From contig NZ_KI911784.1 of assembly GCF_000516515.1 (NCBI RefSeq), forward strand, positions 2,760,881 through 2,824,880: 64,000 bases of DNA, in the 5' to 3' direction. The notes below the pieces were generated by a model. That model had not been told where the DNA came from. It saw only the letters and a program-made list of their open reading frames with translations, and searched no databases. The stretch is from Chloroflexus sp. Y-396-1. Lineage in GTDB: Bacteria > Chloroflexota > Chloroflexia > Chloroflexales > Chloroflexaceae. How positions within the stretch are numbered: position 1 is the stretch's first letter; each line of letters begins with the position of its first letter. Below, in pieces: positions 1-64,000 of this stretch. The translations under genes and the position numbers were made by a program.

Positions 1-77
1 TCGCCGAACGCCAGCAGATCACCTAATGGGAGCGAACGGTCAGCAGCATTGGTTGCTATGTGCGAAGAACTGGTCAT
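1..77 (-). CDS. N-terminus of an unidentified minus-strand gene (partial)
   Basis: An ATG on the minus strand at 77 opens a frame that runs off the left edge of the window without a stop. The 25 visible residues begin MTSSSHIATNAADRS and continue into a hydrophobic LPLGDLLAFG stretch. A purine-rich AAAGAG lies about 8 nt upstream as a weak ribosome-binding site. Too little is visible to name a family. The 377 bp to the next gene on the opposite strand is consistent with a divergent arrangement, which supports a real start here. Confidence 0.45.
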   Translation of the reverse strand, partial: MTSSSHIATNAADRSLPLGDLLAFG

Positions 78-454
78 AACGTGCTCTTTCTAACACCTTT
101 GCCTGATCATATACTGGTCACGATGAAGATGACCAATATCTATCATTCACAACGAACATAGCCCAGCCTACGATAATCATACACCACCGATGGGGCTTTT
201 CAAAGCTCTTTCCTTACCCAATAGTGGCGATGTGAGGAAAGAATTGAAGTACGTGATAGGGATGGGTTGCCCCTACTTGCAGGGGGGTTGGGGATTGCAC
301 ATGTTCCGCTTAGAGGCCAATGCTTCCAGCTAAAAGAAATCTAGAGAATGAAAAGCTCTGACCAACGACAGCGATGACTCACGAGCATGTTTCATCATGG
401 TACAATGACATAAACTCACCCGGACACCACAACAACGAAACCTCTTGAACGATT
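78..454. other. Intergenic region between divergent genes
   Basis: No convincing coding frame is present. A TACAAT at 401-406 could be a -10 box for the HEPN/MNT pair that starts at 455, but no good -35 accompanies it. Nothing else was recognised. Confidence 0.4.
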
Positions 455-898
455 ATGAGCATTAACACCGATCAGCTTCAAAGAGTACTCCGCGCTCTTG
501 AAACCGCACTTGTGTTGTACGAACGTTCAACAGCTGCGCAATCTGCCACTGAACAAGAGGTCTTTCGTATGGCGATCATCAAGGGATTCGAGTTAGCGCA
601 GGAACTCTCGTTCAAGCTGATCAAGCGACGGTTACGTGACTTCGGGTATACCAGTCGCCGCTTGGAAGCGACACCAGTTAAAGAACTGTTTCGTCTTGCC
701 GCGCAGCACGGCTTGCTTTCGCTCGCTGAAGTAGAACGCTGGTTTACCTATCGCGACAATCGTAATAGCACGGCTCACGATTACGGTGAAGCTTTCGTTC
801 AGCAGACGCTGTTTCTTCTGCCCAATTTCATTCGTGATGCACAAACCTTAGCCGAGCGCCTACATACCGGATCGCTTATTACCGGGGAGGAAGTATGA
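455..898 (+). CDS. HEPN-domain protein of a HEPN/MNT toxin-antitoxin pair (HI0074-like)
   Basis: A 147-residue all-helical protein of the kind annotated as nucleotidyltransferase substrate-binding protein, HI0074 family. The HEPN signature R-x4-H is visible at R103-H108 (RNSTAHDY), near the C-terminus where this family carries it. In characterised HEPN/MNT systems the HEPN partner is an RNase toxin and the MNT partner neutralises it, often by AMPylation or binding; that role is inferred here. The stop overlaps the start of the next gene (ATGA at 895-898), so the two are translationally coupled. The length is normal and the frame intact, unlike the second pair at 3365-4091. Confidence 0.85.
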   Translation: MSINTDQLQRVLRALETALVLYERSTAAQSATEQEVFRMAIIKGFELAQELSFKLIKRRLRDFGYTSRRLEATPVKELFRLAAQHGLLSLAEVERWFTYRDNRNSTAHDYGEAFVQQTLFLLPNFIRDAQTLAERLHTGSLITGEEV

Positions 899-1248
899 AT
901 GCCTCACTCAATCTCGACCTGCCACTACGCTATCTGAACAAAGTACGTGCAATTCTGCAGCAGTACGTGCCCGATTACGACATCTGGGCTTATGGTAGCC
1001 GCGTGCACGGTGAGGCATTTGATGCCAGTGATCTCGATCTGGTGGTGCGGAACCCGCGTCAGTTATGGCAACCATGTGATCGACTCGTCGAATTACGGTC
1101 TGCTTTTCTTGAGAGTGACCTACCCATTCGGGTTGATGTAGTCGATTGGGCGCTTCTCCCACCTGCATTTCAGCACGAGATCGAGCGTGGGTATGTGGTT
1201 GTGCAGGTGGGTACGACGCCAGAGGTTGATGATTCTTCACGGCGATAG
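895..1248 (+). CDS. Minimal nucleotidyltransferase (MNT) antitoxin
   Basis: A 117-residue minimal nucleotidyltransferase of the polymerase-beta superfamily. The full active-site signature is present: G34-S35, ten residues, then D46-L-D48, and a third acidic strand (VDVVDW) near residue 80. It should bind NTP and two metal ions, and in known HEPN/MNT modules it AMPylates or masks the HEPN toxin. It overlaps the HEPN gene by 4 bp and follows a GGGGAGG ribosome-binding site inside that gene. The catalytic triad is complete, so this copy is probably active, whereas the related protein at 3699 has lost its first aspartate. Confidence 0.87.
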   Translation: MNASLNLDLPLRYLNKVRAILQQYVPDYDIWAYGSRVHGEAFDASDLDLVVRNPRQLWQPCDRLVELRSAFLESDLPIRVDVVDWALLPPAFQHEIERGYVVVQVGTTPEVDDSSRR

Positions 1249-1512
1249 CGATTGGCCATCACAGTTATGATTATTACCAATATTTGCCACCGTTAGGGCC
1301 AATCGTCCCGTCCATATCGTCCGCGTTACCATATCAACGGTATCGACGGGATGGATGGGACGGACGCGATGAACAGGATGGATAGGATGGTGGGAAGAGC
1401 GATAGGGGCGAAAAATTTTTCGCCCCTATCGTCCGTCCATCGCCCGGGCCCGGTCTGAGCCACCGTCCATCGTCGCGGCCCAGTGAGGTAGGGTAATGGC
1501 GTTGCCGTGCCC
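1249..1512. repeat. Repeat-rich intergenic region with degenerate GGATGG motifs
   Basis: The region between the convergent MNT and scpA genes contains many overlapping CGTCC/GGACG and GGATGG words in both orientations, so several imperfect foldbacks are possible. The centre holds a perfect 32-bp palindrome, listed separately. No gene is visible. Confidence 0.6.
1400..1431. terminator. Perfect 32-bp palindrome, possible bidirectional terminator
   Basis: Each half is 16 bp (CGATAGGGGCGAAAAA and its exact complement), so the two arms meet at a five-A/five-T centre. It lies between two convergent genes (MNT ends 1248, scpA ends 1513) and could end transcription from both sides. The T-tract is inside the stem rather than after it, so it is not a textbook intrinsic terminator. 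Confidence 0.5.
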
Positions 1513-2259
1513 CTATTCATCACGGTCTTCAACCATTACTGGTGCTAAACCCCGCCCAATCATAATCGGCCCGAAGAGAACTGTCTGTTCGATGACAATT
1601 GCCCGTCGCTTCAATAATTCGAGCATTGCCCAAAACGAAACAATCACCTCTTCCGTTGTTGGTTGATCCGTCAGCAGATCGCTGAAATCGAACCAGGCGG
1701 TGTGTTCGAGCCGTTCGCGGATCCGTGCCGCGACTTCGGCTACTGTCAAGCGGGGAGGTAAAACGACCGCTTCTGGTTGATCGAGCGGCAACTGAAGCTG
1801 TCGCCGTCGCTCGAGCGCCCGGAGCAGATCGTTCAGGTGGTAGCTCATGATTACCTGTGTCTGTTGTGCGATCAGTTCTGATGGTGGAGCCATGCGACCA
1901 AATGTGCACCGACCCTGCTCTTGCCAGTATCGTAACCAATCAGCCACCTGCTTGAAGCGGCGATATAGCGCCAATTGTGCAGCCAACTGCCCGGCATCTT
2001 CATCAATTGGATCAGGTGCTGCATTCGGCGAACGTGGCAACAGTGCCCGCGACTTAATCAGAATCAGACGAGCCGCCAGACTTACAAACTCCGCTAGTTC
2101 ACGTGGCTCGACTTTGTCCAGCGTGCGCACATAGGCCAGATACTGATCGGCAACACTCGCCAGTGCAATCGTGGTAATATCAAGCTCTGCCCGTTCGATC
2201 AGGCGCAGCAGCAAATCGAGTGGGCCGGTAAACTCTGGCAGCGTAATCGCGTAGGGCAT
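1513..2259 (-). CDS. scpA: Segregation and condensation protein A
   Basis: A 248-residue ScpA, the kleisin subunit that bridges the SMC dimer and ScpB in the chromosome condensation complex. The family's N-terminus is clear: FTGPLDLLLRLIE followed by DITTIALASVADQYL and the conserved LAARLILIKSRALLP helix by residue ~75. A charged middle region leads to the C-terminal winged-helix segment (TTEEVIVSFWAMLELLKRR, about 205-225) that contacts the SMC head. The start lies 3 bp after the stop of the HD-domain gene, so the two form an operon. No scpB is visible nearby. Length is normal for the family. Confidence 0.93.
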   Translation of the reverse strand: MPYAITLPEFTGPLDLLLRLIERAELDITTIALASVADQYLAYVRTLDKVEPRELAEFVSLAARLILIKSRALLPRSPNAAPDPIDEDAGQLAAQLALYRRFKQVADWLRYWQEQGRCTFGRMAPPSELIAQQTQVIMSYHLNDLLRALERRRQLQLPLDQPEAVVLPPRLTVAEVAARIRERLEHTAWFDFSDLLTDQPTTEEVIVSFWAMLELLKRRAIVIEQTVLFGPIMIGRGLAPVMVEDRDE

Positions 2260-2262
2260 AGT

Positions 2263-2751
2263 TCAATGTTGTTCATCGGCCCATTGCAGGCGAGCAGCAC
2301 GACCTTGGGGATGGGGATCGTGATAATGCCGGAGTGTCTCGACGATTTCTGGTGGACAACCCGCCGCAGCCGCCATTCGCGCCCCGCGTGCTGCATGTTC
2401 GGCATAAATAGCAATTGCCGGAATAAAACGAGCCGCTATCAGATACAGTGCTGGCCATCGCTTGAGAATCGTTGCTAATACGTACCATCCCAGCGCCATC
2501 GGGCGACCGTTATCATCAACTTTGCCGCAGTCGTGATACAGTGCAGCCCGCAACAAAAACTCATCACGCTCCCCTGCTGCTACCAGGGTCTGATACACAT
2601 CGAGACAGTGGCGCTGATCGTACAGCGGCATCTGCAAAAACAACCGCTGTTCAGCCGGGGTCAGCAACCGGGCAACCAGCTCATATTCTGCCGGCGCAAC
2701 CTGTGATTGTAGCGCGTTGCGAAACTGACGAAGACGATACGAGAGCGACAT
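2263..2751 (-). CDS. HD-domain phosphohydrolase
   Basis: A 162-residue HD-superfamily protein when read from the ATG at 2751; an upstream TTG at 2784 would add 11 residues. Metal-binding residues follow the HD pattern: H48 in RHCLDV, H73-D74 in LYHDCGK, a histidine near 115 in EHAARGARM, and H/D in RHYHD near 137. This predicts a metal-dependent phosphohydrolase, but the substrate cannot be read from sequence. A TATAAT-like -10 at 2799-2804 gives a leader of about 40 nt for the ATG start and only about 9 nt for the TTG, so the ATG is preferred. It is immediately followed by scpA. Confidence 0.75.
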   Translation of the reverse strand: MSLSYRLRQFRNALQSQVAPAEYELVARLLTPAEQRLFLQMPLYDQRHCLDVYQTLVAAGERDEFLLRAALYHDCGKVDDNGRPMALGWYVLATILKRWPALYLIAARFIPAIAIYAEHAARGARMAAAAGCPPEIVETLRHYHDPHPQGRAARLQWADEQH

Positions 2752-2798
2752 ACGTGTACTATTAGCCAATGAACACTCGTGCAAATGACCGACTGTGT

Positions 2799-2804
2799 AT
2801 TATA
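2799..2804 (-). promoter_or_regulatory. -10 box (TATAAT) of the HD/scpA operon
   Basis: An exact TATAAT on the minus strand about 48 bp upstream of the ATG of the HD gene. No strong -35 is seen at 17 bp, so only the -10 element is claimed. Confidence 0.45.
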
Positions 2805-3364
2805 TCAAATCAGGATCGATGCGACGATTCCATGCCGGCTGAGGCTAGGGATTTTCAACGTTTTCACCTTACTCGGAAATGATGTGAGGAGAGGAGGAAA
2901 AAAATGGGTTTCAAGCAAGCTCAATCCTCACCCATGCGGCAAGAAGAAGCGGATGAGGTGAGAAATGGTGATCAGTAGTCCAAACTCCCAGCGAGACCGT
3001 GTGGATCGGGGATTATCGTGAACGAGTGTGTGATCTTTGTCAGTGTCGCTTTGTTTTTAACGGTCGTGAAGCTAAGAACCCTGAAAAGTCGTAAAAGATT
3101 GCAGCATCCTAAGTAATATGCTGGTACAATGTTCTGGTAGCTATGCTGTAGCACAAATTCGATCAACATAAGAGTGTTTGAAACACGCTCATATTAATTG
3201 GAACTCGATCTAAGCTATCGTCTAACGAGGTCCTGTAGCACACCATGGTATAAGGTTATTTCGTGAGCCTTGCCTTCCCTTCGTTGCACCTTGTAGGAGA
3301 ATGAGGATAATTTGGAGAAAATTATTGACTCTGAGCAAACACTGGGTCGATGAGGTATAACACA
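2805..3364. other. Intergenic region, 560 bp
   Basis: No long gene is visible. A 24-codon frame at 2904-2978 sits behind an unusually strong AGGAGAGGAGG ribosome-binding site and is discussed under findings. A small foldback (GTGTTT-G-AAACAC) lies near 3175-3187 and a TACAAT near 3124. Confidence 0.4.
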
Positions 3365-3754
3365 ATGGGTAATCGCTACAAAGACTGGTGGCGGCAGGCG
3401 GAAGCAGACTTACGCCATGCCCGCAATGCGCTTGCCGATGGAGATTACGAATGGAGCTGCTTCGCCGCACAACAGGCCGCAGAAAAAGCTATTAAGGCAC
3501 TTTTCCAAAAGCTGGGAATGGATGCCTGGGTCCATACATGAACGGTGCTGATTGGAAATTTGCCCTCAACCATCCAACCGCCAACTGAGCTGATAGATTA
3601 TGCCCGTATTCTGGACAAACACTACATTCCTACACGACATCCAAACGGCTTCGATTTAGGGGCACCGACCGATTTCTACACTTCTATGGAGGCCCAATAT
3701 GCCATTCAATGCGCCGAGTCCATCCTCGAGTTCTGTCGTCATCAGATCGATTGA
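3365..3754 (+). pseudogene. HEPN-domain gene broken by an in-frame TGA
   Basis: The frame starts MGNRYKDWWRQAEADL, a typical HEPN N-terminus with the hallmark FAAQQAAEKAIKALFQ helix, and is stopped by TGA at 3539-3541. The same frame resumes at once and continues with the family's C-terminal half (IGNLP, then the last helix AIQCAESILEFCRHQI) to a stop at 3754. Both halves are in one frame, so a single substitution, for example CGA to TGA, explains the break. Readthrough or a split toxin is possible but less likely. The usual basic R-x4-H motif is not obvious in the remainder. It overlaps the MNT-like gene by 56 bp. Confidence 0.75.
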
Positions 3755-4091
3755 CCGTGCCTCCATTGAGCAGGCTGTTGCCTGCTACGCTGCCAGGTTG
3801 CGTGCCGAGCACGCGGAAATCGAACGTATTATCTGGTTTGGCTCCTGGGTGAACGGGATACCTACCCCTAAAAGTGCTGTTGATCTATGCGTGATCGTCG
3901 CTTCGACAGATAAGGCTTTTCATGAACGAGCCGTCGATTTTTTGCCGGTTGGCTTTCCAGTGGGAATCGATCTGTTTGTTTACACACCAGAAGAATTCGA
4001 GCGGTTGCGTAAAGAGCATCCCAGTTGGTATGAGAGTATTCAATCTGGGCGCGAGGTTGGGAACCCCGCAGAGGAGTATGGCGAGAGCTGA
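3699..4091 (+). CDS. Degenerate MNT nucleotidyltransferase
   Basis: A 130-residue nucleotidyltransferase-domain protein, partner of the broken HEPN gene. The GS signature (G48-S49) is followed at the correct distance by A60-V-D62 instead of D-x-D, so the first catalytic aspartate is replaced by alanine. The downstream acidic strand (GIDLFVYT) is kept. The ATG at 3699 has a well-placed GGAGG at 3688-3692, which supports this start although the first ~18 residues are serine-rich and overlap the HEPN frame. It is probably catalytically dead, either decaying or kept only for binding. Confidence 0.7.
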   Translation: MPFNAPSPSSSSVVIRSIDRASIEQAVACYAARLRAEHAEIERIIWFGSWVNGIPTPKSAVDLCVIVASTDKAFHERAVDFLPVGFPVGIDLFVYTPEEFERLRKEHPSWYESIQSGREVGNPAEEYGES

Positions 4092-4527
4092 AAACCAATG
4101 ATGTGCTAGCGTAAGGAAAGTATGTTCAGCATGTTGATCCTCGCTGCGTATCATACGCTTTCCAAACTTTCAGTACCGTATAAACGAGCAGACTAAAATG
4201 TAAGAAAGTAGGGTAGTAGTATCGTTGAACCAATTCCGACGTCTGAGTTATTGATATGTCAAAATGTTCCACCCTTATCGTGTAGTGCACGACCGGAACT
4301 CTTACCCCTCTGACAGTCCTCTTTACTGAAGCAGGTAGTTTTCGGAAAGCATTGCTCAGGATCATTTCTATCGAGCGAAGAGATTGGTCTGGCCTGAGCA
4401 TCGCTCTCTTTCCACTACAAAATCAGAAGAGAGTAATGATGTGCCGCCTTCTCACATTGCCATGGGCTGTACTGAGTCAGGTGAGAGTGTTTGCCGGATA
4501 GGCCATTCTCAAAACGGAGTAACATCA
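4092..4527. other. Intergenic region, 436 bp
   Basis: Open frames here on either strand have no family features or convincing ribosome-binding sites. No repeat or RNA gene was recognised. Confidence 0.4.
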
Positions 4528-5595
4528 ATGAAAGATTGGATGATCTACGGCGCCAACGGTTACACCGGGCAACTGATCGCACGGGCAGCGGTACAGGCCG
4601 GCCTGCGACCAAGATTAGCCGGTCGCAATGCGGCGCAGATTACAGCATTGGCGAATGAGTTGAACGTACCGTTTACGGTTTGTCGATTAGATGACGAAGC
4701 TGAATTACATCAGGCGTTGCAGGGTATGCGTCTGGTTCTCCATTGTGCCGGACCATTTCAGGAAACCAGTGCGCCAATGGTACGTGCGTGTTTGAGATTG
4801 GGCGTTCACTATCTCGATATTACCGGTGAGATCGCTGTTTTCGAGGCAATCGCGCAGCAAGATAGTGCCGCTCGACAGGCTGGCGTGATGCTGATGCCCG
4901 GTGTAGGTTTCGATGTGGTCCCTTCAGACTGTCTGTCTGCCTATCTGGCACGTCGACTTCCAGGGGCAACTGAACTGGCACTGGCCTTTCGTGCGCTCGG
5001 CAGTATCTCTCGGGGTACTGCAATCACGATGTTGACAATGGCGGGGCAAGGGTGTGAACGACGTCATGGTCGACTGATACTGACTCCACCACTCCGTGAT
5101 GTGCGAACATTTGACTTCGGTCGTGGCCCACAACCATGTGTAAGCATCCCGTGGGGTGATGTCGCTACCGCGTACTATACGACCGGTATTCCCAACATAA
5201 AGGTTTTCGTGGCCATCCCGCGTCGAATGCTGCCCTGGCTGGGAATAGTACGGACACTGTTGCCAATCCTACGACCCAGGCCTGTACGACACATACTGCG
5301 AGCATGGTTTAGACGGACGCTTGAGGGACCAGATGAGACAACCCGTCGCACTGGGAAAAGCATCATCGTCGGTGAGGTAAGAGACGAGCGTGGGCAACGG
5401 GTAATGAGCCGTCTGGTTGGTCCTGAAGGATACGCGCTCACCGTTGCAACTGCCTTACTTATTGTTCAGCGTGTGTTGAATGGACAGTTTGCAGCAGGAT
5501 TTCACACGCCGGGCGGGCTATATGGTCCAGACCTCATTTGTGAAGTACCGGGTGTAGTACACTACGATGGAGAGAATAACCTAGAGTGTATCTGA
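4528..5595 (+). CDS. Saccharopine dehydrogenase / trans-acting enoyl reductase family protein
   Basis: A 355-residue NAD(P)-dependent reductase read from the ATG at 4528, which has GGAG at 4516-4519. A longer upstream frame lacks both a site and homology-like sequence. The N-terminus is a Rossmann fold with GANGYTG (G8-x2-G11-x2-G14) directly after the first strand, then LAGRN and a conserved HCAGPF loop near residue 70, as in saccharopine-dehydrogenase-like and mycobacterial trans-acting enoyl reductase proteins. The substrate is unknown; members act in lipid metabolism, and that would be inference. It appears monocistronic. Confidence 0.8.
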   Translation: MKDWMIYGANGYTGQLIARAAVQAGLRPRLAGRNAAQITALANELNVPFTVCRLDDEAELHQALQGMRLVLHCAGPFQETSAPMVRACLRLGVHYLDITGEIAVFEAIAQQDSAARQAGVMLMPGVGFDVVPSDCLSAYLARRLPGATELALAFRALGSISRGTAITMLTMAGQGCERRHGRLILTPPLRDVRTFDFGRGPQPCVSIPWGDVATAYYTTGIPNIKVFVAIPRRMLPWLGIVRTLLPILRPRPVRHILRAWFRRTLEGPDETTRRTGKSIIVGEVRDERGQRVMSRLVGPEGYALTVATALLIVQRVLNGQFAAGFHTPGGLYGPDLICEVPGVVHYDGENNLECI

Positions 5596-6295
5596 AAAAG
5601 GCCTTTTTTTCCTGGTCATTCTCCCGCTTCCTCTGCCCTGGTGGGAGTGGTGCTGATGATAGATGCGGGTCTGGTTATCCGCCTCCTTCCGCTCCCTTGA
5701 TGGCAGAGGAAGGGGGCCGGTGGAAAGGTGAGGAGCTGCTGTGCTGTGAGCCACCTGCGCGAGTAGGGTCAGACAGGATTCCACGTGCAAGCATGTGTGC
5801 TGCAACGATCCCATCCGTTCACTACCTTCCTTGCGCTAACGCACGCAGTCGGTGGGATTGGAAACGAGTTTCCCAGACACGATTGGGATAAATGCGGAGC
5901 TACATATTTCCTTCAGGCAAGGGTGGACTGCTGAAGCATGACTTCAGCAATCCATAACCTCCACTTCGGCTCAGATAAGCAGATTCGGATGTCAGATACG
6001 CGCCGATACCGATGTCGTCAGAAGGAACCAGATGTTGTACTACCAGCCTTGGGCAGCGCCCGTCACGCCGGTTCCCCGTTCTTCTCCGATTGATGCAACG
6101 GGTTGGTCAATACAGTTTTCACAGTTGGTATCAGAGCATGATCCGAAACGATGATCACGCAGAGAATTCAGGGACACGGCAATGGCGTCATTGCGGACGG
6201 GCGACGTATACGTTAATCCTCCGATATTGTCGGATATAGGTTCACCGTGTCTTTAGGCAGCAGATAGTCATTGGTCAGCCGGATGAAACATCATT
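5596..6295. other. Intergenic region, 700 bp, with small foldbacks
   Basis: AAAAAGGCCTTTTT at 5595-5608 overlaps the preceding stop codon and could act as a weak terminator. A hairpin with an 8-bp perfect stem (TGCTGAAG / CTTCAGCA) lies at 5925-5953. A degenerate relative of the CCCTTCCTCTCCC hairpin family lies near 5680-5720. No gene was recognised. Confidence 0.45.
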
Positions 6296-6415
<120 letters not shown>

Positions 6416-6465
6416 TCATTTAAATCCTCCAATTTACTCGCCACAACGACGAACAATTTCCTATC

Positions 6466-6993
6466 TTACCGCCCCTTCAACTGACGCAGAATCTGCTGCC
6501 GCTCTTCTGCCGTCACCAACCCAAAGCTATTACCGCGATTAAGGTACACGATTTCCTCATTCTTGATTCCAACAACCAGATCGAGCATTGCATCACCATT
6601 CATATCGGTTAGACGCATCGTGATTGGCGTCAGGTCCTCATTCGCCCCAACAAGGTACGGACCGACAATGGTTCGCGTCTTAGTCACGTCACCCCCTGGA
6701 ATCTCTAGAATGAGTACCTGGCGATCAAGATTCATCGCGATTAAGCGTGTTGGACCAACAGTCTCTTCAGGACGACCAACTTCGGCGATCAGATGAAATG
6801 TGCGTGGCCGACCATACTGCCAGTCGTCGAGCAGTGTCTGACCCCAACTAATGAAAGCACTTACCAAAACGTATACAGCGAGAATTGCTAGCAGGCCGGT
6901 TACAATATAGGCAGAATTGCTGAGGGCCAGCCTGGGCATGGCAATTGAAGACATCCGACGCGGTGAGCGGATTTCACGACTGGTTACTGCCAT
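6466..6993 (-). CDS. Small membrane-anchored protein of unknown function
   Basis: A 175-residue protein read from the ATG at 6993, which has AGGAGG 6 nt upstream; a longer upstream frame lacks a site. One hydrophobic segment (about residues 28-50, YIVTGLLAILAVYVLVSAF) follows a basic N-terminus, giving a single-pass anchor. The remainder resembles part of a beta-propeller blade: LTDMNGDAMLDLVVG matches the calcium-binding D-x-N-x-D-x-x-x-D loop seen in FG-GAP/VCBS repeats. The function is unknown; it is probably extracytoplasmic. The gene stands alone between two repeat-rich intergenic regions. Confidence 0.65.
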   Translation of the reverse strand: MAVTSREIRSPRRMSSIAMPRLALSNSAYIVTGLLAILAVYVLVSAFISWGQTLLDDWQYGRPRTFHLIAEVGRPEETVGPTRLIAMNLDRQVLILEIPGGDVTKTRTIVGPYLVGANEDLTPITMRLTDMNGDAMLDLVVGIKNEEIVYLNRGNSFGLVTAEERQQILRQLKGR

Positions 6994-7412
6994 TGCGGGC
7001 CTCCTCTTCAGATAGAGTATATAAATAGAACAAATGTTCAATAGATCACTTGTTCGGAATTATAGCAGAGGTGTCGTTGACTGTCAAGAACTTTTGTGCT
7101 GCATAGGATTTTTTCGGTAGTATGTGATGCGCTAAAGAGTGGCAGGCGCCTGCTCACGACGATCCCCGACCTATACCGTTTACCCTGGAACGCGGGCCAG
7201 AGGTCCGCGTTATACAGCATGCGGGGGTAACAATTGCACGCCTCATAAACACTTCATTGTCCGATAACCTTACCCTTTCCATCACCTGGACAGACCAATT
7301 TGCAATGGGCACCAACATGTGTGGCGGTGACAACCGTCATTCAGTCCTACGTTCCCCCTTCCTCTCCCTGTGGGGAAGCGGAAGGGGGCTGGGGGGAAAG
7401 TGAGGGCCGCCG

Positions 7413-7450
7413 GGCGTGCTCCGCAGCGCTGACGCTGACACCGTTGCAAC
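7413..7450. repeat. 38-bp direct repeat, unit 1
   Basis: It begins GGCGTGCTCCGCAGCGCTGA and ends CACCGTTGCAAC. An identical unit starts 72 bp further on at 7485. The unit contains the small palindrome CAGCGCTG. Confidence 0.85.
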
Positions 7451-7484
7451 TTTTTGATACTCCCGTCTTTTCGTAAGCTGCACA

Positions 7485-7522
7485 GGCGTGCTCCGCAGCG
7501 CTGACGCTGACACCGTTGCAAC
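7485..7522. repeat. 38-bp direct repeat, unit 2
   Basis: Identical over 38 bp to 7413-7450, with 34 bp of unrelated sequence between the two. Only two units are present, and the spacer shows no other CRISPR features. Confidence 0.85.
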
Positions 7523-7880
7523 CCTGTTCCAGCGCGTCGCGGAGACGCATGCGTTGCCAGTCACTGTTTCTTCTCATGACCTCGTTCTGTCGGCGAATGG
7601 AACACGGTGAACGGATGGAAGCAGTGCAGCACGCGGATGGCGCCATGATCCCCCATTTCTTATGCCAGAATTGGTATAAGCTCCACCAACCGCGGGCATG
7701 TGGTTATGGTAAAATGCAAAACGGTGATCATTATCAACGAAGCGTTTCCTGGTAAGTGCGGCTGGCGCCGTTCACGAATTTCCTCGCCTTGCCTCCTCTA
7801 ACACGGCAGCAAGGGTTGAAGCCAGGAACTAAGTTCGCAACGTGCAGACGCTCGCTCAGATATAGTGTAGTACCTGCCAT

Positions 7881-9638
7881 ATGTTGATTGAGTTGCAGAT
7901 TCAGGATTTTGCAATTATTGACCGACTGCATCTGCGCTTTGAGCAGGGTTTTAATGTGCTGACCGGCGAGACCGGTGCCGGAAAATCGATCATTATCGAT
8001 GCGCTCGGTACGTTGCGCGGTGAGCGCGTTGATGCGACATTCGTTCGGGCAGGGGCTACCCGGGCTCGTATTGAAGGCGTTTTTAGTCTTGATGACTGCC
8101 CACAACTCATCCCATTGTTGATCCAATACGATCTGCTCGATGAGGGCGATGATCAACTCATTTTGACACGTGAGATTTCGGCTGAATCGGGGCGCAGTGT
8201 CGCCCGTGTCAATGGGCGAGCGGTAAACAGTGCAACACTACGTGAGATTGGCAGTCGGTTGATCGATATCCACGGTCAACACGAAGGTCAATCGCTGTTT
8301 AATCCACGTACCCATCTTGATCTGCTTGATCGCTTCGGTGAACTGCTTCCACTTCGCCAACGGGTGGCCGATCAACTTGCTGCATTGCGCAGAGTTCAGG
8401 CACAGTTAGCCGATTTACGCGCCGGTGAAGCGCGTCGGCAAGCTCGCATTGAAGAGTTGCAACTGCTACGTGAGGATGTTATTGCAGCAAAAATCAAACC
8501 AGGTGAAGAGGAAGAATTGCTTCGCGAACGGAGTATTGTCCAGAACGCAGCGCGTATTGCAACCCTGGCAGAAGATGCCTATCGAGCGCTTTATGGTGGT
8601 GAGGGTGGACGCGGAGGGCGTCCGGCAACTGAGGCGATGGCGCTGGCTGTGAGTGCCCTCAACGAGCTGAGCCGTTTTGATGACCGGGCTGAGCCTATCG
8701 CCCGGCAAGCTGCCGAACTGCACTATCTGCTTGAAGACCTGGTTGTTGCCTTGCGCCGGTATCGTTCGAACCTTGAAGTTGATCCACATCGGCTCGATGC
8801 GATTGAAGATCGGCTGACTGTTTTGCGCAATTTGCAGCGTAAGTATGGGGTTGATCTGGCAACGTTGATCGAGCGGGCAGCGAACGCTGAACACGAGATT
8901 GAGCAATTGAGCAATAGTGCATCTCAGATCGCAGCGTTGGAACAACAAGAACAAGTATTGTTAGACGAGCTGGCCCGTTGTGCCGGTGAACTCTCACAAC
9001 AACGAAAACGAGTCGGTGAAGAACTAAGCCGGCAAATCAGTATTGCTATGAACGATCTGGCAATGCCAAATATCCGTTTTGCAGTGCAATTTACCTGGGA
9101 AGATGATCCTGATGGGCCGCTGATCCATGATCGACGGCTGGCATGCGACCGTACCGGCGTTGATCGGGTTGAATTTCTGATTTCACCGAACCCCGGTGAG
9201 CCGCTGAAACCACTGGCGCGGATCGCGTCGGGTGGTGAAAGTGCCCGTCTGTTGTTGGCACTCAAATCGATTTTGTCACAAGTTGACGATGTGCCGACGC
9301 TAGTCTTCGATGAGATCGATGTTGGGGTCGGTGGCCGTGCCGGTCACGTGGTTGGTCAAAAATTGTGGTTCATCAGTCAACGTCATCAGGTGTTGTGCAT
9401 TACGCATTTGCCCCAGGTAGCGGCTTTTGCCCATGCCCATTATCACATTCGCAAAGAAGTTGTTGATGGCCGCACACGTACCAGTGTTGAGCGCTTGTCG
9501 CCTGAGCAGCGGATTGATGAGATCGCTGCCATGCTTGATGGCACGCCTGGCGATCACAGTCGGGCAAACGCACGTCAGATACTCGAACGAGCGCAAGCCT
9601 GGAAGCTGCATCGTCAGGCAGAACTTACTCAATCCTGA
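7881..9638 (+). CDS. recN: DNA repair protein RecN
   Basis: A 585-residue SMC-like ATPase that acts early in double-strand break repair. The N-terminal ATPase half has the Walker A GETGAGKS at 29-36 after the family's IQDFAIID start. A long coiled-coil arm (about 160-390, rich in Glu, Arg, Leu and Gln) follows. The C-terminal half carries the signature LARIASGGESARLLLALK (about 440-457) and Walker B TLVFDEIDVGVGG (about 472-484). Length is slightly above the ~553-residue family norm. No Shine-Dalgarno precedes the ATG; a TATAGT 15 bp upstream would give a very short or absent leader. It stands 88 bp before the O-antigen-ligase-like gene. Confidence 0.95.
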   Translation: MLIELQIQDFAIIDRLHLRFEQGFNVLTGETGAGKSIIIDALGTLRGERVDATFVRAGATRARIEGVFSLDDCPQLIPLLIQYDLLDEGDDQLILTREISAESGRSVARVNGRAVNSATLREIGSRLIDIHGQHEGQSLFNPRTHLDLLDRFGELLPLRQRVADQLAALRRVQAQLADLRAGEARRQARIEELQLLREDVIAAKIKPGEEEELLRERSIVQNAARIATLAEDAYRALYGGEGGRGGRPATEAMALAVSALNELSRFDDRAEPIARQAAELHYLLEDLVVALRRYRSNLEVDPHRLDAIEDRLTVLRNLQRKYGVDLATLIERAANAEHEIEQLSNSASQIAALEQQEQVLLDELARCAGELSQQRKRVGEELSRQISIAMNDLAMPNIRFAVQFTWEDDPDGPLIHDRRLACDRTGVDRVEFLISPNPGEPLKPLARIASGGESARLLLALKSILSQVDDVPTLVFDEIDVGVGGRAGHVVGQKLWFISQRHQVLCITHLPQVAAFAHAHYHIRKEVVDGRTRTSVERLSPEQRIDEIAAMLDGTPGDHSRANARQILERAQAWKLHRQAELTQS

Positions 9639-9725
9639 TTTTTCATGAGCCGGTAACGCCTTCGTTCGTGCTTCCTCGGCAATGCCACGTCGTGTTGTTG
9701 GAACAGAGAGGTTATTGGAATCAAT

Positions 9726-12700
9726 ATGTCCTCACAACGTACAGTCAGCCGCTGGAGTGCTCGTATCGTTGAGGCTAGCTGGTTGCTTGCTCTCACGTTT
9801 ATCCCAATCTATTTCAATCTCTATTCGGCTCGCCATTTTGAACCCGATAAGGCTGCCGTTTTACGTTCACTGGCCCTTATCGGCGTTGCAGCGGCTCTGG
9901 TATGGTTGCTCGACCAGGTTGATCAGCGTGCTACCACAGCGCAGCGAACCGCTTGGAACTGGGATGCAATACGCAAACATCCTCTATTCTGGCCGATCAC
10001 CGGTTATACGACGATCTTTATCGTTACGACTATTACCTCGGTGACACCGGCTACCAGCCTGTGGGGGTCTTATCAGCGAATGCAGGGACTGTACACGTTT
10101 CTATCGTATCTCATATTTGCTTTGCTGATTGCTACCACCCTGCGTTCTCCTGTTCAACGCGAGCGCTTTATTTCGCTCAATCTGGCCACTGCAACGGTGG
10201 TCGCCATCTACGGGATTATGCAACACTATCAGCTCGATCCGTTGCCATGGCGAGGTGACGTCATTTCGCGTGTTGCGTCCACGTTGGGGAATTCGATTTT
10301 TGTTGCTGCATACTTGATAATGATCGTCCCACTGGCGCTTTACTGGTTATTCGATGCCCTGGCCGCAATCCGCACGGCGCCAGTTCCGACTCAGCCATCT
10401 GCCGAGTGGCGTTGGGCGATCATTCGCCTGCTCTTGTGGCTAGCCGGCGCTTTGCTCATTCTGGCAACGGTCAAGTTTAGTGTAGCGATCCGAACAGTCG
10501 ATTTCCGGTACTGGTGGTGTTTTCCAGGCGCTATTCTCTGCGCATCGGCACTGTGGTGGCTGCTGACCGTATCGAGTAGCTCTGCTCTTCCGCGCTGGCC
10601 CCTCGTGCTGACCCTGATCTATCTGCTCGGGTTTGGTATTGCGTTTGCGGTCAATGCGGCCAGCGGTATTCAGCAAGTTGCTTCGGCTGAGGTTGTGGCC
10701 AACGCCCTCGATTGGTGGCTCTGGTTGATAATTGCCGTTGTTGCATTGGTAGGTGCTTATGGCCTGAGTGTGCTTAGGAGAGCACCGCAAGAGCCATCAC
10801 GTCTTACCTGGCAACTCCGAGCGACGGCCAGTGCAATCGTGCTCGGACTGATACTGACCACGATCTTTTTCAGTCAGAGCCGTGGCCCGTGGATCGGGTT
10901 GGGTGCCGGTCTCTTTCTATTCATTTCGCTGGCCCTCTGGTTTGGAAAACAACGTCTCGCTGCCAATGGTGACCATCGCAACAGTCGTCGGTTGGGGCAG
11001 ATGTTAGCAGGTTGGGTTGCAGTAACGCTAGCGGTTGGTGGGTTCTTGATCGTGTTTAATCTATCGGATGCTCCCTTCTTCAATCGCCTGCGCGATGTTC
11101 CTTACGTTGGACGAATGGGAAGGCTGCTTGAGGTTGAGAGCGGTACTGGCCTGGTGCGACGTCTGATCTGGATTGGTGACGAACATGCTGGTGGTGCGAT
11201 TGGCCTGATTACGAGTGACCCTCTAAGGCTCTTCATTGGTTGGGGGCCAGAAAGTATGTTCGTAGCCTTCAATCGCTTTTATCCACCATCGCTGGCGAAT
11301 GTCGAGGCGCGCGGTGCTTCGCCTGATCGCTCGCATCAGGCTCTACTCGATGAAGTTGTAACCAAAGGTTTGCTTGGCCTGGCAATGTATCTCTGGGTGA
11401 TCGGCAGTCTGATTATGTATTGCCTGCATCAATTACGAACAGCAACAAGTTGGCGTCATCAACTGCTCGTTATTGCAATCCTCAGTGCAGTGACGGCACA
11501 CCTGGTTGAAGGATTGACCGGTATCCCGATTGTTGCTACCCTGATGATGTTCTGGATGTTGCTGGGCCTGAGTGTCGCTGTAGCGCAAATGGAAAGTGCT
11601 CAGGCGCCGGTAGCGATTACCGAAACGCAAACAATACAAGGAAAGCCAACCGGACGCCAACCTGCCCGTCGCAATCCGTCGCGACCCGCATCTCGACAGG
11701 CTGCTAGCGGTATGCTTGGGGTTGCCGGCTTGATTGGGTTGTTCACCGTTGCTCTCATCTGGTGGCTTAACCTGCAACCGATATATGCCGATATGCGATT
11801 TCAGCAGGCCCAAAGTTATGTTGATCAGGGTAATCCGTCAGTGCAAGCCTTGCTGGCAGCACTAAACGAATATATCGCAACTATCCGGGCTAATCCGGGT
11901 GAGGATTTTTACTATCTTCATCTTGCCCGTACTCTGATGATGCTCGCTGATACGCTACGTGCGCAAGGGAGTGCCCTTGGTGATGTCGGTCAGGTTAATC
12001 TCGATACCCTCTTCCAGCTTGACGGGATTCCGGCAGTGACGGCCTTTGTCCAACGTTCATCACCGATACAGTTGCTGGCGTATGCTGAAGCTGCCTTACT
12101 GCGCGCTCACCAGATCAGTCCGTTGAATAAAGATCACTATGCCAATCTTGGGCGCATTAATACCTTTTGGTACGGCTGGACAGGTGATGTGCAACGACTA
12201 TACAAGGCACTTCAATGGTATGAACGAGTTGCTACGATTGCCCCCCGTGATGTGACCTTGATAAATGAGCGGGCCGGGGTTTTGATGCAACTGGCCGAAT
12301 ACGCTACCACCAGCGGTGATGCTAATCAGGCAGGTGCCTTTTTTCAGCAAGCCGATGAGCTGTTGCAGACCTCAGCCCAACTTGATCCACGCTACGGCGA
12401 TACGGCACTACGACGTGGTGACCTAGTACGCTTCCGTACCGGCGATCTTGATGAAGCAACTGCTTTCTACTTGCAGGCAATCGAACGCTCACCGCAGCAA
12501 GTGGTAGATAACCTCGACCGAATTGCCCGTGCTTTGAGCAGTCGCCCCGATCTGCTGAACCAACTGCGTCTGGCATTTGCGGTCCAGGCTGAGTATGCTG
12601 AACGAACACTGGCCGATGTTAGGGGGAAACCGGAACGTGCCATTGAGATACCGACGCTGGAAGATCGGGCGACCAGACTATACGCGGCTGTTGCCCGTTT

Positions 12701-12941
12701 GGCCGTTCAGGCTGGTGATATTGCAAGCGCTGTGGAGCCATACGCTCGGGCAGTGGCGATCCAGCCGGCAAATGTTGCTCTTAGTCAGCAATACACGCTG
12801 GTGTTGAGTGAAACGCTTCAGTATGATGCCGCTATTGCCGAAACCCAACGCCTGTTAGCAGTGCTTAGAGACAAAGGTCGCACTGGTGAAGTAGCGCAGG
12901 TGGAGCAATTGAAAGCGGTGTTGGAACAGGTTCGTCGCTAA
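9726..12941 (+). CDS. O-antigen ligase-like polytopic protein with C-terminal TPR domain
   Basis: A 1071-residue protein in two parts. Residues ~15-640 hold about a dozen or more hydrophobic helices with the Wzy/WaaL-like pattern, including SLWGSYQRMQGL near 118 and SQSRGPWIGLGAG near 385. A basic Pro/Arg linker (about 640-665) and one more helix (~660-685) lead to a ~385-residue helical tail with TPR character (AEAALLRAHQISPLNKDHYANLG; AVEPYARAVAIQPANVALS). The ligase part would transfer or polymerise lipid-linked glycans at the outer membrane face, and the TPR tail would bind partners there. The acceptor is unknown, because Chloroflexus is not known to make classical LPS. It is followed by a wecA-like gene, which supports a role in surface polysaccharide. 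Confidence 0.82.
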   Translation: MSSQRTVSRWSARIVEASWLLALTFIPIYFNLYSARHFEPDKAAVLRSLALIGVAAALVWLLDQVDQRATTAQRTAWNWDAIRKHPLFWPITGYTTIFIVTTITSVTPATSLWGSYQRMQGLYTFLSYLIFALLIATTLRSPVQRERFISLNLATATVVAIYGIMQHYQLDPLPWRGDVISRVASTLGNSIFVAAYLIMIVPLALYWLFDALAAIRTAPVPTQPSAEWRWAIIRLLLWLAGALLILATVKFSVAIRTVDFRYWWCFPGAILCASALWWLLTVSSSSALPRWPLVLTLIYLLGFGIAFAVNAASGIQQVASAEVVANALDWWLWLIIAVVALVGAYGLSVLRRAPQEPSRLTWQLRATASAIVLGLILTTIFFSQSRGPWIGLGAGLFLFISLALWFGKQRLAANGDHRNSRRLGQMLAGWVAVTLAVGGFLIVFNLSDAPFFNRLRDVPYVGRMGRLLEVESGTGLVRRLIWIGDEHAGGAIGLITSDPLRLFIGWGPESMFVAFNRFYPPSLANVEARGASPDRSHQALLDEVVTKGLLGLAMYLWVIGSLIMYCLHQLRTATSWRHQLLVIAILSAVTAHLVEGLTGIPIVATLMMFWMLLGLSVAVAQMESAQAPVAITETQTIQGKPTGRQPARRNPSRPASRQAASGMLGVAGLIGLFTVALIWWLNLQPIYADMRFQQAQSYVDQGNPSVQALLAALNEYIATIRANPGEDFYYLHLARTLMMLADTLRAQGSALGDVGQVNLDTLFQLDGIPAVTAFVQRSSPIQLLAYAEAALLRAHQISPLNKDHYANLGRINTFWYGWTGDVQRLYKALQWYERVATIAPRDVTLINERAGVLMQLAEYATTSGDANQAGAFFQQADELLQTSAQLDPRYGDTALRRGDLVRFRTGDLDEATAFYLQAIERSPQQVVDNLDRIARALSSRPDLLNQLRLAFAVQAEYAERTLADVRGKPERAIEIPTLEDRATRLYAAVARLAVQAGDIASAVEPYARAVAIQPANVALSQQYTLVLSETLQYDAAIAETQRLLAVLRDKGRTGEVAQVEQLKAVLEQVRR

Positions 12942-13013
12942 GGGGCATGCTCTTGATGGGCATTGAGTTGGCCATTTGTTAAGATAGTTATCCATCTACC
13001 AGGAATATGTGTT

Positions 13014-14045
13014 ATGGCGAACATTGCCTTGATCCTGATAGCAGCGCTCACCTTCTCGATCCTGGTCACACCAATTGCGCGGCGAACCGCATTGCGTAGC
13101 GGAATTATTGCCATTCCTCGTAGTCGCGACAGTCACACTACACCGATTCCCCTCCTTGGTGGGGCGGCAATCTATATAGCATTTGTTGCTGCTCTGCTGT
13201 TGTTCGGTAATCTGGCTTATATTCGTGAGCTGATTGGGATCTTGCTTGGCGCTACAATTGTCTCGCTCTTTGGCCTAGCTGATGACCGTTGGGGCATGCC
13301 GGCAATGATCAAACTCGGCGGTCAGATGTTGGCCGCAACAGTCTTGCTCCTCGGTGGCACTCAGGTACAACTCTTGCCGTGGCCGGTTTTGAATTGGGTT
13401 TTGACCATACTATGGGTAGTCGTCATTACTAATGCTATCAACTTTCTCGACAACATGGATGGGCTTTCAGGTGGGGTTGCCACGATTGCGGCTGCTTTTT
13501 TCCTGCTCCTTGCCGCTATGAATCAACCACGGCAGGTACTGGTTGGAGCAATGGCTGCCGCTCTTATTGGCGCTTGCATCGGATTTTTACGCTACAATTT
13601 CAATCCGGCCAGTATCTTTATGGGTGATACCGGCAGTCTCTTTATCGGATTCATCCTGGCAGCCCTGGCGATCAAACTGCGCTTTCTCAACAACATTCCG
13701 CTGGTAACCTGGCTGGTCCCGGTCTGTGTCCTGGGCTTACCACTCTTCGATCTGGCTCTAGTCTTCGTTGCCCGTGTTCGCCGAAGGGTAAATCCTTTTA
13801 CCACAGCCGGTAAAGACCATCTTTCACACCGCCTCCACGCATTAGGAATGACGAAGCGCGAAGCGGTTCTGACCTGCTATCTACTGGCAGGTGCCAGCGG
13901 CTTAATTGGCGTATACATTACCCAGGCCCGCCCTTCAGAAGCATACCTCGTTTTCGCCGGTCTCCTGATCGTGGCCCTTGCCGGGATTGTCTGGCTCGAA
14001 CGAGTGTGTCCTTCAGGCCAGCCACGTCAGCACCAAACGGGCTAG
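13014..14045 (+). CDS. Undecaprenyl-phosphate glycosyl-1-phosphate transferase (WecA/MraY family)
   Basis: A 343-residue polytopic enzyme that attaches a sugar-1-phosphate from a UDP-sugar to undecaprenyl phosphate, the first step of many envelope glycans. Motifs in order: DDRWG at 90-94, NAINFLDNMDGLSGG at ~139-153 with the catalytic aspartates, FNPASIFMGDTGSLFIG at ~195-211, and the cytoplasmic HLSHRL histidine motif near 269. The HxxHRL variant and the FLDNMDG form fit WecA/TagO-type members better than MraY. The ATG at 13014 is chosen because family similarity starts there; a longer frame from 12963 adds 17 atypical residues. It probably acts with the ligase-like gene ending 72 bp upstream. 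Confidence 0.88.
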   Translation: MANIALILIAALTFSILVTPIARRTALRSGIIAIPRSRDSHTTPIPLLGGAAIYIAFVAALLLFGNLAYIRELIGILLGATIVSLFGLADDRWGMPAMIKLGGQMLAATVLLLGGTQVQLLPWPVLNWVLTILWVVVITNAINFLDNMDGLSGGVATIAAAFFLLLAAMNQPRQVLVGAMAAALIGACIGFLRYNFNPASIFMGDTGSLFIGFILAALAIKLRFLNNIPLVTWLVPVCVLGLPLFDLALVFVARVRRRVNPFTTAGKDHLSHRLHALGMTKREAVLTCYLLAGASGLIGVYITQARPSEAYLVFAGLLIVALAGIVWLERVCPSGQPRQHQTG

Positions 14046-14231
14046 GAGATTATCCGCGAAATCCGGTTGAATGAAGGTCATCGAATGTTGCCCCCTGGCA
14101 GATGGTGGGTGTCCGAGAGTATCATATCCCCGCTCCGAGACCACGTTCGGGCACCGACAGGAATCGTCAGCCATTTGGACAACCGTTGAGGCCACCCGTG
14201 AGGACAAGGCCGTACCTCAACGCCGGGAACT

Positions 14232-14267
14232 AAAAAGGTCGGGGGCGGGTTTTCAGAACCCGCCCCC
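14232..14267 (-). terminator. Intrinsic terminator of pcs
   Basis: The stem GGGGGCGGGTT / AACCCGCCCCC (14241-14251 with 14257-14267) has a 5-nt loop. On the minus strand it is followed by GACCTTTTT (T-run 14232-14236). It begins 8 bp after the pcs stop codon and faces the end of the wecA-like gene. Confidence 0.85.
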
Positions 14268-14274
14268 TTCACCG

Positions 14275-17200
14275 TTATCGATCACCAGCCGTCCAGGCCT
14301 CGTACAGCTCGTCCTTGCTCTTCAAGCCGAGGCGCGGCAAGGCGTGATTGACCACATACGTAGCTGCGGTGTGGCGATTTTCCCACATTGCCTGATGTGC
14401 TTCGGGCAACTTATCCCACGGTACCACCGCCGGTTCGGTGATTGTCAACAGACCGGCGCTAATCTCATCGTTGAGACGCAAGATCTCGTAAGCGTTCGAG
14501 AGATGGGTACCGAAGATTTGCGCGGTTGGCATATAGATGCGGCGTTGTCGTACCCAGATTTGGGGTGCGAAGAAGGAATAGCGCCGCCCACCAATATCCT
14601 CGAAATAAACGATCCGACCGGTGAAGGGCTTAATCAGCATTGCGCTCACGGCCAGCGCATCGTGACCTGCCCGTTCGATGATCAGATCGGGATAGCCGCG
14701 AGGATTGTCGGCACTGCGCAAGAAGGTGCCAACCGCACTACCCAGCGGCTTGAAGACCAGATCGTTAAAGCGGCGCACTGCCTCTTTCAAACCCTGCGGA
14801 TCCTGTCGGGCATTGGGCAGTGGCGGCATTGTGCGCGGCCACTCGAACTCATCGCCAAAGCGGCGTTTGAGTTCGGCCAGGCTTACCACTCCCCGGAGCG
14901 CAGCCCCGAACCCGAGTGATAGGATGAACTCGCGTTGCGCGTCGCTTACCGTGACCACGACAATCCGTGCGCCTAGGAGACGTGCCGCCTCGATGGCTTC
15001 CAAGCCACCGGTATCGACCAAATCGTCACCGCTGACACCATAGTAAATGAGTACGGCCTCACCGGCGCGCAGATTGGCTCGCCGCAACATCTCGGTTGGC
15101 GAAGCGGCGCCCGGTTTACCGAGGAAGGTAAAGTGATAACCGCTCGTGGCGCCGTAGAAGGTCAACGTCGGAATATGTCCATCGTGCGGTTCGCCGAGCA
15201 GTTGGAAACTTCGCGGGAATGCCGTCTCGCCGGCATGGGAGACAACATAATCGGCCAGCCGACCATTATTCTGCGCCCGGAACATCTCGAGCAATGGCTG
15301 ACCAGCGGCCTCCCACTCCGCCCAGGCTGCCGGGTCTTCTGGGACCCGGGTAAAGCAATTCGCCACCGACGGATCCTTACGATTGATCGCGCCATGGGCG
15401 CCCGCTGCCAGGAGAGTCGCTGCTCGTTCCGCCGAACTGACCATACCGATCACACGCAGGCCGTTGCGTGCTGCCGACCGAGCTGCATCCAGACCGGTAC
15501 CGGTAGCGGCACCTTCGATGAAGATTGTCCGACCGGCCTGAATCCGTAGCGTGGTGAAGAGCGCACGATAGATTGTACCCAGGTTAAGGATATAGCTTCC
15601 CGCAGCTTCGATGCTCATATCGGTAGGAATCGCGAGACATTGTGGCGCTTGCGCCAGCATAAATTGCTGGTGTGAACCATCCGGTGTATCATTCCCCTGG
15701 ATCACGAAGTCGGCTGCCATGGGATCAAGTCCCATCATCGGTGACAACAGATCCGACTGACCAGAGTAGATGGCAACCAGATCGCCCACCTTTAGCCGCC
15801 CCTCGCGTCGCGCCTCCTCACCAAGGGCGACGATCAGACCGATGCCACCCGAACCGGTAACGTGCCAGTCGCGGTCGTGTTCATCAAACCGCGAGACAGG
15901 AATACCGGTAATTGCCCAGATGTCGTTGAAGTTTACCTCTGAGGCCAGGACGTAGATGAGGGCCTGATTCGCACGAGGTCGTTCCACCGGCACGATAATC
16001 TGTTTTTCGGCCACTATCGGATCGCCGTGTGCAGCAGCACCGGTTTCAGGATCGCGAATGACCGCCTGCGCATATTGCCACTTCGGAATCCGATCAACGC
16101 CAGGGAAGAAAGGCGAACCGATTGGCAAGAGTTCCTTCTGTTCGAGCAAAATCTTCTCCTGTTCAGGCGTGATCAACGGTCGGCGTGTCGGCAACGGTGC
16201 ACTCTGGCGATCAAGGAACTCGCGGATACCACGCTTACCGCCGTTCGGGTCAACTACCGCTTCGGCAAAGAGCTTCGCTTCGTGTTCAAGACCTGCCTCG
16301 AAGCCGTGAATAAAGCCATAGCGGATCGCTTCCAAAGCGCGATGCAAAGCTGCATCACGCCCGACGCTATGCGCCTGCTTGATGATGCGTTCAATCCGTG
16401 GATGGGCGATAATCGAGCGCAGTTCATCGTCAGCGAAGCGGGGATCGGGCTTGCGCCACTCTTCGAGTTGTTCGTGACGATGGCGGAACGCCTGCGTGAC
16501 GGCAGCCGTATCGATCAACTGCCCATCAGCGCCAATCGCAGTGCGGGCCAGCTCGCAGGCCAGTGAAAGTGCATCTTGATCGCCAGTAGCGACCGCATCG
16601 ATCAAGCCCAATTCCAACGCTTCGTCGGCCGGTACACTCCGCCCACCCAGGATCATCTCAAGCGCACGTAAGAGACCGGTACCGTTATTTCGCTTGTACA
16701 ACAATCGTGGCAGTCGCTGAGTACCGCCATAGCCCGGCAGCAAGCGTAGATTAATCTCTGGTTGACCAAACTCGGCGTAAACATCGGCCACGCGATAGTG
16801 ACAGGCCATGGCGAACTCAAGCCCACCACCCAGTGCGACACCGTTGATGGCCGCAATACAGGGCTTGTTCATCCGCTCGATCTTACGGAAGGCGAGGTGT
16901 GCATTGTTGGGCAGGGCCATCGCCTCTTCGACCGTGTGAATCTCTTCGAGTAACTGGCGAATATCGGCCCCGGCGACGAAACTCTTGGCGCCCTGGCCGG
17001 TAAAGACGATTGCTGCTACGTCGTTCCGCCGGGCAAGGTGATCAACAATCGTATTCAACTCATCAAGTGCACGCTCATTCAGTGCATTAACCGGCGGATT
17101 GGTTACCGTCACGACGGCCAGCTTACCGGCGCTGGCGGTCGGTGGATGGTACTCGATGCGGAAATAGCGGTAGCGTTCGATGATCTGCTGCTCTTCCGCC

Positions 17201-19743
17201 ATGCGCTGCTTACGTTTCCACTCAGCAATCTTTGCGGCAATCTCTTCCAGCACCTCTGGGTTACGCAGCGTTGTCGTATCACCGAGTGGTTCGTCAAGCA
17301 TCATATTGCGCAGGAAGCGGCGCATATATTTGCCACTGCGCGTTTCGGGGAAAGCGCTCACTTCGATGTAATCTTCGGGAACGCTTACCGCACCCTTCTC
17401 CGTGCGCACCAGCTCATCGAGTCGCCGACGATCAGCACCGGTAAGATGCCGACCGGGCGCAGGCTGAATAAAGGCCACCGGTGTCAAGCCCTTCTCGCGG
17501 TGTGGTGCACCCACCACAATACAATTACCTACCGGCGAATCGGGCGTAATCTGGCGATCACGCAAGATTGCCCCTTCGATCTCTTCCGTACCCATTCGGT
17601 GACCAGAAACGTTGATGACATCGTCTGAACGACCGTGGAGGGTGAAGCTGCCGTCGGGATACTTCATGGCGAAATCGCCCTGAATATAGCCCCATTCACC
17701 ATTCGGTCCGCGGCGCCAGTAGGTCTTGATAAAGCGTTCGGCATCTCCCTTCCACGCCGTTAGTGGGATTTCTCCCCGCAAGTATGCTTCAAAGCCGGGT
17801 ACATCGCCCCAGATCGTGCGGGTTAGGTAAGGATACGGCGCAGTGATGACAATCTCGCCCTTTTCTTCAAAATCGGCTACTCGATACCGAACGTTCCCAC
17901 TCTCGTCGGTTTCAGCTACCCACACATCACCGGCGATCCAGGGTAACGGATAGGTGTGAGCATCAGGGCGCAACGGAAAGTCTTGATTACCGTAGAAGTG
18001 GGTCCAGACGATACCACCGTGCTCGGTTGCCCAGTACGAATTAATGTACTGCGGGGTCATAATCTGCATTCCAAATTGCTGCACCGCCGGGCTAACCGGT
18101 TCGGCACAGAAGGTGGCAACCCGCAGTGAGTGCATATCGTACATGCGCACGTCTTCGATATTTTGCGGGTTAGACATCACCGTCTTGAGGAACGTGACAC
18201 CCGCCTTAAAAATCTGGACACCGTAGCGTTCAATGATACTAGCGTAGCGTCCGGCAGAGGGGAAGAGCGGCGATCCCTCGGCGATCACACCCGTCAAGCG
18301 ACCGGCCATAGTTGCCGTCAGCATGTAGCTCTGACCGGTGATCCAACCCGGATCGGCGATCACGTAGATGGTATCGCCCGGTTCAGCATCAAAACTGACC
18401 CGCAAGGTGTGAACCACGCCTGCCACATACCCGCCATGCACGTGGATCACGCCTTTGGGTTTACCAGTGCTACCGGAGGTGTAAATGATAAACATCGGAT
18501 ACTCGGCATCAACTGGCTCGCAGGGAATACTGGCGTAGAGGGCACGCACAAGCTGATCATCGGGCAGATTGAGTAGATCAGCCTCAGAGTGGACATCAAA
18601 ACCGGCAGCACGGGCATTAGCCAGAATCTTCTCTAGCGCGGCATCGAGCAGTTCATGGCTCCACCGGTCACGGCTTGCGTTCCACAGAATTTCCTGGCCG
18701 GTATGGCGCACTACCACAACCGCATCGACCCGTGGCGGAGACTCAACTAACGCCTGTGCCAGCGTGGTGCGTATCTTCGCCTGCACGGCAGCATCGAGAT
18801 CGCGCAATTTCGCCAGCGCTGCGCCAACTCCGCGCATCACATCCGAACGCTCAACGGTAATCTCGCCGGCCAGTGCCGCATCAACTTCGCTGACGATTGT
18901 CTGACGCTGATCATCGTTCAGCGGTAGCGTTGTCAGCGTGTCGATCACAATCTGCCGGGCTGTTTCAACCGGGATGTACTTGTCGAGCGCCTGATCGGTG
19001 TACGCTTCTTTGTATGGAACAACCTGCGCATTGCGATAAGCACCGTCAGAGGTGATGACGACCCGTGCACCCGCATTATGAATGCGGTCTGACAGCGTTT
19101 TATCTGAGAAACCACCAAATACCGGTGTATATAAGATGCCCAGTCGTTTTGCCGCTTCGGTATAATAAATCTGCGGCATAATGTTTGGCATATTGAGCGC
19201 GATCCGATCGCCCTTCTTCAGACCTAAATCGCGCAATACCTGGGCGGCCTTCACGACTTCAACCAGTAGGCGCCGTCGTGTGATCGTTTCTTGCACCACC
19301 GGGCCGCCGCGGCCATTGTTGAGTGAGTTATCCCAACGATCGCCCTCAAAGTAGTATGCAACCTCGTCGCCGTAACCGAGCATGACATGCCGGTCGACCT
19401 CATTGAAACAGGCATTGGTCAGTCCGCCGATGAACCAGCGGTAGAACGGTGCTTCACTGTCATCAAATGCCTTTTGCCAGGGCTGATAATCGACCGGGTA
19501 ATCAACCTCAACCGGCGCACCGGTGGCAGCGTCAAGCCCTTCCCAGCGTTGGCTTTCTTCGTTAAACCGAATCCAACAGTTGTGTTGCGGATCGTACCAG
19601 TGAATGACCGTGCGAGCAATCGCGCCATGGAAGGCGCCGGGATCGGCCAGCGCAGCAGCGCGCTGAGCTTCCCAATCTTGACGATTCCGAATTGGATTAG
19701 AACGGGGCGCCCGTGATGGGGCGGGGGGCGCAGTGTCGATCAT
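14275..19743 (-). CDS. pcs: Trifunctional propionyl-CoA synthase (3-hydroxypropionate bi-cycle)
   Basis: An 1822-residue fusion converting 3-hydroxypropionate to propionyl-CoA through three successive active sites. The acyl-CoA synthetase part spans ~1-860, with the AMP-binding loop TSGSTGKPKG near 420-430 and the catalytic lysine in RSGKYMRR near 806. The enoyl-CoA hydratase part (~870-1130) has SFVAGADIRQ near 920, GGGLEFAMAC near 970 and FGQPEINL; the glutamates of the latter two match the catalytic pair of crotonases. The enoyl reductase part (~1230-1822) is of the medium-chain dehydrogenase type, with a Rossmann GAATGTGLDAA near 1411. Length matches the known Chloroflexus enzyme. The ATG at 19743 has AAGGAGGA 6 nt upstream; an earlier frame adding 7 residues is rejected. 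It is transcribed alone and ends at a strong terminator. Confidence 0.97.
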   Translation of the reverse strand: MIDTAPPAPSRAPRSNPIRNRQDWEAQRAAALADPGAFHGAIARTVIHWYDPQHNCWIRFNEESQRWEGLDAATGAPVEVDYPVDYQPWQKAFDDSEAPFYRWFIGGLTNACFNEVDRHVMLGYGDEVAYYFEGDRWDNSLNNGRGGPVVQETITRRRLLVEVVKAAQVLRDLGLKKGDRIALNMPNIMPQIYYTEAAKRLGILYTPVFGGFSDKTLSDRIHNAGARVVITSDGAYRNAQVVPYKEAYTDQALDKYIPVETARQIVIDTLTTLPLNDDQRQTIVSEVDAALAGEITVERSDVMRGVGAALAKLRDLDAAVQAKIRTTLAQALVESPPRVDAVVVVRHTGQEILWNASRDRWSHELLDAALEKILANARAAGFDVHSEADLLNLPDDQLVRALYASIPCEPVDAEYPMFIIYTSGSTGKPKGVIHVHGGYVAGVVHTLRVSFDAEPGDTIYVIADPGWITGQSYMLTATMAGRLTGVIAEGSPLFPSAGRYASIIERYGVQIFKAGVTFLKTVMSNPQNIEDVRMYDMHSLRVATFCAEPVSPAVQQFGMQIMTPQYINSYWATEHGGIVWTHFYGNQDFPLRPDAHTYPLPWIAGDVWVAETDESGNVRYRVADFEEKGEIVITAPYPYLTRTIWGDVPGFEAYLRGEIPLTAWKGDAERFIKTYWRRGPNGEWGYIQGDFAMKYPDGSFTLHGRSDDVINVSGHRMGTEEIEGAILRDRQITPDSPVGNCIVVGAPHREKGLTPVAFIQPAPGRHLTGADRRRLDELVRTEKGAVSVPEDYIEVSAFPETRSGKYMRRFLRNMMLDEPLGDTTTLRNPEVLEEIAAKIAEWKRKQRMAEEQQIIERYRYFRIEYHPPTASAGKLAVVTVTNPPVNALNERALDELNTIVDHLARRNDVAAIVFTGQGAKSFVAGADIRQLLEEIHTVEEAMALPNNAHLAFRKIERMNKPCIAAINGVALGGGLEFAMACHYRVADVYAEFGQPEINLRLLPGYGGTQRLPRLLYKRNNGTGLLRALEMILGGRSVPADEALELGLIDAVATGDQDALSLACELARTAIGADGQLIDTAAVTQAFRHRHEQLEEWRKPDPRFADDELRSIIAHPRIERIIKQAHSVGRDAALHRALEAIRYGFIHGFEAGLEHEAKLFAEAVVDPNGGKRGIREFLDRQSAPLPTRRPLITPEQEKILLEQKELLPIGSPFFPGVDRIPKWQYAQAVIRDPETGAAAHGDPIVAEKQIIVPVERPRANQALIYVLASEVNFNDIWAITGIPVSRFDEHDRDWHVTGSGGIGLIVALGEEARREGRLKVGDLVAIYSGQSDLLSPMMGLDPMAADFVIQGNDTPDGSHQQFMLAQAPQCLAIPTDMSIEAAGSYILNLGTIYRALFTTLRIQAGRTIFIEGAATGTGLDAARSAARNGLRVIGMVSSAERAATLLAAGAHGAINRKDPSVANCFTRVPEDPAAWAEWEAAGQPLLEMFRAQNNGRLADYVVSHAGETAFPRSFQLLGEPHDGHIPTLTFYGATSGYHFTFLGKPGAASPTEMLRRANLRAGEAVLIYYGVSGDDLVDTGGLEAIEAARLLGARIVVVTVSDAQREFILSLGFGAALRGVVSLAELKRRFGDEFEWPRTMPPLPNARQDPQGLKEAVRRFNDLVFKPLGSAVGTFLRSADNPRGYPDLIIERAGHDALAVSAMLIKPFTGRIVYFEDIGGRRYSFFAPQIWVRQRRIYMPTAQIFGTHLSNAYEILRLNDEISAGLLTITEPAVVPWDKLPEAHQAMWENRHTAATYVVNHALPRLGLKSKDELYEAWTAGDR

Positions 19744-20113
19744 CGACAGTCCTCCTTGACGCAAACTCTACCATACCAGATCAGTTGTGATATAGATAAC
19801 AAGGGGTACATCATATAGCCTACAGTGCATAACGCAATTCGTCAAGACCTCAACAATTGAGAATTGTTCACTATTTGCCCAGATAATGTCTTGCAATTGC
19901 CGATTCGCCGGTTGTAGGTTCAGATCAAAAATTGCTTGAACGTATGCAATCCATATATAGGACGTATCACTGTCTGCCACAGTGACCATTGCCCGTCCAA
20001 ACCTGATCAAGCCAACATCTCGAAGTGGTATACTGCTCATATCATCCAGGTCAGAGTTACGAACCTCGCTACACTGGGTTTAGCTGTTCACAGCTCAGAT
20101 TGAGACTAAATCC
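19744..20113. promoter_or_regulatory. Divergent intergenic region between pcs and the kinase-like gene
   Basis: This 370-bp region must carry both promoters. A GGTATACT at about 20027-20034 reads towards the plus-strand gene. For pcs no clean -35/-10 pair at 17 bp was found. A 90-codon minus-strand frame (19768-20040) has no family resemblance and is not annotated. Confidence 0.4.
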
Positions 20114-22315
20114 ATGCCCTTTCAGATGAATATTGACGAGCAATTAATCATCGAGGGAACCAGTTATTACGTCTGTGCCCATCCGGCCATCCCCGGTTAC
20201 CCTTTTATCCAGGAGGGGCAATCCAGCCGGGTTGTGCAGTTGCGCAGTACCAGTGGTTTTGTCGCCTTGAAGGTGCAATCGCAGCTCCGTGATCAGGCGC
20301 TCTGCACACATGCGTTGCACCTTCAGCCACTTAGTGCAATTCCCGGCTTACAGGCGGCACGCCGAATCATTCTTACTGCTGAAAATCAACCCGCCCTGAT
20401 CAGAACCTACCCCGAACTCGAATACGCTATTCTGATGCCGTGGGTTCATGGGCCACCTTGGCAAGAACTGATACGCTATCGCCGTCCACTCACGCCATCA
20501 CAATGCCTGAACCTTGCCCGTGCGCTGGCCGATGTTCTGGTTACTCTGGAGCAACGAGGACTGGTACACGGTGATTTGCAGTCGGCCCACGTTATGTTAC
20601 CAGGCCTGATCGATCCAGGGGCCGCTGCATCTATCGCTCTAGTTGATCTCGAAACACTGCACGGCGCAGGAGTGTTGCGGTTACCGCTGCCACCACTAGC
20701 TAGCCCTTATCGGCATCCCGCACCAGCACACGACTTGATGGCCGACCGCTTCAGCGGTGCACTCCTGATCTTGGAATTGCTCGGTTGGTGTGATGAAGCC
20801 GTGCGTAATGCTGCGGCTGACAACAGTTTTTTTTCCGCCGATGACCTGCTGCAACCGACCGAACGCTACCATATTCTCCGCGAGGCATTAGCCAAACGGT
20901 GGGGGCTAGGCCCGGCGCAGATGCTCGATCGTCTCTGGCAGAGTACAAGCCCATCGATGTGCCCACCATTGAAAGACTGGCAGGCCATTTTGCCCTTACC
21001 AACAATGGCCCCGGTTGAGGAGCCATCGCCGTCGTTGCCAACACCATCTTTACCTGACCCGGTTGCGCAGCTCATGACCAAGGCCTCTACGCTATACGAT
21101 CAGGGTCAACCGTATCAAGCGTTGAGTGAGTATCGCAGTGCGCTTGAACGATTGCCGGCTCATGATCCGCGTGTCGGCGAGGTCATGCAAACCATTGATA
21201 CTCTTGAACGACAGCTCGCACAATCAACGATCACGAAACAGCGTTCTGATTTGAACGTGGTAGTTCCGGTGAGTATTGGCGTCGTTATCATTATCTTGCT
21301 CGCCTTGTTAGCCGCGATTGGGTTGAATCGTGTCCCCCAGCCAGACTCTGTTGTAACACCGTCCACGGCTGTTGTTGAACCGGCAACACCGCTGGTAACA
21401 CCATCGCCAACGCCGACAATGACTCCCAGTCCCTTGCCATCACCATCTCCGGTACTCGCATTTCGCGTTGATCGGATCATTCCAACCGAACTCTTCACCG
21501 GGGCAACATTACTCGAGTTCACCGTACAGGGCACGGGATTATCGACAGTACGCACAGCAACACTTCGTGCGGCTGGCTACGAGCCGATTGCATTGACGAT
21601 CATTGCTGGTAGTAGCGATAGTGAATTACGCCTGCGTCTTGCAAACCTGAAAACATCTCTTGCTGGGGCAATTCCGTTCACCCTCGAACTGAACGGTACA
21701 CCGGTGCCTGGTGCGGCAGTGACTCTGCGTGACTTCATCAGTATCCGAACTGTTGCCGGTGTGCGCGCAGAATATCGCTATACCGGTCGGATTGAAGAAG
21801 ATGGTCAGGGTCTGTTCTCCCGTCTGTATGCTGAACCGGTAGCTACCAGTAGCCTAACCGATCCAATTCGGAATGGCGATGAAGTGGAAATCTTGAGTGA
21901 TCAACCCGCAGGCTGGTATCGGATACGGCTTCGGACCAGCAGCGATCAGAATCTGGCAGGACGCAGTGGCTATATTGAACGATGGTTGATCGACAACATC
22001 GACGTTCCACCGCCACCGACGCCCACCGTTCCTCCCGAACCACCTCGGCTGCGTTTTGTGAAGCTCAGCGAGACCGAAGACGTGCGCTGTGTGATGATTC
22101 AGATCAAAGGCACTAATACCACTGGCTGGATCGTATCCGTGGATGGTTTACGGCTCGGCGCACCGTTCGATGCGAGTGGTAATGCCCGGATCTGCGGTTT
22201 GCGTCCACGGCAAGAGGTAACCTTTACCGTGCGCGACGAGCAGGGCGCACCGGTTCGTGGTGGTGTCGGTGTCCCTACTCGTGGGAGTGATGTGATGTTT
22301 GCCGAATGGCGGTAA
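20114..22315 (+). CDS. Membrane-anchored protein-kinase-like protein with extracytoplasmic IPT- and SH3-like regions
   Basis: A 733-residue modular protein. Residues ~1-290 resemble a kinase fold: VALKVQ near 55 with the putative ATP-binding lysine, and HGDLQSAHVML near 151 in place of HRDLKPxN. VDLE near 176 replaces DFG. The catalytic-loop aspartate is kept but the metal-binding asparagine is histidine, so activity is uncertain; HGDLQ-type loops occur in a bacterial kinase-like group. A TPR-like stretch (~315-375) precedes one transmembrane helix (~381-405), a Pro/Thr-rich spacer (~415-450), an IPT-like beta domain (~455-545) and an SH3b-like region (~550-635). This suggests a sensor linking the envelope to a cytoplasmic kinase-like domain. 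It converges on the 22334 gene. Confidence 0.7.
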   Translation: MPFQMNIDEQLIIEGTSYYVCAHPAIPGYPFIQEGQSSRVVQLRSTSGFVALKVQSQLRDQALCTHALHLQPLSAIPGLQAARRIILTAENQPALIRTYPELEYAILMPWVHGPPWQELIRYRRPLTPSQCLNLARALADVLVTLEQRGLVHGDLQSAHVMLPGLIDPGAAASIALVDLETLHGAGVLRLPLPPLASPYRHPAPAHDLMADRFSGALLILELLGWCDEAVRNAAADNSFFSADDLLQPTERYHILREALAKRWGLGPAQMLDRLWQSTSPSMCPPLKDWQAILPLPTMAPVEEPSPSLPTPSLPDPVAQLMTKASTLYDQGQPYQALSEYRSALERLPAHDPRVGEVMQTIDTLERQLAQSTITKQRSDLNVVVPVSIGVVIIILLALLAAIGLNRVPQPDSVVTPSTAVVEPATPLVTPSPTPTMTPSPLPSPSPVLAFRVDRIIPTELFTGATLLEFTVQGTGLSTVRTATLRAAGYEPIALTIIAGSSDSELRLRLANLKTSLAGAIPFTLELNGTPVPGAAVTLRDFISIRTVAGVRAEYRYTGRIEEDGQGLFSRLYAEPVATSSLTDPIRNGDEVEILSDQPAGWYRIRLRTSSDQNLAGRSGYIERWLIDNIDVPPPPTPTVPPEPPRLRFVKLSETEDVRCVMIQIKGTNTTGWIVSVDGLRLGAPFDASGNARICGLRPRQEVTFTVRDEQGAPVRGGVGVPTRGSDVMFAEWR

Positions 22316-22333
22316 ACACAATACCGATTCTGA

Positions 22334-22771
22334 TTACACGAGATGGCTGTAATCGGCGTGCGGTTCATCAGCCGGTGGATTGAGCTTTGCGGTGAGTATT
22401 TCTTCGAGCACCGAAGCGGCAATTGGTAATAGCGGTACCAGGCTGAGATTGTAACGTTCGCCAGCATCACCCTGTAGGCGAAGCACTCGTTGCCCTAAAA
22501 AGATCAAGGCCGGCAGTAATGCCGGAAACACCGCCAGCACAATCCCACGTGGCAACCAGCGTTCGCGTGGTAACTGACCGATCAGAGCCTGACCAATGGT
22601 AACAACCATCATCGTGTTGAACAGTAATCGCGTGTGCTCTGCGGTGCTCTCATTCCGTAAGCTCAGATAAGGAATCTTTGGCCAAAATTGTCGTGAATTA
22701 CCATGTAAAATGATCATCACAATAATATTGGCGATAACGAAACCAAGACTGCGCAAGATTCGTTGGCCCAT
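22334..22771 (-). CDS. Small polytopic membrane protein of unknown function
   Basis: A 145-residue protein with three hydrophobic segments: about residues 8-24 (LGFVIANIIVMIILHG), 50-68 (LFNTMMVVTIGQALIG) and 73-95 (PRGIVLAVFPALLPALIFLG). The polar tail is cytoplasmic or periplasmic. A GAGGAG ribosome-binding site precedes the ATG at 22771, and an AT-rich possible -10 lies about 40 bp further up. No family was recognised. It converges on the kinase-like gene with 18 bp between the stops. Confidence 0.6.
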   Translation of the reverse strand: MGQRILRSLGFVIANIIVMIILHGNSRQFWPKIPYLSLRNESTAEHTRLLFNTMMVVTIGQALIGQLPRERWLPRGIVLAVFPALLPALIFLGQRVLRLQGDAGERYNLSLVPLLPIAASVLEEILTAKLNPPADEPHADYSHLV

Positions 22772-22958
22772 ACGATCACTCCTCTAGCAATGGTGCACTA
22801 CGTTCCTCTTAAATCATAGCATCTTATAATGGCGACGAGAATAGTCATGCCCAAAAGTAAGGATGTCTGTTATCGAATTTATACTGTGAATTGTTTCCCG
22901 TTCTCTCCAGGGGTTGGTTGGTAACAGCGCACGATGTATCCGTTATTCTCTACTATGT

Positions 22959-22987
22959 TTGACGAGACAAGCAGCTCGGAGTATAGT
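22959..22987 (+). promoter_or_regulatory. Sigma70-type promoter of the guaB leader RNA
   Basis: TTGACG at 22959-22964 and TATAGT at 22982-22987 are separated by exactly 17 bp. Transcription would start near 22994, about 215 bp before the guaB start codon. Confidence 0.75.
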
Positions 22988-22993
22988 ACACGC

Positions 22994-23183
22994 AGAACGA
23001 TACGCACAAACTCTGTGCAACACATCGTTCTCTGGCAATGTGCATGACAATTGTACACTGGGAGTGTATCGTTTTCCTCTACGGGCGAGACGCTCGTGGC
23101 CCCGATTGCACATGTCAATTATTCTGTACATCACTGTAAGGCAGCAGTCGTTCATGCCCCTGCGCTGACCGCGGGGGTTTTTT
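22994..23183 (+). ncRNA. Structured leader or small RNA upstream of guaB
   Basis: This is the stretch between the promoter above and an intrinsic terminator. It is ~190 nt and without a credible frame. Predicted pairings by eye include a hairpin GAACGAT/ATCGTTC (22995-23001 with 23024-23030) enclosing GCACA/TGTGC, and a GGGCGAG...CTCGTGGCCC hairpin near 23083-23102. The same 5' GAACGA can instead pair at 23067-23073 or 23148-23153, just before the terminator stem. The alternative pairings look like an attenuator. A free-standing RNA such as 6S is also possible. No known riboswitch consensus was recognised. Confidence 0.45.
23157..23183 (+). terminator. Intrinsic terminator 26 bp before guaB
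   Basis: CCCC-T-GCG pairs with CGC-GGGG around a 5-nt loop and is followed by G and six T. It points towards guaB, so transcripts starting at the upstream promoter must read through it to express guaB. Confidence 0.75.
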
Positions 23184-23200
23184 GTAATCAGTACTGTTAG

Positions 23201-24691
<1,491 letters not shown>

Positions 24692-24737
24692 TTAGCAAAT
24701 AGAACCGGTACGGCTGGACTTTCTCACAAACCGCTCA

Positions 24738-24767
24738 ACCCCTTCCTCTTGAACGAGAGGAAGGGGT
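24738..24767. terminator. Hairpin terminator after guaB
   Basis: A perfect 12-bp stem (ACCCCTTCCTCT / AGAGGAAGGGGT) with a 6-nt loop lies 47 bp after the guaB stop. No clear T-run follows. The stem sequence belongs to the CCCTTCCTCT hairpin family found elsewhere in the window. Confidence 0.7.
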
Positions 24768-24891
24768 GAATGCAGAACAATGAGAAACTGGCAAAAAAGT
24801 GGCGTCTGGCAGTACACTGCTGTCGTAGAGCGAATGTTAAAACCTCCTTTAGCAATTCGTGTAACGTCAGCATTCACAGGAAACGTTAGAA

Positions 24892-26061
24892 ATGTCTATG
24901 CACAACTCTACCATTCCGAAGGAATTTGCCGATCTCGTAGCCCCAATGCGGTCTGCTCACGAACGAATACTGGCCGATTTGCAACACTATCAGCTCGTTC
25001 CCCCACCGCCGCCATCTCTTCCTCCAGCCCGTGTGCGTGGTGTTGCTGCTGCCCGTGCGTACCCGATGCAGGGTGTGCTTAAATATCACGGACTGAGTGA
25101 TTGGGCACAACGTATTGCCTTTTTACCATCGATATCGCTTAACAATACCGCCGCCCATACGACGACCCTGGTCGAGTTTGATCCTGCCCTACCGGCTGAT
25201 AATGCTGTGATCGGTGGTATTCCGGCTCAGGGACGTGAACTTGAGCGGGTGGTAACGGTGCTCGATGCTGTCCGATCATTGGCCGGTATCACCAGCCACG
25301 CCCGAGTTGTCTCGCGGAATGTGCTACGCACGCGGGTGGCAGGGAAGGGCCTGGGGACCAGTGCGTCAGCAGCAGCAGCGCTGGCTTGTGCCGCAGTGGG
25401 TGCGATCTTCGGCCCAGAACTGGCTGGTCATACCCGTTTTCTATCCACCCTGGCTCGCCTGCTGGCCGGCTCCGGTTGTCGCAGCGCTGCTGGCGGATTG
25501 GCGCTCTGGCTCAGCTATCCTGGCATTCCTCCCGTCGAAAGTTACGCGGTGCGCCTTGATCAACACCATGAACTCGATGATATAGCGTTGATCACCGTAC
25601 CTATCGATTCGCGGATCGGCTTGAAAACCGAACAGGCACATCATGATGCGCCGCATAGCATCTTCTTCCGCGCCTGGATGTTGGCGCGCGGCGATGAAGT
25701 CCGCGAGTGTATCAGCGCGGTACGACGGGGCGACTGGCAAACCATTGGTCAACTCGCCGAACTTGATAGCATGCGTCTCCATGGCGTTACGATGTCGGGT
25801 TCGCGCGAGCAGCGCATTATTGGCTGGGAACCGGAAAACATCACGCTGTTTCGGCTGTGCAATGACCTACGTGCACGCGGCATACCGGTCTATGCGAGTA
25901 CTGATACCGGCCCGACAGTGGTCTTCATTACCCAACGTGAGCACGCACCGGCTGTGACGGCAGCTATTGCTGATCTCGGTCTGGGATTAGAAACGGTCAT
26001 TGCCCCGATTGGCGGTCCGGCCCATCTCATTTCGGTCGAGGAGGCACTTACCGAGTTGTGA
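24892..26061 (+). CDS. Mevalonate-pathway decarboxylase of the GHMP superfamily
   Basis: A 389-residue protein of the diphosphomevalonate decarboxylase group, giving isopentenyl phosphates for carotenoids, quinones and the bacteriochlorophyll tail. Visible landmarks are LKYHGLSD near 65 (family KYWGKRD, with the second lysine replaced), PSISLNNTAAHTTT, and the GHMP phosphate loop GLGTSASAAAAL near 152. GSGCRSAAGG near 195 keeps the substrate-binding arginine, and STDTGPTVVF near 345 keeps the catalytic aspartate. A Pro-rich N-terminal extension of ~50 residues is unusual. Some Chloroflexi use phosphomevalonate rather than diphosphomevalonate, and the sequence alone does not settle which. AGGAAA lies ahead of the ATG. 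No other pathway gene is adjacent. Confidence 0.8.
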   Translation: MSMHNSTIPKEFADLVAPMRSAHERILADLQHYQLVPPPPPSLPPARVRGVAAARAYPMQGVLKYHGLSDWAQRIAFLPSISLNNTAAHTTTLVEFDPALPADNAVIGGIPAQGRELERVVTVLDAVRSLAGITSHARVVSRNVLRTRVAGKGLGTSASAAAALACAAVGAIFGPELAGHTRFLSTLARLLAGSGCRSAAGGLALWLSYPGIPPVESYAVRLDQHHELDDIALITVPIDSRIGLKTEQAHHDAPHSIFFRAWMLARGDEVRECISAVRRGDWQTIGQLAELDSMRLHGVTMSGSREQRIIGWEPENITLFRLCNDLRARGIPVYASTDTGPTVVFITQREHAPAVTAAIADLGLGLETVIAPIGGPAHLISVEEALTEL

Positions 26062-26105
26062 GTGCATGAACGACAAATAGTCGAGCGCTTACCATTGCAC
26101 CGTAG

Positions 26106-26124
26106 GGCGGGTTCCCGACCCGCC
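26106..26124. terminator. Hairpin between convergent genes
   Basis: The stem GGCGGGT / ACCCGCC with a 5-nt loop lies between the decarboxylase (ends 26061) and glycerate kinase (ends 26241). There is no T-run on either side, so terminator function is only likely by position. Confidence 0.5.
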
Positions 26125-26240
26125 TAGCACGACGTGCTTATAAGGCCCGACAGCGGGGATTGGGCAATTTCTCGCTGCGGAACAAAAGCTCTGTCTGATC
26201 ACACCAAGTCGTAACCGACGATGGTTCTCGTTTTCAATGA

Positions 26241-27605
26241 TCAACCACCGACAACAATAAATACCAGATCGTTTACGTTCGTGCCGGTCGGGCCAGGACG
26301 GAGCAGGTCATCTAAGGCCGCAAAAAAGGGATAGGCATCGTTTCGCCGCAAATGATCAACCGGATCATACCCTAAAGCTCTGGCACGTCTCACCGTTGCC
26401 CCGGTTGCTACTGCACCGGCAGCATCGGTTGGCCCATCACCACCATCAGTTGCCAGCGCGATCACTGCCGTATGCTCAAGTCCATCCAGCGCAATTGCTG
26501 CACTCAGCGCTAACTCTTGGTTACGCCCACCTCGCCCTGTTCCGCGCAGCGTTACTGTCGTTTCGCCACCAGCAATAAGACATGCTGGGGCAGGTAGTGG
26601 TTGATGAGACGTTACAATCTCGCGAGCAATTGCCGCCAGCACCTGACCAACCTCACGGGCTTCTCCCTCTAAAAAGGTTGTCAAGATCATCGTATTAAAT
26701 CCAGCCGTCTGTGCTGCTGCTAGCGCTGCCTGTGCGGCCTGAGCATTACTGCCGATCAAGACGTTCTGAACCTTGCTTAAGAGGGGATCGTTCGGTTTGA
26801 GCGTTTCAGGGTGGTCGCCGCGTGCACCCGCCGCGAGATAAGCCAAAATAGCCGGTGGACAGCGGTCACGCAATTCGTACCGTTCGATCACGGCCAGCGC
26901 TTCGGCAAACGTTGTCGGATCGGCGACCGTCGGCCCGGAGGCAATGACTTCCAACGGACTACCAACCACATCGGAGAGGATCAGAGTGACGAGAGTCGCC
27001 GGCGCTGCCATTCGTACCAATCCGCCACCCTTGATCTGATCGAGATGTTTCCGGATCGTGTTGATCGCGCCGATTGGCGCTCCACAGGCGAGCAATTCGG
27101 TGGTAAGCTGCTGAATATCGGCCAGTGTTACCCCTGACACCGGCAGATTGAGCAATGCCGATCCACCCCCTGAAATCAGCGCCACCACCAGATCGCGTTC
27201 GGATGCCTGAGCCAGAAGCGTTGCAATGCGTTGACCGGCAAGCACGCTCCGTTCATCGGGTGTTGGATGTGCAGCGCGCATCAGGGTAACACCGGGAATC
27301 TCCGGTAGCGGGGCACCATCGTCCTTCACCACTATAATCCCGCCGCTCAGTCGATCCCCCAACACCTGTGCTGTCGCCTGCGCCATTGCCGAACCTGCCT
27401 TACCTGCGCCAACCAGCCAGATTCGGTCGAACGCTTGCAGGTCGTAACGCCGCTCACCAACCAGCAACCACTCACCCTCGCGACGGAGCGTGGCAATGGT
27501 TGCCTGGGCCGGATCAACCGCTGCCAGCGCTGCTGCCATCATGTGGGTAACTGCCGCACCCCATGACGCAGAACGCAGCGATGCCGTCCACAATCGTTCA
27601 GACAT
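26241..27605 (-). CDS. Glycerate 2-kinase (DUF4147/MOFRL family)
   Basis: A 454-residue kinase that phosphorylates D-glycerate to 2-phosphoglycerate, linking glyoxylate/serine metabolism to lower glycolysis. The N-terminal part contains WLVGAGKAGSAMAQA near 60-75 and the conserved HPTPDE near 105; LISGGGSALL near 145 and the KHLDQIKGGGL helix near 190 follow. The C-terminal MOFRL part has AGGETTVTLRGTGRGGRNQELAL and ALATDGGDGPTDAAGA. The ATG at 27605 overlaps the ychF stop as ATGTCTGA, which suggests coupling; another ATG 27 bp upstream (27632) is possible. Older databases often call such proteins hydroxypyruvate reductase (TtuD). Confidence 0.88.
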   Translation of the reverse strand: MSERLWTASLRSASWGAAVTHMMAAALAAVDPAQATIATLRREGEWLLVGERRYDLQAFDRIWLVGAGKAGSAMAQATAQVLGDRLSGGIIVVKDDGAPLPEIPGVTLMRAAHPTPDERSVLAGQRIATLLAQASERDLVVALISGGGSALLNLPVSGVTLADIQQLTTELLACGAPIGAINTIRKHLDQIKGGGLVRMAAPATLVTLILSDVVGSPLEVIASGPTVADPTTFAEALAVIERYELRDRCPPAILAYLAAGARGDHPETLKPNDPLLSKVQNVLIGSNAQAAQAALAAAQTAGFNTMILTTFLEGEAREVGQVLAAIAREIVTSHQPLPAPACLIAGGETTVTLRGTGRGGRNQELALSAAIALDGLEHTAVIALATDGGDGPTDAAGAVATGATVRRARALGYDPVDHLRRNDAYPFFAALDDLLRPGPTGTNVNDLVFIVVGG

Positions 27606-28680
27606 TGAAGAGGAAATGGCAGATGTCTCCATCTTGAATAATGTACTGCTTGCCTTCCATCCGAACCAGACCGGCTTTTTTTGCCTCGTTCATGCCGCCA
27701 GCAGCAATCAGATCGCTGTACGCCACAATTTCGGCCCGAATAAATCCGCGTTGAATATCAGAATGGATCACGCCTGCTGCCTCTACGGCTGGTGTTCCTC
27801 GTGGAACAGGCCAGGCGCGTACTTCATCAGGCCCGGCAGTGAGAAAACTGACCAGTCCAAGCAACGCATAACTTGCAGCAATCACCCGATCACGGGCCGG
27901 CGCCGTGATCCCCAGATCATCCATGAACACCCGTGCTTCGGTATCATCAAGCTGGGCTAACTCAGCCTCGATTTTACCGCATAACGGCTCGACAGCACTA
28001 CGCGGATGAGGATAGGCAATCTGCGGCGGATGGGTAATGTCGGCTTCCCCGATATTGGGCGCAATCAGCATCGGCTTGGCCGTGAGAAACTGATACCCAC
28101 GGATCATCCGCGCTTCGTCTTCGGTTAATTCAAGCGCCCGAATTGGCGTTTCTGCTTCGAGCGCTTCACGTAACCGCTGCAGCAAGTCACGTTCGGCAGT
28201 ACGTAACTCCTTCTCTTTTGCCGGTAATTTGGGGATCTCAGCATTCAGCCGGTTCAGGCGCCGTTCGATAATGCCCAAATCGGAAAAAGCCAGTTCCAGA
28301 TCGACAGCCGCAATATCACGCTGTGGGTCAACTGAACCATTTGGATGCGGTACTGTCGGATCATCAAAAGCCCGCACGACGTGTAAGAGGGCGTCAGCCG
28401 AGGCAATATAATTGAGCAGCACTGGCGGTAAACCTCCACCAGCTCGCCCACTCCCACTCAAACCGCCAATATCGATATACTGGACATCAGCATACGTAAT
28501 TTTCCGCGGCTTAAACATCTTTGCCAATACTTCTAACCGCGGATCAGGCACCTTAACTGTTGCCAGGTTTGGTTCTAGCTGACCTGAAGAATAGGCCGCA
28601 GTCTCGGCGTGACCTCGCGTCAAGGCATTGAAAACTGTCGTTTTGCCGCTATTTGGCAGACCGATAATTGCTATTTTCAT
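27598..28680 (-). CDS. ychF: Ribosome-associated P-loop NTPase YchF (Obg family)
   Basis: A 360-residue YchF. The G1 loop GLPNSGKT is at 7-14, and the switch region reads YIDIGGLSGSGRAGGGL near 68-84, consistent with an ATP-preferring member of the Obg family. A coiled-coil insertion (~130-200) and a C-terminal TGS-like domain (GTPAVEAAGVIHSDIQRGF near 300) complete the usual architecture at normal length. YchF binds ribosomes and modulates translation under stress. GGAGGA precedes the ATG and a GGTATAGT lies about 45 bp upstream as a candidate -10. It is the first gene of a two-gene transcript with glycerate kinase. Confidence 0.95.
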   Translation of the reverse strand: MKIAIIGLPNSGKTTVFNALTRGHAETAAYSSGQLEPNLATVKVPDPRLEVLAKMFKPRKITYADVQYIDIGGLSGSGRAGGGLPPVLLNYIASADALLHVVRAFDDPTVPHPNGSVDPQRDIAAVDLELAFSDLGIIERRLNRLNAEIPKLPAKEKELRTAERDLLQRLREALEAETPIRALELTEDEARMIRGYQFLTAKPMLIAPNIGEADITHPPQIAYPHPRSAVEPLCGKIEAELAQLDDTEARVFMDDLGITAPARDRVIAASYALLGLVSFLTAGPDEVRAWPVPRGTPAVEAAGVIHSDIQRGFIRAEIVAYSDLIAAGGMNEAKKAGLVRMEGKQYIIQDGDICHFLFNV

Positions 28681-29063
28681 CGCACGTCCTCCGTGCTACG
28701 CATCTCATTGTCGCACACTATACCATAATTTATCGGCTGGCCGCAGCAAGATACGAAGAGCCGTAAGTCAGGGAATGGCTCTTCAACCCGTCGCTTGCTC
28801 TCCCTTCCTCTAGCCTTGTGAGAGGGATCGCCTCGCTTTCTCGTCCGTTGGAGGCAATGATTACGCATGCTCCCTCTTCCTTCCCCGTGTGAGAGGGAAG
28901 AGCAGGAGGGGTGAAGGTGCGAGGAGACAGTCACTCGTCGAGTACAAGCTCTAAAAAACCTCTACACCCGCGCAAGGAGGTCCGCTTCTGCCGAGATGGA
29001 GTTGTCACGCAAAGACCAGAAAGAACATTTCCTTGCACTATTTGTCACAAGATTGCACGCTCA

Positions 29064-29093
29064 TTGCACAAAAAATTGTGATATGATTATAAA
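29064..29093 (+). promoter_or_regulatory. Possible distal promoter of the act operon
   Basis: TTGCAC at 29064-29069 and TATAAA at 29088-29093 are separated by 18 bp. The match is weaker than for the proximal promoter. Confidence 0.4.
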
Positions 29094-29261
29094 AGAAGGC
29101 AATGATCACGGGTAAACCTGTGACCCAGGCGGCAATATGACAACGTGACTGGAATGAGGGGTTATGCAAAATATGCAAAAACCTGTCACCTAAACCACGC
29201 TACCTATTTCGCATTTTCGGCATTCTGTACGGCAAAAGCAGAAGAACTTACGTCCAGGTAT

Positions 29262-29290
29262 TTGACGCAAAAGCAAAACGGTTCTATAAT
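29262..29290 (+). promoter_or_regulatory. Proximal promoter of actABCDEFG
   Basis: TTGACG at 29262-29267 and an exact TATAAT at 29285-29290 have the ideal 17-bp spacer. The start of transcription would be near 29297, about 44 nt before the actA ATG. This is one of the two best promoter matches in the window and suits a highly expressed respiratory/photosynthetic operon. Confidence 0.85.
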
Positions 29291-29340
29291 ACCGATCAGG
29301 TGACATCGTGCAGTTCGCTTCCTGGATAGGGTAATGCAAC

Positions 29341-30000
29341 ATGGCACAGATTTTTCCCCGTAATGCCAACCTGCTGGCTCGTTTGAGCATCTTTGCGCTC
29401 GTCTTGCTCGTCGTTGAAGGGATTCTCATTCTCGGTGTCTACTTCCGGTCGAACTACTTCCGACAGGTTAATGTCGCGATTGAGCAGCCAGTGGCGTTTA
29501 GCCACCAACTACACGTAAACGTGATTGGCATGGACTGTCGTTACTGCCATACGTCAGTCGATCAGTCGTACTTTGCCAACATTCCGGCAACTGAAACCTG
29601 CATGACCTGCCATTCCCAAATCAAGACCTATAGCCCACTGCTTGAAAAGGTGCGTGAGAGTTACGCCACCGGTAAGCCGATCGAGTGGGTAAAGGTGTAT
29701 GACCTGCCTAATTTTGTGTATTTCAACCACTCAATCCACGTCAACAAAGGGATTGGCTGTTCAACGTGCCACGGTCAGGTCAACAACATGCCGGTGGTCT
29801 GGCAGCAACAGGCTCTCTATATGGGCTGGTGTCTAAACTGCCACCGTAATCCTGAACTGTATGTTCGCCCACGTGAAGAAGTCTACAACATGGACTATGT
29901 ACCACCGGCGAACCAATTGGAGATCGGTCGACAATTAGTGGCAGAATACGGCATTATGCCGCCAGAACAGCTAACAAACTGTTACGTGTGCCATCGCTAA
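29341..30000 (+). CDS. actA: ACIII subunit A, membrane-anchored pentaheme cytochrome c
   Basis: A 219-residue cytochrome with exactly five CxxCH heme sites, at C66-H70, C87-H91, C140-H144, C164-H168 and C214-H218. One N-terminal transmembrane helix (about 12-34) acts as an uncleaved anchor, so the hemes face the periplasmic side. In Alternative Complex III this subunit relays electrons from the iron-sulfur protein ActB and the membrane subunits towards ActE or the soluble acceptor. It opens a seven-gene operon whose spacers are all 67 bp or less. Heme count, length and gene order match the Chloroflexus complex, which replaces cytochrome bc1. Confidence 0.95.
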   Translation: MAQIFPRNANLLARLSIFALVLLVVEGILILGVYFRSNYFRQVNVAIEQPVAFSHQLHVNVIGMDCRYCHTSVDQSYFANIPATETCMTCHSQIKTYSPLLEKVRESYATGKPIEWVKVYDLPNFVYFNHSIHVNKGIGCSTCHGQVNNMPVVWQQQALYMGWCLNCHRNPELYVRPREEVYNMDYVPPANQLEIGRQLVAEYGIMPPEQLTNCYVCHR

Positions 30001-30067
30001 TTCGCCTACATTAGTCTGGTGAAACCTGCGTACCTGTTGGGAATCGTTATCAACGGTGGTAGAAATC

Positions 30068-33000
30068 ATGACACAGCAACAACCCGATCTCGAAGCGATT
30101 CGCGCCCAGTTGCGCGACGCCCGTGGACCTCAATTCTGGCGTTCGCTTGATCAATTAGCCGACTCACCAGCTTTCCGCGAGCTGGTAGAACGCGAATTTC
30201 CGAGTGGTGCGAGTGAGTTGGGCGATGGTATGAGTCGGCGCACCTTTTTGAAGCTAATGGGAGCCTCACTGGCTCTGGCTGGCGTCACTGCATGCACCTA
30301 TCAGCCACGCGAGTACATTGCCCCATTTGATCGCCAGCCGGAAGGTCGGATCCCTGGTGTGCCGCAGTATTTTGCCTCAACCCTGACCCTCGGTGGGTAC
30401 GGCACTGGCGTGCTGGTGCGGTCGAACGAAGGCCGTCCAACGAAAGTCGAAGGTAACCCTCGTCATCCGGCCAGCCTAGGAAGCACCGATCTTTTTGCTC
30501 AGGCTGAGATTCTGACGATGTATGACCCTGATCGCTCGACAACGGTGTTGCGACAGGGTGTGCCGAGTACATGGGCTGAGTTTACCACTACCCTGGAAAA
30601 TGCGCTGACCGCTGCTCGCGCAACGCAAGGTGCCGGTGTGCGCTTATTGACGACAACTGTAACATCGCCGTCGCTGGCAGCGCAGATTGCGCAGTTTTTA
30701 CAAGCATACCCACAAGCGCGCTGGTATCAGTACGAGCCGATCAATCGCGATAATGTCGTGGCCGGAGCACGGTTGGCTTTCGGTCGCGATGTCACGACCC
30801 GCTACGATCTTTCCGCAGCACAGATCATTGTCAGTCTTGATGCCGATTTTCTGGCGCCTGGACCGGGGTTCATTCCGTATGCACGCGCTTTCGCCGAAGG
30901 CCGGAAGGTGCGGAAGGGTAGTGAGACAATGAACCGGTTGTACGTGGTTGAAGCCAGCCCATCCACAACCGGTACGGCTGCCGATCATCGCTTACCCTTG
31001 CGCGCTGATGCTGTTGCAGCTTTCGCAGGCGCCCTGGCTCATGAATTGGGTGTGGGTGGTGCACCGACAAATCTCACTCCGAAAGCAGAAGAGTTCTTGA
31101 AAGCTATCGTCCGCGATCTTGAAGAGTATCGCGGGAAGTCGGTTGTACTCGTGGGTGAACAGCAGCCTGCTGTTGTTCACGCGCTTGCCCATCTGATCAA
31201 TGCCGAACTGGGCAATGTTGGTAAGACGGTGTTCTATCACGAACCGGTAGAAGCACGCCCAACCAATCAGACGGAAGAGCTGGTCGCACTGGTTAGTGAG
31301 ATGGCCGCCGGTCGCGTTGAGACGTTAATTATCATTGGTGGGAATCCCGTTTATAATGCGCCCGGTGATTTACGCTTTGCCGACCGTATGGCGAGTGTGC
31401 CATTGACGATTCACCTGAGTCAGTTTGTCGATGAGACCTCAGCTCTTGCCACCTGGCACATTCCACAGGCTCATCCGCTTGAGAGTTGGGGCGATGCCCG
31501 TGCCTTTGATGGAACGGCCAGTATTGTCCAACCGCTGATCGAACCACTTTACGGCGGCAAGACGGCAAATGAATTGCTGGCGGCGATGCTTGGTCAACCG
31601 GATGCCGATAGCTATGATCTGGTGCGAACGTTCTGGGTTGAGCGCATTGGCGAAACTAACTGGAAGATTGCACTCGCTCAGGGCGTGATTGCTGATACTG
31701 CCGCACCGGTCATTACCCCTGAACTCAATGAAGCGGCTATTCGCGCCGCTCCTATTCCGCAGCCTGATAGCGGGGTTGAGATTGTCTTCCGTCCTGACCC
31801 CTCACTTTTCGATGGCTTCTATGCAAATAACGGTTGGCTACAAGAGCTGCCTCGCCCCCTGACGAAGCTAGTTTGGGACAATGCAGCACTGATGAGTCCG
31901 CGGACAGCGATCAAGCTCTTGGGGTTGTCTTTCGATCCAAACCGCCTGGTTGGTGGTGAAGAAGACGATCGCGAGCGGCAGCGGTATCTCGAACAGCTCT
32001 CGAAGGTCAACGGCACAATTGCCCGTATTGAGTATCGTGGTGGGCTTATTGAGATACCGATCTGGCTGTTACCTGGTCATGCCGAGGATTCAATTACACT
32101 GAATCTCGGTTATGGGCGTACTCATGCTGGTCGGGTAGGAAATGGAGTTGGCGTTAACGTTTACCCGATTCGCACCAGTGATAGTCCATGGTTTGGTTCC
32201 GGTGCACGGGTAACTAATACCGGTAGGATGTATCTGCTGGTGAGTACTCAGGATCATTGGACGTTAGAAGGCCGCGACATCTATCGCGTTGGCGAGTTCA
32301 AGAAGTTTAAGGAAGACCCCAAATATATTGCCAAAGAGGTCTACAAAGAGGAATATGGGCGCGAGTCGCCAAATTATATCTCTTTGCACCCTGGTGATGA
32401 CTACACAGGTCGGAATGCCTGGGGAATGACCATCAACCTCAATGCCTGCATTGGCTGCAACGCCTGTGTTGTTGCCTGTCAGGCCGAAAATAATATCGCC
32501 GTTGTAGGCAAAGATCAGGTCTCACGCGGGCGCGAAATGCATTGGATCCGCATTGATCGATATTTTGCTGGTGAGGATCTCGATAACCCTTCGATCTACA
32601 TGATGCCTGTCAATTGTATGCAGTGCGAAAAAGCGCCATGTGAGGTCGTTTGCCCAGTTGCGGCCACCGTTCACGACTACGAAGGTCTGAACAATATGGT
32701 GTATAATCGTTGTGTCGGTACGAAGTATTGCTCGAACAACTGCCCGTACAAGGTACGGCGGTTCAACTTCTTGCAATACAGTGATACGACAACCGAGACC
32801 TTCAAGCTCGCGTTCAACCCAGATGTGACGGTGCGCATCCGAGGTGTGATGGAGAAGTGTACCTACTGCGTACAGCGCATTAGCGGCGCACGAATTGCTG
32901 CCAAGCGGCGAGCAGTACAGGCTGGTCAATCATCATACGTGATTAACGATGGTGAGATTCAGACCGCCTGCGAGCAGGCATGTCCGACTGGAGCGATTGT

Positions 33001-33157
33001 CTTTGGTGACATTAACGACAAAAACAGCCGCGTCGCGAAGTGGAAAGCAGAAGGGCACAACTACAGCTTGCTGGCATTCCTGAACACCATTCCGCGCACA
33101 ACATATCTGGCCCGTGTCCGCAATCCGTCAGAGGAACTAGAAAAGGTGGAAGGCTAG
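30068..33157 (+). CDS. actB: ACIII subunit B, fused molybdopterin-oxidoreductase-like and iron-sulfur protein
   Basis: A 1029-residue fusion read from the ATG at 30068; a GTG at 30056 is possible. The N-terminal ~55 residues precede a twin-arginine-like motif (SRRTFLK at 56-62) and hydrophobic stretch ending in LAGVTAC, with cysteine 76 as a possible lipid site; this internal Tat-like signal is a hallmark of the family. Residues ~90-740 resemble molybdopterin oxidoreductases but are thought to carry no molybdenum cofactor. The C-terminal ferredoxin-like part has cysteine groups at ~793-804, ~850, ~881, ~930 and ~968. The 15 cysteines suit three [4Fe-4S] clusters and one [3Fe-4S] cluster. It conducts electrons from quinol oxidation to the cytochromes. 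Confidence 0.95.
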   Translation: MTQQQPDLEAIRAQLRDARGPQFWRSLDQLADSPAFRELVEREFPSGASELGDGMSRRTFLKLMGASLALAGVTACTYQPREYIAPFDRQPEGRIPGVPQYFASTLTLGGYGTGVLVRSNEGRPTKVEGNPRHPASLGSTDLFAQAEILTMYDPDRSTTVLRQGVPSTWAEFTTTLENALTAARATQGAGVRLLTTTVTSPSLAAQIAQFLQAYPQARWYQYEPINRDNVVAGARLAFGRDVTTRYDLSAAQIIVSLDADFLAPGPGFIPYARAFAEGRKVRKGSETMNRLYVVEASPSTTGTAADHRLPLRADAVAAFAGALAHELGVGGAPTNLTPKAEEFLKAIVRDLEEYRGKSVVLVGEQQPAVVHALAHLINAELGNVGKTVFYHEPVEARPTNQTEELVALVSEMAAGRVETLIIIGGNPVYNAPGDLRFADRMASVPLTIHLSQFVDETSALATWHIPQAHPLESWGDARAFDGTASIVQPLIEPLYGGKTANELLAAMLGQPDADSYDLVRTFWVERIGETNWKIALAQGVIADTAAPVITPELNEAAIRAAPIPQPDSGVEIVFRPDPSLFDGFYANNGWLQELPRPLTKLVWDNAALMSPRTAIKLLGLSFDPNRLVGGEEDDRERQRYLEQLSKVNGTIARIEYRGGLIEIPIWLLPGHAEDSITLNLGYGRTHAGRVGNGVGVNVYPIRTSDSPWFGSGARVTNTGRMYLLVSTQDHWTLEGRDIYRVGEFKKFKEDPKYIAKEVYKEEYGRESPNYISLHPGDDYTGRNAWGMTINLNACIGCNACVVACQAENNIAVVGKDQVSRGREMHWIRIDRYFAGEDLDNPSIYMMPVNCMQCEKAPCEVVCPVAATVHDYEGLNNMVYNRCVGTKYCSNNCPYKVRRFNFLQYSDTTTETFKLAFNPDVTVRIRGVMEKCTYCVQRISGARIAAKRRAVQAGQSSYVINDGEIQTACEQACPTGAIVFGDINDKNSRVAKWKAEGHNYSLLAFLNTIPRTTYLARVRNPSEELEKVEG

Positions 33158-33159
33158 CA

Positions 33160-34620
33160 ATGGCACAGGCACAACCACTCCGTACCCGGCCAGTAGACGA
33201 TGGGGAGGCCTATCTGTTGCCGGGAGAAACCTACTCGTCGATCTCTGCTAAGATCGGCGATGTTCCCCTCACGCCGCCGCTGAAGACGCCTAAAGGCTGG
33301 CTGGCGGGCTTCAGTGTGGCATTCTTTATGTTGATGATCTTCTTTGTATCGGTAACCTGGCTGTTTATCCGCGGCGTCGGTATCTGGGGTATTAATATCC
33401 CGGTCGGCTGGGGCATGGACATCATCAACTTCGTGTGGTGGATCGGTATCGGTCACGCCGGTACTCTTATCTCAGCGATTTTGTTGCTCCTTAATCAGGG
33501 CTGGCGCAATTCGATCAACCGCTTCGCCGAAGCAATGACCCTGTTTGCGGTAGCTTGCGCCGGTCTTTACCCGATCCTGCACCTTGGTCGGCCATGGCTT
33601 TTCTACTGGCTGATCCCGTATCCTAATACCCACGGCATGTGGCCGCAGTTCCGTAGCGCCCTGGCATGGGACGTGTTTGCCATCTCGACCTATGCTACGG
33701 TGTCGTTAGTGTTCTGGTTAGTCGGGTTGATCCCTGACTTCGCTACCCTGCGTGATCGGGCCAAAAATATCTGGGTGAGGAGGCTATACGGTATTGCAGC
33801 GCTTGGCTGGCGTGGCTCTGCTCGCCACTGGCACCGCTACGAGATAGCCTCAATCTTGCTGGCCGGTCTCTCAACGCCGCTGGTAGTGTCGGTACACTCG
33901 ATCATCTCGCTCGACTTCGCCATTTCGCAGGTTCCGGGCTGGCAGGTCACAGTATTCCCCCCCTACTTCGTAGCCGGTGCGGTGTTTGCCGGGTTCGCGA
34001 TGGTGTTGCTCTTGATGATCCCGGTACGTACCTTCTACGGTTTCGAGAACTACATCACAATCCATCACCTTGACGTTATGGCGAAGGTGATGCTGACCAC
34101 GGGGATGATTGTGGTCTACGGCTACTTTATGGAGGTCTTTGCCTCACTCTACAGCGGTAATGAGTATGAGGAATACCTGCTCTACAACCGCTTGTTTGGG
34201 CCAAGCTCGTGGGCATACTGGGGCCTGCTCTTCTGCAACGCAGTAGCGATCCAGCCGCTCTGGTTTAAGAAGGTGCGTCAGAATATCCCAGCATTGCTTA
34301 TCATCTCCCTGATTGTCAGTGTCGGTATGTGGCTTGAGCGGTACGTGATCATCGTTATCTCGCTCGAACGCGATTTCTTGCCGTCGTCGTGGGATATTTA
34401 CATCCCAACCATCTGGGACTGGTCGCTGTATATCGGTACCTTTGGTCTCTTCTTTACGCTGCTCTTCCTCTTCATTCGGGTCTTGCCGATGATCAACATC
34501 TTTGAGATGCGGATGTTCCTGTATCAAGAGACAGAGAAAGCAAGGCGACGGGCAGAGCACGGTGCCCATGATCACGGACACGATCACAGCCCCGCGCACG
34601 GTGCGGCCACAGCAGACTAA
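33160..34620 (+). CDS. actC: ACIII subunit C, NrfD/PsrC-like quinol-binding membrane protein
   Basis: A 486-residue polytopic protein with about ten transmembrane helices, homologous to the NrfD/PsrC family, which binds and oxidises quinol at the membrane face. The ATG lies 3 bp after the actB stop; a frame starting upstream inside actB is a shadow. Conserved polar residues occur within helices (WWIGIGHAGTLISAILLL; HLGRPWLFYW). The C-terminus is unusually histidine-rich (eight His in the last ~20 residues, pattern AHDHGHDHS), which may bind metal or simply be a tail. It pairs with ActF, the second large membrane subunit of the complex. Confidence 0.94.
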   Translation: MAQAQPLRTRPVDDGEAYLLPGETYSSISAKIGDVPLTPPLKTPKGWLAGFSVAFFMLMIFFVSVTWLFIRGVGIWGINIPVGWGMDIINFVWWIGIGHAGTLISAILLLLNQGWRNSINRFAEAMTLFAVACAGLYPILHLGRPWLFYWLIPYPNTHGMWPQFRSALAWDVFAISTYATVSLVFWLVGLIPDFATLRDRAKNIWVRRLYGIAALGWRGSARHWHRYEIASILLAGLSTPLVVSVHSIISLDFAISQVPGWQVTVFPPYFVAGAVFAGFAMVLLLMIPVRTFYGFENYITIHHLDVMAKVMLTTGMIVVYGYFMEVFASLYSGNEYEEYLLYNRLFGPSSWAYWGLLFCNAVAIQPLWFKKVRQNIPALLIISLIVSVGMWLERYVIIVISLERDFLPSSWDIYIPTIWDWSLYIGTFGLFFTLLFLFIRVLPMINIFEMRMFLYQETEKARRRAEHGAHDHGHDHSPAHGAATAD

Positions 34621-34632
34621 AGGAGGGAAGCA

Positions 34633-35172
34633 ATGCGTAACGATGTATATGGCGTTATGGCCGAGTTCCCAACACCCGAGGCTCTTATTGAAGCGACACG
34701 CAAGGCGAAAGCAGCCGGGTACACAAAGATGGATGCCTTTTCACCCTTCCCGATTGAAGAGGTGATTGAGGAAATTGCTCACGGTGATACCGGAGTACCG
34801 CGGCTTGTCTTGATCTTCGGTCTTATTGGAGCAGCGACAGGCTTTATCCTGCAATATATTGGCAATATCGTTGACTATCCGCTCAATGTTGGCGGTCGGC
34901 CACTCGATATTACCAACTGGCCAGCGATGATCCCGATCACATTCGAGAGCGGTATCCTGCTAGCATCATTTGCCGCAGCAATTGGAATGGTTGTGTTGAA
35001 CGGATTACCCGCGCCGTACCATCCGGTTTTCAACGTTCCCCGTTTTCAGTATGCGTCACAAGATGCTTTCTTCTTGTGCATTGAAGCAACAGATCCATTA
35101 TTTGATCGTTCGCGTACTTCGCAGTTCCTGCGCTCATTGAATCCGATGCAGGTTTCTGAAGTAACATACTGA
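34633..35172 (+). CDS. actD: ACIII subunit D (DUF3341)
   Basis: A 179-residue membrane subunit. The N-terminal ~50 residues have the DUF3341 pattern YGVMAEFPTPEALIEATRKA followed by MDAFSPFPIEE. Two transmembrane helices lie at about 57-77 and 98-122. It has no cofactor motif and is a structural subunit that contacts ActC and ActF. AGGAGG is 8 nt before the ATG and the gene follows actC by 12 bp. Confidence 0.94.
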   Translation: MRNDVYGVMAEFPTPEALIEATRKAKAAGYTKMDAFSPFPIEEVIEEIAHGDTGVPRLVLIFGLIGAATGFILQYIGNIVDYPLNVGGRPLDITNWPAMIPITFESGILLASFAAAIGMVVLNGLPAPYHPVFNVPRFQYASQDAFFLCIEATDPLFDRSRTSQFLRSLNPMQVSEVTY

Positions 35173-35181
35173 GGGAATCCC

Positions 35182-35799
35182 ATGCAGACGCCTCGCCTGA
35201 CATCACGCATTATTCGCTTCGGTTGGATCGGCTTTCTGGTGCTGCTGTTAACGGCGTGCCATCAAGACATGTACGATCAACAGAAGTACACCACCTATGA
35301 GCCGAGCAGCTTCTTCGCCGATGGCCGTTCATCGCGCCCCAATGTAACGGGGACGATTCCGTATGAAGTTATCAAGACCGATGAGTTTCTTTATACTGGT
35401 CTGATCGATGGCCAGGAAGTGGATGCTATGCCCTTCCCGGTAACCAAAGACTTGCTTTTACGCGGCCAACTGAAGTACAACATTTACTGCGCTGTCTGTC
35501 ATGGCGAGGCTGGCTATGGGGCAAGTATGGTTGCCGAACGGGGTGGTATTGTACCGGCGAATTTCCATCAACAACGTTTGCGTGAAGCGCCGCTGAGCCA
35601 CTTCTTCGTTATCATTACGAATGGTGTTTACCGCGGTGATCCTCAGAATGGTGGCTATCAGTCGATGTATGGCTATGCGTCACGCATTACGCCAGAGGAT
35701 CGCTGGGCAATTGCTGCTTACATTCGGGCACTACAGTTGAGCCAAAATGCCACAATTGATGATGTGCCTCCTGAGGAACGGGCACGGCTTGGTAACTAG
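35182..35799 (+). CDS. actE: ACIII subunit E, monoheme cytochrome c lipoprotein
   Basis: A 205-residue cytochrome c. The N-terminus is a lipoprotein signal: basic start, hydrophobic GFLVLLL, then the lipobox LTAC with C26 as the lipidated cysteine. One heme site, CAVCH, is at 103-107; a methionine in QSMYGYASRI downstream is a plausible sixth ligand. It would be anchored on the periplasmic side and accept electrons from ActA/ActB before passing them to auracyanin or another soluble carrier. GAGGGA precedes the ATG, 9 bp after actD. Confidence 0.94.
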   Translation: MQTPRLTSRIIRFGWIGFLVLLLTACHQDMYDQQKYTTYEPSSFFADGRSSRPNVTGTIPYEVIKTDEFLYTGLIDGQEVDAMPFPVTKDLLLRGQLKYNIYCAVCHGEAGYGASMVAERGGIVPANFHQQRLREAPLSHFFVIITNGVYRGDPQNGGYQSMYGYASRITPEDRWAIAAYIRALQLSQNATIDDVPPEERARLGN

Positions 35800-35817
35800 G
35801 CGGGAAGGTTAGAATCC

Positions 35818-37053
35818 ATGGCGACAACAACTATCTCACAGACCCGTATCCCACAGCTTGGACAGGTACAAATGCTGGGTTTGACGGCCGCTGTACTGGG
35901 TATCGGCGTACTGGTTGCTGGTTATTTTCTCAATCCAACATCGTTCTTCGAGTCGTATATTTATGGCTACTATGTAGCAATGACAATCCCCCTCGGTTGT
36001 CTCGGTTTCCTAATGGTACAGCATCTAACCGGTGGCGCCTGGGGAGTTACGGTGCGCCGCATGCTCGAAGCCGGCGCTGCTACGTTGCCGATCATGGGAT
36101 TGCTGTTCATCCCAATTGCCCTCGGTTATTTTGATACGTACAAGGCGTTGGGGCTCGAGCACCCATTGTATGAGTGGGCAAATCCAGAAGTAGTGACACC
36201 TGGTGGCGCTGAGTTTGATCCGATTATTGCCCACAAGGTGCCGTGGCTAAGCCCATTGTGGGTGACAGCCCGGATTGCAATTTTCTTCGTGATCTGGACA
36301 ATCCTGGCGTACACGCTGCGGGCTTGGTCTCGCCAGCAGGATGTTGGCGGTGATGCGAAGAAGTTGGCAACCCGGATGCGCCGTCTAAGCGGTATTGGGG
36401 CCGCACTCTTCGTTATCACCGTTACGTTCTTCTCGTTTGACGTAGCGATGTCACTTGACCCACACTGGTTCTCGACAATTTATGGTGCGCACTACATGGC
36501 AAATGCCGGTCTTATGACCCTGGCTTTCCTGGCATTGATGATGAGCCGTGTACGCGATGCGACTCTTTTCCGAGAGTATGTCTCGGTGAAGCCGATCCAC
36601 GATATTGGTAAATTGATATTTGCCTTTACCGTGTTGTGGACGTACATGTCTTATGGTCAGTTGATCATTATCTGGTCAGGTGATGTCGCGGAGTTTACAC
36701 CCTGGTATGTACATCGCACTCAGCACGGTTGGGTATTTGTGGCATTGGCTTTGATGCTCTTCGCTTTTGCATTGCCCTTCTTTGTATTACTCTTCCGTGG
36801 TACGAAGCGTAATCTGACAACCCTTGCCACAATTGCTGGCTGGATTGTGCTCATGCGCTTTGTCGATATGGCCTGGATCATTTTGCCCGAATTTCGCGAG
36901 CATCTGTGGGATATTACCATTACTGATATTGCTGCACCGATTGGCCTGATCGGTCTGGTAGTGGCTCTGTTTGCTGCAAATGTACAGCAAGCGCCGCTTC
37001 TGCCACTCCGTGATCCGAATATGGAGCAGTTGCAGAATAGTGGTCATCACTAA
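35818..37053 (+). CDS. actF: ACIII subunit F, NrfD-like membrane protein
   Basis: A 411-residue polytopic protein with about ten transmembrane helices, the second NrfD-like subunit of the complex and probable scaffold opposite ActC. Conserved features include FDVAMSLDPHWFSTIYGAHYM near residue 203 and WTYMSYGQLIIIWSGD near 281, which contain the buried charged and aromatic residues proposed for proton movement in this family. It follows actE by 18 bp. Length is close to that of other ActF proteins. Confidence 0.93.
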   Translation: MATTTISQTRIPQLGQVQMLGLTAAVLGIGVLVAGYFLNPTSFFESYIYGYYVAMTIPLGCLGFLMVQHLTGGAWGVTVRRMLEAGAATLPIMGLLFIPIALGYFDTYKALGLEHPLYEWANPEVVTPGGAEFDPIIAHKVPWLSPLWVTARIAIFFVIWTILAYTLRAWSRQQDVGGDAKKLATRMRRLSGIGAALFVITVTFFSFDVAMSLDPHWFSTIYGAHYMANAGLMTLAFLALMMSRVRDATLFREYVSVKPIHDIGKLIFAFTVLWTYMSYGQLIIIWSGDVAEFTPWYVHRTQHGWVFVALALMLFAFALPFFVLLFRGTKRNLTTLATIAGWIVLMRFVDMAWIILPEFREHLWDITITDIAAPIGLIGLVVALFAANVQQAPLLPLRDPNMEQLQNSGHH

Positions 37054-37073
37054 CACGTAGAGGAGAGAGACCA

Positions 37074-37412
37074 ATGAGCTATCGTCCGAACTATTCTGCG
37101 CCACGCTATACTGTTGCTCGACCTTCACAACCGGCGCGGGCCAGCCGTACAGCAGTTGAACCTTCCCTGAGTCGGCTGATGATCGCTGGCTTGATGGTAT
37201 TTATCGTTTTGAGTCTGGTCGTGTTGTTGGCCGGACGGTTGCCCTTTACTCCGCAACCAGCACCGGTAACCGGTAACACGTATCAGTCCTACGTTAATGA
37301 GGCACGCACGTTACTCAACAGCTATGGCTACACGATGGAGGGTAAGGTACACATTCCGATTGATCGGGCAATGGATCTGATCGTTGAGCGTGGATTGCCG
37401 GTACGGGAATAG
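37074..37412 (+). CDS. actG: ACIII subunit G, small single-pass protein
   Basis: A 112-residue protein with one transmembrane helix (about residues 39-60, MIAGLMVFIVLSLVVLLAG). A basic tyrosine-rich N-terminus faces the cytoplasm and a ~50-residue tail lies outside. The tail ends with IPIDRAMDLIVERGLP, a segment that resembles short SH3-like or cytochrome-associated tails of quinol oxidoreductases. A strong GAGGAG site lies before the ATG and a terminator follows, so it is the last gene of the operon. An actG is typical of the seven-gene phototrophic form of the complex. Confidence 0.88.
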   Translation: MSYRPNYSAPRYTVARPSQPARASRTAVEPSLSRLMIAGLMVFIVLSLVVLLAGRLPFTPQPAPVTGNTYQSYVNEARTLLNSYGYTMEGKVHIPIDRAMDLIVERGLPVRE

Positions 37413-37448
37413 GTTACGTGTAGTCGAGCTGTTCGTCTGCCAAACATG

Positions 37449-37488
37449 AACAGGTGTGGTACAGATGGGGATGTACTGCACCTGTTTG
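37449..37488 (+). terminator. Terminator of the act operon
   Basis: The inverted repeat AACAGGTG...GTAC / GTAC...CACCTGTT lies 36 bp after the actG stop and is followed by T-rich sequence. It also lies just beyond the end of the convergent GIY-YIG gene and may serve both. Confidence 0.75.
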
Positions 37489-37513
37489 TTGTTGGGTTAA
37501 GATGAACATTGGG

Positions 37514-37984
37514 TTATGTTGCTGCCAGCAATGCGTGATGTATGCGTGCCTCGGTAACGGCATCTACCGCGTAAAACAGGTGCCCTCCACAACCCGTATC
37601 AGAAGCGCCAAAATGCGCAATTGGGCGTGATAGTTCTGGGAGTGTTGCCAGTGATTTACACCAGACGCATTCCAGACGTTTATCCATCGGTGATGCCCAT
37701 ATCGTCTGTAATGCAAGGTACGGGCGTAGATAGTCGATATGCCAGTGGTGACGTTTATTGATGGTAATATGCCGCCGAAGTCGGGCTGCCAGGCCACCTG
37801 CGCCAAAGGCACTCCCAACGTAGTAGTAATGGCCGGGTATCAACGCGAAGGTTCCTAAACGACCGATGGCGATCGCTTCGAGAGGATGTTCTAGCCAGAA
37901 ATGCAACAAGTAGGTTCCTCTGGCCCGAAGTTCGGGGAACCGTTCAATCTCTGTTGGGAGGAGGGTTAGGATGGTGATTTGCAT
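37514..37984 (-). CDS. GIY-YIG (DUF123) domain protein
   Basis: A 156-residue protein read from the ATG at 37984. The DUF123 variant of the GIY-YIG nuclease fold is visible: GTFALIPGHYYYVGSAFG near 45-62 replaces the GIY...YIG strands, and RLRRHI near 70 supplies the conserved arginines. The later HWHIDYL and the CxGCGGHLF-like DTGCGGHLFYA near 130 are typical of this subgroup. Activity on nucleic acid is inferred from the fold; no partner is apparent. A MITE copy is inserted with its target duplication beginning 10 bp upstream of this start, so the gene's original promoter may have been displaced. Confidence 0.82.
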   Translation of the reverse strand: MQITILTLLPTEIERFPELRARGTYLLHFWLEHPLEAIAIGRLGTFALIPGHYYYVGSAFGAGGLAARLRRHITINKRHHWHIDYLRPYLALQTIWASPMDKRLECVWCKSLATLPELSRPIAHFGASDTGCGGHLFYAVDAVTEARIHHALLAAT

Positions 37985-38000
37985 ACGTTTATACAATCTT

Positions 38001-38448
<448 letters not shown>

Positions 38449-39693
38449 ATGAACGTATTACTGATAGGATCTGGTGGGCGTGAGCACGCACTGGCATGGA
38501 AAATTGCCAGCTCTCCCGGCTTTACGAAACTCCTAACTATTCCCGGTAATCCTGGTACCGGGCGCTACGGCCGTAATGTTCCCTTCCCGCTTAACGATTA
38601 CCCGGCCCTCATCGATCTTGCGCAGCAAGAAAAGATTGATCTACTGGTGGTTGGGCCTGACAACCCCCTTGCCGACGGTATCGTTGACGCCTTTCAGGCT
38701 GCTGGCATCCCGGCCTTTGGGCCAACGGCAGCAGCGGCACGCATCGAGAGCAGTAAGTCGTTTGCCAAAGAGATTATGGCAGCGGTTGGCGTTCCAACAG
38801 CGCAGAGCTATGTCTTTGCTTCGGCAACTGAAGCGGCTGAATTTGCCCGCGCTAGTGGCAAAGCCTGGGTTGTGAAAGCAGATGGTCTGGCGTTAGGGAA
38901 AGGTGTCATTGTCGCTGAGACTCTGGACGAGACGCTCGAGGCGATTACAAAATTGAGCAGTATTCCCGCCGGTCATCACCTTTTGCTCGAAGAGCGACTG
39001 TACGGGCGCGAGGTTTCAGTTCAGGCGCTCTGCGATGGTGAGCGACTCTGGCCATTGCCGACGGCGCGCGATCACAAGCGCCTCGAGGAGGGTGATCGCG
39101 GCCCTAACACTGGCGGTATGGGAGTAATCGCACCGGTTGATGAGGTGACGCCCACACTCCTCGATGAGATCGTTACTCGCTGCATGCAACCGGTCGTACA
39201 AGAGTTAGCCGCCCGCGGAACACCGTTTCGCGGCTTGCTCTACGCCGGAATAATCCTGACCGCCGAAGGCCCCAAAGTACTCGAGTTCAATGCCCGCTTC
39301 GGTGATCCAGAGGCCCAAGCCGTCTTACCACTGCTCGATGGCGATTTTCTCGGAGCGCTGTATTCCTGTGCTACCGGCCAATTACAGCCCAATCTGCTGC
39401 GCCGACGTAAAGGTTACGCTGTCTGTGTCATTCTATGCGCCGCCGGCTACCCTGGTCGTCCCCGCAAGGGTGATGTGATCCGTGGTGTTGAGGCGCTCGA
39501 TGACGACCAGGTTATGGTGTTTCATGCCGGTACTGCGATTGGCCCTAACGGCCTTTGTACGGCAGGTGGGCGGGTTTTAGGGGTGACCGGCCTCGGTTCA
39601 ACTCTGAAGCAGGCTAGGGAACGCGCCTACGCCGCTGCCGATCAAATCCGCTTCGAAGGCAAACATTTCCGGCGCGATATTGGTCAGGAGTAA
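38449..39693 (+). CDS. purD: Phosphoribosylamine-glycine ligase (GAR synthetase)
   Basis: A 414-residue ATP-grasp ligase, step 2 of purine synthesis. The N-terminal domain starts VLLIGSGGREHALAWK and contains PGNPGT near 32-37. The ATP-grasp core has SKSFAKEIM near 105, GLALGKGV near 148, and the RDHKRLEEGDRGPNTGGMG signature near 206-224 with EFNARFGDPEAQ near 282. Length is normal. It is followed by purN after only 3 bp, so two non-consecutive or adjacent steps (2 and 3) are co-expressed. The Shine-Dalgarno before the ATG is weak. Confidence 0.97.
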   Translation: MNVLLIGSGGREHALAWKIASSPGFTKLLTIPGNPGTGRYGRNVPFPLNDYPALIDLAQQEKIDLLVVGPDNPLADGIVDAFQAAGIPAFGPTAAAARIESSKSFAKEIMAAVGVPTAQSYVFASATEAAEFARASGKAWVVKADGLALGKGVIVAETLDETLEAITKLSSIPAGHHLLLEERLYGREVSVQALCDGERLWPLPTARDHKRLEEGDRGPNTGGMGVIAPVDEVTPTLLDEIVTRCMQPVVQELAARGTPFRGLLYAGIILTAEGPKVLEFNARFGDPEAQAVLPLLDGDFLGALYSCATGQLQPNLLRRRKGYAVCVILCAAGYPGRPRKGDVIRGVEALDDDQVMVFHAGTAIGPNGLCTAGGRVLGVTGLGSTLKQARERAYAAADQIRFEGKHFRRDIGQE

Positions 39694-39696
39694 GCC

Positions 39697-40323
39697 GTGC
39701 CCAATATCGTCGTTTTGTTGAGTGGGAGCGGTAGCAATTTGCAAGCGCTGCTCGATGCGCAGGCAAATGGCGATCTGGCCGGAGAGGTGGTCCTGGTTGT
39801 GAGCGATCGTGCTCAGGCGTATGGGCTACAGCGTGCGCTTCAGGCCGGTATTGCTGCGGCTCACATCCCATTACCGGTGCCACGTGGCCCATTACGCCTG
39901 CAATGGGAACAACGTCTGGCTGGGGTGGTGGCATGCTTTGAGCCAGATTTGATCGTGCTTGCCGGCTTTATGCGCGTCCTCTCGGCTTCATTTCTGGAAC
40001 GCTTCCCTGAGCGGGTGATCAATCAACATCCGGCCCTCTTACCGGATGATGGTGGTGATACCGTAACCACCAGCAGTGGGTTGGTCATTCCGGCGTTGCG
40101 CGGTGCCCATGTCGTCGCCGATGCGCTTCGCCTCAGATTGCCTGTCACCGGTTGCACTATTCATCGGGTTACACCACGGGTTGATGATGGTCCCATTCTG
40201 GCGAGAGCTGAAGTACCGATCTTACCTGATGATACGGTTGAATCTCTCCATGAACGAATAAAAGCTGTTGAGCGGCGATTAATTGTTGCCACGGTTAATC
40301 GCTTGCTTGGCCGCGCCGACTAA
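39697..40323 (+). CDS. purN: Phosphoribosylglycinamide formyltransferase
   Basis: A 208-residue GAR transformylase, step 3 of purine synthesis using 10-formyl-THF. It starts at GTG, with AGGAG at the end of purD. The N-terminus VVLLSGSGSNLQALLD is the phosphate loop, and VLAGFMRVLS near 90 and NQHPALLP near 108 carry the catalytic Asn and His. The catalytic Asp is in VDDGPIL near 163. Between NQHPALLP and the PALRGAH segment lies an insertion of about 14 residues (DDGGDTVTTSSG) absent from the E. coli type. The family's usual NIHP or NTHP is NQHP here. The enzyme should be active. Confidence 0.93.
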   Translation: MPNIVVLLSGSGSNLQALLDAQANGDLAGEVVLVVSDRAQAYGLQRALQAGIAAAHIPLPVPRGPLRLQWEQRLAGVVACFEPDLIVLAGFMRVLSASFLERFPERVINQHPALLPDDGGDTVTTSSGLVIPALRGAHVVADALRLRLPVTGCTIHRVTPRVDDGPILARAEVPILPDDTVESLHERIKAVERRLIVATVNRLLGRAD

Positions 40324-40584
40324 GGGCTACAGTCGGCGCGCAGCACCGCTGCGCCCGTACATCGGGATTCATTGATCGGGGTGGCATACGGCCCGTTTAT
40401 GCTGAGTATCGCCATCCGTGCTGACAACGGAGGAAGCCTCCCTCTGTTGGAAGAAGGTCGTGAGGGAGTACGTAGGCATTCTCTCAACGCATCTATCAGC
40501 TTCCTCTAGCGATGATTGTAGGTGAGCAACCTTGATCACACCAGAGGTGTCGCTGGATGTTAACGAGCAATCAGGGTCATCTTT
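40324..40584. other. Intergenic region between convergent purN and ubiB-like genes
   Basis: A GC-rich imperfect hairpin (GGCGCGCAG / CGCTGCGCC) at about 40334-40354 immediately follows purN and may terminate it. Nothing else was recognised. Confidence 0.4.
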
Positions 40585-42297
40585 CTATTCACGGCGCAAT
40601 AAAGCCAATGTCAACATGATCCCACCGGTAACGACCCCGCCCACTCCGACGAAGAGCAGCGTCCATGGCAAGAGACCGTACCAGTTAAATGCACGCATGG
40701 CAATCACCAGCGCCGCAACGCCAACAATAAATGCCGACACAACCAATGCCAGTGCTAGGCGGTTGGCCGCGCCGATGAGCGCCGAGGCAACGCGCCGCAA
40801 TTCCAGTTCACGGGTTTGAAGGCGTAGCTCACCATCGTTAAGATGTTGCAGACTCTGGCTCAGTTGCATGGGAATCTCAAAGGCCAGTTCACCCAATTCA
40901 CGACCACCGGCAAGTGCCTGGGCACCGAGTGCAGTCGGATTGATCTGCTCGCGCAATGCCCGTTGTATGTACGGACGGGCTGCGGCAAAGACATTCAGTC
41001 CTGGATCGAGCTGCATTCCTAACCCTTCCATCATCACAATGGTCTTCAGTAGTGTTGCCAGTGGCCCAGGAATGACCAACCGATGTCGGCGTAGGAGCGT
41101 CGTCAGACCATCAAACGTTTCACGGGCCGAAATCAGCCCCAGCGGCCGATCAACAAAACCTTCAACAAAACGTTCGAGGTCGCGCCGTAATGCCATTGTT
41201 GCCGAACGCCGTGGAATAACTCCTAGCCGCTCAAGGGCGCGCAGCAAGCCCTGACTATCGTGGTTGACCAGTGCTCCCATCATCCAGAGCAAACCCTGCA
41301 TTGTGGCGTGGTCAAGCGTTCCGACCTGACCAAAATCGACTACCCCTAGCACATCACCGTTGATCACAAAGAAGTTCCCTGGGTGAGGATCACTGTGAAA
41401 GAAGCCGTGGGCAAAAATCTCTTCCAGGGTAATATCGAGGCATGCCCGCGCCAATCGTGGCAGATCAACACCAGCGGCTCGTAATCCGGCAGCATCGTTC
41501 AATTTGATACCAACAATACGCTCAGTCGTAAGGATGCGGGTATCGGTATATTCCCAATACACCCGCGGAATGTAAATGTTTGGGTTCCCGCAGAACATTT
41601 GCCGAAAGCGCTCGGCGTTGCGTGCCTCACGTACATAATCAAGCTCGGCGCGCAGCATTGCACTGAATTCCCAAACAATCTCGCACACATTGTATTGAGC
41701 GGCCAAAGGCAGACGCTCTTGAGCTAGCGCGGCTAGATCGGCCAGAATCGCCAAATCGGTTTGAATACGATTGGCAATATCGGGACGCTGTACCTTCACA
41801 ACCACCTGCGTACCATCGGGTAAGACAGCAGCGTGCACCTGACCGAGTGAAGCAGCCGCAAAGGGCTGTCGCTCAAAGTGAGTGAATATTTGTTCAATTG
41901 GGGCTTGAAACGTCGCCTCAATCAGGGCCACTGCCTGTTCACCAGGGAAGGGGGGGACCGTATCTTGTAGCTTACTCAGCTCGCTAATTACATCGGTCGG
42001 CAGTAAATCGGGACGAGTGCTTAACGCCTGGCCCAACTTCACAAACGTCGGCCCAAGCTCAATCAGCGCCTCACGAAGTCGTGCGGCACTGCCAAGAGGT
42101 CGGGGCGCTGGCGCTCGTAAAATGACCCGTCGCGGCAATGACAAGAGCGCGCTCAGCCCGAGCTGATCGACCAGATAGCCAAACCCGTGGTGAACCAGCA
42201 CCTGAGCAATTTCACGATAGCGACCGAGATAGCGCGCCTGCCGGACGAGTGGCCACATGGTGAGCACCGAATGTAAGCGTCGTAAACTATCGAGCAA
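40585..42297 (-). CDS. UbiB/ABC1/ADCK atypical kinase-like protein
   Basis: A 570-residue member of the UbiB family. The defining KxGQ motif occurs in FVKLGQALSTRPDLLP near 95; the nucleotide-binding lysine is in VVVKVQRP near 165. The catalytic loop FFHSDPHPGNFFV lies near 300 and the metal motif VVDFGQVG near 315. Two C-terminal transmembrane helices (about 505-530 and 540-560) anchor it. Family members support quinone biosynthesis or lipid homeostasis; in Chloroflexus the quinone would be menaquinone, which is inference. The frame begins with TTG at 42297; an ATG at 42258 would shorten it by 13 residues. Confidence 0.9.
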   Translation of the reverse strand: MLDSLRRLHSVLTMWPLVRQARYLGRYREIAQVLVHHGFGYLVDQLGLSALLSLPRRVILRAPAPRPLGSAARLREALIELGPTFVKLGQALSTRPDLLPTDVISELSKLQDTVPPFPGEQAVALIEATFQAPIEQIFTHFERQPFAAASLGQVHAAVLPDGTQVVVKVQRPDIANRIQTDLAILADLAALAQERLPLAAQYNVCEIVWEFSAMLRAELDYVREARNAERFRQMFCGNPNIYIPRVYWEYTDTRILTTERIVGIKLNDAAGLRAAGVDLPRLARACLDITLEEIFAHGFFHSDPHPGNFFVINGDVLGVVDFGQVGTLDHATMQGLLWMMGALVNHDSQGLLRALERLGVIPRRSATMALRRDLERFVEGFVDRPLGLISARETFDGLTTLLRRHRLVIPGPLATLLKTIVMMEGLGMQLDPGLNVFAAARPYIQRALREQINPTALGAQALAGGRELGELAFEIPMQLSQSLQHLNDGELRLQTRELELRRVASALIGAANRLALALVVSAFIVGVAALVIAMRAFNWYGLLPWTLLFVGVGGVVTGGIMLTLALLRRE

Positions 42298-42354
42298 AGG
42301 TATAATATCAGAGGTAGTATAACGCAGTTTTTAAATTTCCACGCAAAAACTTAT

Positions 42355-42750
42355 TTATTTGATCAACAGGGTTAGGAGTACCCATAATCTTGGCCCAAAA
42401 ATCAGAATACCTACTACCACAGAGGTCAAAGCACAGAGCAAAACTGTACCGGCTGCTACATCTTTTGCGATACGGGCAAGGGGATGATGCTCGCGGGTCA
42501 CTAAATCAACGACGGCTTCGACAGCCGTATTGAAACCTTCTGCAGCCAGCACTAACCCTATCGTCAACGTCAGAACGAGCCACTCCCAGCGATCTATGCG
42601 TAACACGACGCCCAGACTGACCGCAATCGCACCGATCAAGAGATGAATCTGGAAGTTACGCTGTGTGTGAACGAGATGACCGATCCCGCGAAAGGCATAA
42701 CGAAACGCTGCAATCAAACGACGGGTGCTCCGATCAATTGGCGCAGCCAT
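42355..42750 (-). CDS. Diacylglycerol/undecaprenol kinase (DgkA family)
   Basis: A 131-residue trimeric-type membrane kinase of the DgkA fold. Three transmembrane segments lie at about 35-52, 56-75 and 98-118. The family motif is intact: EGFNTAVEAVVDLV near 67-80 followed by RIAKDVAAGTVLL near 93. The enzyme phosphorylates diacylglycerol or, in Gram-positive-like lineages, undecaprenol to recycle the lipid carrier. The carrier role would fit the WecA-type enzyme in this window. AAGGAAGAG precedes the ATG at 42750. It lies 57 bp upstream of the UbiB-like gene, on the same strand. Confidence 0.88.
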   Translation of the reverse strand: MAAPIDRSTRRLIAAFRYAFRGIGHLVHTQRNFQIHLLIGAIAVSLGVVLRIDRWEWLVLTLTIGLVLAAEGFNTAVEAVVDLVTREHHPLARIAKDVAAGTVLLCALTSVVVGILIFGPRLWVLLTLLIK

Positions 42751-42849
42751 TAGTCTCTTCCTTGCTAAGTCTCTTCATCACAAATGATACCATCTCGGCT
42801 ATAATGGCGCTGATGACCAGCTTCATTCCGTGTTGAGGGAACTGCACCT

Positions 42850-43491
42850 ATGCGACTGATTATTGTCCGTCATGGCGAGAGTGAATGGAACCGAATCAAC
42901 CGTTATCAGGGCCAGCAAGATGCTCCGCTTTCTGAACTGGGCCGTAAACAGGCCGCAGCTCTGGGTGAGCGGCTGAAACACGAAAAGATCGACGTGGTAT
43001 ACAGCAGCCGACTCCAACGCGCTGCTCATACTGCACAAGCCATCGTTGCTCACCATCCCGGTCTCGAAATCATTTACGATGATGCCTTGCTCGAAATCAA
43101 CCACGGCGAATGGGAAGGGAAATACCTGCACGAGATCATGGAACGCTACGCCGACGGGTTGCGCGAATGGCGCCAGCATCCGACGCGATCCCAAATGCCA
43201 GGTGGGGAGAGTTTTTCTAACGTTCTCAAGCGGGTACTCGATTTTCGTGAGCGGATTTGTAACATTCACGCCAATCAGACCGTTTTGATCAGCACTCATG
43301 ATGTGATTGTCAAGATTCTGGTTGCCGATGCGCTCGGAATGAATATGGATCGCATTAATCGCATCTGGGTAACGAATGCCAGTATCAGCGTCATCGAGTA
43401 TGGCGATGATTTACCTTACTTGGTTAGCCTGAGTGAGGCCTGCCATCTGGGTCACCTAGCAACTACCCGTGAACAGCAGCATGCCTTGTAG
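42850..43491 (+). CDS. Histidine phosphatase superfamily protein (phosphoglycerate-mutase-like)
   Basis: A 213-residue phosphatase. The catalytic histidine is in IIVRHGESEWN (H8), with SSRLQRAAHTAQAI near 57 supplying an arginine, INHGEWEG near 87 the acid, and ISTHDVIVKILV near 149 the second histidine. The set is complete, so it is probably active. Small single-domain members of this group dephosphorylate many metabolites (for example phosphoserine, alpha-ribazole-P or sugar phosphates), and the substrate cannot be assigned. Cofactor-dependent mutases are usually longer, near 250 residues. Confidence 0.88.
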   Translation: MRLIIVRHGESEWNRINRYQGQQDAPLSELGRKQAAALGERLKHEKIDVVYSSRLQRAAHTAQAIVAHHPGLEIIYDDALLEINHGEWEGKYLHEIMERYADGLREWRQHPTRSQMPGGESFSNVLKRVLDFRERICNIHANQTVLISTHDVIVKILVADALGMNMDRINRIWVTNASISVIEYGDDLPYLVSLSEACHLGHLATTREQQHAL

Positions 43492-43535
43492 ATCGCCCTG
43501 ACCAGGTGGAGTGGCCCAGTGGTCACCCCACCTGG

Positions 43536-44990
43536 TTAGCAATTCGTGGTTAATCGGCAACGGTCGAACAGGATGTCGTACAAGCGACTCAGTACCTGAA
43601 GCGGTACCTGAAGCTGATAACAGAGCATCCCATCCCAAATCAACCCCTTCCGCAAATCTGGTCTGATAAACGTCCATTGGGCGATCAGTCCCACATTCCA
43701 GAAGACAAACAAAACCGCACCGGCCAATAACGGCTTCCAGCCGAACCGCATCTGCAACCAAGACAGCACGCTTGCCAGCCCTAGCACGAAGATCGGTGTA
43801 CATTCGATCAGACGCCGAAAGCCAAACGATCCACTCAGATGCCAGGTGGTTCCGAAGGCGCCATTGATATAGACCTGCCCCAAAAAACCAACGAACAGCA
43901 GTAGCGCCAACGGCCCATCACGCCGAAAGAGCCAGATCAAACCGATCAGGGCTACCGCCAAAATCGGACTCCAGAGCAATGCGCCGTGGGCTGGATGAAT
44001 CAGGGTATCCCAAAAGTGTGGACTAACCAGAACCGGCAACCATCCGATCGACACAAACGCCAGCTTACTCCCAACCGTTGTCGATGGGCCAAGCCGCCCA
44101 TTGAGCACCCAGTACGTTGCCAGTTGTGGGGTTAGCGATAAGACGAACACCACGAGAAAGATCAGGTGACCGATAAACAGCTCACGCACGACCGACCACT
44201 GCCAGCGCCGCAGAGCACCGATATAAGCAGCCAGTGCCTCTAGGGCAGGAATAATGAGCAACAAGCCTAACTGCTCACGGGTCATCACCATCAAACCGGC
44301 GACCACACCTGACGCAAACCAGACGCTCCAATGACGTCGGCCATCGCTACGTCCGATCGATCCCTCACGACCGTACATCCAGATCGTAAGGAAGAGCGTG
44401 AAGAGGAAGAAACCAGCGGTATGTGACCAGGCCATTGCCAGGTAAGTATAGAAGACTAATGGCGTGGCAAGGAAGATAGTCAGCGTTGCTATCAGCGCCG
44501 GTACCTGATTGGTGTAGAAACGGGTCAGGCGGTAGGTTAGCAACAAGCCGAGCAGGCTATACAAGGCCGACATCATACACACCGCAACGATATAGGGTCG
44601 GCTATAACCATCGCGTGGAATGTCAGCACTGGTAGCATTTATTACCTGTACCCAGAGATCGGCTAACACGAAACCAGGCGCCCAGAGTAGTGCCGAGCCA
44701 ATTGGGGCGACATTGCGCAGCTTTCTGGTCGTCGGATTGGGGTTAGCATCGTCTTGACGTAAAAGGGCATTAAATACCGCCTGATCATCATTCTGCAAAC
44801 CGATGTCGGCGAAATGTTGATATTCATTCCTGAAATCGAGATCACGGTCAAAATAAAACGAGCGCAGATAGGCGTAATACTGTACTTCATCGCTCAGCGC
44901 GATCCGCGGCAGACTCAACGGCAAGAGGGCAAGAAAGACCAGGACGATGACGAATGGTCCCAGGTCGCGGTTGGCAAAAAAAGCGCGCAT
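43536..44990 (-). CDS. Polytopic membrane glycosyltransferase (GT-C type)
   Basis: A 484-residue protein with about ten or more hydrophobic helices. An acidic pair in the first outer loop (IALSDEVQYYAYLRS, near residue 30-45) is placed as in GT-C glycosyltransferases of the PMT/ArnT kind that use polyprenyl-phosphate sugars. It would transfer a sugar to lipid or protein at the outer membrane face. No specific family name is justified. AGGAG lies before the ATG at 44990. The gene appears to be alone, and its stop faces the histidine phosphatase gene. Confidence 0.7.
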   Translation of the reverse strand: MRAFFANRDLGPFVIVLVFLALLPLSLPRIALSDEVQYYAYLRSFYFDRDLDFRNEYQHFADIGLQNDDQAVFNALLRQDDANPNPTTRKLRNVAPIGSALLWAPGFVLADLWVQVINATSADIPRDGYSRPYIVAVCMMSALYSLLGLLLTYRLTRFYTNQVPALIATLTIFLATPLVFYTYLAMAWSHTAGFFLFTLFLTIWMYGREGSIGRSDGRRHWSVWFASGVVAGLMVMTREQLGLLLIIPALEALAAYIGALRRWQWSVVRELFIGHLIFLVVFVLSLTPQLATYWVLNGRLGPSTTVGSKLAFVSIGWLPVLVSPHFWDTLIHPAHGALLWSPILAVALIGLIWLFRRDGPLALLLFVGFLGQVYINGAFGTTWHLSGSFGFRRLIECTPIFVLGLASVLSWLQMRFGWKPLLAGAVLFVFWNVGLIAQWTFIRPDLRKGLIWDGMLCYQLQVPLQVLSRLYDILFDRCRLTTNC

Positions 44991-45099
44991 ACGTCACGCT
45001 ACTCCTGGTAGTACAAAGAAGGTTCATGTACGTACTGGTTCGACTAGGCAGGTAGGATGCCTTTACGTTGGCGGGTATCGCTAGTAGGTAAGCATCCTT

Positions 45100-45301
<202 letters not shown>

Positions 45302-45794
45302 CATCCCTCCACACCAATTGTTTCGTGCAGTGCTACTCTTTCCCTTTGCTCCGCACAGTGCTATTGTACGACGAATCGGCAAACGCATCGCGAATGGTGG
45401 GTTTGGCTCGTGGAAGCGAGATAGAACAACTGGGAGAAAAGGTCGTCTGGTATAGCGACTAATCGGCGTAAGGTCAATCACTGCTAGGCATGGCGACCGA
45501 GCTGGTCAACCCTTCAGCATGGTCGGCATCACTGCTGTATCATCGAGACTCGTGCCGATTCGGAATGACGATAGGTGTGGTGTGATCGTTGTGTTGGTTA
45601 GTATCAACGCTGTGGAGACGGGGGAGGAACCCGCCCTTACCGGATGCGTTAGCGTTTGTGATTGGGAATAACTCTCCTTGATCATCAGGTATAACAATCA
45701 GCCTTGAAAAGACTTGAACGTGCCGCAGCTATGCTGCAAGCACGCTCAAGTTGGGGGAAGTATCGATCCTCAGAACTCCTAACGGAACACCAGT
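45302..45794. other. Intergenic region, 490 bp
   Basis: No credible gene. A GGCGGGTTCC-like GC-rich word near 45620-45640 resembles the hairpin at 26106. The terminator at 45712-45751 is listed separately. Confidence 0.45.
45712..45751 (-). terminator. Terminator of the first secreted cassette
   Basis: A long stem (ACTTGA, CGTGC and GCAGC paired with their complements around ATA) is followed on the minus strand by CTTTTC. It lies 44 bp after the stop of the 45795 gene. Confidence 0.8.
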
Positions 45795-48122
45795 CTAGCG
45801 CTGGAGCAGCGGCACGTACACTGTCGGGAAAGTTACCTGATCAAGGGTGATCGTGGCTGCCGGTAAGAGTGCGGCAGGACCAGCACTACCGCTCACACTC
45901 GGATTTCCGGCGCCATCGAGCATTCGAGCGTAAACATAATATGATCCCGGTGTAAGCTGCTCTTCCGCTAAACCGCTGGCCAGACTCCACATAATAGTGA
46001 AGCTGTTGCTATCGCCGGGAGCTTCAACCGGGAACCAGACGAGATTCGGATCGTTTGCCGGATCGGCAACCGGAGTACGACTGTTGGCTAGCCAAACCCC
46101 CCAGAAACCACGCCCAGGGTAAAGGTTATCGGTGACCGCAATATTCGTAAACTCGAGATTAACAATAATGGTTGCACTATCAGGGATCGGCAGCACCTGT
46201 ATGTTACCACCATTAAGCACTGGTGGCGTTGTGTCGTAAATGAGGGTCCGGTTGATCACAATCGAGTTATTGAGAGCATCGCGTACTCGGATGAATACCG
46301 GTAATGATCCCTCATTAACGATATCGGGGTAGGGTAGTACGTTCGCAAACCGACCGCCACTGATGGCCATATTGCTTACACTATTAAGTGCTGCACTGTT
46401 AGGAGCAAGGGCAAAGGTTTGCAAACCGCTGCAATCGCCCAGGTTGCGAATTTCGACGTAGACGGATGGGATGCGAGTATAATCGGGGTGACCATCACTG
46501 GTCCCACCATCGCCGACCAGATCGGCCGGTGTAGGCGCGGTAAACGGCGAGGTTCGCAAACGTGAGAAGGGATTGCCAACCGTCACACTGCCCAACACAC
46601 CGGTATCGATCACGACTGCATCTGAACGCACCTGATCGATCAGATTGTTCTCTGTACGACGCAATTGTGTATATAGCACTCGTTCCACACACCCTGCATC
46701 GGTGCGCAGCGCGTCAGGAATAGGCACTGTCAGAATACTGGTTGGGCCAGTCGGATTGAACGGCTGCCAGCCACCGGAGTCATTTTCGGTATCGGTTGGC
46801 GGTGCTCCCCAACGCCAGCGCACCTGATCGGGGAGATTCGTTGTACCGAGATCAGGGAAGGTGACATTCACCGAAACTTTGCCATCACCCCCGATCACTG
46901 GAGCATCATTTTCAATTTGTGGACGCGAACCAAAGATGGCGCCGGGCGCCCGGAATAAGACGTAACGAGGAAGTGGTACAGTGCCCTGGAATAATTCATG
47001 AACGACGTGCATGTAGCTCCGCACTCCGATTCGAGCATCACCCCACGCATTGAATACCGGTGCAACGGTTGGAGCACTGACAACGGGGAGGAAACCTTGA
47101 TTTACTGGCCTGACAGCATAGAACAGTTGGTTGACATTACGATTGGTACCCTGCCGAATCCAGGAGAGATGCAGATTCCCCTGTTGGTCGTAGTCAACAT
47201 TCACCCGGCCATCACCTTTACCACTAATTAATTGAGTTGACGTCCATGGGCCACTAAAATTGCTGACCAGCTTTTCGGCAAAGAAGATTCCATCATCCGC
47301 CCCACGAAAGGCAACCACGATGCGCGTGTTTGGCGCCGGATCAGGACTGAATGAGACGCTGGCGTCGGCAAAGACTGCTGATGTGCTACCGTTTACATCA
47401 ACCGGCGGATTAAAACCGGTGCCATTCCAGAGCGCAACCATAACGTGCAATGGACGTGGCGTATCACGGGTGAAGGTAATTGCCAGCTCGCCATTTGGTC
47501 CGGCAGCCATTGCGGTTTGTGACTTGTAGGCCAGTGCTCCCGGTACCGACCCTACGGCTGACCATGTCGTTCCTCGGTCGTTGGAATAAGAAAAGTTGAT
47601 ATTTTTGTCGTCACGCCACGCAGCGACGATCTGACCGTTTGTACGCACCGCTAGAGCCGGTTCGACCGCGAAAATATGACCACGCATCACTTCAAACGTT
47701 GCTGGATTCCATGCGCCGCCCGGTTCACGACGACGGAACTGGATCGTTTTCGCGACTTGATCGATCCACAGCACATAGACTTCGCCGGTAGGTGCGGTTG
47801 TAACAGCCGTCTGGTACCAATCTTGCGCCTTTCCAGTAAGAACTGAACCAAGTGCTATTGGCGCCGGAAAAACATTATCTTCTTCGCCTTTAATCCAAAG
47901 TTTGACCGTGCCATTATTCTCTGATGAAATGCCGTCGGTAGCGCTTACGTACACACCATTCGCATCAACAGCCAGTTGCGGGTACTTGGTATTGCTGGCC
48001 GGAAGATTGGTTTCAAGGACGAAGCTGGCACCTTCTTGTGCTTGTGAAGGAAGCGGTGATACGCCAACCAGTACAACAACGATGCAACACATTGTGATGA
48101 TGAGCGAAGGTAGACGCATCAT
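45795..48122 (-). CDS. Large secreted BNR/sialidase-like protein, paralogue 1
   Basis: A 775-residue secreted protein read from the tandem ATGs at 48122/48119, preceded by AGGAG. A signal peptide (basic MMRLPSL, hydrophobic core, cleavage after PSQA) starts the chain. Residues ~30-400 have repeated blades with Asp-box-like sequence (FSYSNDRGTTWSAVG) as in sialidase/BNR propellers. The middle part (VRWRWGAPPTDTENDSGGW) and the C-terminal beta-rich Ig-like modules (~550-760) are shared with the protein at 50044. No catalytic set typical of sialidases was identified, so a binding or structural surface role is as likely as hydrolysis. It follows the 256-residue partner by 79 bp. Confidence 0.72.
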   Translation of the reverse strand: MMRLPSLIITMCCIVVVLVGVSPLPSQAQEGASFVLETNLPASNTKYPQLAVDANGVYVSATDGISSENNGTVKLWIKGEEDNVFPAPIALGSVLTGKAQDWYQTAVTTAPTGEVYVLWIDQVAKTIQFRRREPGGAWNPATFEVMRGHIFAVEPALAVRTNGQIVAAWRDDKNINFSYSNDRGTTWSAVGSVPGALAYKSQTAMAAGPNGELAITFTRDTPRPLHVMVALWNGTGFNPPVDVNGSTSAVFADASVSFSPDPAPNTRIVVAFRGADDGIFFAEKLVSNFSGPWTSTQLISGKGDGRVNVDYDQQGNLHLSWIRQGTNRNVNQLFYAVRPVNQGFLPVVSAPTVAPVFNAWGDARIGVRSYMHVVHELFQGTVPLPRYVLFRAPGAIFGSRPQIENDAPVIGGDGKVSVNVTFPDLGTTNLPDQVRWRWGAPPTDTENDSGGWQPFNPTGPTSILTVPIPDALRTDAGCVERVLYTQLRRTENNLIDQVRSDAVVIDTGVLGSVTVGNPFSRLRTSPFTAPTPADLVGDGGTSDGHPDYTRIPSVYVEIRNLGDCSGLQTFALAPNSAALNSVSNMAISGGRFANVLPYPDIVNEGSLPVFIRVRDALNNSIVINRTLIYDTTPPVLNGGNIQVLPIPDSATIIVNLEFTNIAVTDNLYPGRGFWGVWLANSRTPVADPANDPNLVWFPVEAPGDSNSFTIMWSLASGLAEEQLTPGSYYVYARMLDGAGNPSVSGSAGPAALLPAATITLDQVTFPTVYVPLLQR

Positions 48123-48201
48123 AGGAGTGATCTCCTGTAGAAAATGCAATGACTTTCTCATATGTGGGTATGTTATAAAGATCAACGTATGAGAGTATCG
48201 G

Positions 48202-48972
48202 CTACGGTGTGACGATCACATCATCGAACAGCATGCCACCAATGGCACGGGTGTAGACCCCAACCCGCCCTGCCGGTAAGGGTTGGGCATCATTGGCTTG
48301 CATCAGCAGCTTGCCATCGAGGCGGGCGGTCAGGGTATTCCCCCGCATCTCTAGCTCGATGACGTGCCACTGACGTGGGGCAAAGCCCGGTCCCTCCACC
48401 GTTGCCAGCGGGGTCGCCACGCCATCCACCACCCTTTCCAGAACATATTTCGGGGTCGCTTCGTACTCGCGCTTCAACAGGCGCAGTAAATAATAGCTGG
48501 CCTCGTAGCCAAGCTCACCCTGATAGCGAGCGACCACCCCGGCAATGCCGTTAAACTCATCGTAGAAACTCACCCGCACCACGCCATCGGTGAAGGTGGT
48601 GGGTGCCAGCAGCGTGACCTGGGCGAGCGAGCTGTTGCGCAATTCACCGGCAAAATCCTGGCGTAGACGACCGTTGTCGATCACCCAGTTGGCGCGGTCT
48701 TCGGGTAAGACGAAATCGAGTTCGACGGACTGCCAGACGGTCAGGCTGTCGGCCGAGGCAAAATCGGCCACGAACTGCGGGCCGGTGGCCAGATTAGCGG
48801 GGACGGTCGGGTTGGGGCCAATAGTGGGGGCTGGTGGTTCGGGTGGATACTGCAAGATTGGCCCACCCTCTTCGGCCTGACCGGAACGGAGCGCCAGCCA
48901 AAAGCCTCCGATGATGACCACCATCACTAACAACAGTGATGACATGAGCAGGAGAGGTCGGCGGTTCCACAT
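48202..48972 (-). CDS. Secreted concanavalin-like domain protein, paralogue 1
   Basis: A 256-residue protein with an N-terminal membrane anchor or signal (RPLLLMSSLLLVMVVIIGGFW), a Pro-rich spacer (PPEPPAPTIGPNP), and one ~190-residue domain of the LamG/DUF1080 beta-sandwich type. Its characteristic pattern is QWHVIELEMRGNTLTARLDGK near 210, ending with GGMLFDDVIV. AAGGAGG precedes the ATG at 48972. The domain is almost identical, at DNA level too, to that of the gene at 52408, while the signal region is not. It probably binds polysaccharide at the cell surface and works with the downstream propeller protein. Confidence 0.75.
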   Translation of the reverse strand: MWNRRPLLLMSSLLLVMVVIIGGFWLALRSGQAEEGGPILQYPPEPPAPTIGPNPTVPANLATGPQFVADFASADSLTVWQSVELDFVLPEDRANWVIDNGRLRQDFAGELRNSSLAQVTLLAPTTFTDGVVRVSFYDEFNGIAGVVARYQGELGYEASYYLLRLLKREYEATPKYVLERVVDGVATPLATVEGPGFAPRQWHVIELEMRGNTLTARLDGKLLMQANDAQPLPAGRVGVYTRAIGGMLFDDVIVTP

Positions 48973-49440
48973 CGTAAATTCCTCCTTGCAGATGAAGCTT
49001 ACCGGCATTGTACAACGTAGCCGACAATATTGGTAGAGACAGCATATAACGAAAAAGTACTGAAAACGGTAAAAGTTTCGCGCTAAATTTGATGAGTGAG
49101 AAGCGAGACGTGAGTAGAGTCGATGTTCCTGATACTGTACTGTAATGTTAGGACATAGAAGCAATACTAGATGCGGAGCAACGAGCTGCTGATAGTGAAT
49201 CATGTGTCGATTGAACCTACGGCGGTTGTAGAGTCGTTGGGATGACCTTTTTAGGGCATCAATCTACTCGTATTACATAAACGGTGACGCACATACATAG
49301 TTGACATCAAATCTCAACCTGATGCTTGGCATTGCTTCTCCATCATTCCTCGTATATGCAGTGTTTGCCATCTGCTCACGTACATTTTCTGGCTCCAAAG
49401 TGATACCGGGTTTTCTTCTGTACGACGTGAATGTTGTATT

Positions 49441-49644
49441 GACTCCACTGCAAAAAGGTGATCTTTCCACCACAGAGATCACGGAGATCGCAGAGACTAA
49501 AGATAATCTTACCTTTCATTGAACATAGGGTTGTGACAATTTTTCTTACAATGCGCCCAATGGCCAAAAATTATCCTTATTATTCATAAACCTTACACGC
49601 TCTGTGTACTCTGTGTGCTCCGTGGTACGTTTTCGCATGGCACT
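49441..49644. mobile_element. MITE-like element, copy 4 (204 bp, degenerate right end)
   Basis: The left end GACTCCACTGCAAAAA is intact. The right end (TTTTCGCATGGCACT) has several substitutions. Flanking 7-mers TTGTATT (49434-49440) and CTTTATT (49645-49651) match at five of seven. It is probably the oldest insertion in the window. Confidence 0.8.
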
Positions 49645-49799
49645 CTTTATTTATATAACGCAGGAGTGCGTCAAAAGATACGCCTGTTATCAAAAGTATC
49701 TCTTTCAAGTCTGCATACCAAACTAAACCTGATACATCATATTGGATGCACGTACTGCTGGCCCACATTCAGCCTGTCGGGTGAATCAATGATAGGCAC

Positions 49800-49829
49800 A
49801 AAAAACCAAACGTAATCGTTTGGTTTTTT
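49800..49829. terminator. Bidirectional intrinsic terminator
   Basis: The perfect stem AAAAAACCAAACG / CGTTTGGTTTTTT with a 4-nt loop has T-runs on both strands. On the minus strand it lies about 215 bp beyond the 50044 stop. Confidence 0.8.
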
Positions 49830-50010
49830 GCAATAAGTTCTTATCAAACCTGTGCGCTAGAGCTTGTGGCTGTACAAGGGTTGAGCGGGAAACTGCATAG
49901 TCACTTCAAATATGAACGAGATATTTCGCTTGCTTCGGTAGCTTGCCGGTACCGGTATGCGTGAAAGGTTATTATGACAGGGCAATGCTATCCTCTACGC
50001 TTAATTGAAA

Positions 50011-50031
50011 GGGGCACGGAAGCCGTGCCCC
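50011..50031 (-). terminator. Terminator of the second secreted cassette
   Basis: The stem GGGGCACGG / CCGTGCCCC with a 3-nt loop is followed on the minus strand by TTTC, 12 bp after the 50044 stop. Confidence 0.75.
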
Positions 50032-50043
50032 ACATGTACTTCG

Positions 50044-52383
50044 TCAGCGTGACGTTAATGGGATATAGGTACGTGCTGGTGTCAGAGTACTGGTAGCGGT
50101 CGTCTCTAACACGACGTTACCAATATTACCGGCACGATCAATGAGGCGCACGTAAATATGGAACGTTTGCTCAGGTGCACTGGTCGTAGCCATCGTGACC
50201 CCAGGTGCATTCGCCATACTCCAGGACGGCACGGTAAATTGACCACCGTTGAAATCAACCTTCGTTGCAATCCAGCGCAGCGTAGATTCAGTGGCCGGAT
50301 TAGAGACTGCGTTCGGACTTACGGCAATCAAGACACCTAAGATACCGTTGGTCTCAGTCACTGTTGCCGTAGAGAGATCAAAGGTGAGATCCTGAAGAAT
50401 ATCGCCTAACGGCGAATCGGTTGCCGTAATGGACTCACTTCCGCTCAGCGTCATCTGCGGTGGGGACCGGTCAAGGCGGATCGTCCTGGTAACGGTTTGT
50501 GAATTCCCTAACTGATCGTAAACACGCACGAGGACTGGGTAATCACCGTCCGGCGATGGTGGTGAGAATGTGGTACCGGGTAGCGGTACGATAGCGTCCA
50601 GGGTACCATTAACATCAAGGTCACTTGTGGTTGCTAACTCTGCCATGCTACTCGCAACTCTAACCCGTGAAACCTGCGAGCAATCACCGCCATCGCTGAC
50701 CGATAGCCAGACCTGCGTCGTCGGTGTACTACCGGGGTCGAGATCGCGCACCGAGTAGTTGGAAGCATACCAGCTCGCTGTATCGTACAACAGCGGATTG
50801 GCAACCTGAACAGTCGCTACAAGATTGGTGTCAATGATGACACTTGCCTTGCGCTCCATTGTCTCCACAACAGGCGCAGTCCCATTTCGCCGCAACTGCG
50901 TGTACAACGTGCGTGGCGTACAATCGTTGACATTCAGGAAAGCTGTAGGGATAGGCACGGTCAATTCGGTGGTAGCAGTGGCATTAGATGCCAATGGTAC
51001 CCAACCACCAGAGTCGTTTTCGGTATCGGTAGGTGGCGCACCCCACCGCCAGCGTACACTCACATCTTGCGGCGTAGACCCAAGGTCGGGAAAAGTCACC
51101 TTAATCGAGGTACGACCATCACCGCCAACTCGTGCAGCGCCGCCTTCGATCAAGGGATCGGAGCCAAATGGCGAACCAGGTGCTTTGAAGAGGGCATAAC
51201 GGAGAAACGGTGTCTCACCGTTAAACAATTCATGGGCTACATGCATGTAGAAGCCACTGCCTGAACTGTTAACGCCCCAGGCATTGAACAGGGGTCCAGA
51301 AGTTGCCGACTCTATGGGGCCGAGGAATGTACCATTTGCATACCGGAACGCATAGTTAAGCCGATTCTGGCTCCGGCTCCCTGGAGTACGAATCCACGAG
51401 ATGTGTAAGTTGCCATACGGATCGATACTTACCGAAACCTGACCATCTCCCTTATCACCGGTCAGGCGTGATCGGGACCACACCTGATTGTCAAAAAAGT
51501 TGCTGATGTCTTTTTCAGCGTAGAATACACCGTTATCTGCGTGGCGGTAACCGACATAGATTTTGCCGTTATAGATGGCAACGCTACTATCGGCATAAGG
51601 GGAAGAGTCGCCAAGATTGACATCCACCGGTACGCTGAAGCCATTGCCCTGCCACAATGAAACCATCACGTGCAGCGGGCGTGGTGCGTCGCGCGTAAAG
51701 GTCAGCACGACCTCACCATTCGTACCAGAAGCTAAATGCACAACTGCACGGTAAACCTTCATCCCAAAAGCACGCGCTACTGGCGCCCATGAAGCGCCAC
51801 CGTTGTCAGAATACGAGTAGTAGATAGAGGCATCATTACCGGTGAAGTCATCGCGCCAGACAGCGATAATGCGCCCATTCTGGGGGCCACCATTCACTAC
51901 AGTAAGCGCGGGTCGCACCGGAAAAGAAAGGTTACGTGTTATCTCGAAGATAGCGCCCCAATTTCCGGCAGTGTCGCGTTTGCGAAACCGCATAATTTTG
52001 GCGGCCTGATCAATCCAGAGTGTCAGGACCTCGCCAGATGGTGAGGTTGCAATGGCGCTGTTGATGTATTCGGGGTTTGTAGATGTGCGGGATGTGGTAC
52101 CCAACGTAAATGGGCTTGGAAATGCCGTGCCGGTCTCTGTCTTTGTCCAGACTCGCGCTTTGCCATCGGAAGCCCCGCTCGATTCCGCAATTCCTATCAA
52201 ATGCACTTGATCCTTGAAAGTTGCCGCCTGGGGCAGCTTGAGGTTCGCACTGTTAGGCAAAACGGTCTCAACCAGTAATTGCAGTGGAGCTTGAGCTGCT
52301 GTCGGGATAGCAGATGGAAGCGTGCTGATAAGCAAGGTCAAAAGCGCAGACAGCACAAACACGGTGCGGAAAAGTATCTTCAT
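50044..52383 (-). CDS. Large secreted BNR/sialidase-like protein, paralogue 2
   Basis: A 779-residue secreted protein with the same layout as the one at 45795: a signal peptide (MKILFRTVFVLSALLTLLIS, cleavage after TAAQA), propeller-like blades with an Asp-box-like YSYSDNGGASWAPVA, the shared VRWRWGAPPTDTENDSGGW segment, and C-terminal Ig-like modules. Overall similarity to paralogue 1 is moderate by eye, with identity concentrated in the middle. GAGGAG precedes the ATG at 52383. It follows its 256-residue partner by only 24 bp and belongs to a run of minus-strand genes starting at the methyltransferase. Confidence 0.72.
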   Translation of the reverse strand: MKILFRTVFVLSALLTLLISTLPSAIPTAAQAPLQLLVETVLPNSANLKLPQAATFKDQVHLIGIAESSGASDGKARVWTKTETGTAFPSPFTLGTTSRTSTNPEYINSAIATSPSGEVLTLWIDQAAKIMRFRKRDTAGNWGAIFEITRNLSFPVRPALTVVNGGPQNGRIIAVWRDDFTGNDASIYYSYSDNGGASWAPVARAFGMKVYRAVVHLASGTNGEVVLTFTRDAPRPLHVMVSLWQGNGFSVPVDVNLGDSSPYADSSVAIYNGKIYVGYRHADNGVFYAEKDISNFFDNQVWSRSRLTGDKGDGQVSVSIDPYGNLHISWIRTPGSRSQNRLNYAFRYANGTFLGPIESATSGPLFNAWGVNSSGSGFYMHVAHELFNGETPFLRYALFKAPGSPFGSDPLIEGGAARVGGDGRTSIKVTFPDLGSTPQDVSVRWRWGAPPTDTENDSGGWVPLASNATATTELTVPIPTAFLNVNDCTPRTLYTQLRRNGTAPVVETMERKASVIIDTNLVATVQVANPLLYDTASWYASNYSVRDLDPGSTPTTQVWLSVSDGGDCSQVSRVRVASSMAELATTSDLDVNGTLDAIVPLPGTTFSPPSPDGDYPVLVRVYDQLGNSQTVTRTIRLDRSPPQMTLSGSESITATDSPLGDILQDLTFDLSTATVTETNGILGVLIAVSPNAVSNPATESTLRWIATKVDFNGGQFTVPSWSMANAPGVTMATTSAPEQTFHIYVRLIDRAGNIGNVVLETTATSTLTPARTYIPLTSR

Positions 52384-52407
52384 GGATCTGCTCCTCGGCT
52401 AGTTCAC

Positions 52408-53178
52408 TCATGGGCTGACGATGAAATCATCGAACAGCATGCCACCAATGGCACGGGTGTAGACCCCAACCTGCCCTGCCGGTAAGGGTTGGGCATCATT
52501 GGCTTGCATCAGCAGCTTGCCATCGAGGCGGGCGGTCAGGGTATTCCCCCGCATCTCTAGCTCGATGACGTGCCACTGACGCGGGGCAAAGCCCGGTCCC
52601 TCCACCGTTGCCAGCGGGGTCGCCACGCCATCCACCACCCTTTCCAGAACATATTTCGGGGTCGCTTCGTACTCGCGCTTCAACAGGCGCAGTAAATAAT
52701 AGCTGGCCTCGTAGCCAAGCTCACCCTGATAGCGAGCGACCACCCCGGCAATGCCGTTAAACTCATCGTAGAAACTCACCCGCACCACGCCATCGGTGAA
52801 GGTGGTGGGTGCCAGCAGCGTGACCTGGGCGAGCGAGCTGTTGCGCAATTCACCGGCAAAATCCTGGCGTAGGCGACCGTTGTCGATCACCCAGTTGGCG
52901 CGGTCTTCGGGTAAGACGAAATCGAGTTCGACGGACTGCCAGACGGTCAGGCTGTCGGCCGAGGCAAAATCGGCCACGAACTGCGGGCCGGTGGCCAGAT
53001 TAGCGGGGATGGTCGGGTTGGGGCCGATGGTAGGGGCTGGCGGTTCGGGCGGATACTGCAAGATTGGTCCACCCTCTTCGGCCTGGCTGGAACGAAAGGC
53101 CAGGATGAGGGCTGCGCCGACTGCTAGCACTGTAGCCGCGAGCGCGAGTACCGATACGAGACTGGTTTTTCGCGTCAT
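52408..53178 (-). CDS. Secreted concanavalin-like domain protein, paralogue 2
   Basis: A 256-residue protein with the same domain as the gene at 48202. The first ~32 residues (a different signal, with TSLVSVLALAATVLAVGAAL) are unrelated, then SQAEEGGPILQYPPEP begins near-identity. I see only four residue differences after that point: V/I in the spacer, R/Q, V/F and T/S near the C-terminus. AGGAGG lies before the ATG at 53178. It is downstream of a glycosyltransferase gene on the same strand, which supports a role in surface polysaccharide. Confidence 0.75.
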   Translation of the reverse strand: MTRKTSLVSVLALAATVLAVGAALILAFRSSQAEEGGPILQYPPEPPAPTIGPNPTIPANLATGPQFVADFASADSLTVWQSVELDFVLPEDRANWVIDNGRLRQDFAGELRNSSLAQVTLLAPTTFTDGVVRVSFYDEFNGIAGVVARYQGELGYEASYYLLRLLKREYEATPKYVLERVVDGVATPLATVEGPGFAPRQWHVIELEMRGNTLTARLDGKLLMQANDAQPLPAGQVGVYTRAIGGMLFDDFIVSP

Positions 53179-53216
53179 GAACTTCCTCCTTAACAGATGC
53201 ACGACAACATCGCCAG

Positions 53217-54482
53217 TTATTGGCTCAGCATTGGCGCCGGTAGAAGCTGACCTTGCAACGTGGCCTGGTACAGACTGGCCAAATCGGTAGCGATCTGCAC
53301 CGACGAGAATTGCGGCGCCAGCGTTGCAGCCCGTGCGCTATATGCGAGCCATATATCTGGGTCACGCAATAGCGACACAATTGCCTCACCAATAGCCGGT
53401 CCTGAACGCGGTTCAACAACGAAACCAGCCTGGGCCGCTGCCACGTAGGCACTGGCACCGGTTGTACGCGTAACGACTGGCGGCGTGCCGACTGCACAGG
53501 CTTCAATTACCACCCGACTAAACGACTCTGCAACCGACGAGACAACCGCGACATCTGCACCGGCTAGATAAGTACGGGCTTCGTGGTGTGGGATAGCACC
53601 GGTAAACATAATATCGGCTGCTACTCCCAATTCCAACGCACGGCGATGGAGAAATGCGCCGTAATCGCCGAAACGTGGTGTTGAGCGATTCGGCCCGACA
53701 ATAACCACTTGCGGTGAAAGACCGGCAGCACGGATGGTAGGGATGGCTTCAACCAAATAGGCAATTCCTTTGAAAGGATGGAGCCGGTTGAGACTGACAA
53801 TAATGGGTCGGGATGGATCGAGACGATGGCGAGTAACAATAATTTCCCGACTGTGAGCACGAAACACACTCAGTGGCGTATCGTGCGGCGGAAAACTATC
53901 GGCGGTAATATTGTATGGAATGGCCGTTACCTTGGCTGGCGGTGCACCGCGAGCAATTGCCAGCTCCCGGATCTGCGGTGAATCGGCACGGATCACTCGT
54001 GCCTGCTGAAACACATATGGCAACACGGCGCGCACTGCCGGAAAACGCGCATAGCCATAGTCATATTCGGGTTCAGCCATCACATCGGCGCCGGGTAAGG
54101 TTACGGCCAGCGGTGGCACCCATCTACCGGCGAGGAGTGCGGCGAAGCCGAGCGGAAATGCCGTTTCCACGTGACAAAGATCATAAGTTGGATTGGTCGC
54201 AAAGAAACGGCGCATCCCAATAATCGCACTGGCCAGATATGGGTAGAAAAAGAGTGCAGCTAATGCACGATTGGCAAGTTGCGTTGTGAAACGACCACGC
54301 GAAGGCAAGCGATGAACAACGATACCGTCTTCAATCGTGCGGGTAAGTTGGGATTGCGCGGGCGCCAGACTGAGAACTTCGGCTGTTATCCCTAACTCTC
54401 GCCAGGCGTGTATCACCTCGGTATGAATCCGATTGCCCATCGCCGCACTATCGTAGCGCGGTAATATGTAGATGACTCGCAT
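53217..54482 (-). CDS. Glycosyltransferase family 4 (GT-B fold)
   Basis: A 421-residue cytoplasmic glycosyltransferase read from MRVIYILPRY at 54482. The N-terminal Rossmann half contains the MGNRIHTEVIHAW loop near 15-27. The donor-binding half has SLNRLHPFKGIAYLVEAI near 230, VVIVGPNRSTPRFG near 265 and the family's E-x7-E region AESFSRVVIEACAVGTPPVVT near 320-340. It retains the features of GT4 enzymes that use nucleotide sugars with retention of configuration. Donor and acceptor are unknown. It lies between a methyltransferase and the secreted cassette, in one apparent transcript. Confidence 0.88.
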   Translation of the reverse strand: MRVIYILPRYDSAAMGNRIHTEVIHAWRELGITAEVLSLAPAQSQLTRTIEDGIVVHRLPSRGRFTTQLANRALAALFFYPYLASAIIGMRRFFATNPTYDLCHVETAFPLGFAALLAGRWVPPLAVTLPGADVMAEPEYDYGYARFPAVRAVLPYVFQQARVIRADSPQIRELAIARGAPPAKVTAIPYNITADSFPPHDTPLSVFRAHSREIIVTRHRLDPSRPIIVSLNRLHPFKGIAYLVEAIPTIRAAGLSPQVVIVGPNRSTPRFGDYGAFLHRRALELGVAADIMFTGAIPHHEARTYLAGADVAVVSSVAESFSRVVIEACAVGTPPVVTRTTGASAYVAAAQAGFVVEPRSGPAIGEAIVSLLRDPDIWLAYSARAATLAPQFSSVQIATDLASLYQATLQGQLLPAPMLSQ

Positions 54483-54557
54483 GGTTGATTCCATTCCAGG
54501 CATATCCTACCATGACTCAGACGTATGCGCGAGGAAATTTGTTCCATATGGTACGGC

Positions 54558-55418
54558 TCAAGATTGCGACCTTGTATCAGGTTTGCGCAGGGTAAACATC
54601 ACATAGAGGGGATCACTGCGATCAAAACGCTCTTCCAGAGGATGAACGATCCAGGCCAGCAGCAAATCTTTAAGGATAAACGTGCGCCAGAAGCGAGTCA
54701 GCCTGGTCTCGTGGTAGTGCCAGTTGAGGATCGAGCGACCGAATCCACGCAGCGGACTGATCTGCAAACCTGCTGGCTGAACGTACACGCGCTGAATATC
54801 ATCGTTAGTGTAGAAACGGAAGAAGGAACCGGCTTTCCCCTCTTGCACAAAGGCATTACGAGCTACCCGCTTAAAACGGCGAATGCCCTCGAAAAAACCG
54901 GTTCGCTCGCTACTCGTGTAGGGGATCGTGATTACCGCAATGCCACCCGGTGCCAATACTCTGCCAATTTCACGGCCAACCGCTTCATCATCGGGAATAT
55001 GCTCGAGAGTCGAGACAGCCGCAATGCGGGATACTGTATCAGACCGGAAAGGCATCGCTGTGGCACTGGCGACTAGTGGGAAGAAGCGGCCATCACCTGG
55101 GCGCGCTGTAGCCGCTCGTTTGGCCTGTTGCCAGCGTACCCGTTCCAGATCAAGTTCGAGGACAACGACATCAACACCCTCTTTCGCTAGCATGTGCGGA
55201 AATGAGGATGTTCCTGATCCAATATCGACAACCAGATCACCACGACGAACATCGAGTGCTCTGGTAGCCCAAGGATATTCAATTAATCGCCAGAGACTAA
55301 AATCGTTAACCGTGCGGCGCAGGATACGCCAGCCGTTGAGTGCCACCTCATACATAATACAGCGGATCGCACTCAAACGAATCGGTCGTTGTTGTAAACG
55401 TTTCATGAACATCACCAT
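54558..55418 (-). CDS. SAM-dependent methyltransferase (class I)
   Basis: A 286-residue protein read from the ATG at 55418, which follows AGGCGGA; a longer frame starts inside the presumed promoter (TATACT on the minus strand at about 55451-55456). Motif I VVDIGSGTSSFPHML near 64-78, the acidic end of strand 2 (VLELDLERV near 88) and motif post-I STLEHIPDDEA near 137 are clear. The substrate is unknown. Adjacent to a GT4 enzyme, it may methylate a glycan or its lipid carrier. It is the first gene of the minus-strand surface cluster. Confidence 0.82.
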   Translation of the reverse strand: MVMFMKRLQQRPIRLSAIRCIMYEVALNGWRILRRTVNDFSLWRLIEYPWATRALDVRRGDLVVDIGSGTSSFPHMLAKEGVDVVVLELDLERVRWQQAKRAATARPGDGRFFPLVASATAMPFRSDTVSRIAAVSTLEHIPDDEAVGREIGRVLAPGGIAVITIPYTSSERTGFFEGIRRFKRVARNAFVQEGKAGSFFRFYTNDDIQRVYVQPAGLQISPLRGFGRSILNWHYHETRLTRFWRTFILKDLLLAWIVHPLEERFDRSDPLYVMFTLRKPDTRSQS

Positions 55419-55761
55419 TATGCTATTGTTCCGCCTGAATGCGGCATCACAGTATAGCATGAGAACAGCCGACTCTCGATGATGAGCGGTTGACAATGAC
55501 CTCATTAAAAGAAAAAATATTTATCATCGTTGTTCTTCGATAACGAAAACTAGCGTCACATACTGGCCCCCTAGCTCACTACCATCGGTCAAAAGCCGAT
55601 CATGCCATGCTGAGAGATGTCTTTTTCAGATGTTCAAACGATTGACTATCATGCTACAATCAGATCAATCATGTGCTTTTGAGAAAAACCTGGTGGTCAT
55701 ATTTTTTGGGCCTGTAGTTTGAAAACCGAACTACATCATTTCTGCTACAAGAGGGGCTGTT
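55419..55761. promoter_or_regulatory. Divergent control region between methyltransferase and hemN
   Basis: A TACAAT near 55653 may be a -10 for hemN. A 21-bp imperfect palindrome (GTAGTT...AACTAC, 55714-55734) lies about 30 bp before the hemN start and is a candidate operator. No gene is present. Confidence 0.4.
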
Positions 55762-57135
55762 ATGACCGTCGAGATTACTCGCGAAACGATTGATCGCTAC
55801 AATCGACCCGGCCCGCGCTACACCAGCTATCCGACCGTTCCCCATTGGAGCAACACGTTTACCGCTGAAGATTATCTGGCTGCACTGCACGATGTTGCAG
55901 TCACCAACGATCCGATCAGTGTCTACGTTCACTTGCCCTTTTGTGCTGAACGTTGTGCCTACTGTGGGTGCAATGCCACATCGACACGACGCCCCTCGGT
56001 TGTCGATCAGTATCTTGATCGCCTCGAACGCGAGTTGGCGATGATTACGGCGCATCTGGGTACTGGGCGCCGAGTTGTGCAGTTGCATTGGGGTGGCGGC
56101 ACACCCAACTTTTTGAATGAAGCACAGACTCGACGCTTAATGGGATTGTTGAGAGCCGCCTTTACCATCGACCCCGACGCCGAAGTCGCACTCGAAGTCG
56201 ATCCGAGGATTGGTAATCGTGAACAGGTTTTTCTCTTCCGCGAGCTGGGATTCAACCGCATCAGCTTCGGGGTACAGGATATTGCTCAGGAAGTACAGAT
56301 TGCAATTGGGCGCATTCAGCCTCTCTGGCAGACCGAGAATGTGGTGCGAGCGGCACGTGACGCCGGATTTAGCAGCATTAACATCGATCTCGTCTACGGC
56401 TTGCCTTATCAAACCCCGGCCAGCTTTGCGACGACCCTCCAGGCGATGATCGATCTCCATCCTGATCGGATTGCCTGTTTTAGCTATGCCCATCTACCGC
56501 AAGCTCGCCCCAATCAGAAACGGGTAGATGCCCGTCAATTGCCGACCGGTTACGATAAGTTTCAACTGTTCCGGCAAGCAATTGAAACCTTAACCGCCGT
56601 TGGGTATGAATGGATCGGGATGGATCATTTTGCCTTAGCGAACGATGAGTTGGCGACAGCAGCACGCGAGCGGCGGTTACAACGCAATTTTATGGGCTAC
56701 ACTGTCTTACCGGCGCCCCACCAGATCGGCTTCGGGATGAGTGCGATTGGCGATCTCGCCGGACGGTATGTACAAAACGACTCCGGTTTAGGGCGTTACC
56801 AGCATGCCATCGACGAAGGGCGTCTCCCGATTACACGCGGAATGCGGCTCAGCGACGACGATCTTATGCGGCGTCATGCTATCATGCATTTGATGTGTAA
56901 TCTCGAAGTTCCGTTTGATCTGCGCCTCCCACCCTACGGCTGGCGCTTGGGTGATGTTTTTACGGCTGAAATTGAACGAATAGCGGCGTATGCCGATGAT
57001 CATCTGGTGGTGGTTGAGCCGAACCGCTTACGAGTAACCGACCGCGGTCGCTTCTTCGTTAGAAACCTGGCGATGGAACTTGACCGGTATCTCCAGCAAG
57101 CAACAGAACGACCGATCTTCTCGAGCACAGTATAA
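55762..57135 (+). CDS. hemN: Oxygen-independent coproporphyrinogen III oxidase
   Basis: A 457-residue radical-SAM enzyme that decarboxylates coproporphyrinogen III without oxygen. The N-terminus reads RYNRPGPRYTSYPTVPHW as in true HemN, not the shorter HemW. The cluster motif CAERCAYCGC gives C61, C65 and C68, with the HemN-specific fourth cysteine at C70. The SAM-binding HWGGGTPNFL follows near 112. The C-terminal trip-wire region with FMGYTVLP near 310 is conserved. Length is normal. GAGGGG precedes the ATG, and hemG follows by 12 bp, giving a two-gene operon for tetrapyrrole synthesis under phototrophic conditions. Confidence 0.96.
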   Translation: MTVEITRETIDRYNRPGPRYTSYPTVPHWSNTFTAEDYLAALHDVAVTNDPISVYVHLPFCAERCAYCGCNATSTRRPSVVDQYLDRLERELAMITAHLGTGRRVVQLHWGGGTPNFLNEAQTRRLMGLLRAAFTIDPDAEVALEVDPRIGNREQVFLFRELGFNRISFGVQDIAQEVQIAIGRIQPLWQTENVVRAARDAGFSSINIDLVYGLPYQTPASFATTLQAMIDLHPDRIACFSYAHLPQARPNQKRVDARQLPTGYDKFQLFRQAIETLTAVGYEWIGMDHFALANDELATAARERRLQRNFMGYTVLPAPHQIGFGMSAIGDLAGRYVQNDSGLGRYQHAIDEGRLPITRGMRLSDDDLMRRHAIMHLMCNLEVPFDLRLPPYGWRLGDVFTAEIERIAAYADDHLVVVEPNRLRVTDRGRFFVRNLAMELDRYLQQATERPIFSSTV

Positions 57136-57147
57136 GGAGGATTACGC

Positions 57148-58584
57148 ATGATAGCGGCCTATGACAGTGTGGTAATCGGAGGCGGTATCGGCGGTTTAGC
57201 AGCGGCCTATACCCTTTACAAGCGCGGGTACCGGGTCCTAGTTATCGAGGCCGCCAATCGGGTCGGTGGTGTGATCCATAGTATCACAACGCCGGAGGGT
57301 TTTACGCTTGATTGCGGGCCGAACACGCTGGGGACGAAAGATGTACGGTTGTGGCAAGAACTGGTTGATCTAGGGCTTCGTGAACGGATCACTCCGGCGG
57401 AACGTTGTAGTAAGCGTCGTTTCATTTTGATTAAGGGCCGGCCAATCGAGATTCCAACCTCACCATTTGGACTGATCGGCACGCCATTACTCTCGTGGCA
57501 GGGCAAAGCACGTGTCCTGGCCGAGCCATTCGTTAACCTCAAGCAAGGCAGTGGCGACGAGAGCGTTGCCGCCTTTTTTGTCCGTCGGATTGGCCCCGAA
57601 GCCACGAACCATCTCATCGACCCCTTCGTCGCCGGGGTATACGCCGGCAATCCGCAGCACCTCTCGGTTGCCGCAGTCTTTCCTTCGTTATGGGAAGCGG
57701 CGCAGCGAGGTGGCAGCATTGTGCGGGGAATGCTGAGGAGACCGAAGGATAAAGCTCGCCTGAGCGAGCCAAAGATGCGTAGCCGTACCTTTAGTTTTCG
57801 TGGTGGGTTAGCGGAATGGCCACTGGCACTGGCGCGGGCGTTAGGTGCAGGGAATGTCTGGACTGAGCGGCAAGCAGTTCGCCTACAGCAACGTGGCTCG
57901 CTGTGGGAAGTGACCGTTAATGGCGCAAACGGTCTGGAGACAATCAGTAGTCGGAGTGTGATCATCGCTACGCCCGCATACGCCGCGGCCAACCTGATCG
58001 AGTCGGTTGATGCACAAGCCGCCGCTGCCCTGCGCGGGATTCCGTATGCGCCAGTTGCAGTCGTCCATCTCGGTTTTCGACGATCTCAGCTCAGTCGTGA
58101 GTTGTGCGGTTTTGGTGTGCTAGCTCCATCGAGTGAACAGCGACAGTTTCTTGGTATCCTCTGGACATCGAGCATCTTCCCGCATGTAGCGCCCCCAGAT
58201 CGAGTACTTACGACGACCCTGAGTGGTGGTGCAATTCGGCCAGAGCTGGTCGAACAGAGCGACGAAGCGCTGATCGAGGCGGCTATTCGCGATCATCAGC
58301 AACTTCTAGGAGTCAACGGTCAACCCATCCTCACGCACGTCACACGCTGGCGTCACGCCATCGCCCAATACACGTTTGGTCACCGTGAACGAATCGCAAC
58401 GCTGGAACGGCTTGAACAGCGTCTCCCGACCTTGCAATTGACCGGCAGCTACCGCGACGGTGTTGGCGTGCCGAAGACGTGGGCCAACGGTGTGCAAGCC
58501 GGTGAACGGGTTGCTGCGGTACTGGCCGGGCAAGGTGATGTCATGGCGTTGAGTGAGGGGAGAGAGGTGAGGAGTGAGGAGTGA
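57148..58584 (+). CDS. hemG: Protoporphyrinogen oxidase (HemY type)
   Basis: A 478-residue FAD enzyme oxidising protoporphyrinogen IX to protoporphyrin IX. The FAD-binding motif VVIGGGIGGLAAAYTLYKRGY is at 8-28, followed by EAANRVGG near 35-42. The central FRGGLAEWPLALARAL near 217 and the C-terminal GSYRDGVGVPKTWANGVQAGERVAA near 435-460 are typical. AAGGAGG precedes the ATG. The last ~12 residues (after VMALSEGREV) are encoded by the beginning of a 7-bp GTGAGGA satellite, so the present stop lies inside repeat DNA and the tail is not conserved. HemY normally uses oxygen; how this operates anaerobically is open. Confidence 0.94.
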   Translation: MIAAYDSVVIGGGIGGLAAAYTLYKRGYRVLVIEAANRVGGVIHSITTPEGFTLDCGPNTLGTKDVRLWQELVDLGLRERITPAERCSKRRFILIKGRPIEIPTSPFGLIGTPLLSWQGKARVLAEPFVNLKQGSGDESVAAFFVRRIGPEATNHLIDPFVAGVYAGNPQHLSVAAVFPSLWEAAQRGGSIVRGMLRRPKDKARLSEPKMRSRTFSFRGGLAEWPLALARALGAGNVWTERQAVRLQQRGSLWEVTVNGANGLETISSRSVIIATPAYAAANLIESVDAQAAAALRGIPYAPVAVVHLGFRRSQLSRELCGFGVLAPSSEQRQFLGILWTSSIFPHVAPPDRVLTTTLSGGAIRPELVEQSDEALIEAAIRDHQQLLGVNGQPILTHVTRWRHAIAQYTFGHRERIATLERLEQRLPTLQLTGSYRDGVGVPKTWANGVQAGERVAAVLAGQGDVMALSEGREVRSEE

Positions 58585-58607
58585 GGAGTGAGGAGTGAGG
58601 AGTGAGC
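58567..58607. repeat. 7-bp tandem repeat (GTGAGGA, ~5.9 units)
   Basis: Five exact GTGAGGA units followed by GTGAGC. The hemG stop codon (58582-58584) lies within the third unit. Confidence 0.92.
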
Positions 58608-58624
58608 GATGGGGGCGTTTGGCG

Positions 58625-58850
58625 CCCTCACCTTCCCCCTAGCCCCCTTCCTCTCCCACACGGGGAGAGGAAGGGGGAGTGTACCCCCTCACCTTCCCCC
58701 CGGCCCCCTTCCTCTCCCACCTGGGGAGAGGAAGGGGGAGTGTACCCCCTCACCTTCCCCCTAGCCCCCTTCCTCTCCCACCTGGGGAGAGGAAGGGGGA
58801 GTGTACCCCCTCACCTTCCCCCCGGCCCCCGTCCGCTCTCACCAGAGAGA
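58625..58850. repeat. 61-bp tandem array of palindromic units (~3.7 copies)
   Basis: Units start at 58625, 58686, 58747 and 58808. Each of the first three contains CCCCCTTCCTCTCCC and its exact complement around a 5-nt loop, giving a 15-bp hairpin. The fourth unit is degenerate and incomplete. It lies between the convergent hemG and clostripain-like genes, where the hairpins may also end transcription. Confidence 0.9.
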
Positions 58851-58864
58851 ATCGCGTCCTACGG

Positions 58865-61800
58865 CTATGGCCCACGCACGATCAGTGGCACGTACACCAT
58901 TTCGTTCGGCTGAAGCATGCGCAGTAATGCCGGTGGCTCAATCTCACCACCGAATAATCCCGTCACACCAAAGTAGTCAACCAGTAAATCGTCCCAGTGA
59001 CCGTTATTCGTGAATTGGAATATCCGGTGGAACATATAGTCTCGGTACCCGCTCCCACCCGACTGGGGCGGGTAGTAGAGGCTGACCCCGTGAGCCTGAT
59101 CGAGGTCAATCACGCTGTTGGCATATTGACCACTCGCCCTCCTAGAGACCACGACCAACTGCGTGCGCACCCTATCCATCACCTGCTGTGCGGCAGCACC
59201 GATGGACGAGTTAGGGATTGACCGTACCAGACTTGCCCAATGGTAGAGGTCAATATACTCATCTTGCATGTTGTTAACGTAGGCAGGGAGACGTGAGTCG
59301 AATGTTTGCACCGCCTGGCGTGCGTTTTTCAGTGGCGTTTGTACGCTGTTTATCTCATTGCGGAGCAGGGTTGCCAGGTGGTCGAGCGCCTGACGCACCG
59401 ACTCAACCTGCCCCAAATCAAGCACCGAGATTGTGCGTGGCAGGCCGGTCAGTTGCGGATGCCCGAAATACCGTTCGGCGATCTGCGTCGCCAGGGTGCG
59501 GGGCGTACTTTCGGTGCTCACCTCTGCAATCACGTCGTTGAGACCTGCCAACATCGGGATAGCCTGGAGACCGACCTGCCCGGCATATTCGCGATAGGCA
59601 AAGACCGACCAGGCTAGGTATTGGGAGGCAATCAGATAATGGGCGTAGTTACGTACCTCATACGCATGCTCGAACAGGGCCATCGAGCAGGCATCGTAGT
59701 GGACAATATCAATCTTGTGCTGCCCGTTATTCGTTGCCGCTTGCAAGGCTGACCGGAGTTCTTCGGGTGCGAGTACATCGTGCGTGTTATTCCAATCTGG
59801 GCCAATACCCACCAATCCATTCCCGTGCCCGGCCAGGGCCAGATAGGAATATCGGGCTGGGTAGCGCTCCCGTGCCCACTGGACAAACGCCTGGAGGGTT
59901 TGCGGGTTGCCCATATTAAGCTCACCTAGCGGCTCGCGCTGTACCCCTGTTGCCTCAAACACCAGGCGCTGCGTATCACCGTTTTGGTGACCATCGACCA
60001 GGGCTACGATAAGAACATTGGGGTTCGCTGCGGATCGTTCGAGGGCCTGAAGCGCACGTTCTATGTAGCGATAAAGGTCATTATCACCGTTGAGGTAGAG
60101 CATAAAGAGGAAGTGCGAACAATCGGCGGTGGTGGCAGTTAGCTCTTCGCTCATTGCCGACTCGCCGGCGGCATTGTAGGCACTCACCCGATAACGATAG
60201 CTCTGGCCGCAGCTCAGGCCGGTATCGGTGTAGGTGGTGACATTCGCGCCCAGAGTGGCAATGCGCGTTCCGTTGCGATAGAGGTGGAAGCCAATTTCGT
60301 TAGTCGCGTTGTCCTGCCAGGCGAGGGTGATACTGGTAGTGGTGCTCCCGATCTGGCGCAGGTTACTAGGAGGTTGGGGTAGTGCGGGGGTGGCCGTTGG
60401 GATGGTCGTGGCTGTCGGCGATGGGGTCAGTGTCGGGGATGGCGTAGGGATGGCCGTGGTCGTCGGGGATGGGGAGGCTGTCGGCGATGGGGTCAGTGTC
60501 GGCGATGGGGTCGCTGTCGGGATGACTTCTCCCGGACCACCCGACTGTGGTGTAGGTGGTCCTATTATTGGTGGTGTTGGAGGTGTAGGAATAGCATCAA
60601 CTCTCGCCCACTCCAGCGCCAGCGTCGCTCCACCATCCCGATCCCAATGTTCGAGCAGCAGCTTATGGTAGCCCGCAGACAGCTCAACGGTCACCTCGCG
60701 GGTGGGCGACTGCGGCTGCCAGGACTCGACCAGCAGCCGGTCATCGACCCAGAAACGCACGCCATCGTCGGCGCGGAGGGTGAAGCGGTAGCGTCCGGCA
60801 GTCGGGAAATTCACGTAGCGCATCCAGCGACTGGTGAAATGGTCGGCAGGGATGGTCGCCGCCGGTTGCCCGGCCCACGACCGGTTCAGGAACAGGTCGG
60901 GGACGTTTTCAACGTGCAGCACCGGTCCGGCGAGCCAGTCGTTGGCGAAGAACTCGCCGCGCCAGGCATTTGGGTAGTCTGTTCCGAACACCTGGATGCG
61001 GTAGTTGTAGTAATCTGCCACGTAGACGGTGCCGTCGGGTGCAATGGCTACGCCAGAAGGATTGCTAAACTGCCCGTCGCCTCTGCCATACGACCCCCAC
61101 TTGTCGAGAATAGTTCCGTCGGTGTGGAAGCGCAGAATTTGGTGGTTTCCACCAGTCACATAGACCGTACCGTCGGGTGCAACTGCTATGCCAGCAGCTC
61201 TCATCCACCAGTTGCTTAAGAGGTTTCCGTTGGTATCGAAACGCTGGATGCGATCATCGTCCGCCACATAGACCGTGCCGTCAGGCGCCACTGCCACCTC
61301 GGAGGGATTGTTGAACTGACGATTGCCGCTGCTATACTCACCCCATGCATTGAGAAAAGTGCCAGTTGCTGTGAAGTGCTGAATGCGGTGGTTCCAGCGA
61401 TCTGTTACATAAACCGTACCGTCGGAAGCCACTGCAACGTCAGAGGGATAACTGAACTGACTTTCGCTCTGACCGCGTGATCCCCATCCACTAAGGAAAG
61501 TTCCATCGGCACTGAAACGCTGGATGCGGTGGTTGCCCCAATCCGCCACGTAGACCGTACCGTCAGGCGCCACTGCCACGCCAGACGGAGAAGAGAACTG
61601 CCCGTTGCCACTGCCGGATGCCCCCCACGCGCCGAGGAAGGTTCCGTCGGCGCTGAAGCGCTGGATGCGGTTACTATCCGCCACGTAAACTGTACCGTCA
61701 GGTGCCAATGCCACGTCGGAAAGAGATCCGAACTTCCCGTCGCTACTGTCTGGCACTCCCCACTTGCCGAGGAAAGTTCCGGTAGCGCTGAATTGCTGGA

Positions 61801-62761
61801 TGCGGCGGTTGTCGCTATCTGCAATGTAGACTGTACCATTAGATGCAACCGCCATACCGGAAGGTTTGTTAAACTGCCCGTCGCCACTGCCAGAAGACCC
61901 CCACGTACCCAGAAAGGCTCCAGTAGCGCTGAAGTGCAGGATGCGGTTATTCCAGGAATCCGCCGCGTAGACAGTGCCGTCGGAGGCCACTGCCACCTCG
62001 TTACTGCCGTATGCCATCCATGTAGTGAGAAAAGTTCCGCCGGCGTCGAAGCGCTGGATGCGGTGGTTGCCCCAATCCGCCACGTAGACCGTACCGTCAG
62101 GCGCCACTGCCACGCCAGACGGAGAAGAGAACTCCCCATTGCCGCTGCCCGACACTCCCCACGTACCGAGGAAGGTTCCGTCGGCGCTGAAGCGCTGGAT
62201 GCGGTGGTTGCCCGTATCCGCCACGTAGACCGTGCCGTCGGGCGCCACGGCCACGCCGCCAGGAGAGCTGAACTGCCCGTCATTGTAACCCTGCTGCCCC
62301 CACCTGCTGAGGAACGCGCCGGTGGCGCTGAAGCGCTGGATGCGATGGTTGCCCGTATCCGCCACGTAGACCGTGCCGTCGGGCGCCACCGCCACGCCGT
62401 GAGGATTGTAGAACTGCCCGTCACCATAGCCGTACACTCCCCACCCACCGAGGAACTCGCCGGTGGCGCTGAAGCGATGGATGCGGTGGCTGTCGCTGTC
62501 TGCCACGTAGATGGCGCCGTCGGGCGCCACTGCTACATCGGAAGGTTTGTTGAATTGCCCTACCGATGCCTGAGCGCCGATAGCAAACTGGAAGAAGCGG
62601 TACGGCTGCGTCTGCTGTGTCGTGATACCGCCAGCAGGTGCGGCTGCAACGATACCCTCACTAACGATCAATCTTCCGGTGGTGATCGAGTTCCCCAATC
62701 CTACGCCAATGACCGCCATGATGATGGTGAGGGTAATCACGAAACGATACCTCGACTGCAC
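58865..62761 (-). CDS. Giant secreted protein: NHL propeller repeats, PA14, FN3 and clostripain-type protease
   Basis: A 1298-residue protein starting with GTG at 62761 (GGAGGA at 62766-62771). A signal or anchor helix lies at ~8-25. Residues ~45-595 hold 12 NHL-type repeats of ~46 residues (VAVAPDGTVYVADxxxHRIQRF), enough for two six-bladed propellers. A PA14 domain (~600-720, GRYRFTLRADDGVRFWVDD) follows. A Pro/Thr spacer (~725-800) and an FN3 domain (~800-885) lead to a clostripain-type (C11) cysteine protease (~885-1240) with the histidine in LALAGHGNG near 979 and the cysteine in HYDACSMALFEH near 1023. Secretion plus binding modules suggest a surface protease that recognises glycan or protein ligands. 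Confidence 0.85.
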   Translation of the reverse strand: MQSRYRFVITLTIIMAVIGVGLGNSITTGRLIVSEGIVAAAPAGGITTQQTQPYRFFQFAIGAQASVGQFNKPSDVAVAPDGAIYVADSDSHRIHRFSATGEFLGGWGVYGYGDGQFYNPHGVAVAPDGTVYVADTGNHRIQRFSATGAFLSRWGQQGYNDGQFSSPGGVAVAPDGTVYVADTGNHRIQRFSADGTFLGTWGVSGSGNGEFSSPSGVAVAPDGTVYVADWGNHRIQRFDAGGTFLTTWMAYGSNEVAVASDGTVYAADSWNNRILHFSATGAFLGTWGSSGSGDGQFNKPSGMAVASNGTVYIADSDNRRIQQFSATGTFLGKWGVPDSSDGKFGSLSDVALAPDGTVYVADSNRIQRFSADGTFLGAWGASGSGNGQFSSPSGVAVAPDGTVYVADWGNHRIQRFSADGTFLSGWGSRGQSESQFSYPSDVAVASDGTVYVTDRWNHRIQHFTATGTFLNAWGEYSSGNRQFNNPSEVAVAPDGTVYVADDDRIQRFDTNGNLLSNWWMRAAGIAVAPDGTVYVTGGNHQILRFHTDGTILDKWGSYGRGDGQFSNPSGVAIAPDGTVYVADYYNYRIQVFGTDYPNAWRGEFFANDWLAGPVLHVENVPDLFLNRSWAGQPAATIPADHFTSRWMRYVNFPTAGRYRFTLRADDGVRFWVDDRLLVESWQPQSPTREVTVELSAGYHKLLLEHWDRDGGATLALEWARVDAIPTPPTPPIIGPPTPQSGGPGEVIPTATPSPTLTPSPTASPSPTTTAIPTPSPTLTPSPTATTIPTATPALPQPPSNLRQIGSTTTSITLAWQDNATNEIGFHLYRNGTRIATLGANVTTYTDTGLSCGQSYRYRVSAYNAAGESAMSEELTATTADCSHFLFMLYLNGDNDLYRYIERALQALERSAANPNVLIVALVDGHQNGDTQRLVFEATGVQREPLGELNMGNPQTLQAFVQWARERYPARYSYLALAGHGNGLVGIGPDWNNTHDVLAPEELRSALQAATNNGQHKIDIVHYDACSMALFEHAYEVRNYAHYLIASQYLAWSVFAYREYAGQVGLQAIPMLAGLNDVIAEVSTESTPRTLATQIAERYFGHPQLTGLPRTISVLDLGQVESVRQALDHLATLLRNEINSVQTPLKNARQAVQTFDSRLPAYVNNMQDEYIDLYHWASLVRSIPNSSIGAAAQQVMDRVRTQLVVVSRRASGQYANSVIDLDQAHGVSLYYPPQSGGSGYRDYMFHRIFQFTNNGHWDDLLVDYFGVTGLFGGEIEPPALLRMLQPNEMVYVPLIVRGP

Positions 62762-62771
62762 TGCGATCCTC

Positions 62772-63701
62772 CGTTGAATTCTGAACTGATGCGAGTCGAA
62801 CGGGAAATGTAATCCGCACGTTTCAATTTGCTATTACCGACTATCTTGCGCCGATTCTTTATCGGTTCTCTATATAGAGACGCGCCAGCAGAGTAAATTT
62901 GGCAGTGGGTAGAACATGTCTGACAACCGCAATCGACGTGGGCTTGAACATACTCAGCATTCATAGCTCCCCCTCAACGCTCGTTGTGGGGAGAATCGGT
63001 GAAACTCTAAGTGAGAATGTGTTCAATTGATTATTTAAATGCCCTATCTAGTATATCCGGTATGTTATCAGGACCGAATTACCTAAATGTATCGGTTTGG
63101 AGATTATAGCCGTTTCTGTATTTATCAAGGCGGGGGATCTCCCCTCGTTAGCACACTGGCGTGGTGTGCAGCACCCTGTGCCCGTGGGGTTTTGAGCGTT
63201 TTCAGCGCTCGTGCGGGAAATGGTGCTCCCAGCACCCTCCCTCGGCCCCAGTCCGCTCCCATCCAGGGAGCGGATGGAGGAGTGTGAGGTCTCGCCTGTT
63301 GGCATCGGTGATGATGTTCACCCGCCGAGGAATGGGCGCGAGCGATCATTTCCACTCGTTCACGTTGGAATGTGAGGCAGCGTTTTTTGGCTTACCAGAA
63401 GTGGATAGCTGGCATACGTGAACCAACTATGCTGGTAACGAAAAATTCGTTACCTGGCAAAATTTTTGCGTGCTATACCGGTGATTCGACCATGCTTTCA
63501 AATTTGGTCTCTACTTTGCTATTCTCATTGATTGCTATCTAAAATATTTTATGGTAAATCTTTCGAGTTACTTCTGACCGATTCATGATTAGATAAAAAT
63601 ACATTACATTTAGACAATACTGACTGAACATCTATTCATAACATGTTTATCATGAAATATTACACTTCCACCAGATGCAGAAACGATCATCGATAGTACG
63701 T
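62772..63701. other. Intergenic region, about 930 bp
   Basis: Two short overlapping frames lie directly upstream of the clostripain-like gene on the minus strand and are treated under findings. A relative of the CCCTC...GGAGCGGATGGAGG hairpin family lies near 63225-63290. The region 63430-63690 is AT-rich without recognisable genes and probably contains the promoter of the last gene. Confidence 0.45.
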
Positions 63702-63741
63702 GTAACCGGCGGGCTGTGACAGCATTCCTGTCGGGGGTTAC
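63702..63741. promoter_or_regulatory. Inverted repeat upstream of the last gene
   Basis: GTAACC at 63702-63707 pairs with GGTTAC at 63736-63741, enclosing a second hairpin GACAG-CATTC-CTGTC. It ends 25 bp before the ATG at 63767, so it may be an operator or a leader hairpin. Confidence 0.45.
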
Positions 63742-63766
63742 TGTTTCATGCAGTCGAGGTAAATCA

Positions 63767-64000
63767 ATGAATATGTCTGAGCTGCTTCTGGAAGAGCTTA
63801 TTCGCTTGTGTGAGAGCGAAAGAGCAGATTTTCGCCGGTTATACGAACAACAATCACCAGCGTGTATGACCCTGTTCCGGCGGGCTTTTGCTGGTGATCA
63901 AGCAGCCTGGTCGTACATCTTTACACTGTTCGGGCGGATGCAGTACCTCTGGATTCGACGATCTTTTGATGCAGCGTCTTCTAAGGGTTTCCATGTTGAT
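63767..64000 (+). CDS. Partial gene, possibly a sigma-70-region-2-like protein
   Basis: An ATG at 63767 behind GAGGT opens a frame that continues to the window edge: 78 codons, no stop. The chain begins MNMSELLLEELIRLC and contains LFRRAFAGDQAAWSYIFTLFGRMQYLWIRR. The helical pattern with aligned acidic, aromatic and basic residues resembles region 2 of ECF-like sigma factors found in multiple copies in Chloroflexi. Because regions 2.4 and 4 are outside the window the assignment is tentative. Confidence 0.5.
   Translation, partial: MNMSELLLEELIRLCESERADFRRLYEQQSPACMTLFRRAFAGDQAAWSYIFTLFGRMQYLWIRRSFDAASSKGFHVD

What the first reader, a model, noticed from the sequence alone, without database searches (positions are those of the whole stretch)
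48202..53178. Near-identical secreted domain in two otherwise diverged cassettes: sharp gene-conversion boundary
Two [concanavalin-like + BNR-like] gene pairs lie in tandem. The two large partners are clearly diverged, yet the small partners are almost identical over about 655 bp (roughly 48225-48880 versus 52429-53085), with on the order of ten base differences, several of them clustered near the upstream edge. Identity stops abruptly at SQAEEGG: the signal peptides before it are unrelated in sequence. Duplication alone would leave the pairs equally diverged, so recent conversion or replacement of one domain is the simplest reading. The domain may be under selection to stay matched while the signals differ.
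Basis: partly seen in the sequence, partly recalled or inferred. Interest (0 to 1): 0.68.

Follow-up and report, generated by a model that had tools for sequence, protein, structure and literature searches.

The report
Recurring gene conversion in tandem lectin-like genes
Two neighbouring genes for a secreted, probably sugar-binding protein in a Chloroflexus bacterium keep overwriting each other's main domain, in at least four species separately, while their start regions and partner genes stay different; it is a clean new case of a rare but known process.

Summary
The mature parts of the two small genes (48210-48897 and 52416-53103) are 97.5% identical over 688 bp, while signal peptides are 42% identical at DNA level and the large partners about 40% at protein level. 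Conversion is the right reading, but it is not one recent event. The tandem pair is older than the genus. In four Chloroflexus genomes the leaders and signal peptides follow gene position, while the mature domain follows species: within-species identity 97, 87, 97 and 100% against 71-78% between species. Placing copy 1 of the species together is rejected (p-AU 7e-47). In the window the newest tract is 591 bp (48211-48801), with older paralog differences at both edges, so it starts about 80 bp inside the mature domain, not at SQAEEGG. In the C. aggregans-like genome the tract is 1,945 identical bp, crosses the intergenic gap and replaces the propeller half of large gene 1 with that of large gene 2. 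A related MAG holds one cassette (signal 2 + large 1), the product expected from a crossover between the repeats. Selection to keep the copies matched is not shown. Closest precedent: archaeal mtrA-1/mtrA-2. New member of a known kind.

The parts
48202..48972 (-). Small gene, copy 1: 31-aa signal/anchor peptide, Pro-rich linker, concanavalin-like jelly roll (256 aa)
   Evidence: Start ATG 48972 with AGGAGG upstream; model pLDDT 86.5 made for the near-identical copy 2; Foldseek CBM66/galectin-like
48211..48801 (-). Newest conversion tract, copy 1 (mature codons 27-223): 3 differences in 591 nt
52417..53007 (-). Newest conversion tract, copy 2
48880..48972 (-). Type-1 signal peptide, 78% nt to the C. 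aurantiacus-like copy 1, 42% to own copy 2
48973..49092 (-). Type-1 leader (presumed promoter region), conserved among copy-1 genes (82% own/aurantiacus, 93% islandicus/aggregans), unrelated to the copy-2 leader
   Evidence: promoter function inferred, the consensus scan found no sigma-70 match here
45795..48119 (-). Large gene 1: signal peptide, beta-propeller (BNR-like), Ig-like sandwiches, C-terminal YVPLLQR
   Evidence: fold inferred from the model of its paralog
52408..53178 (-). Small gene, copy 2; starts 38 bp after the upstream glycosyltransferase gene
50044..52383 (-). Large gene 2; same architecture, C-terminal YIPLTSR
   Evidence: structure model pLDDT 85.4
50011..50031 (-). Terminator-like hairpin directly after large gene 2 (9 pairs, 8 G-C, loop 3)
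   Evidence: 3 found in the region against 1.8 expected, so suggestive only
53217..54503 (-). GT4-type glycosyltransferase, conserved neighbour on the copy-2 side
43536..44990 (-). PMT_2 membrane glycosyltransferase, conserved neighbour on the copy-1 side

Best explanation
The locus is an ancestral tandem duplication of a two-gene cassette (small secreted jelly-roll protein + large secreted propeller/Ig-like protein) lying between a GT4 and a PMT_2 glycosyltransferase gene in Chloroflexales. Direct-repeat homology at the small gene lets the two copies exchange sequence by homologous recombination, mostly as non-crossover gene conversion, repeatedly and independently in each species. Each copy's leader and signal peptide had already diverged, so tracts cannot extend past the end of the signal peptide on the 5' side; on the 3' side they usually stop at the end of the small gene but can run into the large gene. 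Shown: recurrent homogenisation, tract edges, direction copy 2 to copy 1 in one species. Inferred: RecA-type recombination, occasional crossovers that delete one cassette, and a role of the small protein as a cell-surface or secreted carbohydrate-binding protein made from two separately expressed cassettes.
For: Own pair dS 0.06 and dN 0.010 in the mature domain; other within-species pairs dS 0.115 (islandicus), 0 (aggregans-like), 0.63 (aurantiacus-like); orthologs dS about 0.9-1.5. Mature tree pairs copies by species with full or near-full support; copy-1 clade rejected p-AU 7e-47, own_1+aur_1 p-AU 9e-62. Leaders and signal peptides group by position, as do large genes apart from the converted part in the aggregans-like genome, with conserved gene order. 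Own edge sites at codons 19, 20 and 224 carry the same copy-1/copy-2 split as in the aurantiacus-like genome, and the core does not. Aggregans-like: 1,945 identical bp ending sharply inside large gene 1; its first 402 residues are type 2 (54% to type 2, 39-42% to type 1), the rest type 1 (69-75% against 35-38%). Control: large and small orthologs are about equally similar between own and aurantiacus-like (about 80-82% aa), so the contrast is not slow evolution of the small gene.
Against: No strain-level data, so rate and direction in the window's own lineage are unknown. The copy-2 leaders are less well conserved than copy-1 leaders. In the next genus-level relatives the signal weakens (G011 pair 62% aa, not clustering), so the process is not universal. 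No experiment shows recombination. Function is inferred from fold only; PF06439 and BNR_2 matches fall below Pfam's cut-offs.
Confidence: 0.93

Rival explanations
1. Strong purifying selection keeps the two mature domains alike without any exchange of DNA.
For: Copies in the aurantiacus-like genome have dS 0.63 but dN only 0.024, so both copies are clearly constrained.
Against: Synonymous sites are nearly or fully identical in three species (dS 0.06, 0.115, 0), and the aggregans-like tract also includes an intergenic gap and half of the large gene. Paralog dN/dS is not clearly lower than ortholog dN/dS.
Confidence: 0.02
2. Independent recent tandem duplication of the cassette in each species.
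For: Would also give within-species pairing of the small genes.
Against: Large genes, signal peptides and 5' leaders are old and orthologous by position across species, and both cassettes keep the same order between GT4 and PMT_2.
Confidence: 0.02
3. Assembly artefact: one copy's sequence was copied into the other in the assemblies.
For: Draft genomes of this genus break or carry gaps exactly in this gene (G001 contig ends inside it, G006 has a run of N), as expected for a repeat.
Against: Three of the genomes are single contigs; copies are not identical in three of four, and in the window's genome the remaining differences sit mostly at tract edges, some matching those of a relative.
Confidence: 0.03
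4. Homogenisation is selected (an addition to, not a replacement of, the best explanation): both large partners or both expression programmes need the same small protein, so converted lineages are favoured.
For: Recurrence in several lineages; purifying selection on both copies; different leaders and signal peptides with one shared mature domain.
Against: Neutral conversion limited by homology explains the same boundaries; the aggregans-like tract also overwrote part of the large gene; dN/dS shows no extra constraint.
Confidence: 0.3

Closest known systems
mtrA-1/mtrA-2 of methanogens (PMC4632066)
   Same: Adjacent paralogs; one domain is repeatedly homogenised within species while the membrane part at one end of the protein stays different; recurrent over long times.
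   Different: Archaeal, single gene in an operon, methyltransferase subunit, membrane domain swapped by fusion. Here a secreted protein, the signal-peptide end stays different, two-gene cassettes, and tracts that can run into the partner gene.
The 26 recurrently converted prokaryotic genes of Wang and Chen 2018, such as tuf, psbA, amoA/B/C (PMC6053082)
   Same: Paralogs pair by species while synteny shows old orthology.
   Different: [quoted passage not shown] this secreted family is not in their tables, and only part of each gene is homogenised here. Our case has four clear species; their threshold was five.
Concanavalin-like jelly-roll proteins (CBM66, galectin-like 1oq1; Pfam PF06439)
   Same: Predicted fold of the small protein (CBM66 TM-score about 0.8 by target length).
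   Different: Sequence identity about 14%; Pfam score below the cut-off; catalytic or sugar-binding residues not tested.

Membership tests
Recurrent concerted evolution by gene conversion | Paralogs within a species closer than orthologs between species | tested here: met
   97, 87, 97, 100% within against 71-78% between; AU tests
Recurrent concerted evolution by gene conversion | Duplication older than the species split, shown by synteny or flanking orthology | tested here: met
   Gene order, large genes, leaders and signal peptides
Recurrent concerted evolution by gene conversion | Non-random tract with edges that keep older differences | tested here: met
   Own: 3/591 core against 12/96 edges, p 9e-9 (core chosen after seeing the differences), longest run p 0.003; islandicus run p 5e-5; aurantiacus-like has no significant tract (p 0.60), as expected for an old event
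Recurrent concerted evolution by gene conversion | Dependence on homologous recombination genes | not testable with these tools
   Needs a recA-type mutant assay
Recurrently converted set of Wang and Chen 2018 | At least five species in an order | tested here: inconclusive
   Four species clear; pairs in G010 (90% aa, dS 1.00) and G012 (84%, dS 1.08) suggest older events in other genera
PF06439 3-keto-disaccharide hydrolase | Score above the Pfam gathering cut-off | tested here: not met
   22.9 and 22.8 against 26.8 bits
Concanavalin-like jelly-roll fold | Jelly-roll beta sandwich | tested here: met
   Predicted model and Foldseek hits; not an experimental structure
Sialidase/BNR propeller (large partner) | BNR_2 score above cut-off | tested here: not met
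   22.3 and 22.7 against 31.4 bits; fold search still returns sialidases and other propellers

The most novel reading that the evidence does not exclude
Recombination between the two small genes acts as a module shuffler that is kept by selection: one shared carbohydrate-binding domain is held in common by two separately expressed cassettes, while crossovers and long tracts swap leaders, signal peptides and the propeller domain of the partner (C. aggregans-like chimera; MAG G004 hybrid of signal 2 and large 1).
Probability: 0.25. Interest if true: 0.62.

Novelty: new member of a known kind. Interest (0 to 1): 0.45.

Why it matters
Recurrent conversion limited to one domain is documented for very few prokaryotic genes. 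Here both edges, the direction in one species, and a likely crossover product can be read from natural genomes in a culturable thermophile genus, so the role of homology length versus selection in setting conversion boundaries becomes testable. It also warns that trees built from such genes will mislead.

Tried and rejected
The 205-bp repeat at 45098-45302 and 49439-49645 looked like a flank of the cassette duplication; it is a dispersed element with 49 matches in the genome, so it was dropped. Position-wise orthology of the large genes beyond the genus was tested: rejected for the propeller half (p 6e-6 and 7e-8), not rejected for the C-terminal half (p 0.23-0.35); this fits an old tract over the propeller half in the genus stem but also separate duplications, so no claim is made. 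MAG G006 has swapped signal/large pairings, but one contig has a gap inside the small gene, so it was set aside.

Full report
Observation. On the minus strand lie two cassettes, each a small gene followed by a large gene: 52408-53178 + 50044-52383 (copy 2, next to a GT4 glycosyltransferase) and 48202-48972 + 45795-48119 (copy 1, on the side of a PMT_2 glycosyltransferase). BLASTN finds 688 bp at 97.5% between the small genes, and only short or weak matches elsewhere in the cassettes, apart from a dispersed repeat that occurs 49 times in the genome. The genome holds no third copy.

The genus. All four carry both cassettes in the order MT-GT4-small2-large2-small1-large1(-PMT2), the methyltransferase not being matched in the aggregans-like locus and PMT2 lying outside some fetched stretches.

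What follows what. In the four species the copy-1 leaders and the 31-residue signal peptides group by position (own_1/aur_1 82 and 78%, isl_1/agg_1 93 and 87%; copy-2 genes more weakly, 33-50% in leaders and 53-62% in signals; own-species paralogs 30-40% and 41-53%), but the mature domain groups by species (97, 87, 97 and 100% within, 71-78% between). Mature-domain trees pair the copies of each species, and copy-1 monophyly is rejected. The large genes group by position, except for the converted half in the aggregans-like genome. Synonymous divergence within pairs is 0.06, 0.63, 0.115 and 0 (own, aurantiacus-like, islandicus, aggregans-like), against 0.9-1.5 between species. Small and large genes have similar ortholog identities, so the near-identity of the small copies is not due to slow evolution.

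Tract edges. In the window, 12 of 15 differences lie in the outer 96 nt and 3 in the inner 591 nt (the core was delimited after seeing the differences, so the run test p = 0.003 is the fairer number). The edge sites at codons 19, 20 and 224 carry the same copy-1/copy-2 split in the aurantiacus-like genome, so they are remnants of the state before the latest tract. In C. islandicus codons 30-134 are identical between the copies while later codons have drifted. In the aggregans-like genome 1,945 bp are identical, from the last codons of the signal peptide through the gap into residue about 402 of the large gene, where identity falls at once to about 60% or less. The converted half of large gene 1 there is of type 2, so copy 2 was the donor; the breakpoint is at the end of the predicted propeller.

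A likely crossover product. In MAG G004 a complete locus (GT4-small-large-PMT2) has one cassette with a type-2 signal peptide and a type-1 large gene. Large gene 2 is present on both sides of the deepest split in the genus's hemN tree, so loss by recombination between the direct repeats is the simplest reading, though the assembly is a MAG.

Mechanism. Homologous recombination between direct repeats about 4.2 kb apart explains all of this. The 5' limit is where the diverged signal peptides end homology; it need not reflect selection. Purifying selection acts on both copies, but dN/dS between copies is not convincingly lower than between orthologs (aurantiacus-like pair 0.04, orthologs about 0.07 with near-saturated dS), so selection for matching is open.

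Function. The small protein has an N-terminal helix, a proline-rich linker and a jelly-roll domain with CBM66/galectin-like matches. The large protein has a signal helix, a propeller like sialidases and propeller lectins, then Ig-like sandwiches. The setting between glycosyltransferases suggests cell-surface or extracellular carbohydrate work. Copy 2 starts 38 bp behind GT4 and is followed, after its large gene, by a terminator-like hairpin, while copy 1 has its own conserved leader, so separate expression is likely but inferred.

Known context. Recurrent concerted evolution in prokaryotes is known for 26 genes in one survey (PMC6053082), which does not list this family. The nearest case is mtrA-1/mtrA-2, where only the non-membrane domain is homogenised (PMC4632066). 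A search of the paper library for Chloroflexus with gene conversion gave nothing on this locus.

Noticed in passing
45098-45302 and 49439-49645: A dispersed non-coding repeat of about 205 bp with 49 matches at 83-95% identity in the genome, in two places as tandem arrays with a period near 166 bp (around genome positions 1244108-1245108 and 2591522-2592277).
   Followed up: partly
45795-48119, 50044-52383, 58865-62761: Secreted proteins end in a similar tail (YVPLLQR, YIPLTSR, YVPLIVRGP; relatives YVPLVSR, FLPMVQR), which looks like a sorting or anchoring signal of this group.
   Followed up: no
58602-58913: A 61-bp tandem repeat (CCCTCACCTTCCCCC...) downstream of the hemY-like gene, three or more copies at 94-95%.
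   Followed up: no
48973-49092: The copy-1 leader is 93% identical between C. islandicus and the aggregans-like genome, more than the coding domain behind it (78%), so it is probably regulatory.
   Followed up: partly
L042 (G004) 7304-13522: Single-cassette locus GT4-small-large-PMT2 with a type-2 signal peptide and a type-1 large gene, the hybrid expected from a crossover between the two small genes.
   Followed up: partly
L048 and L049 (G010): In another genus the two cassettes lie on different contigs, yet the small genes are 90% identical in protein while the large partners belong to different old clades.
   Followed up: partly
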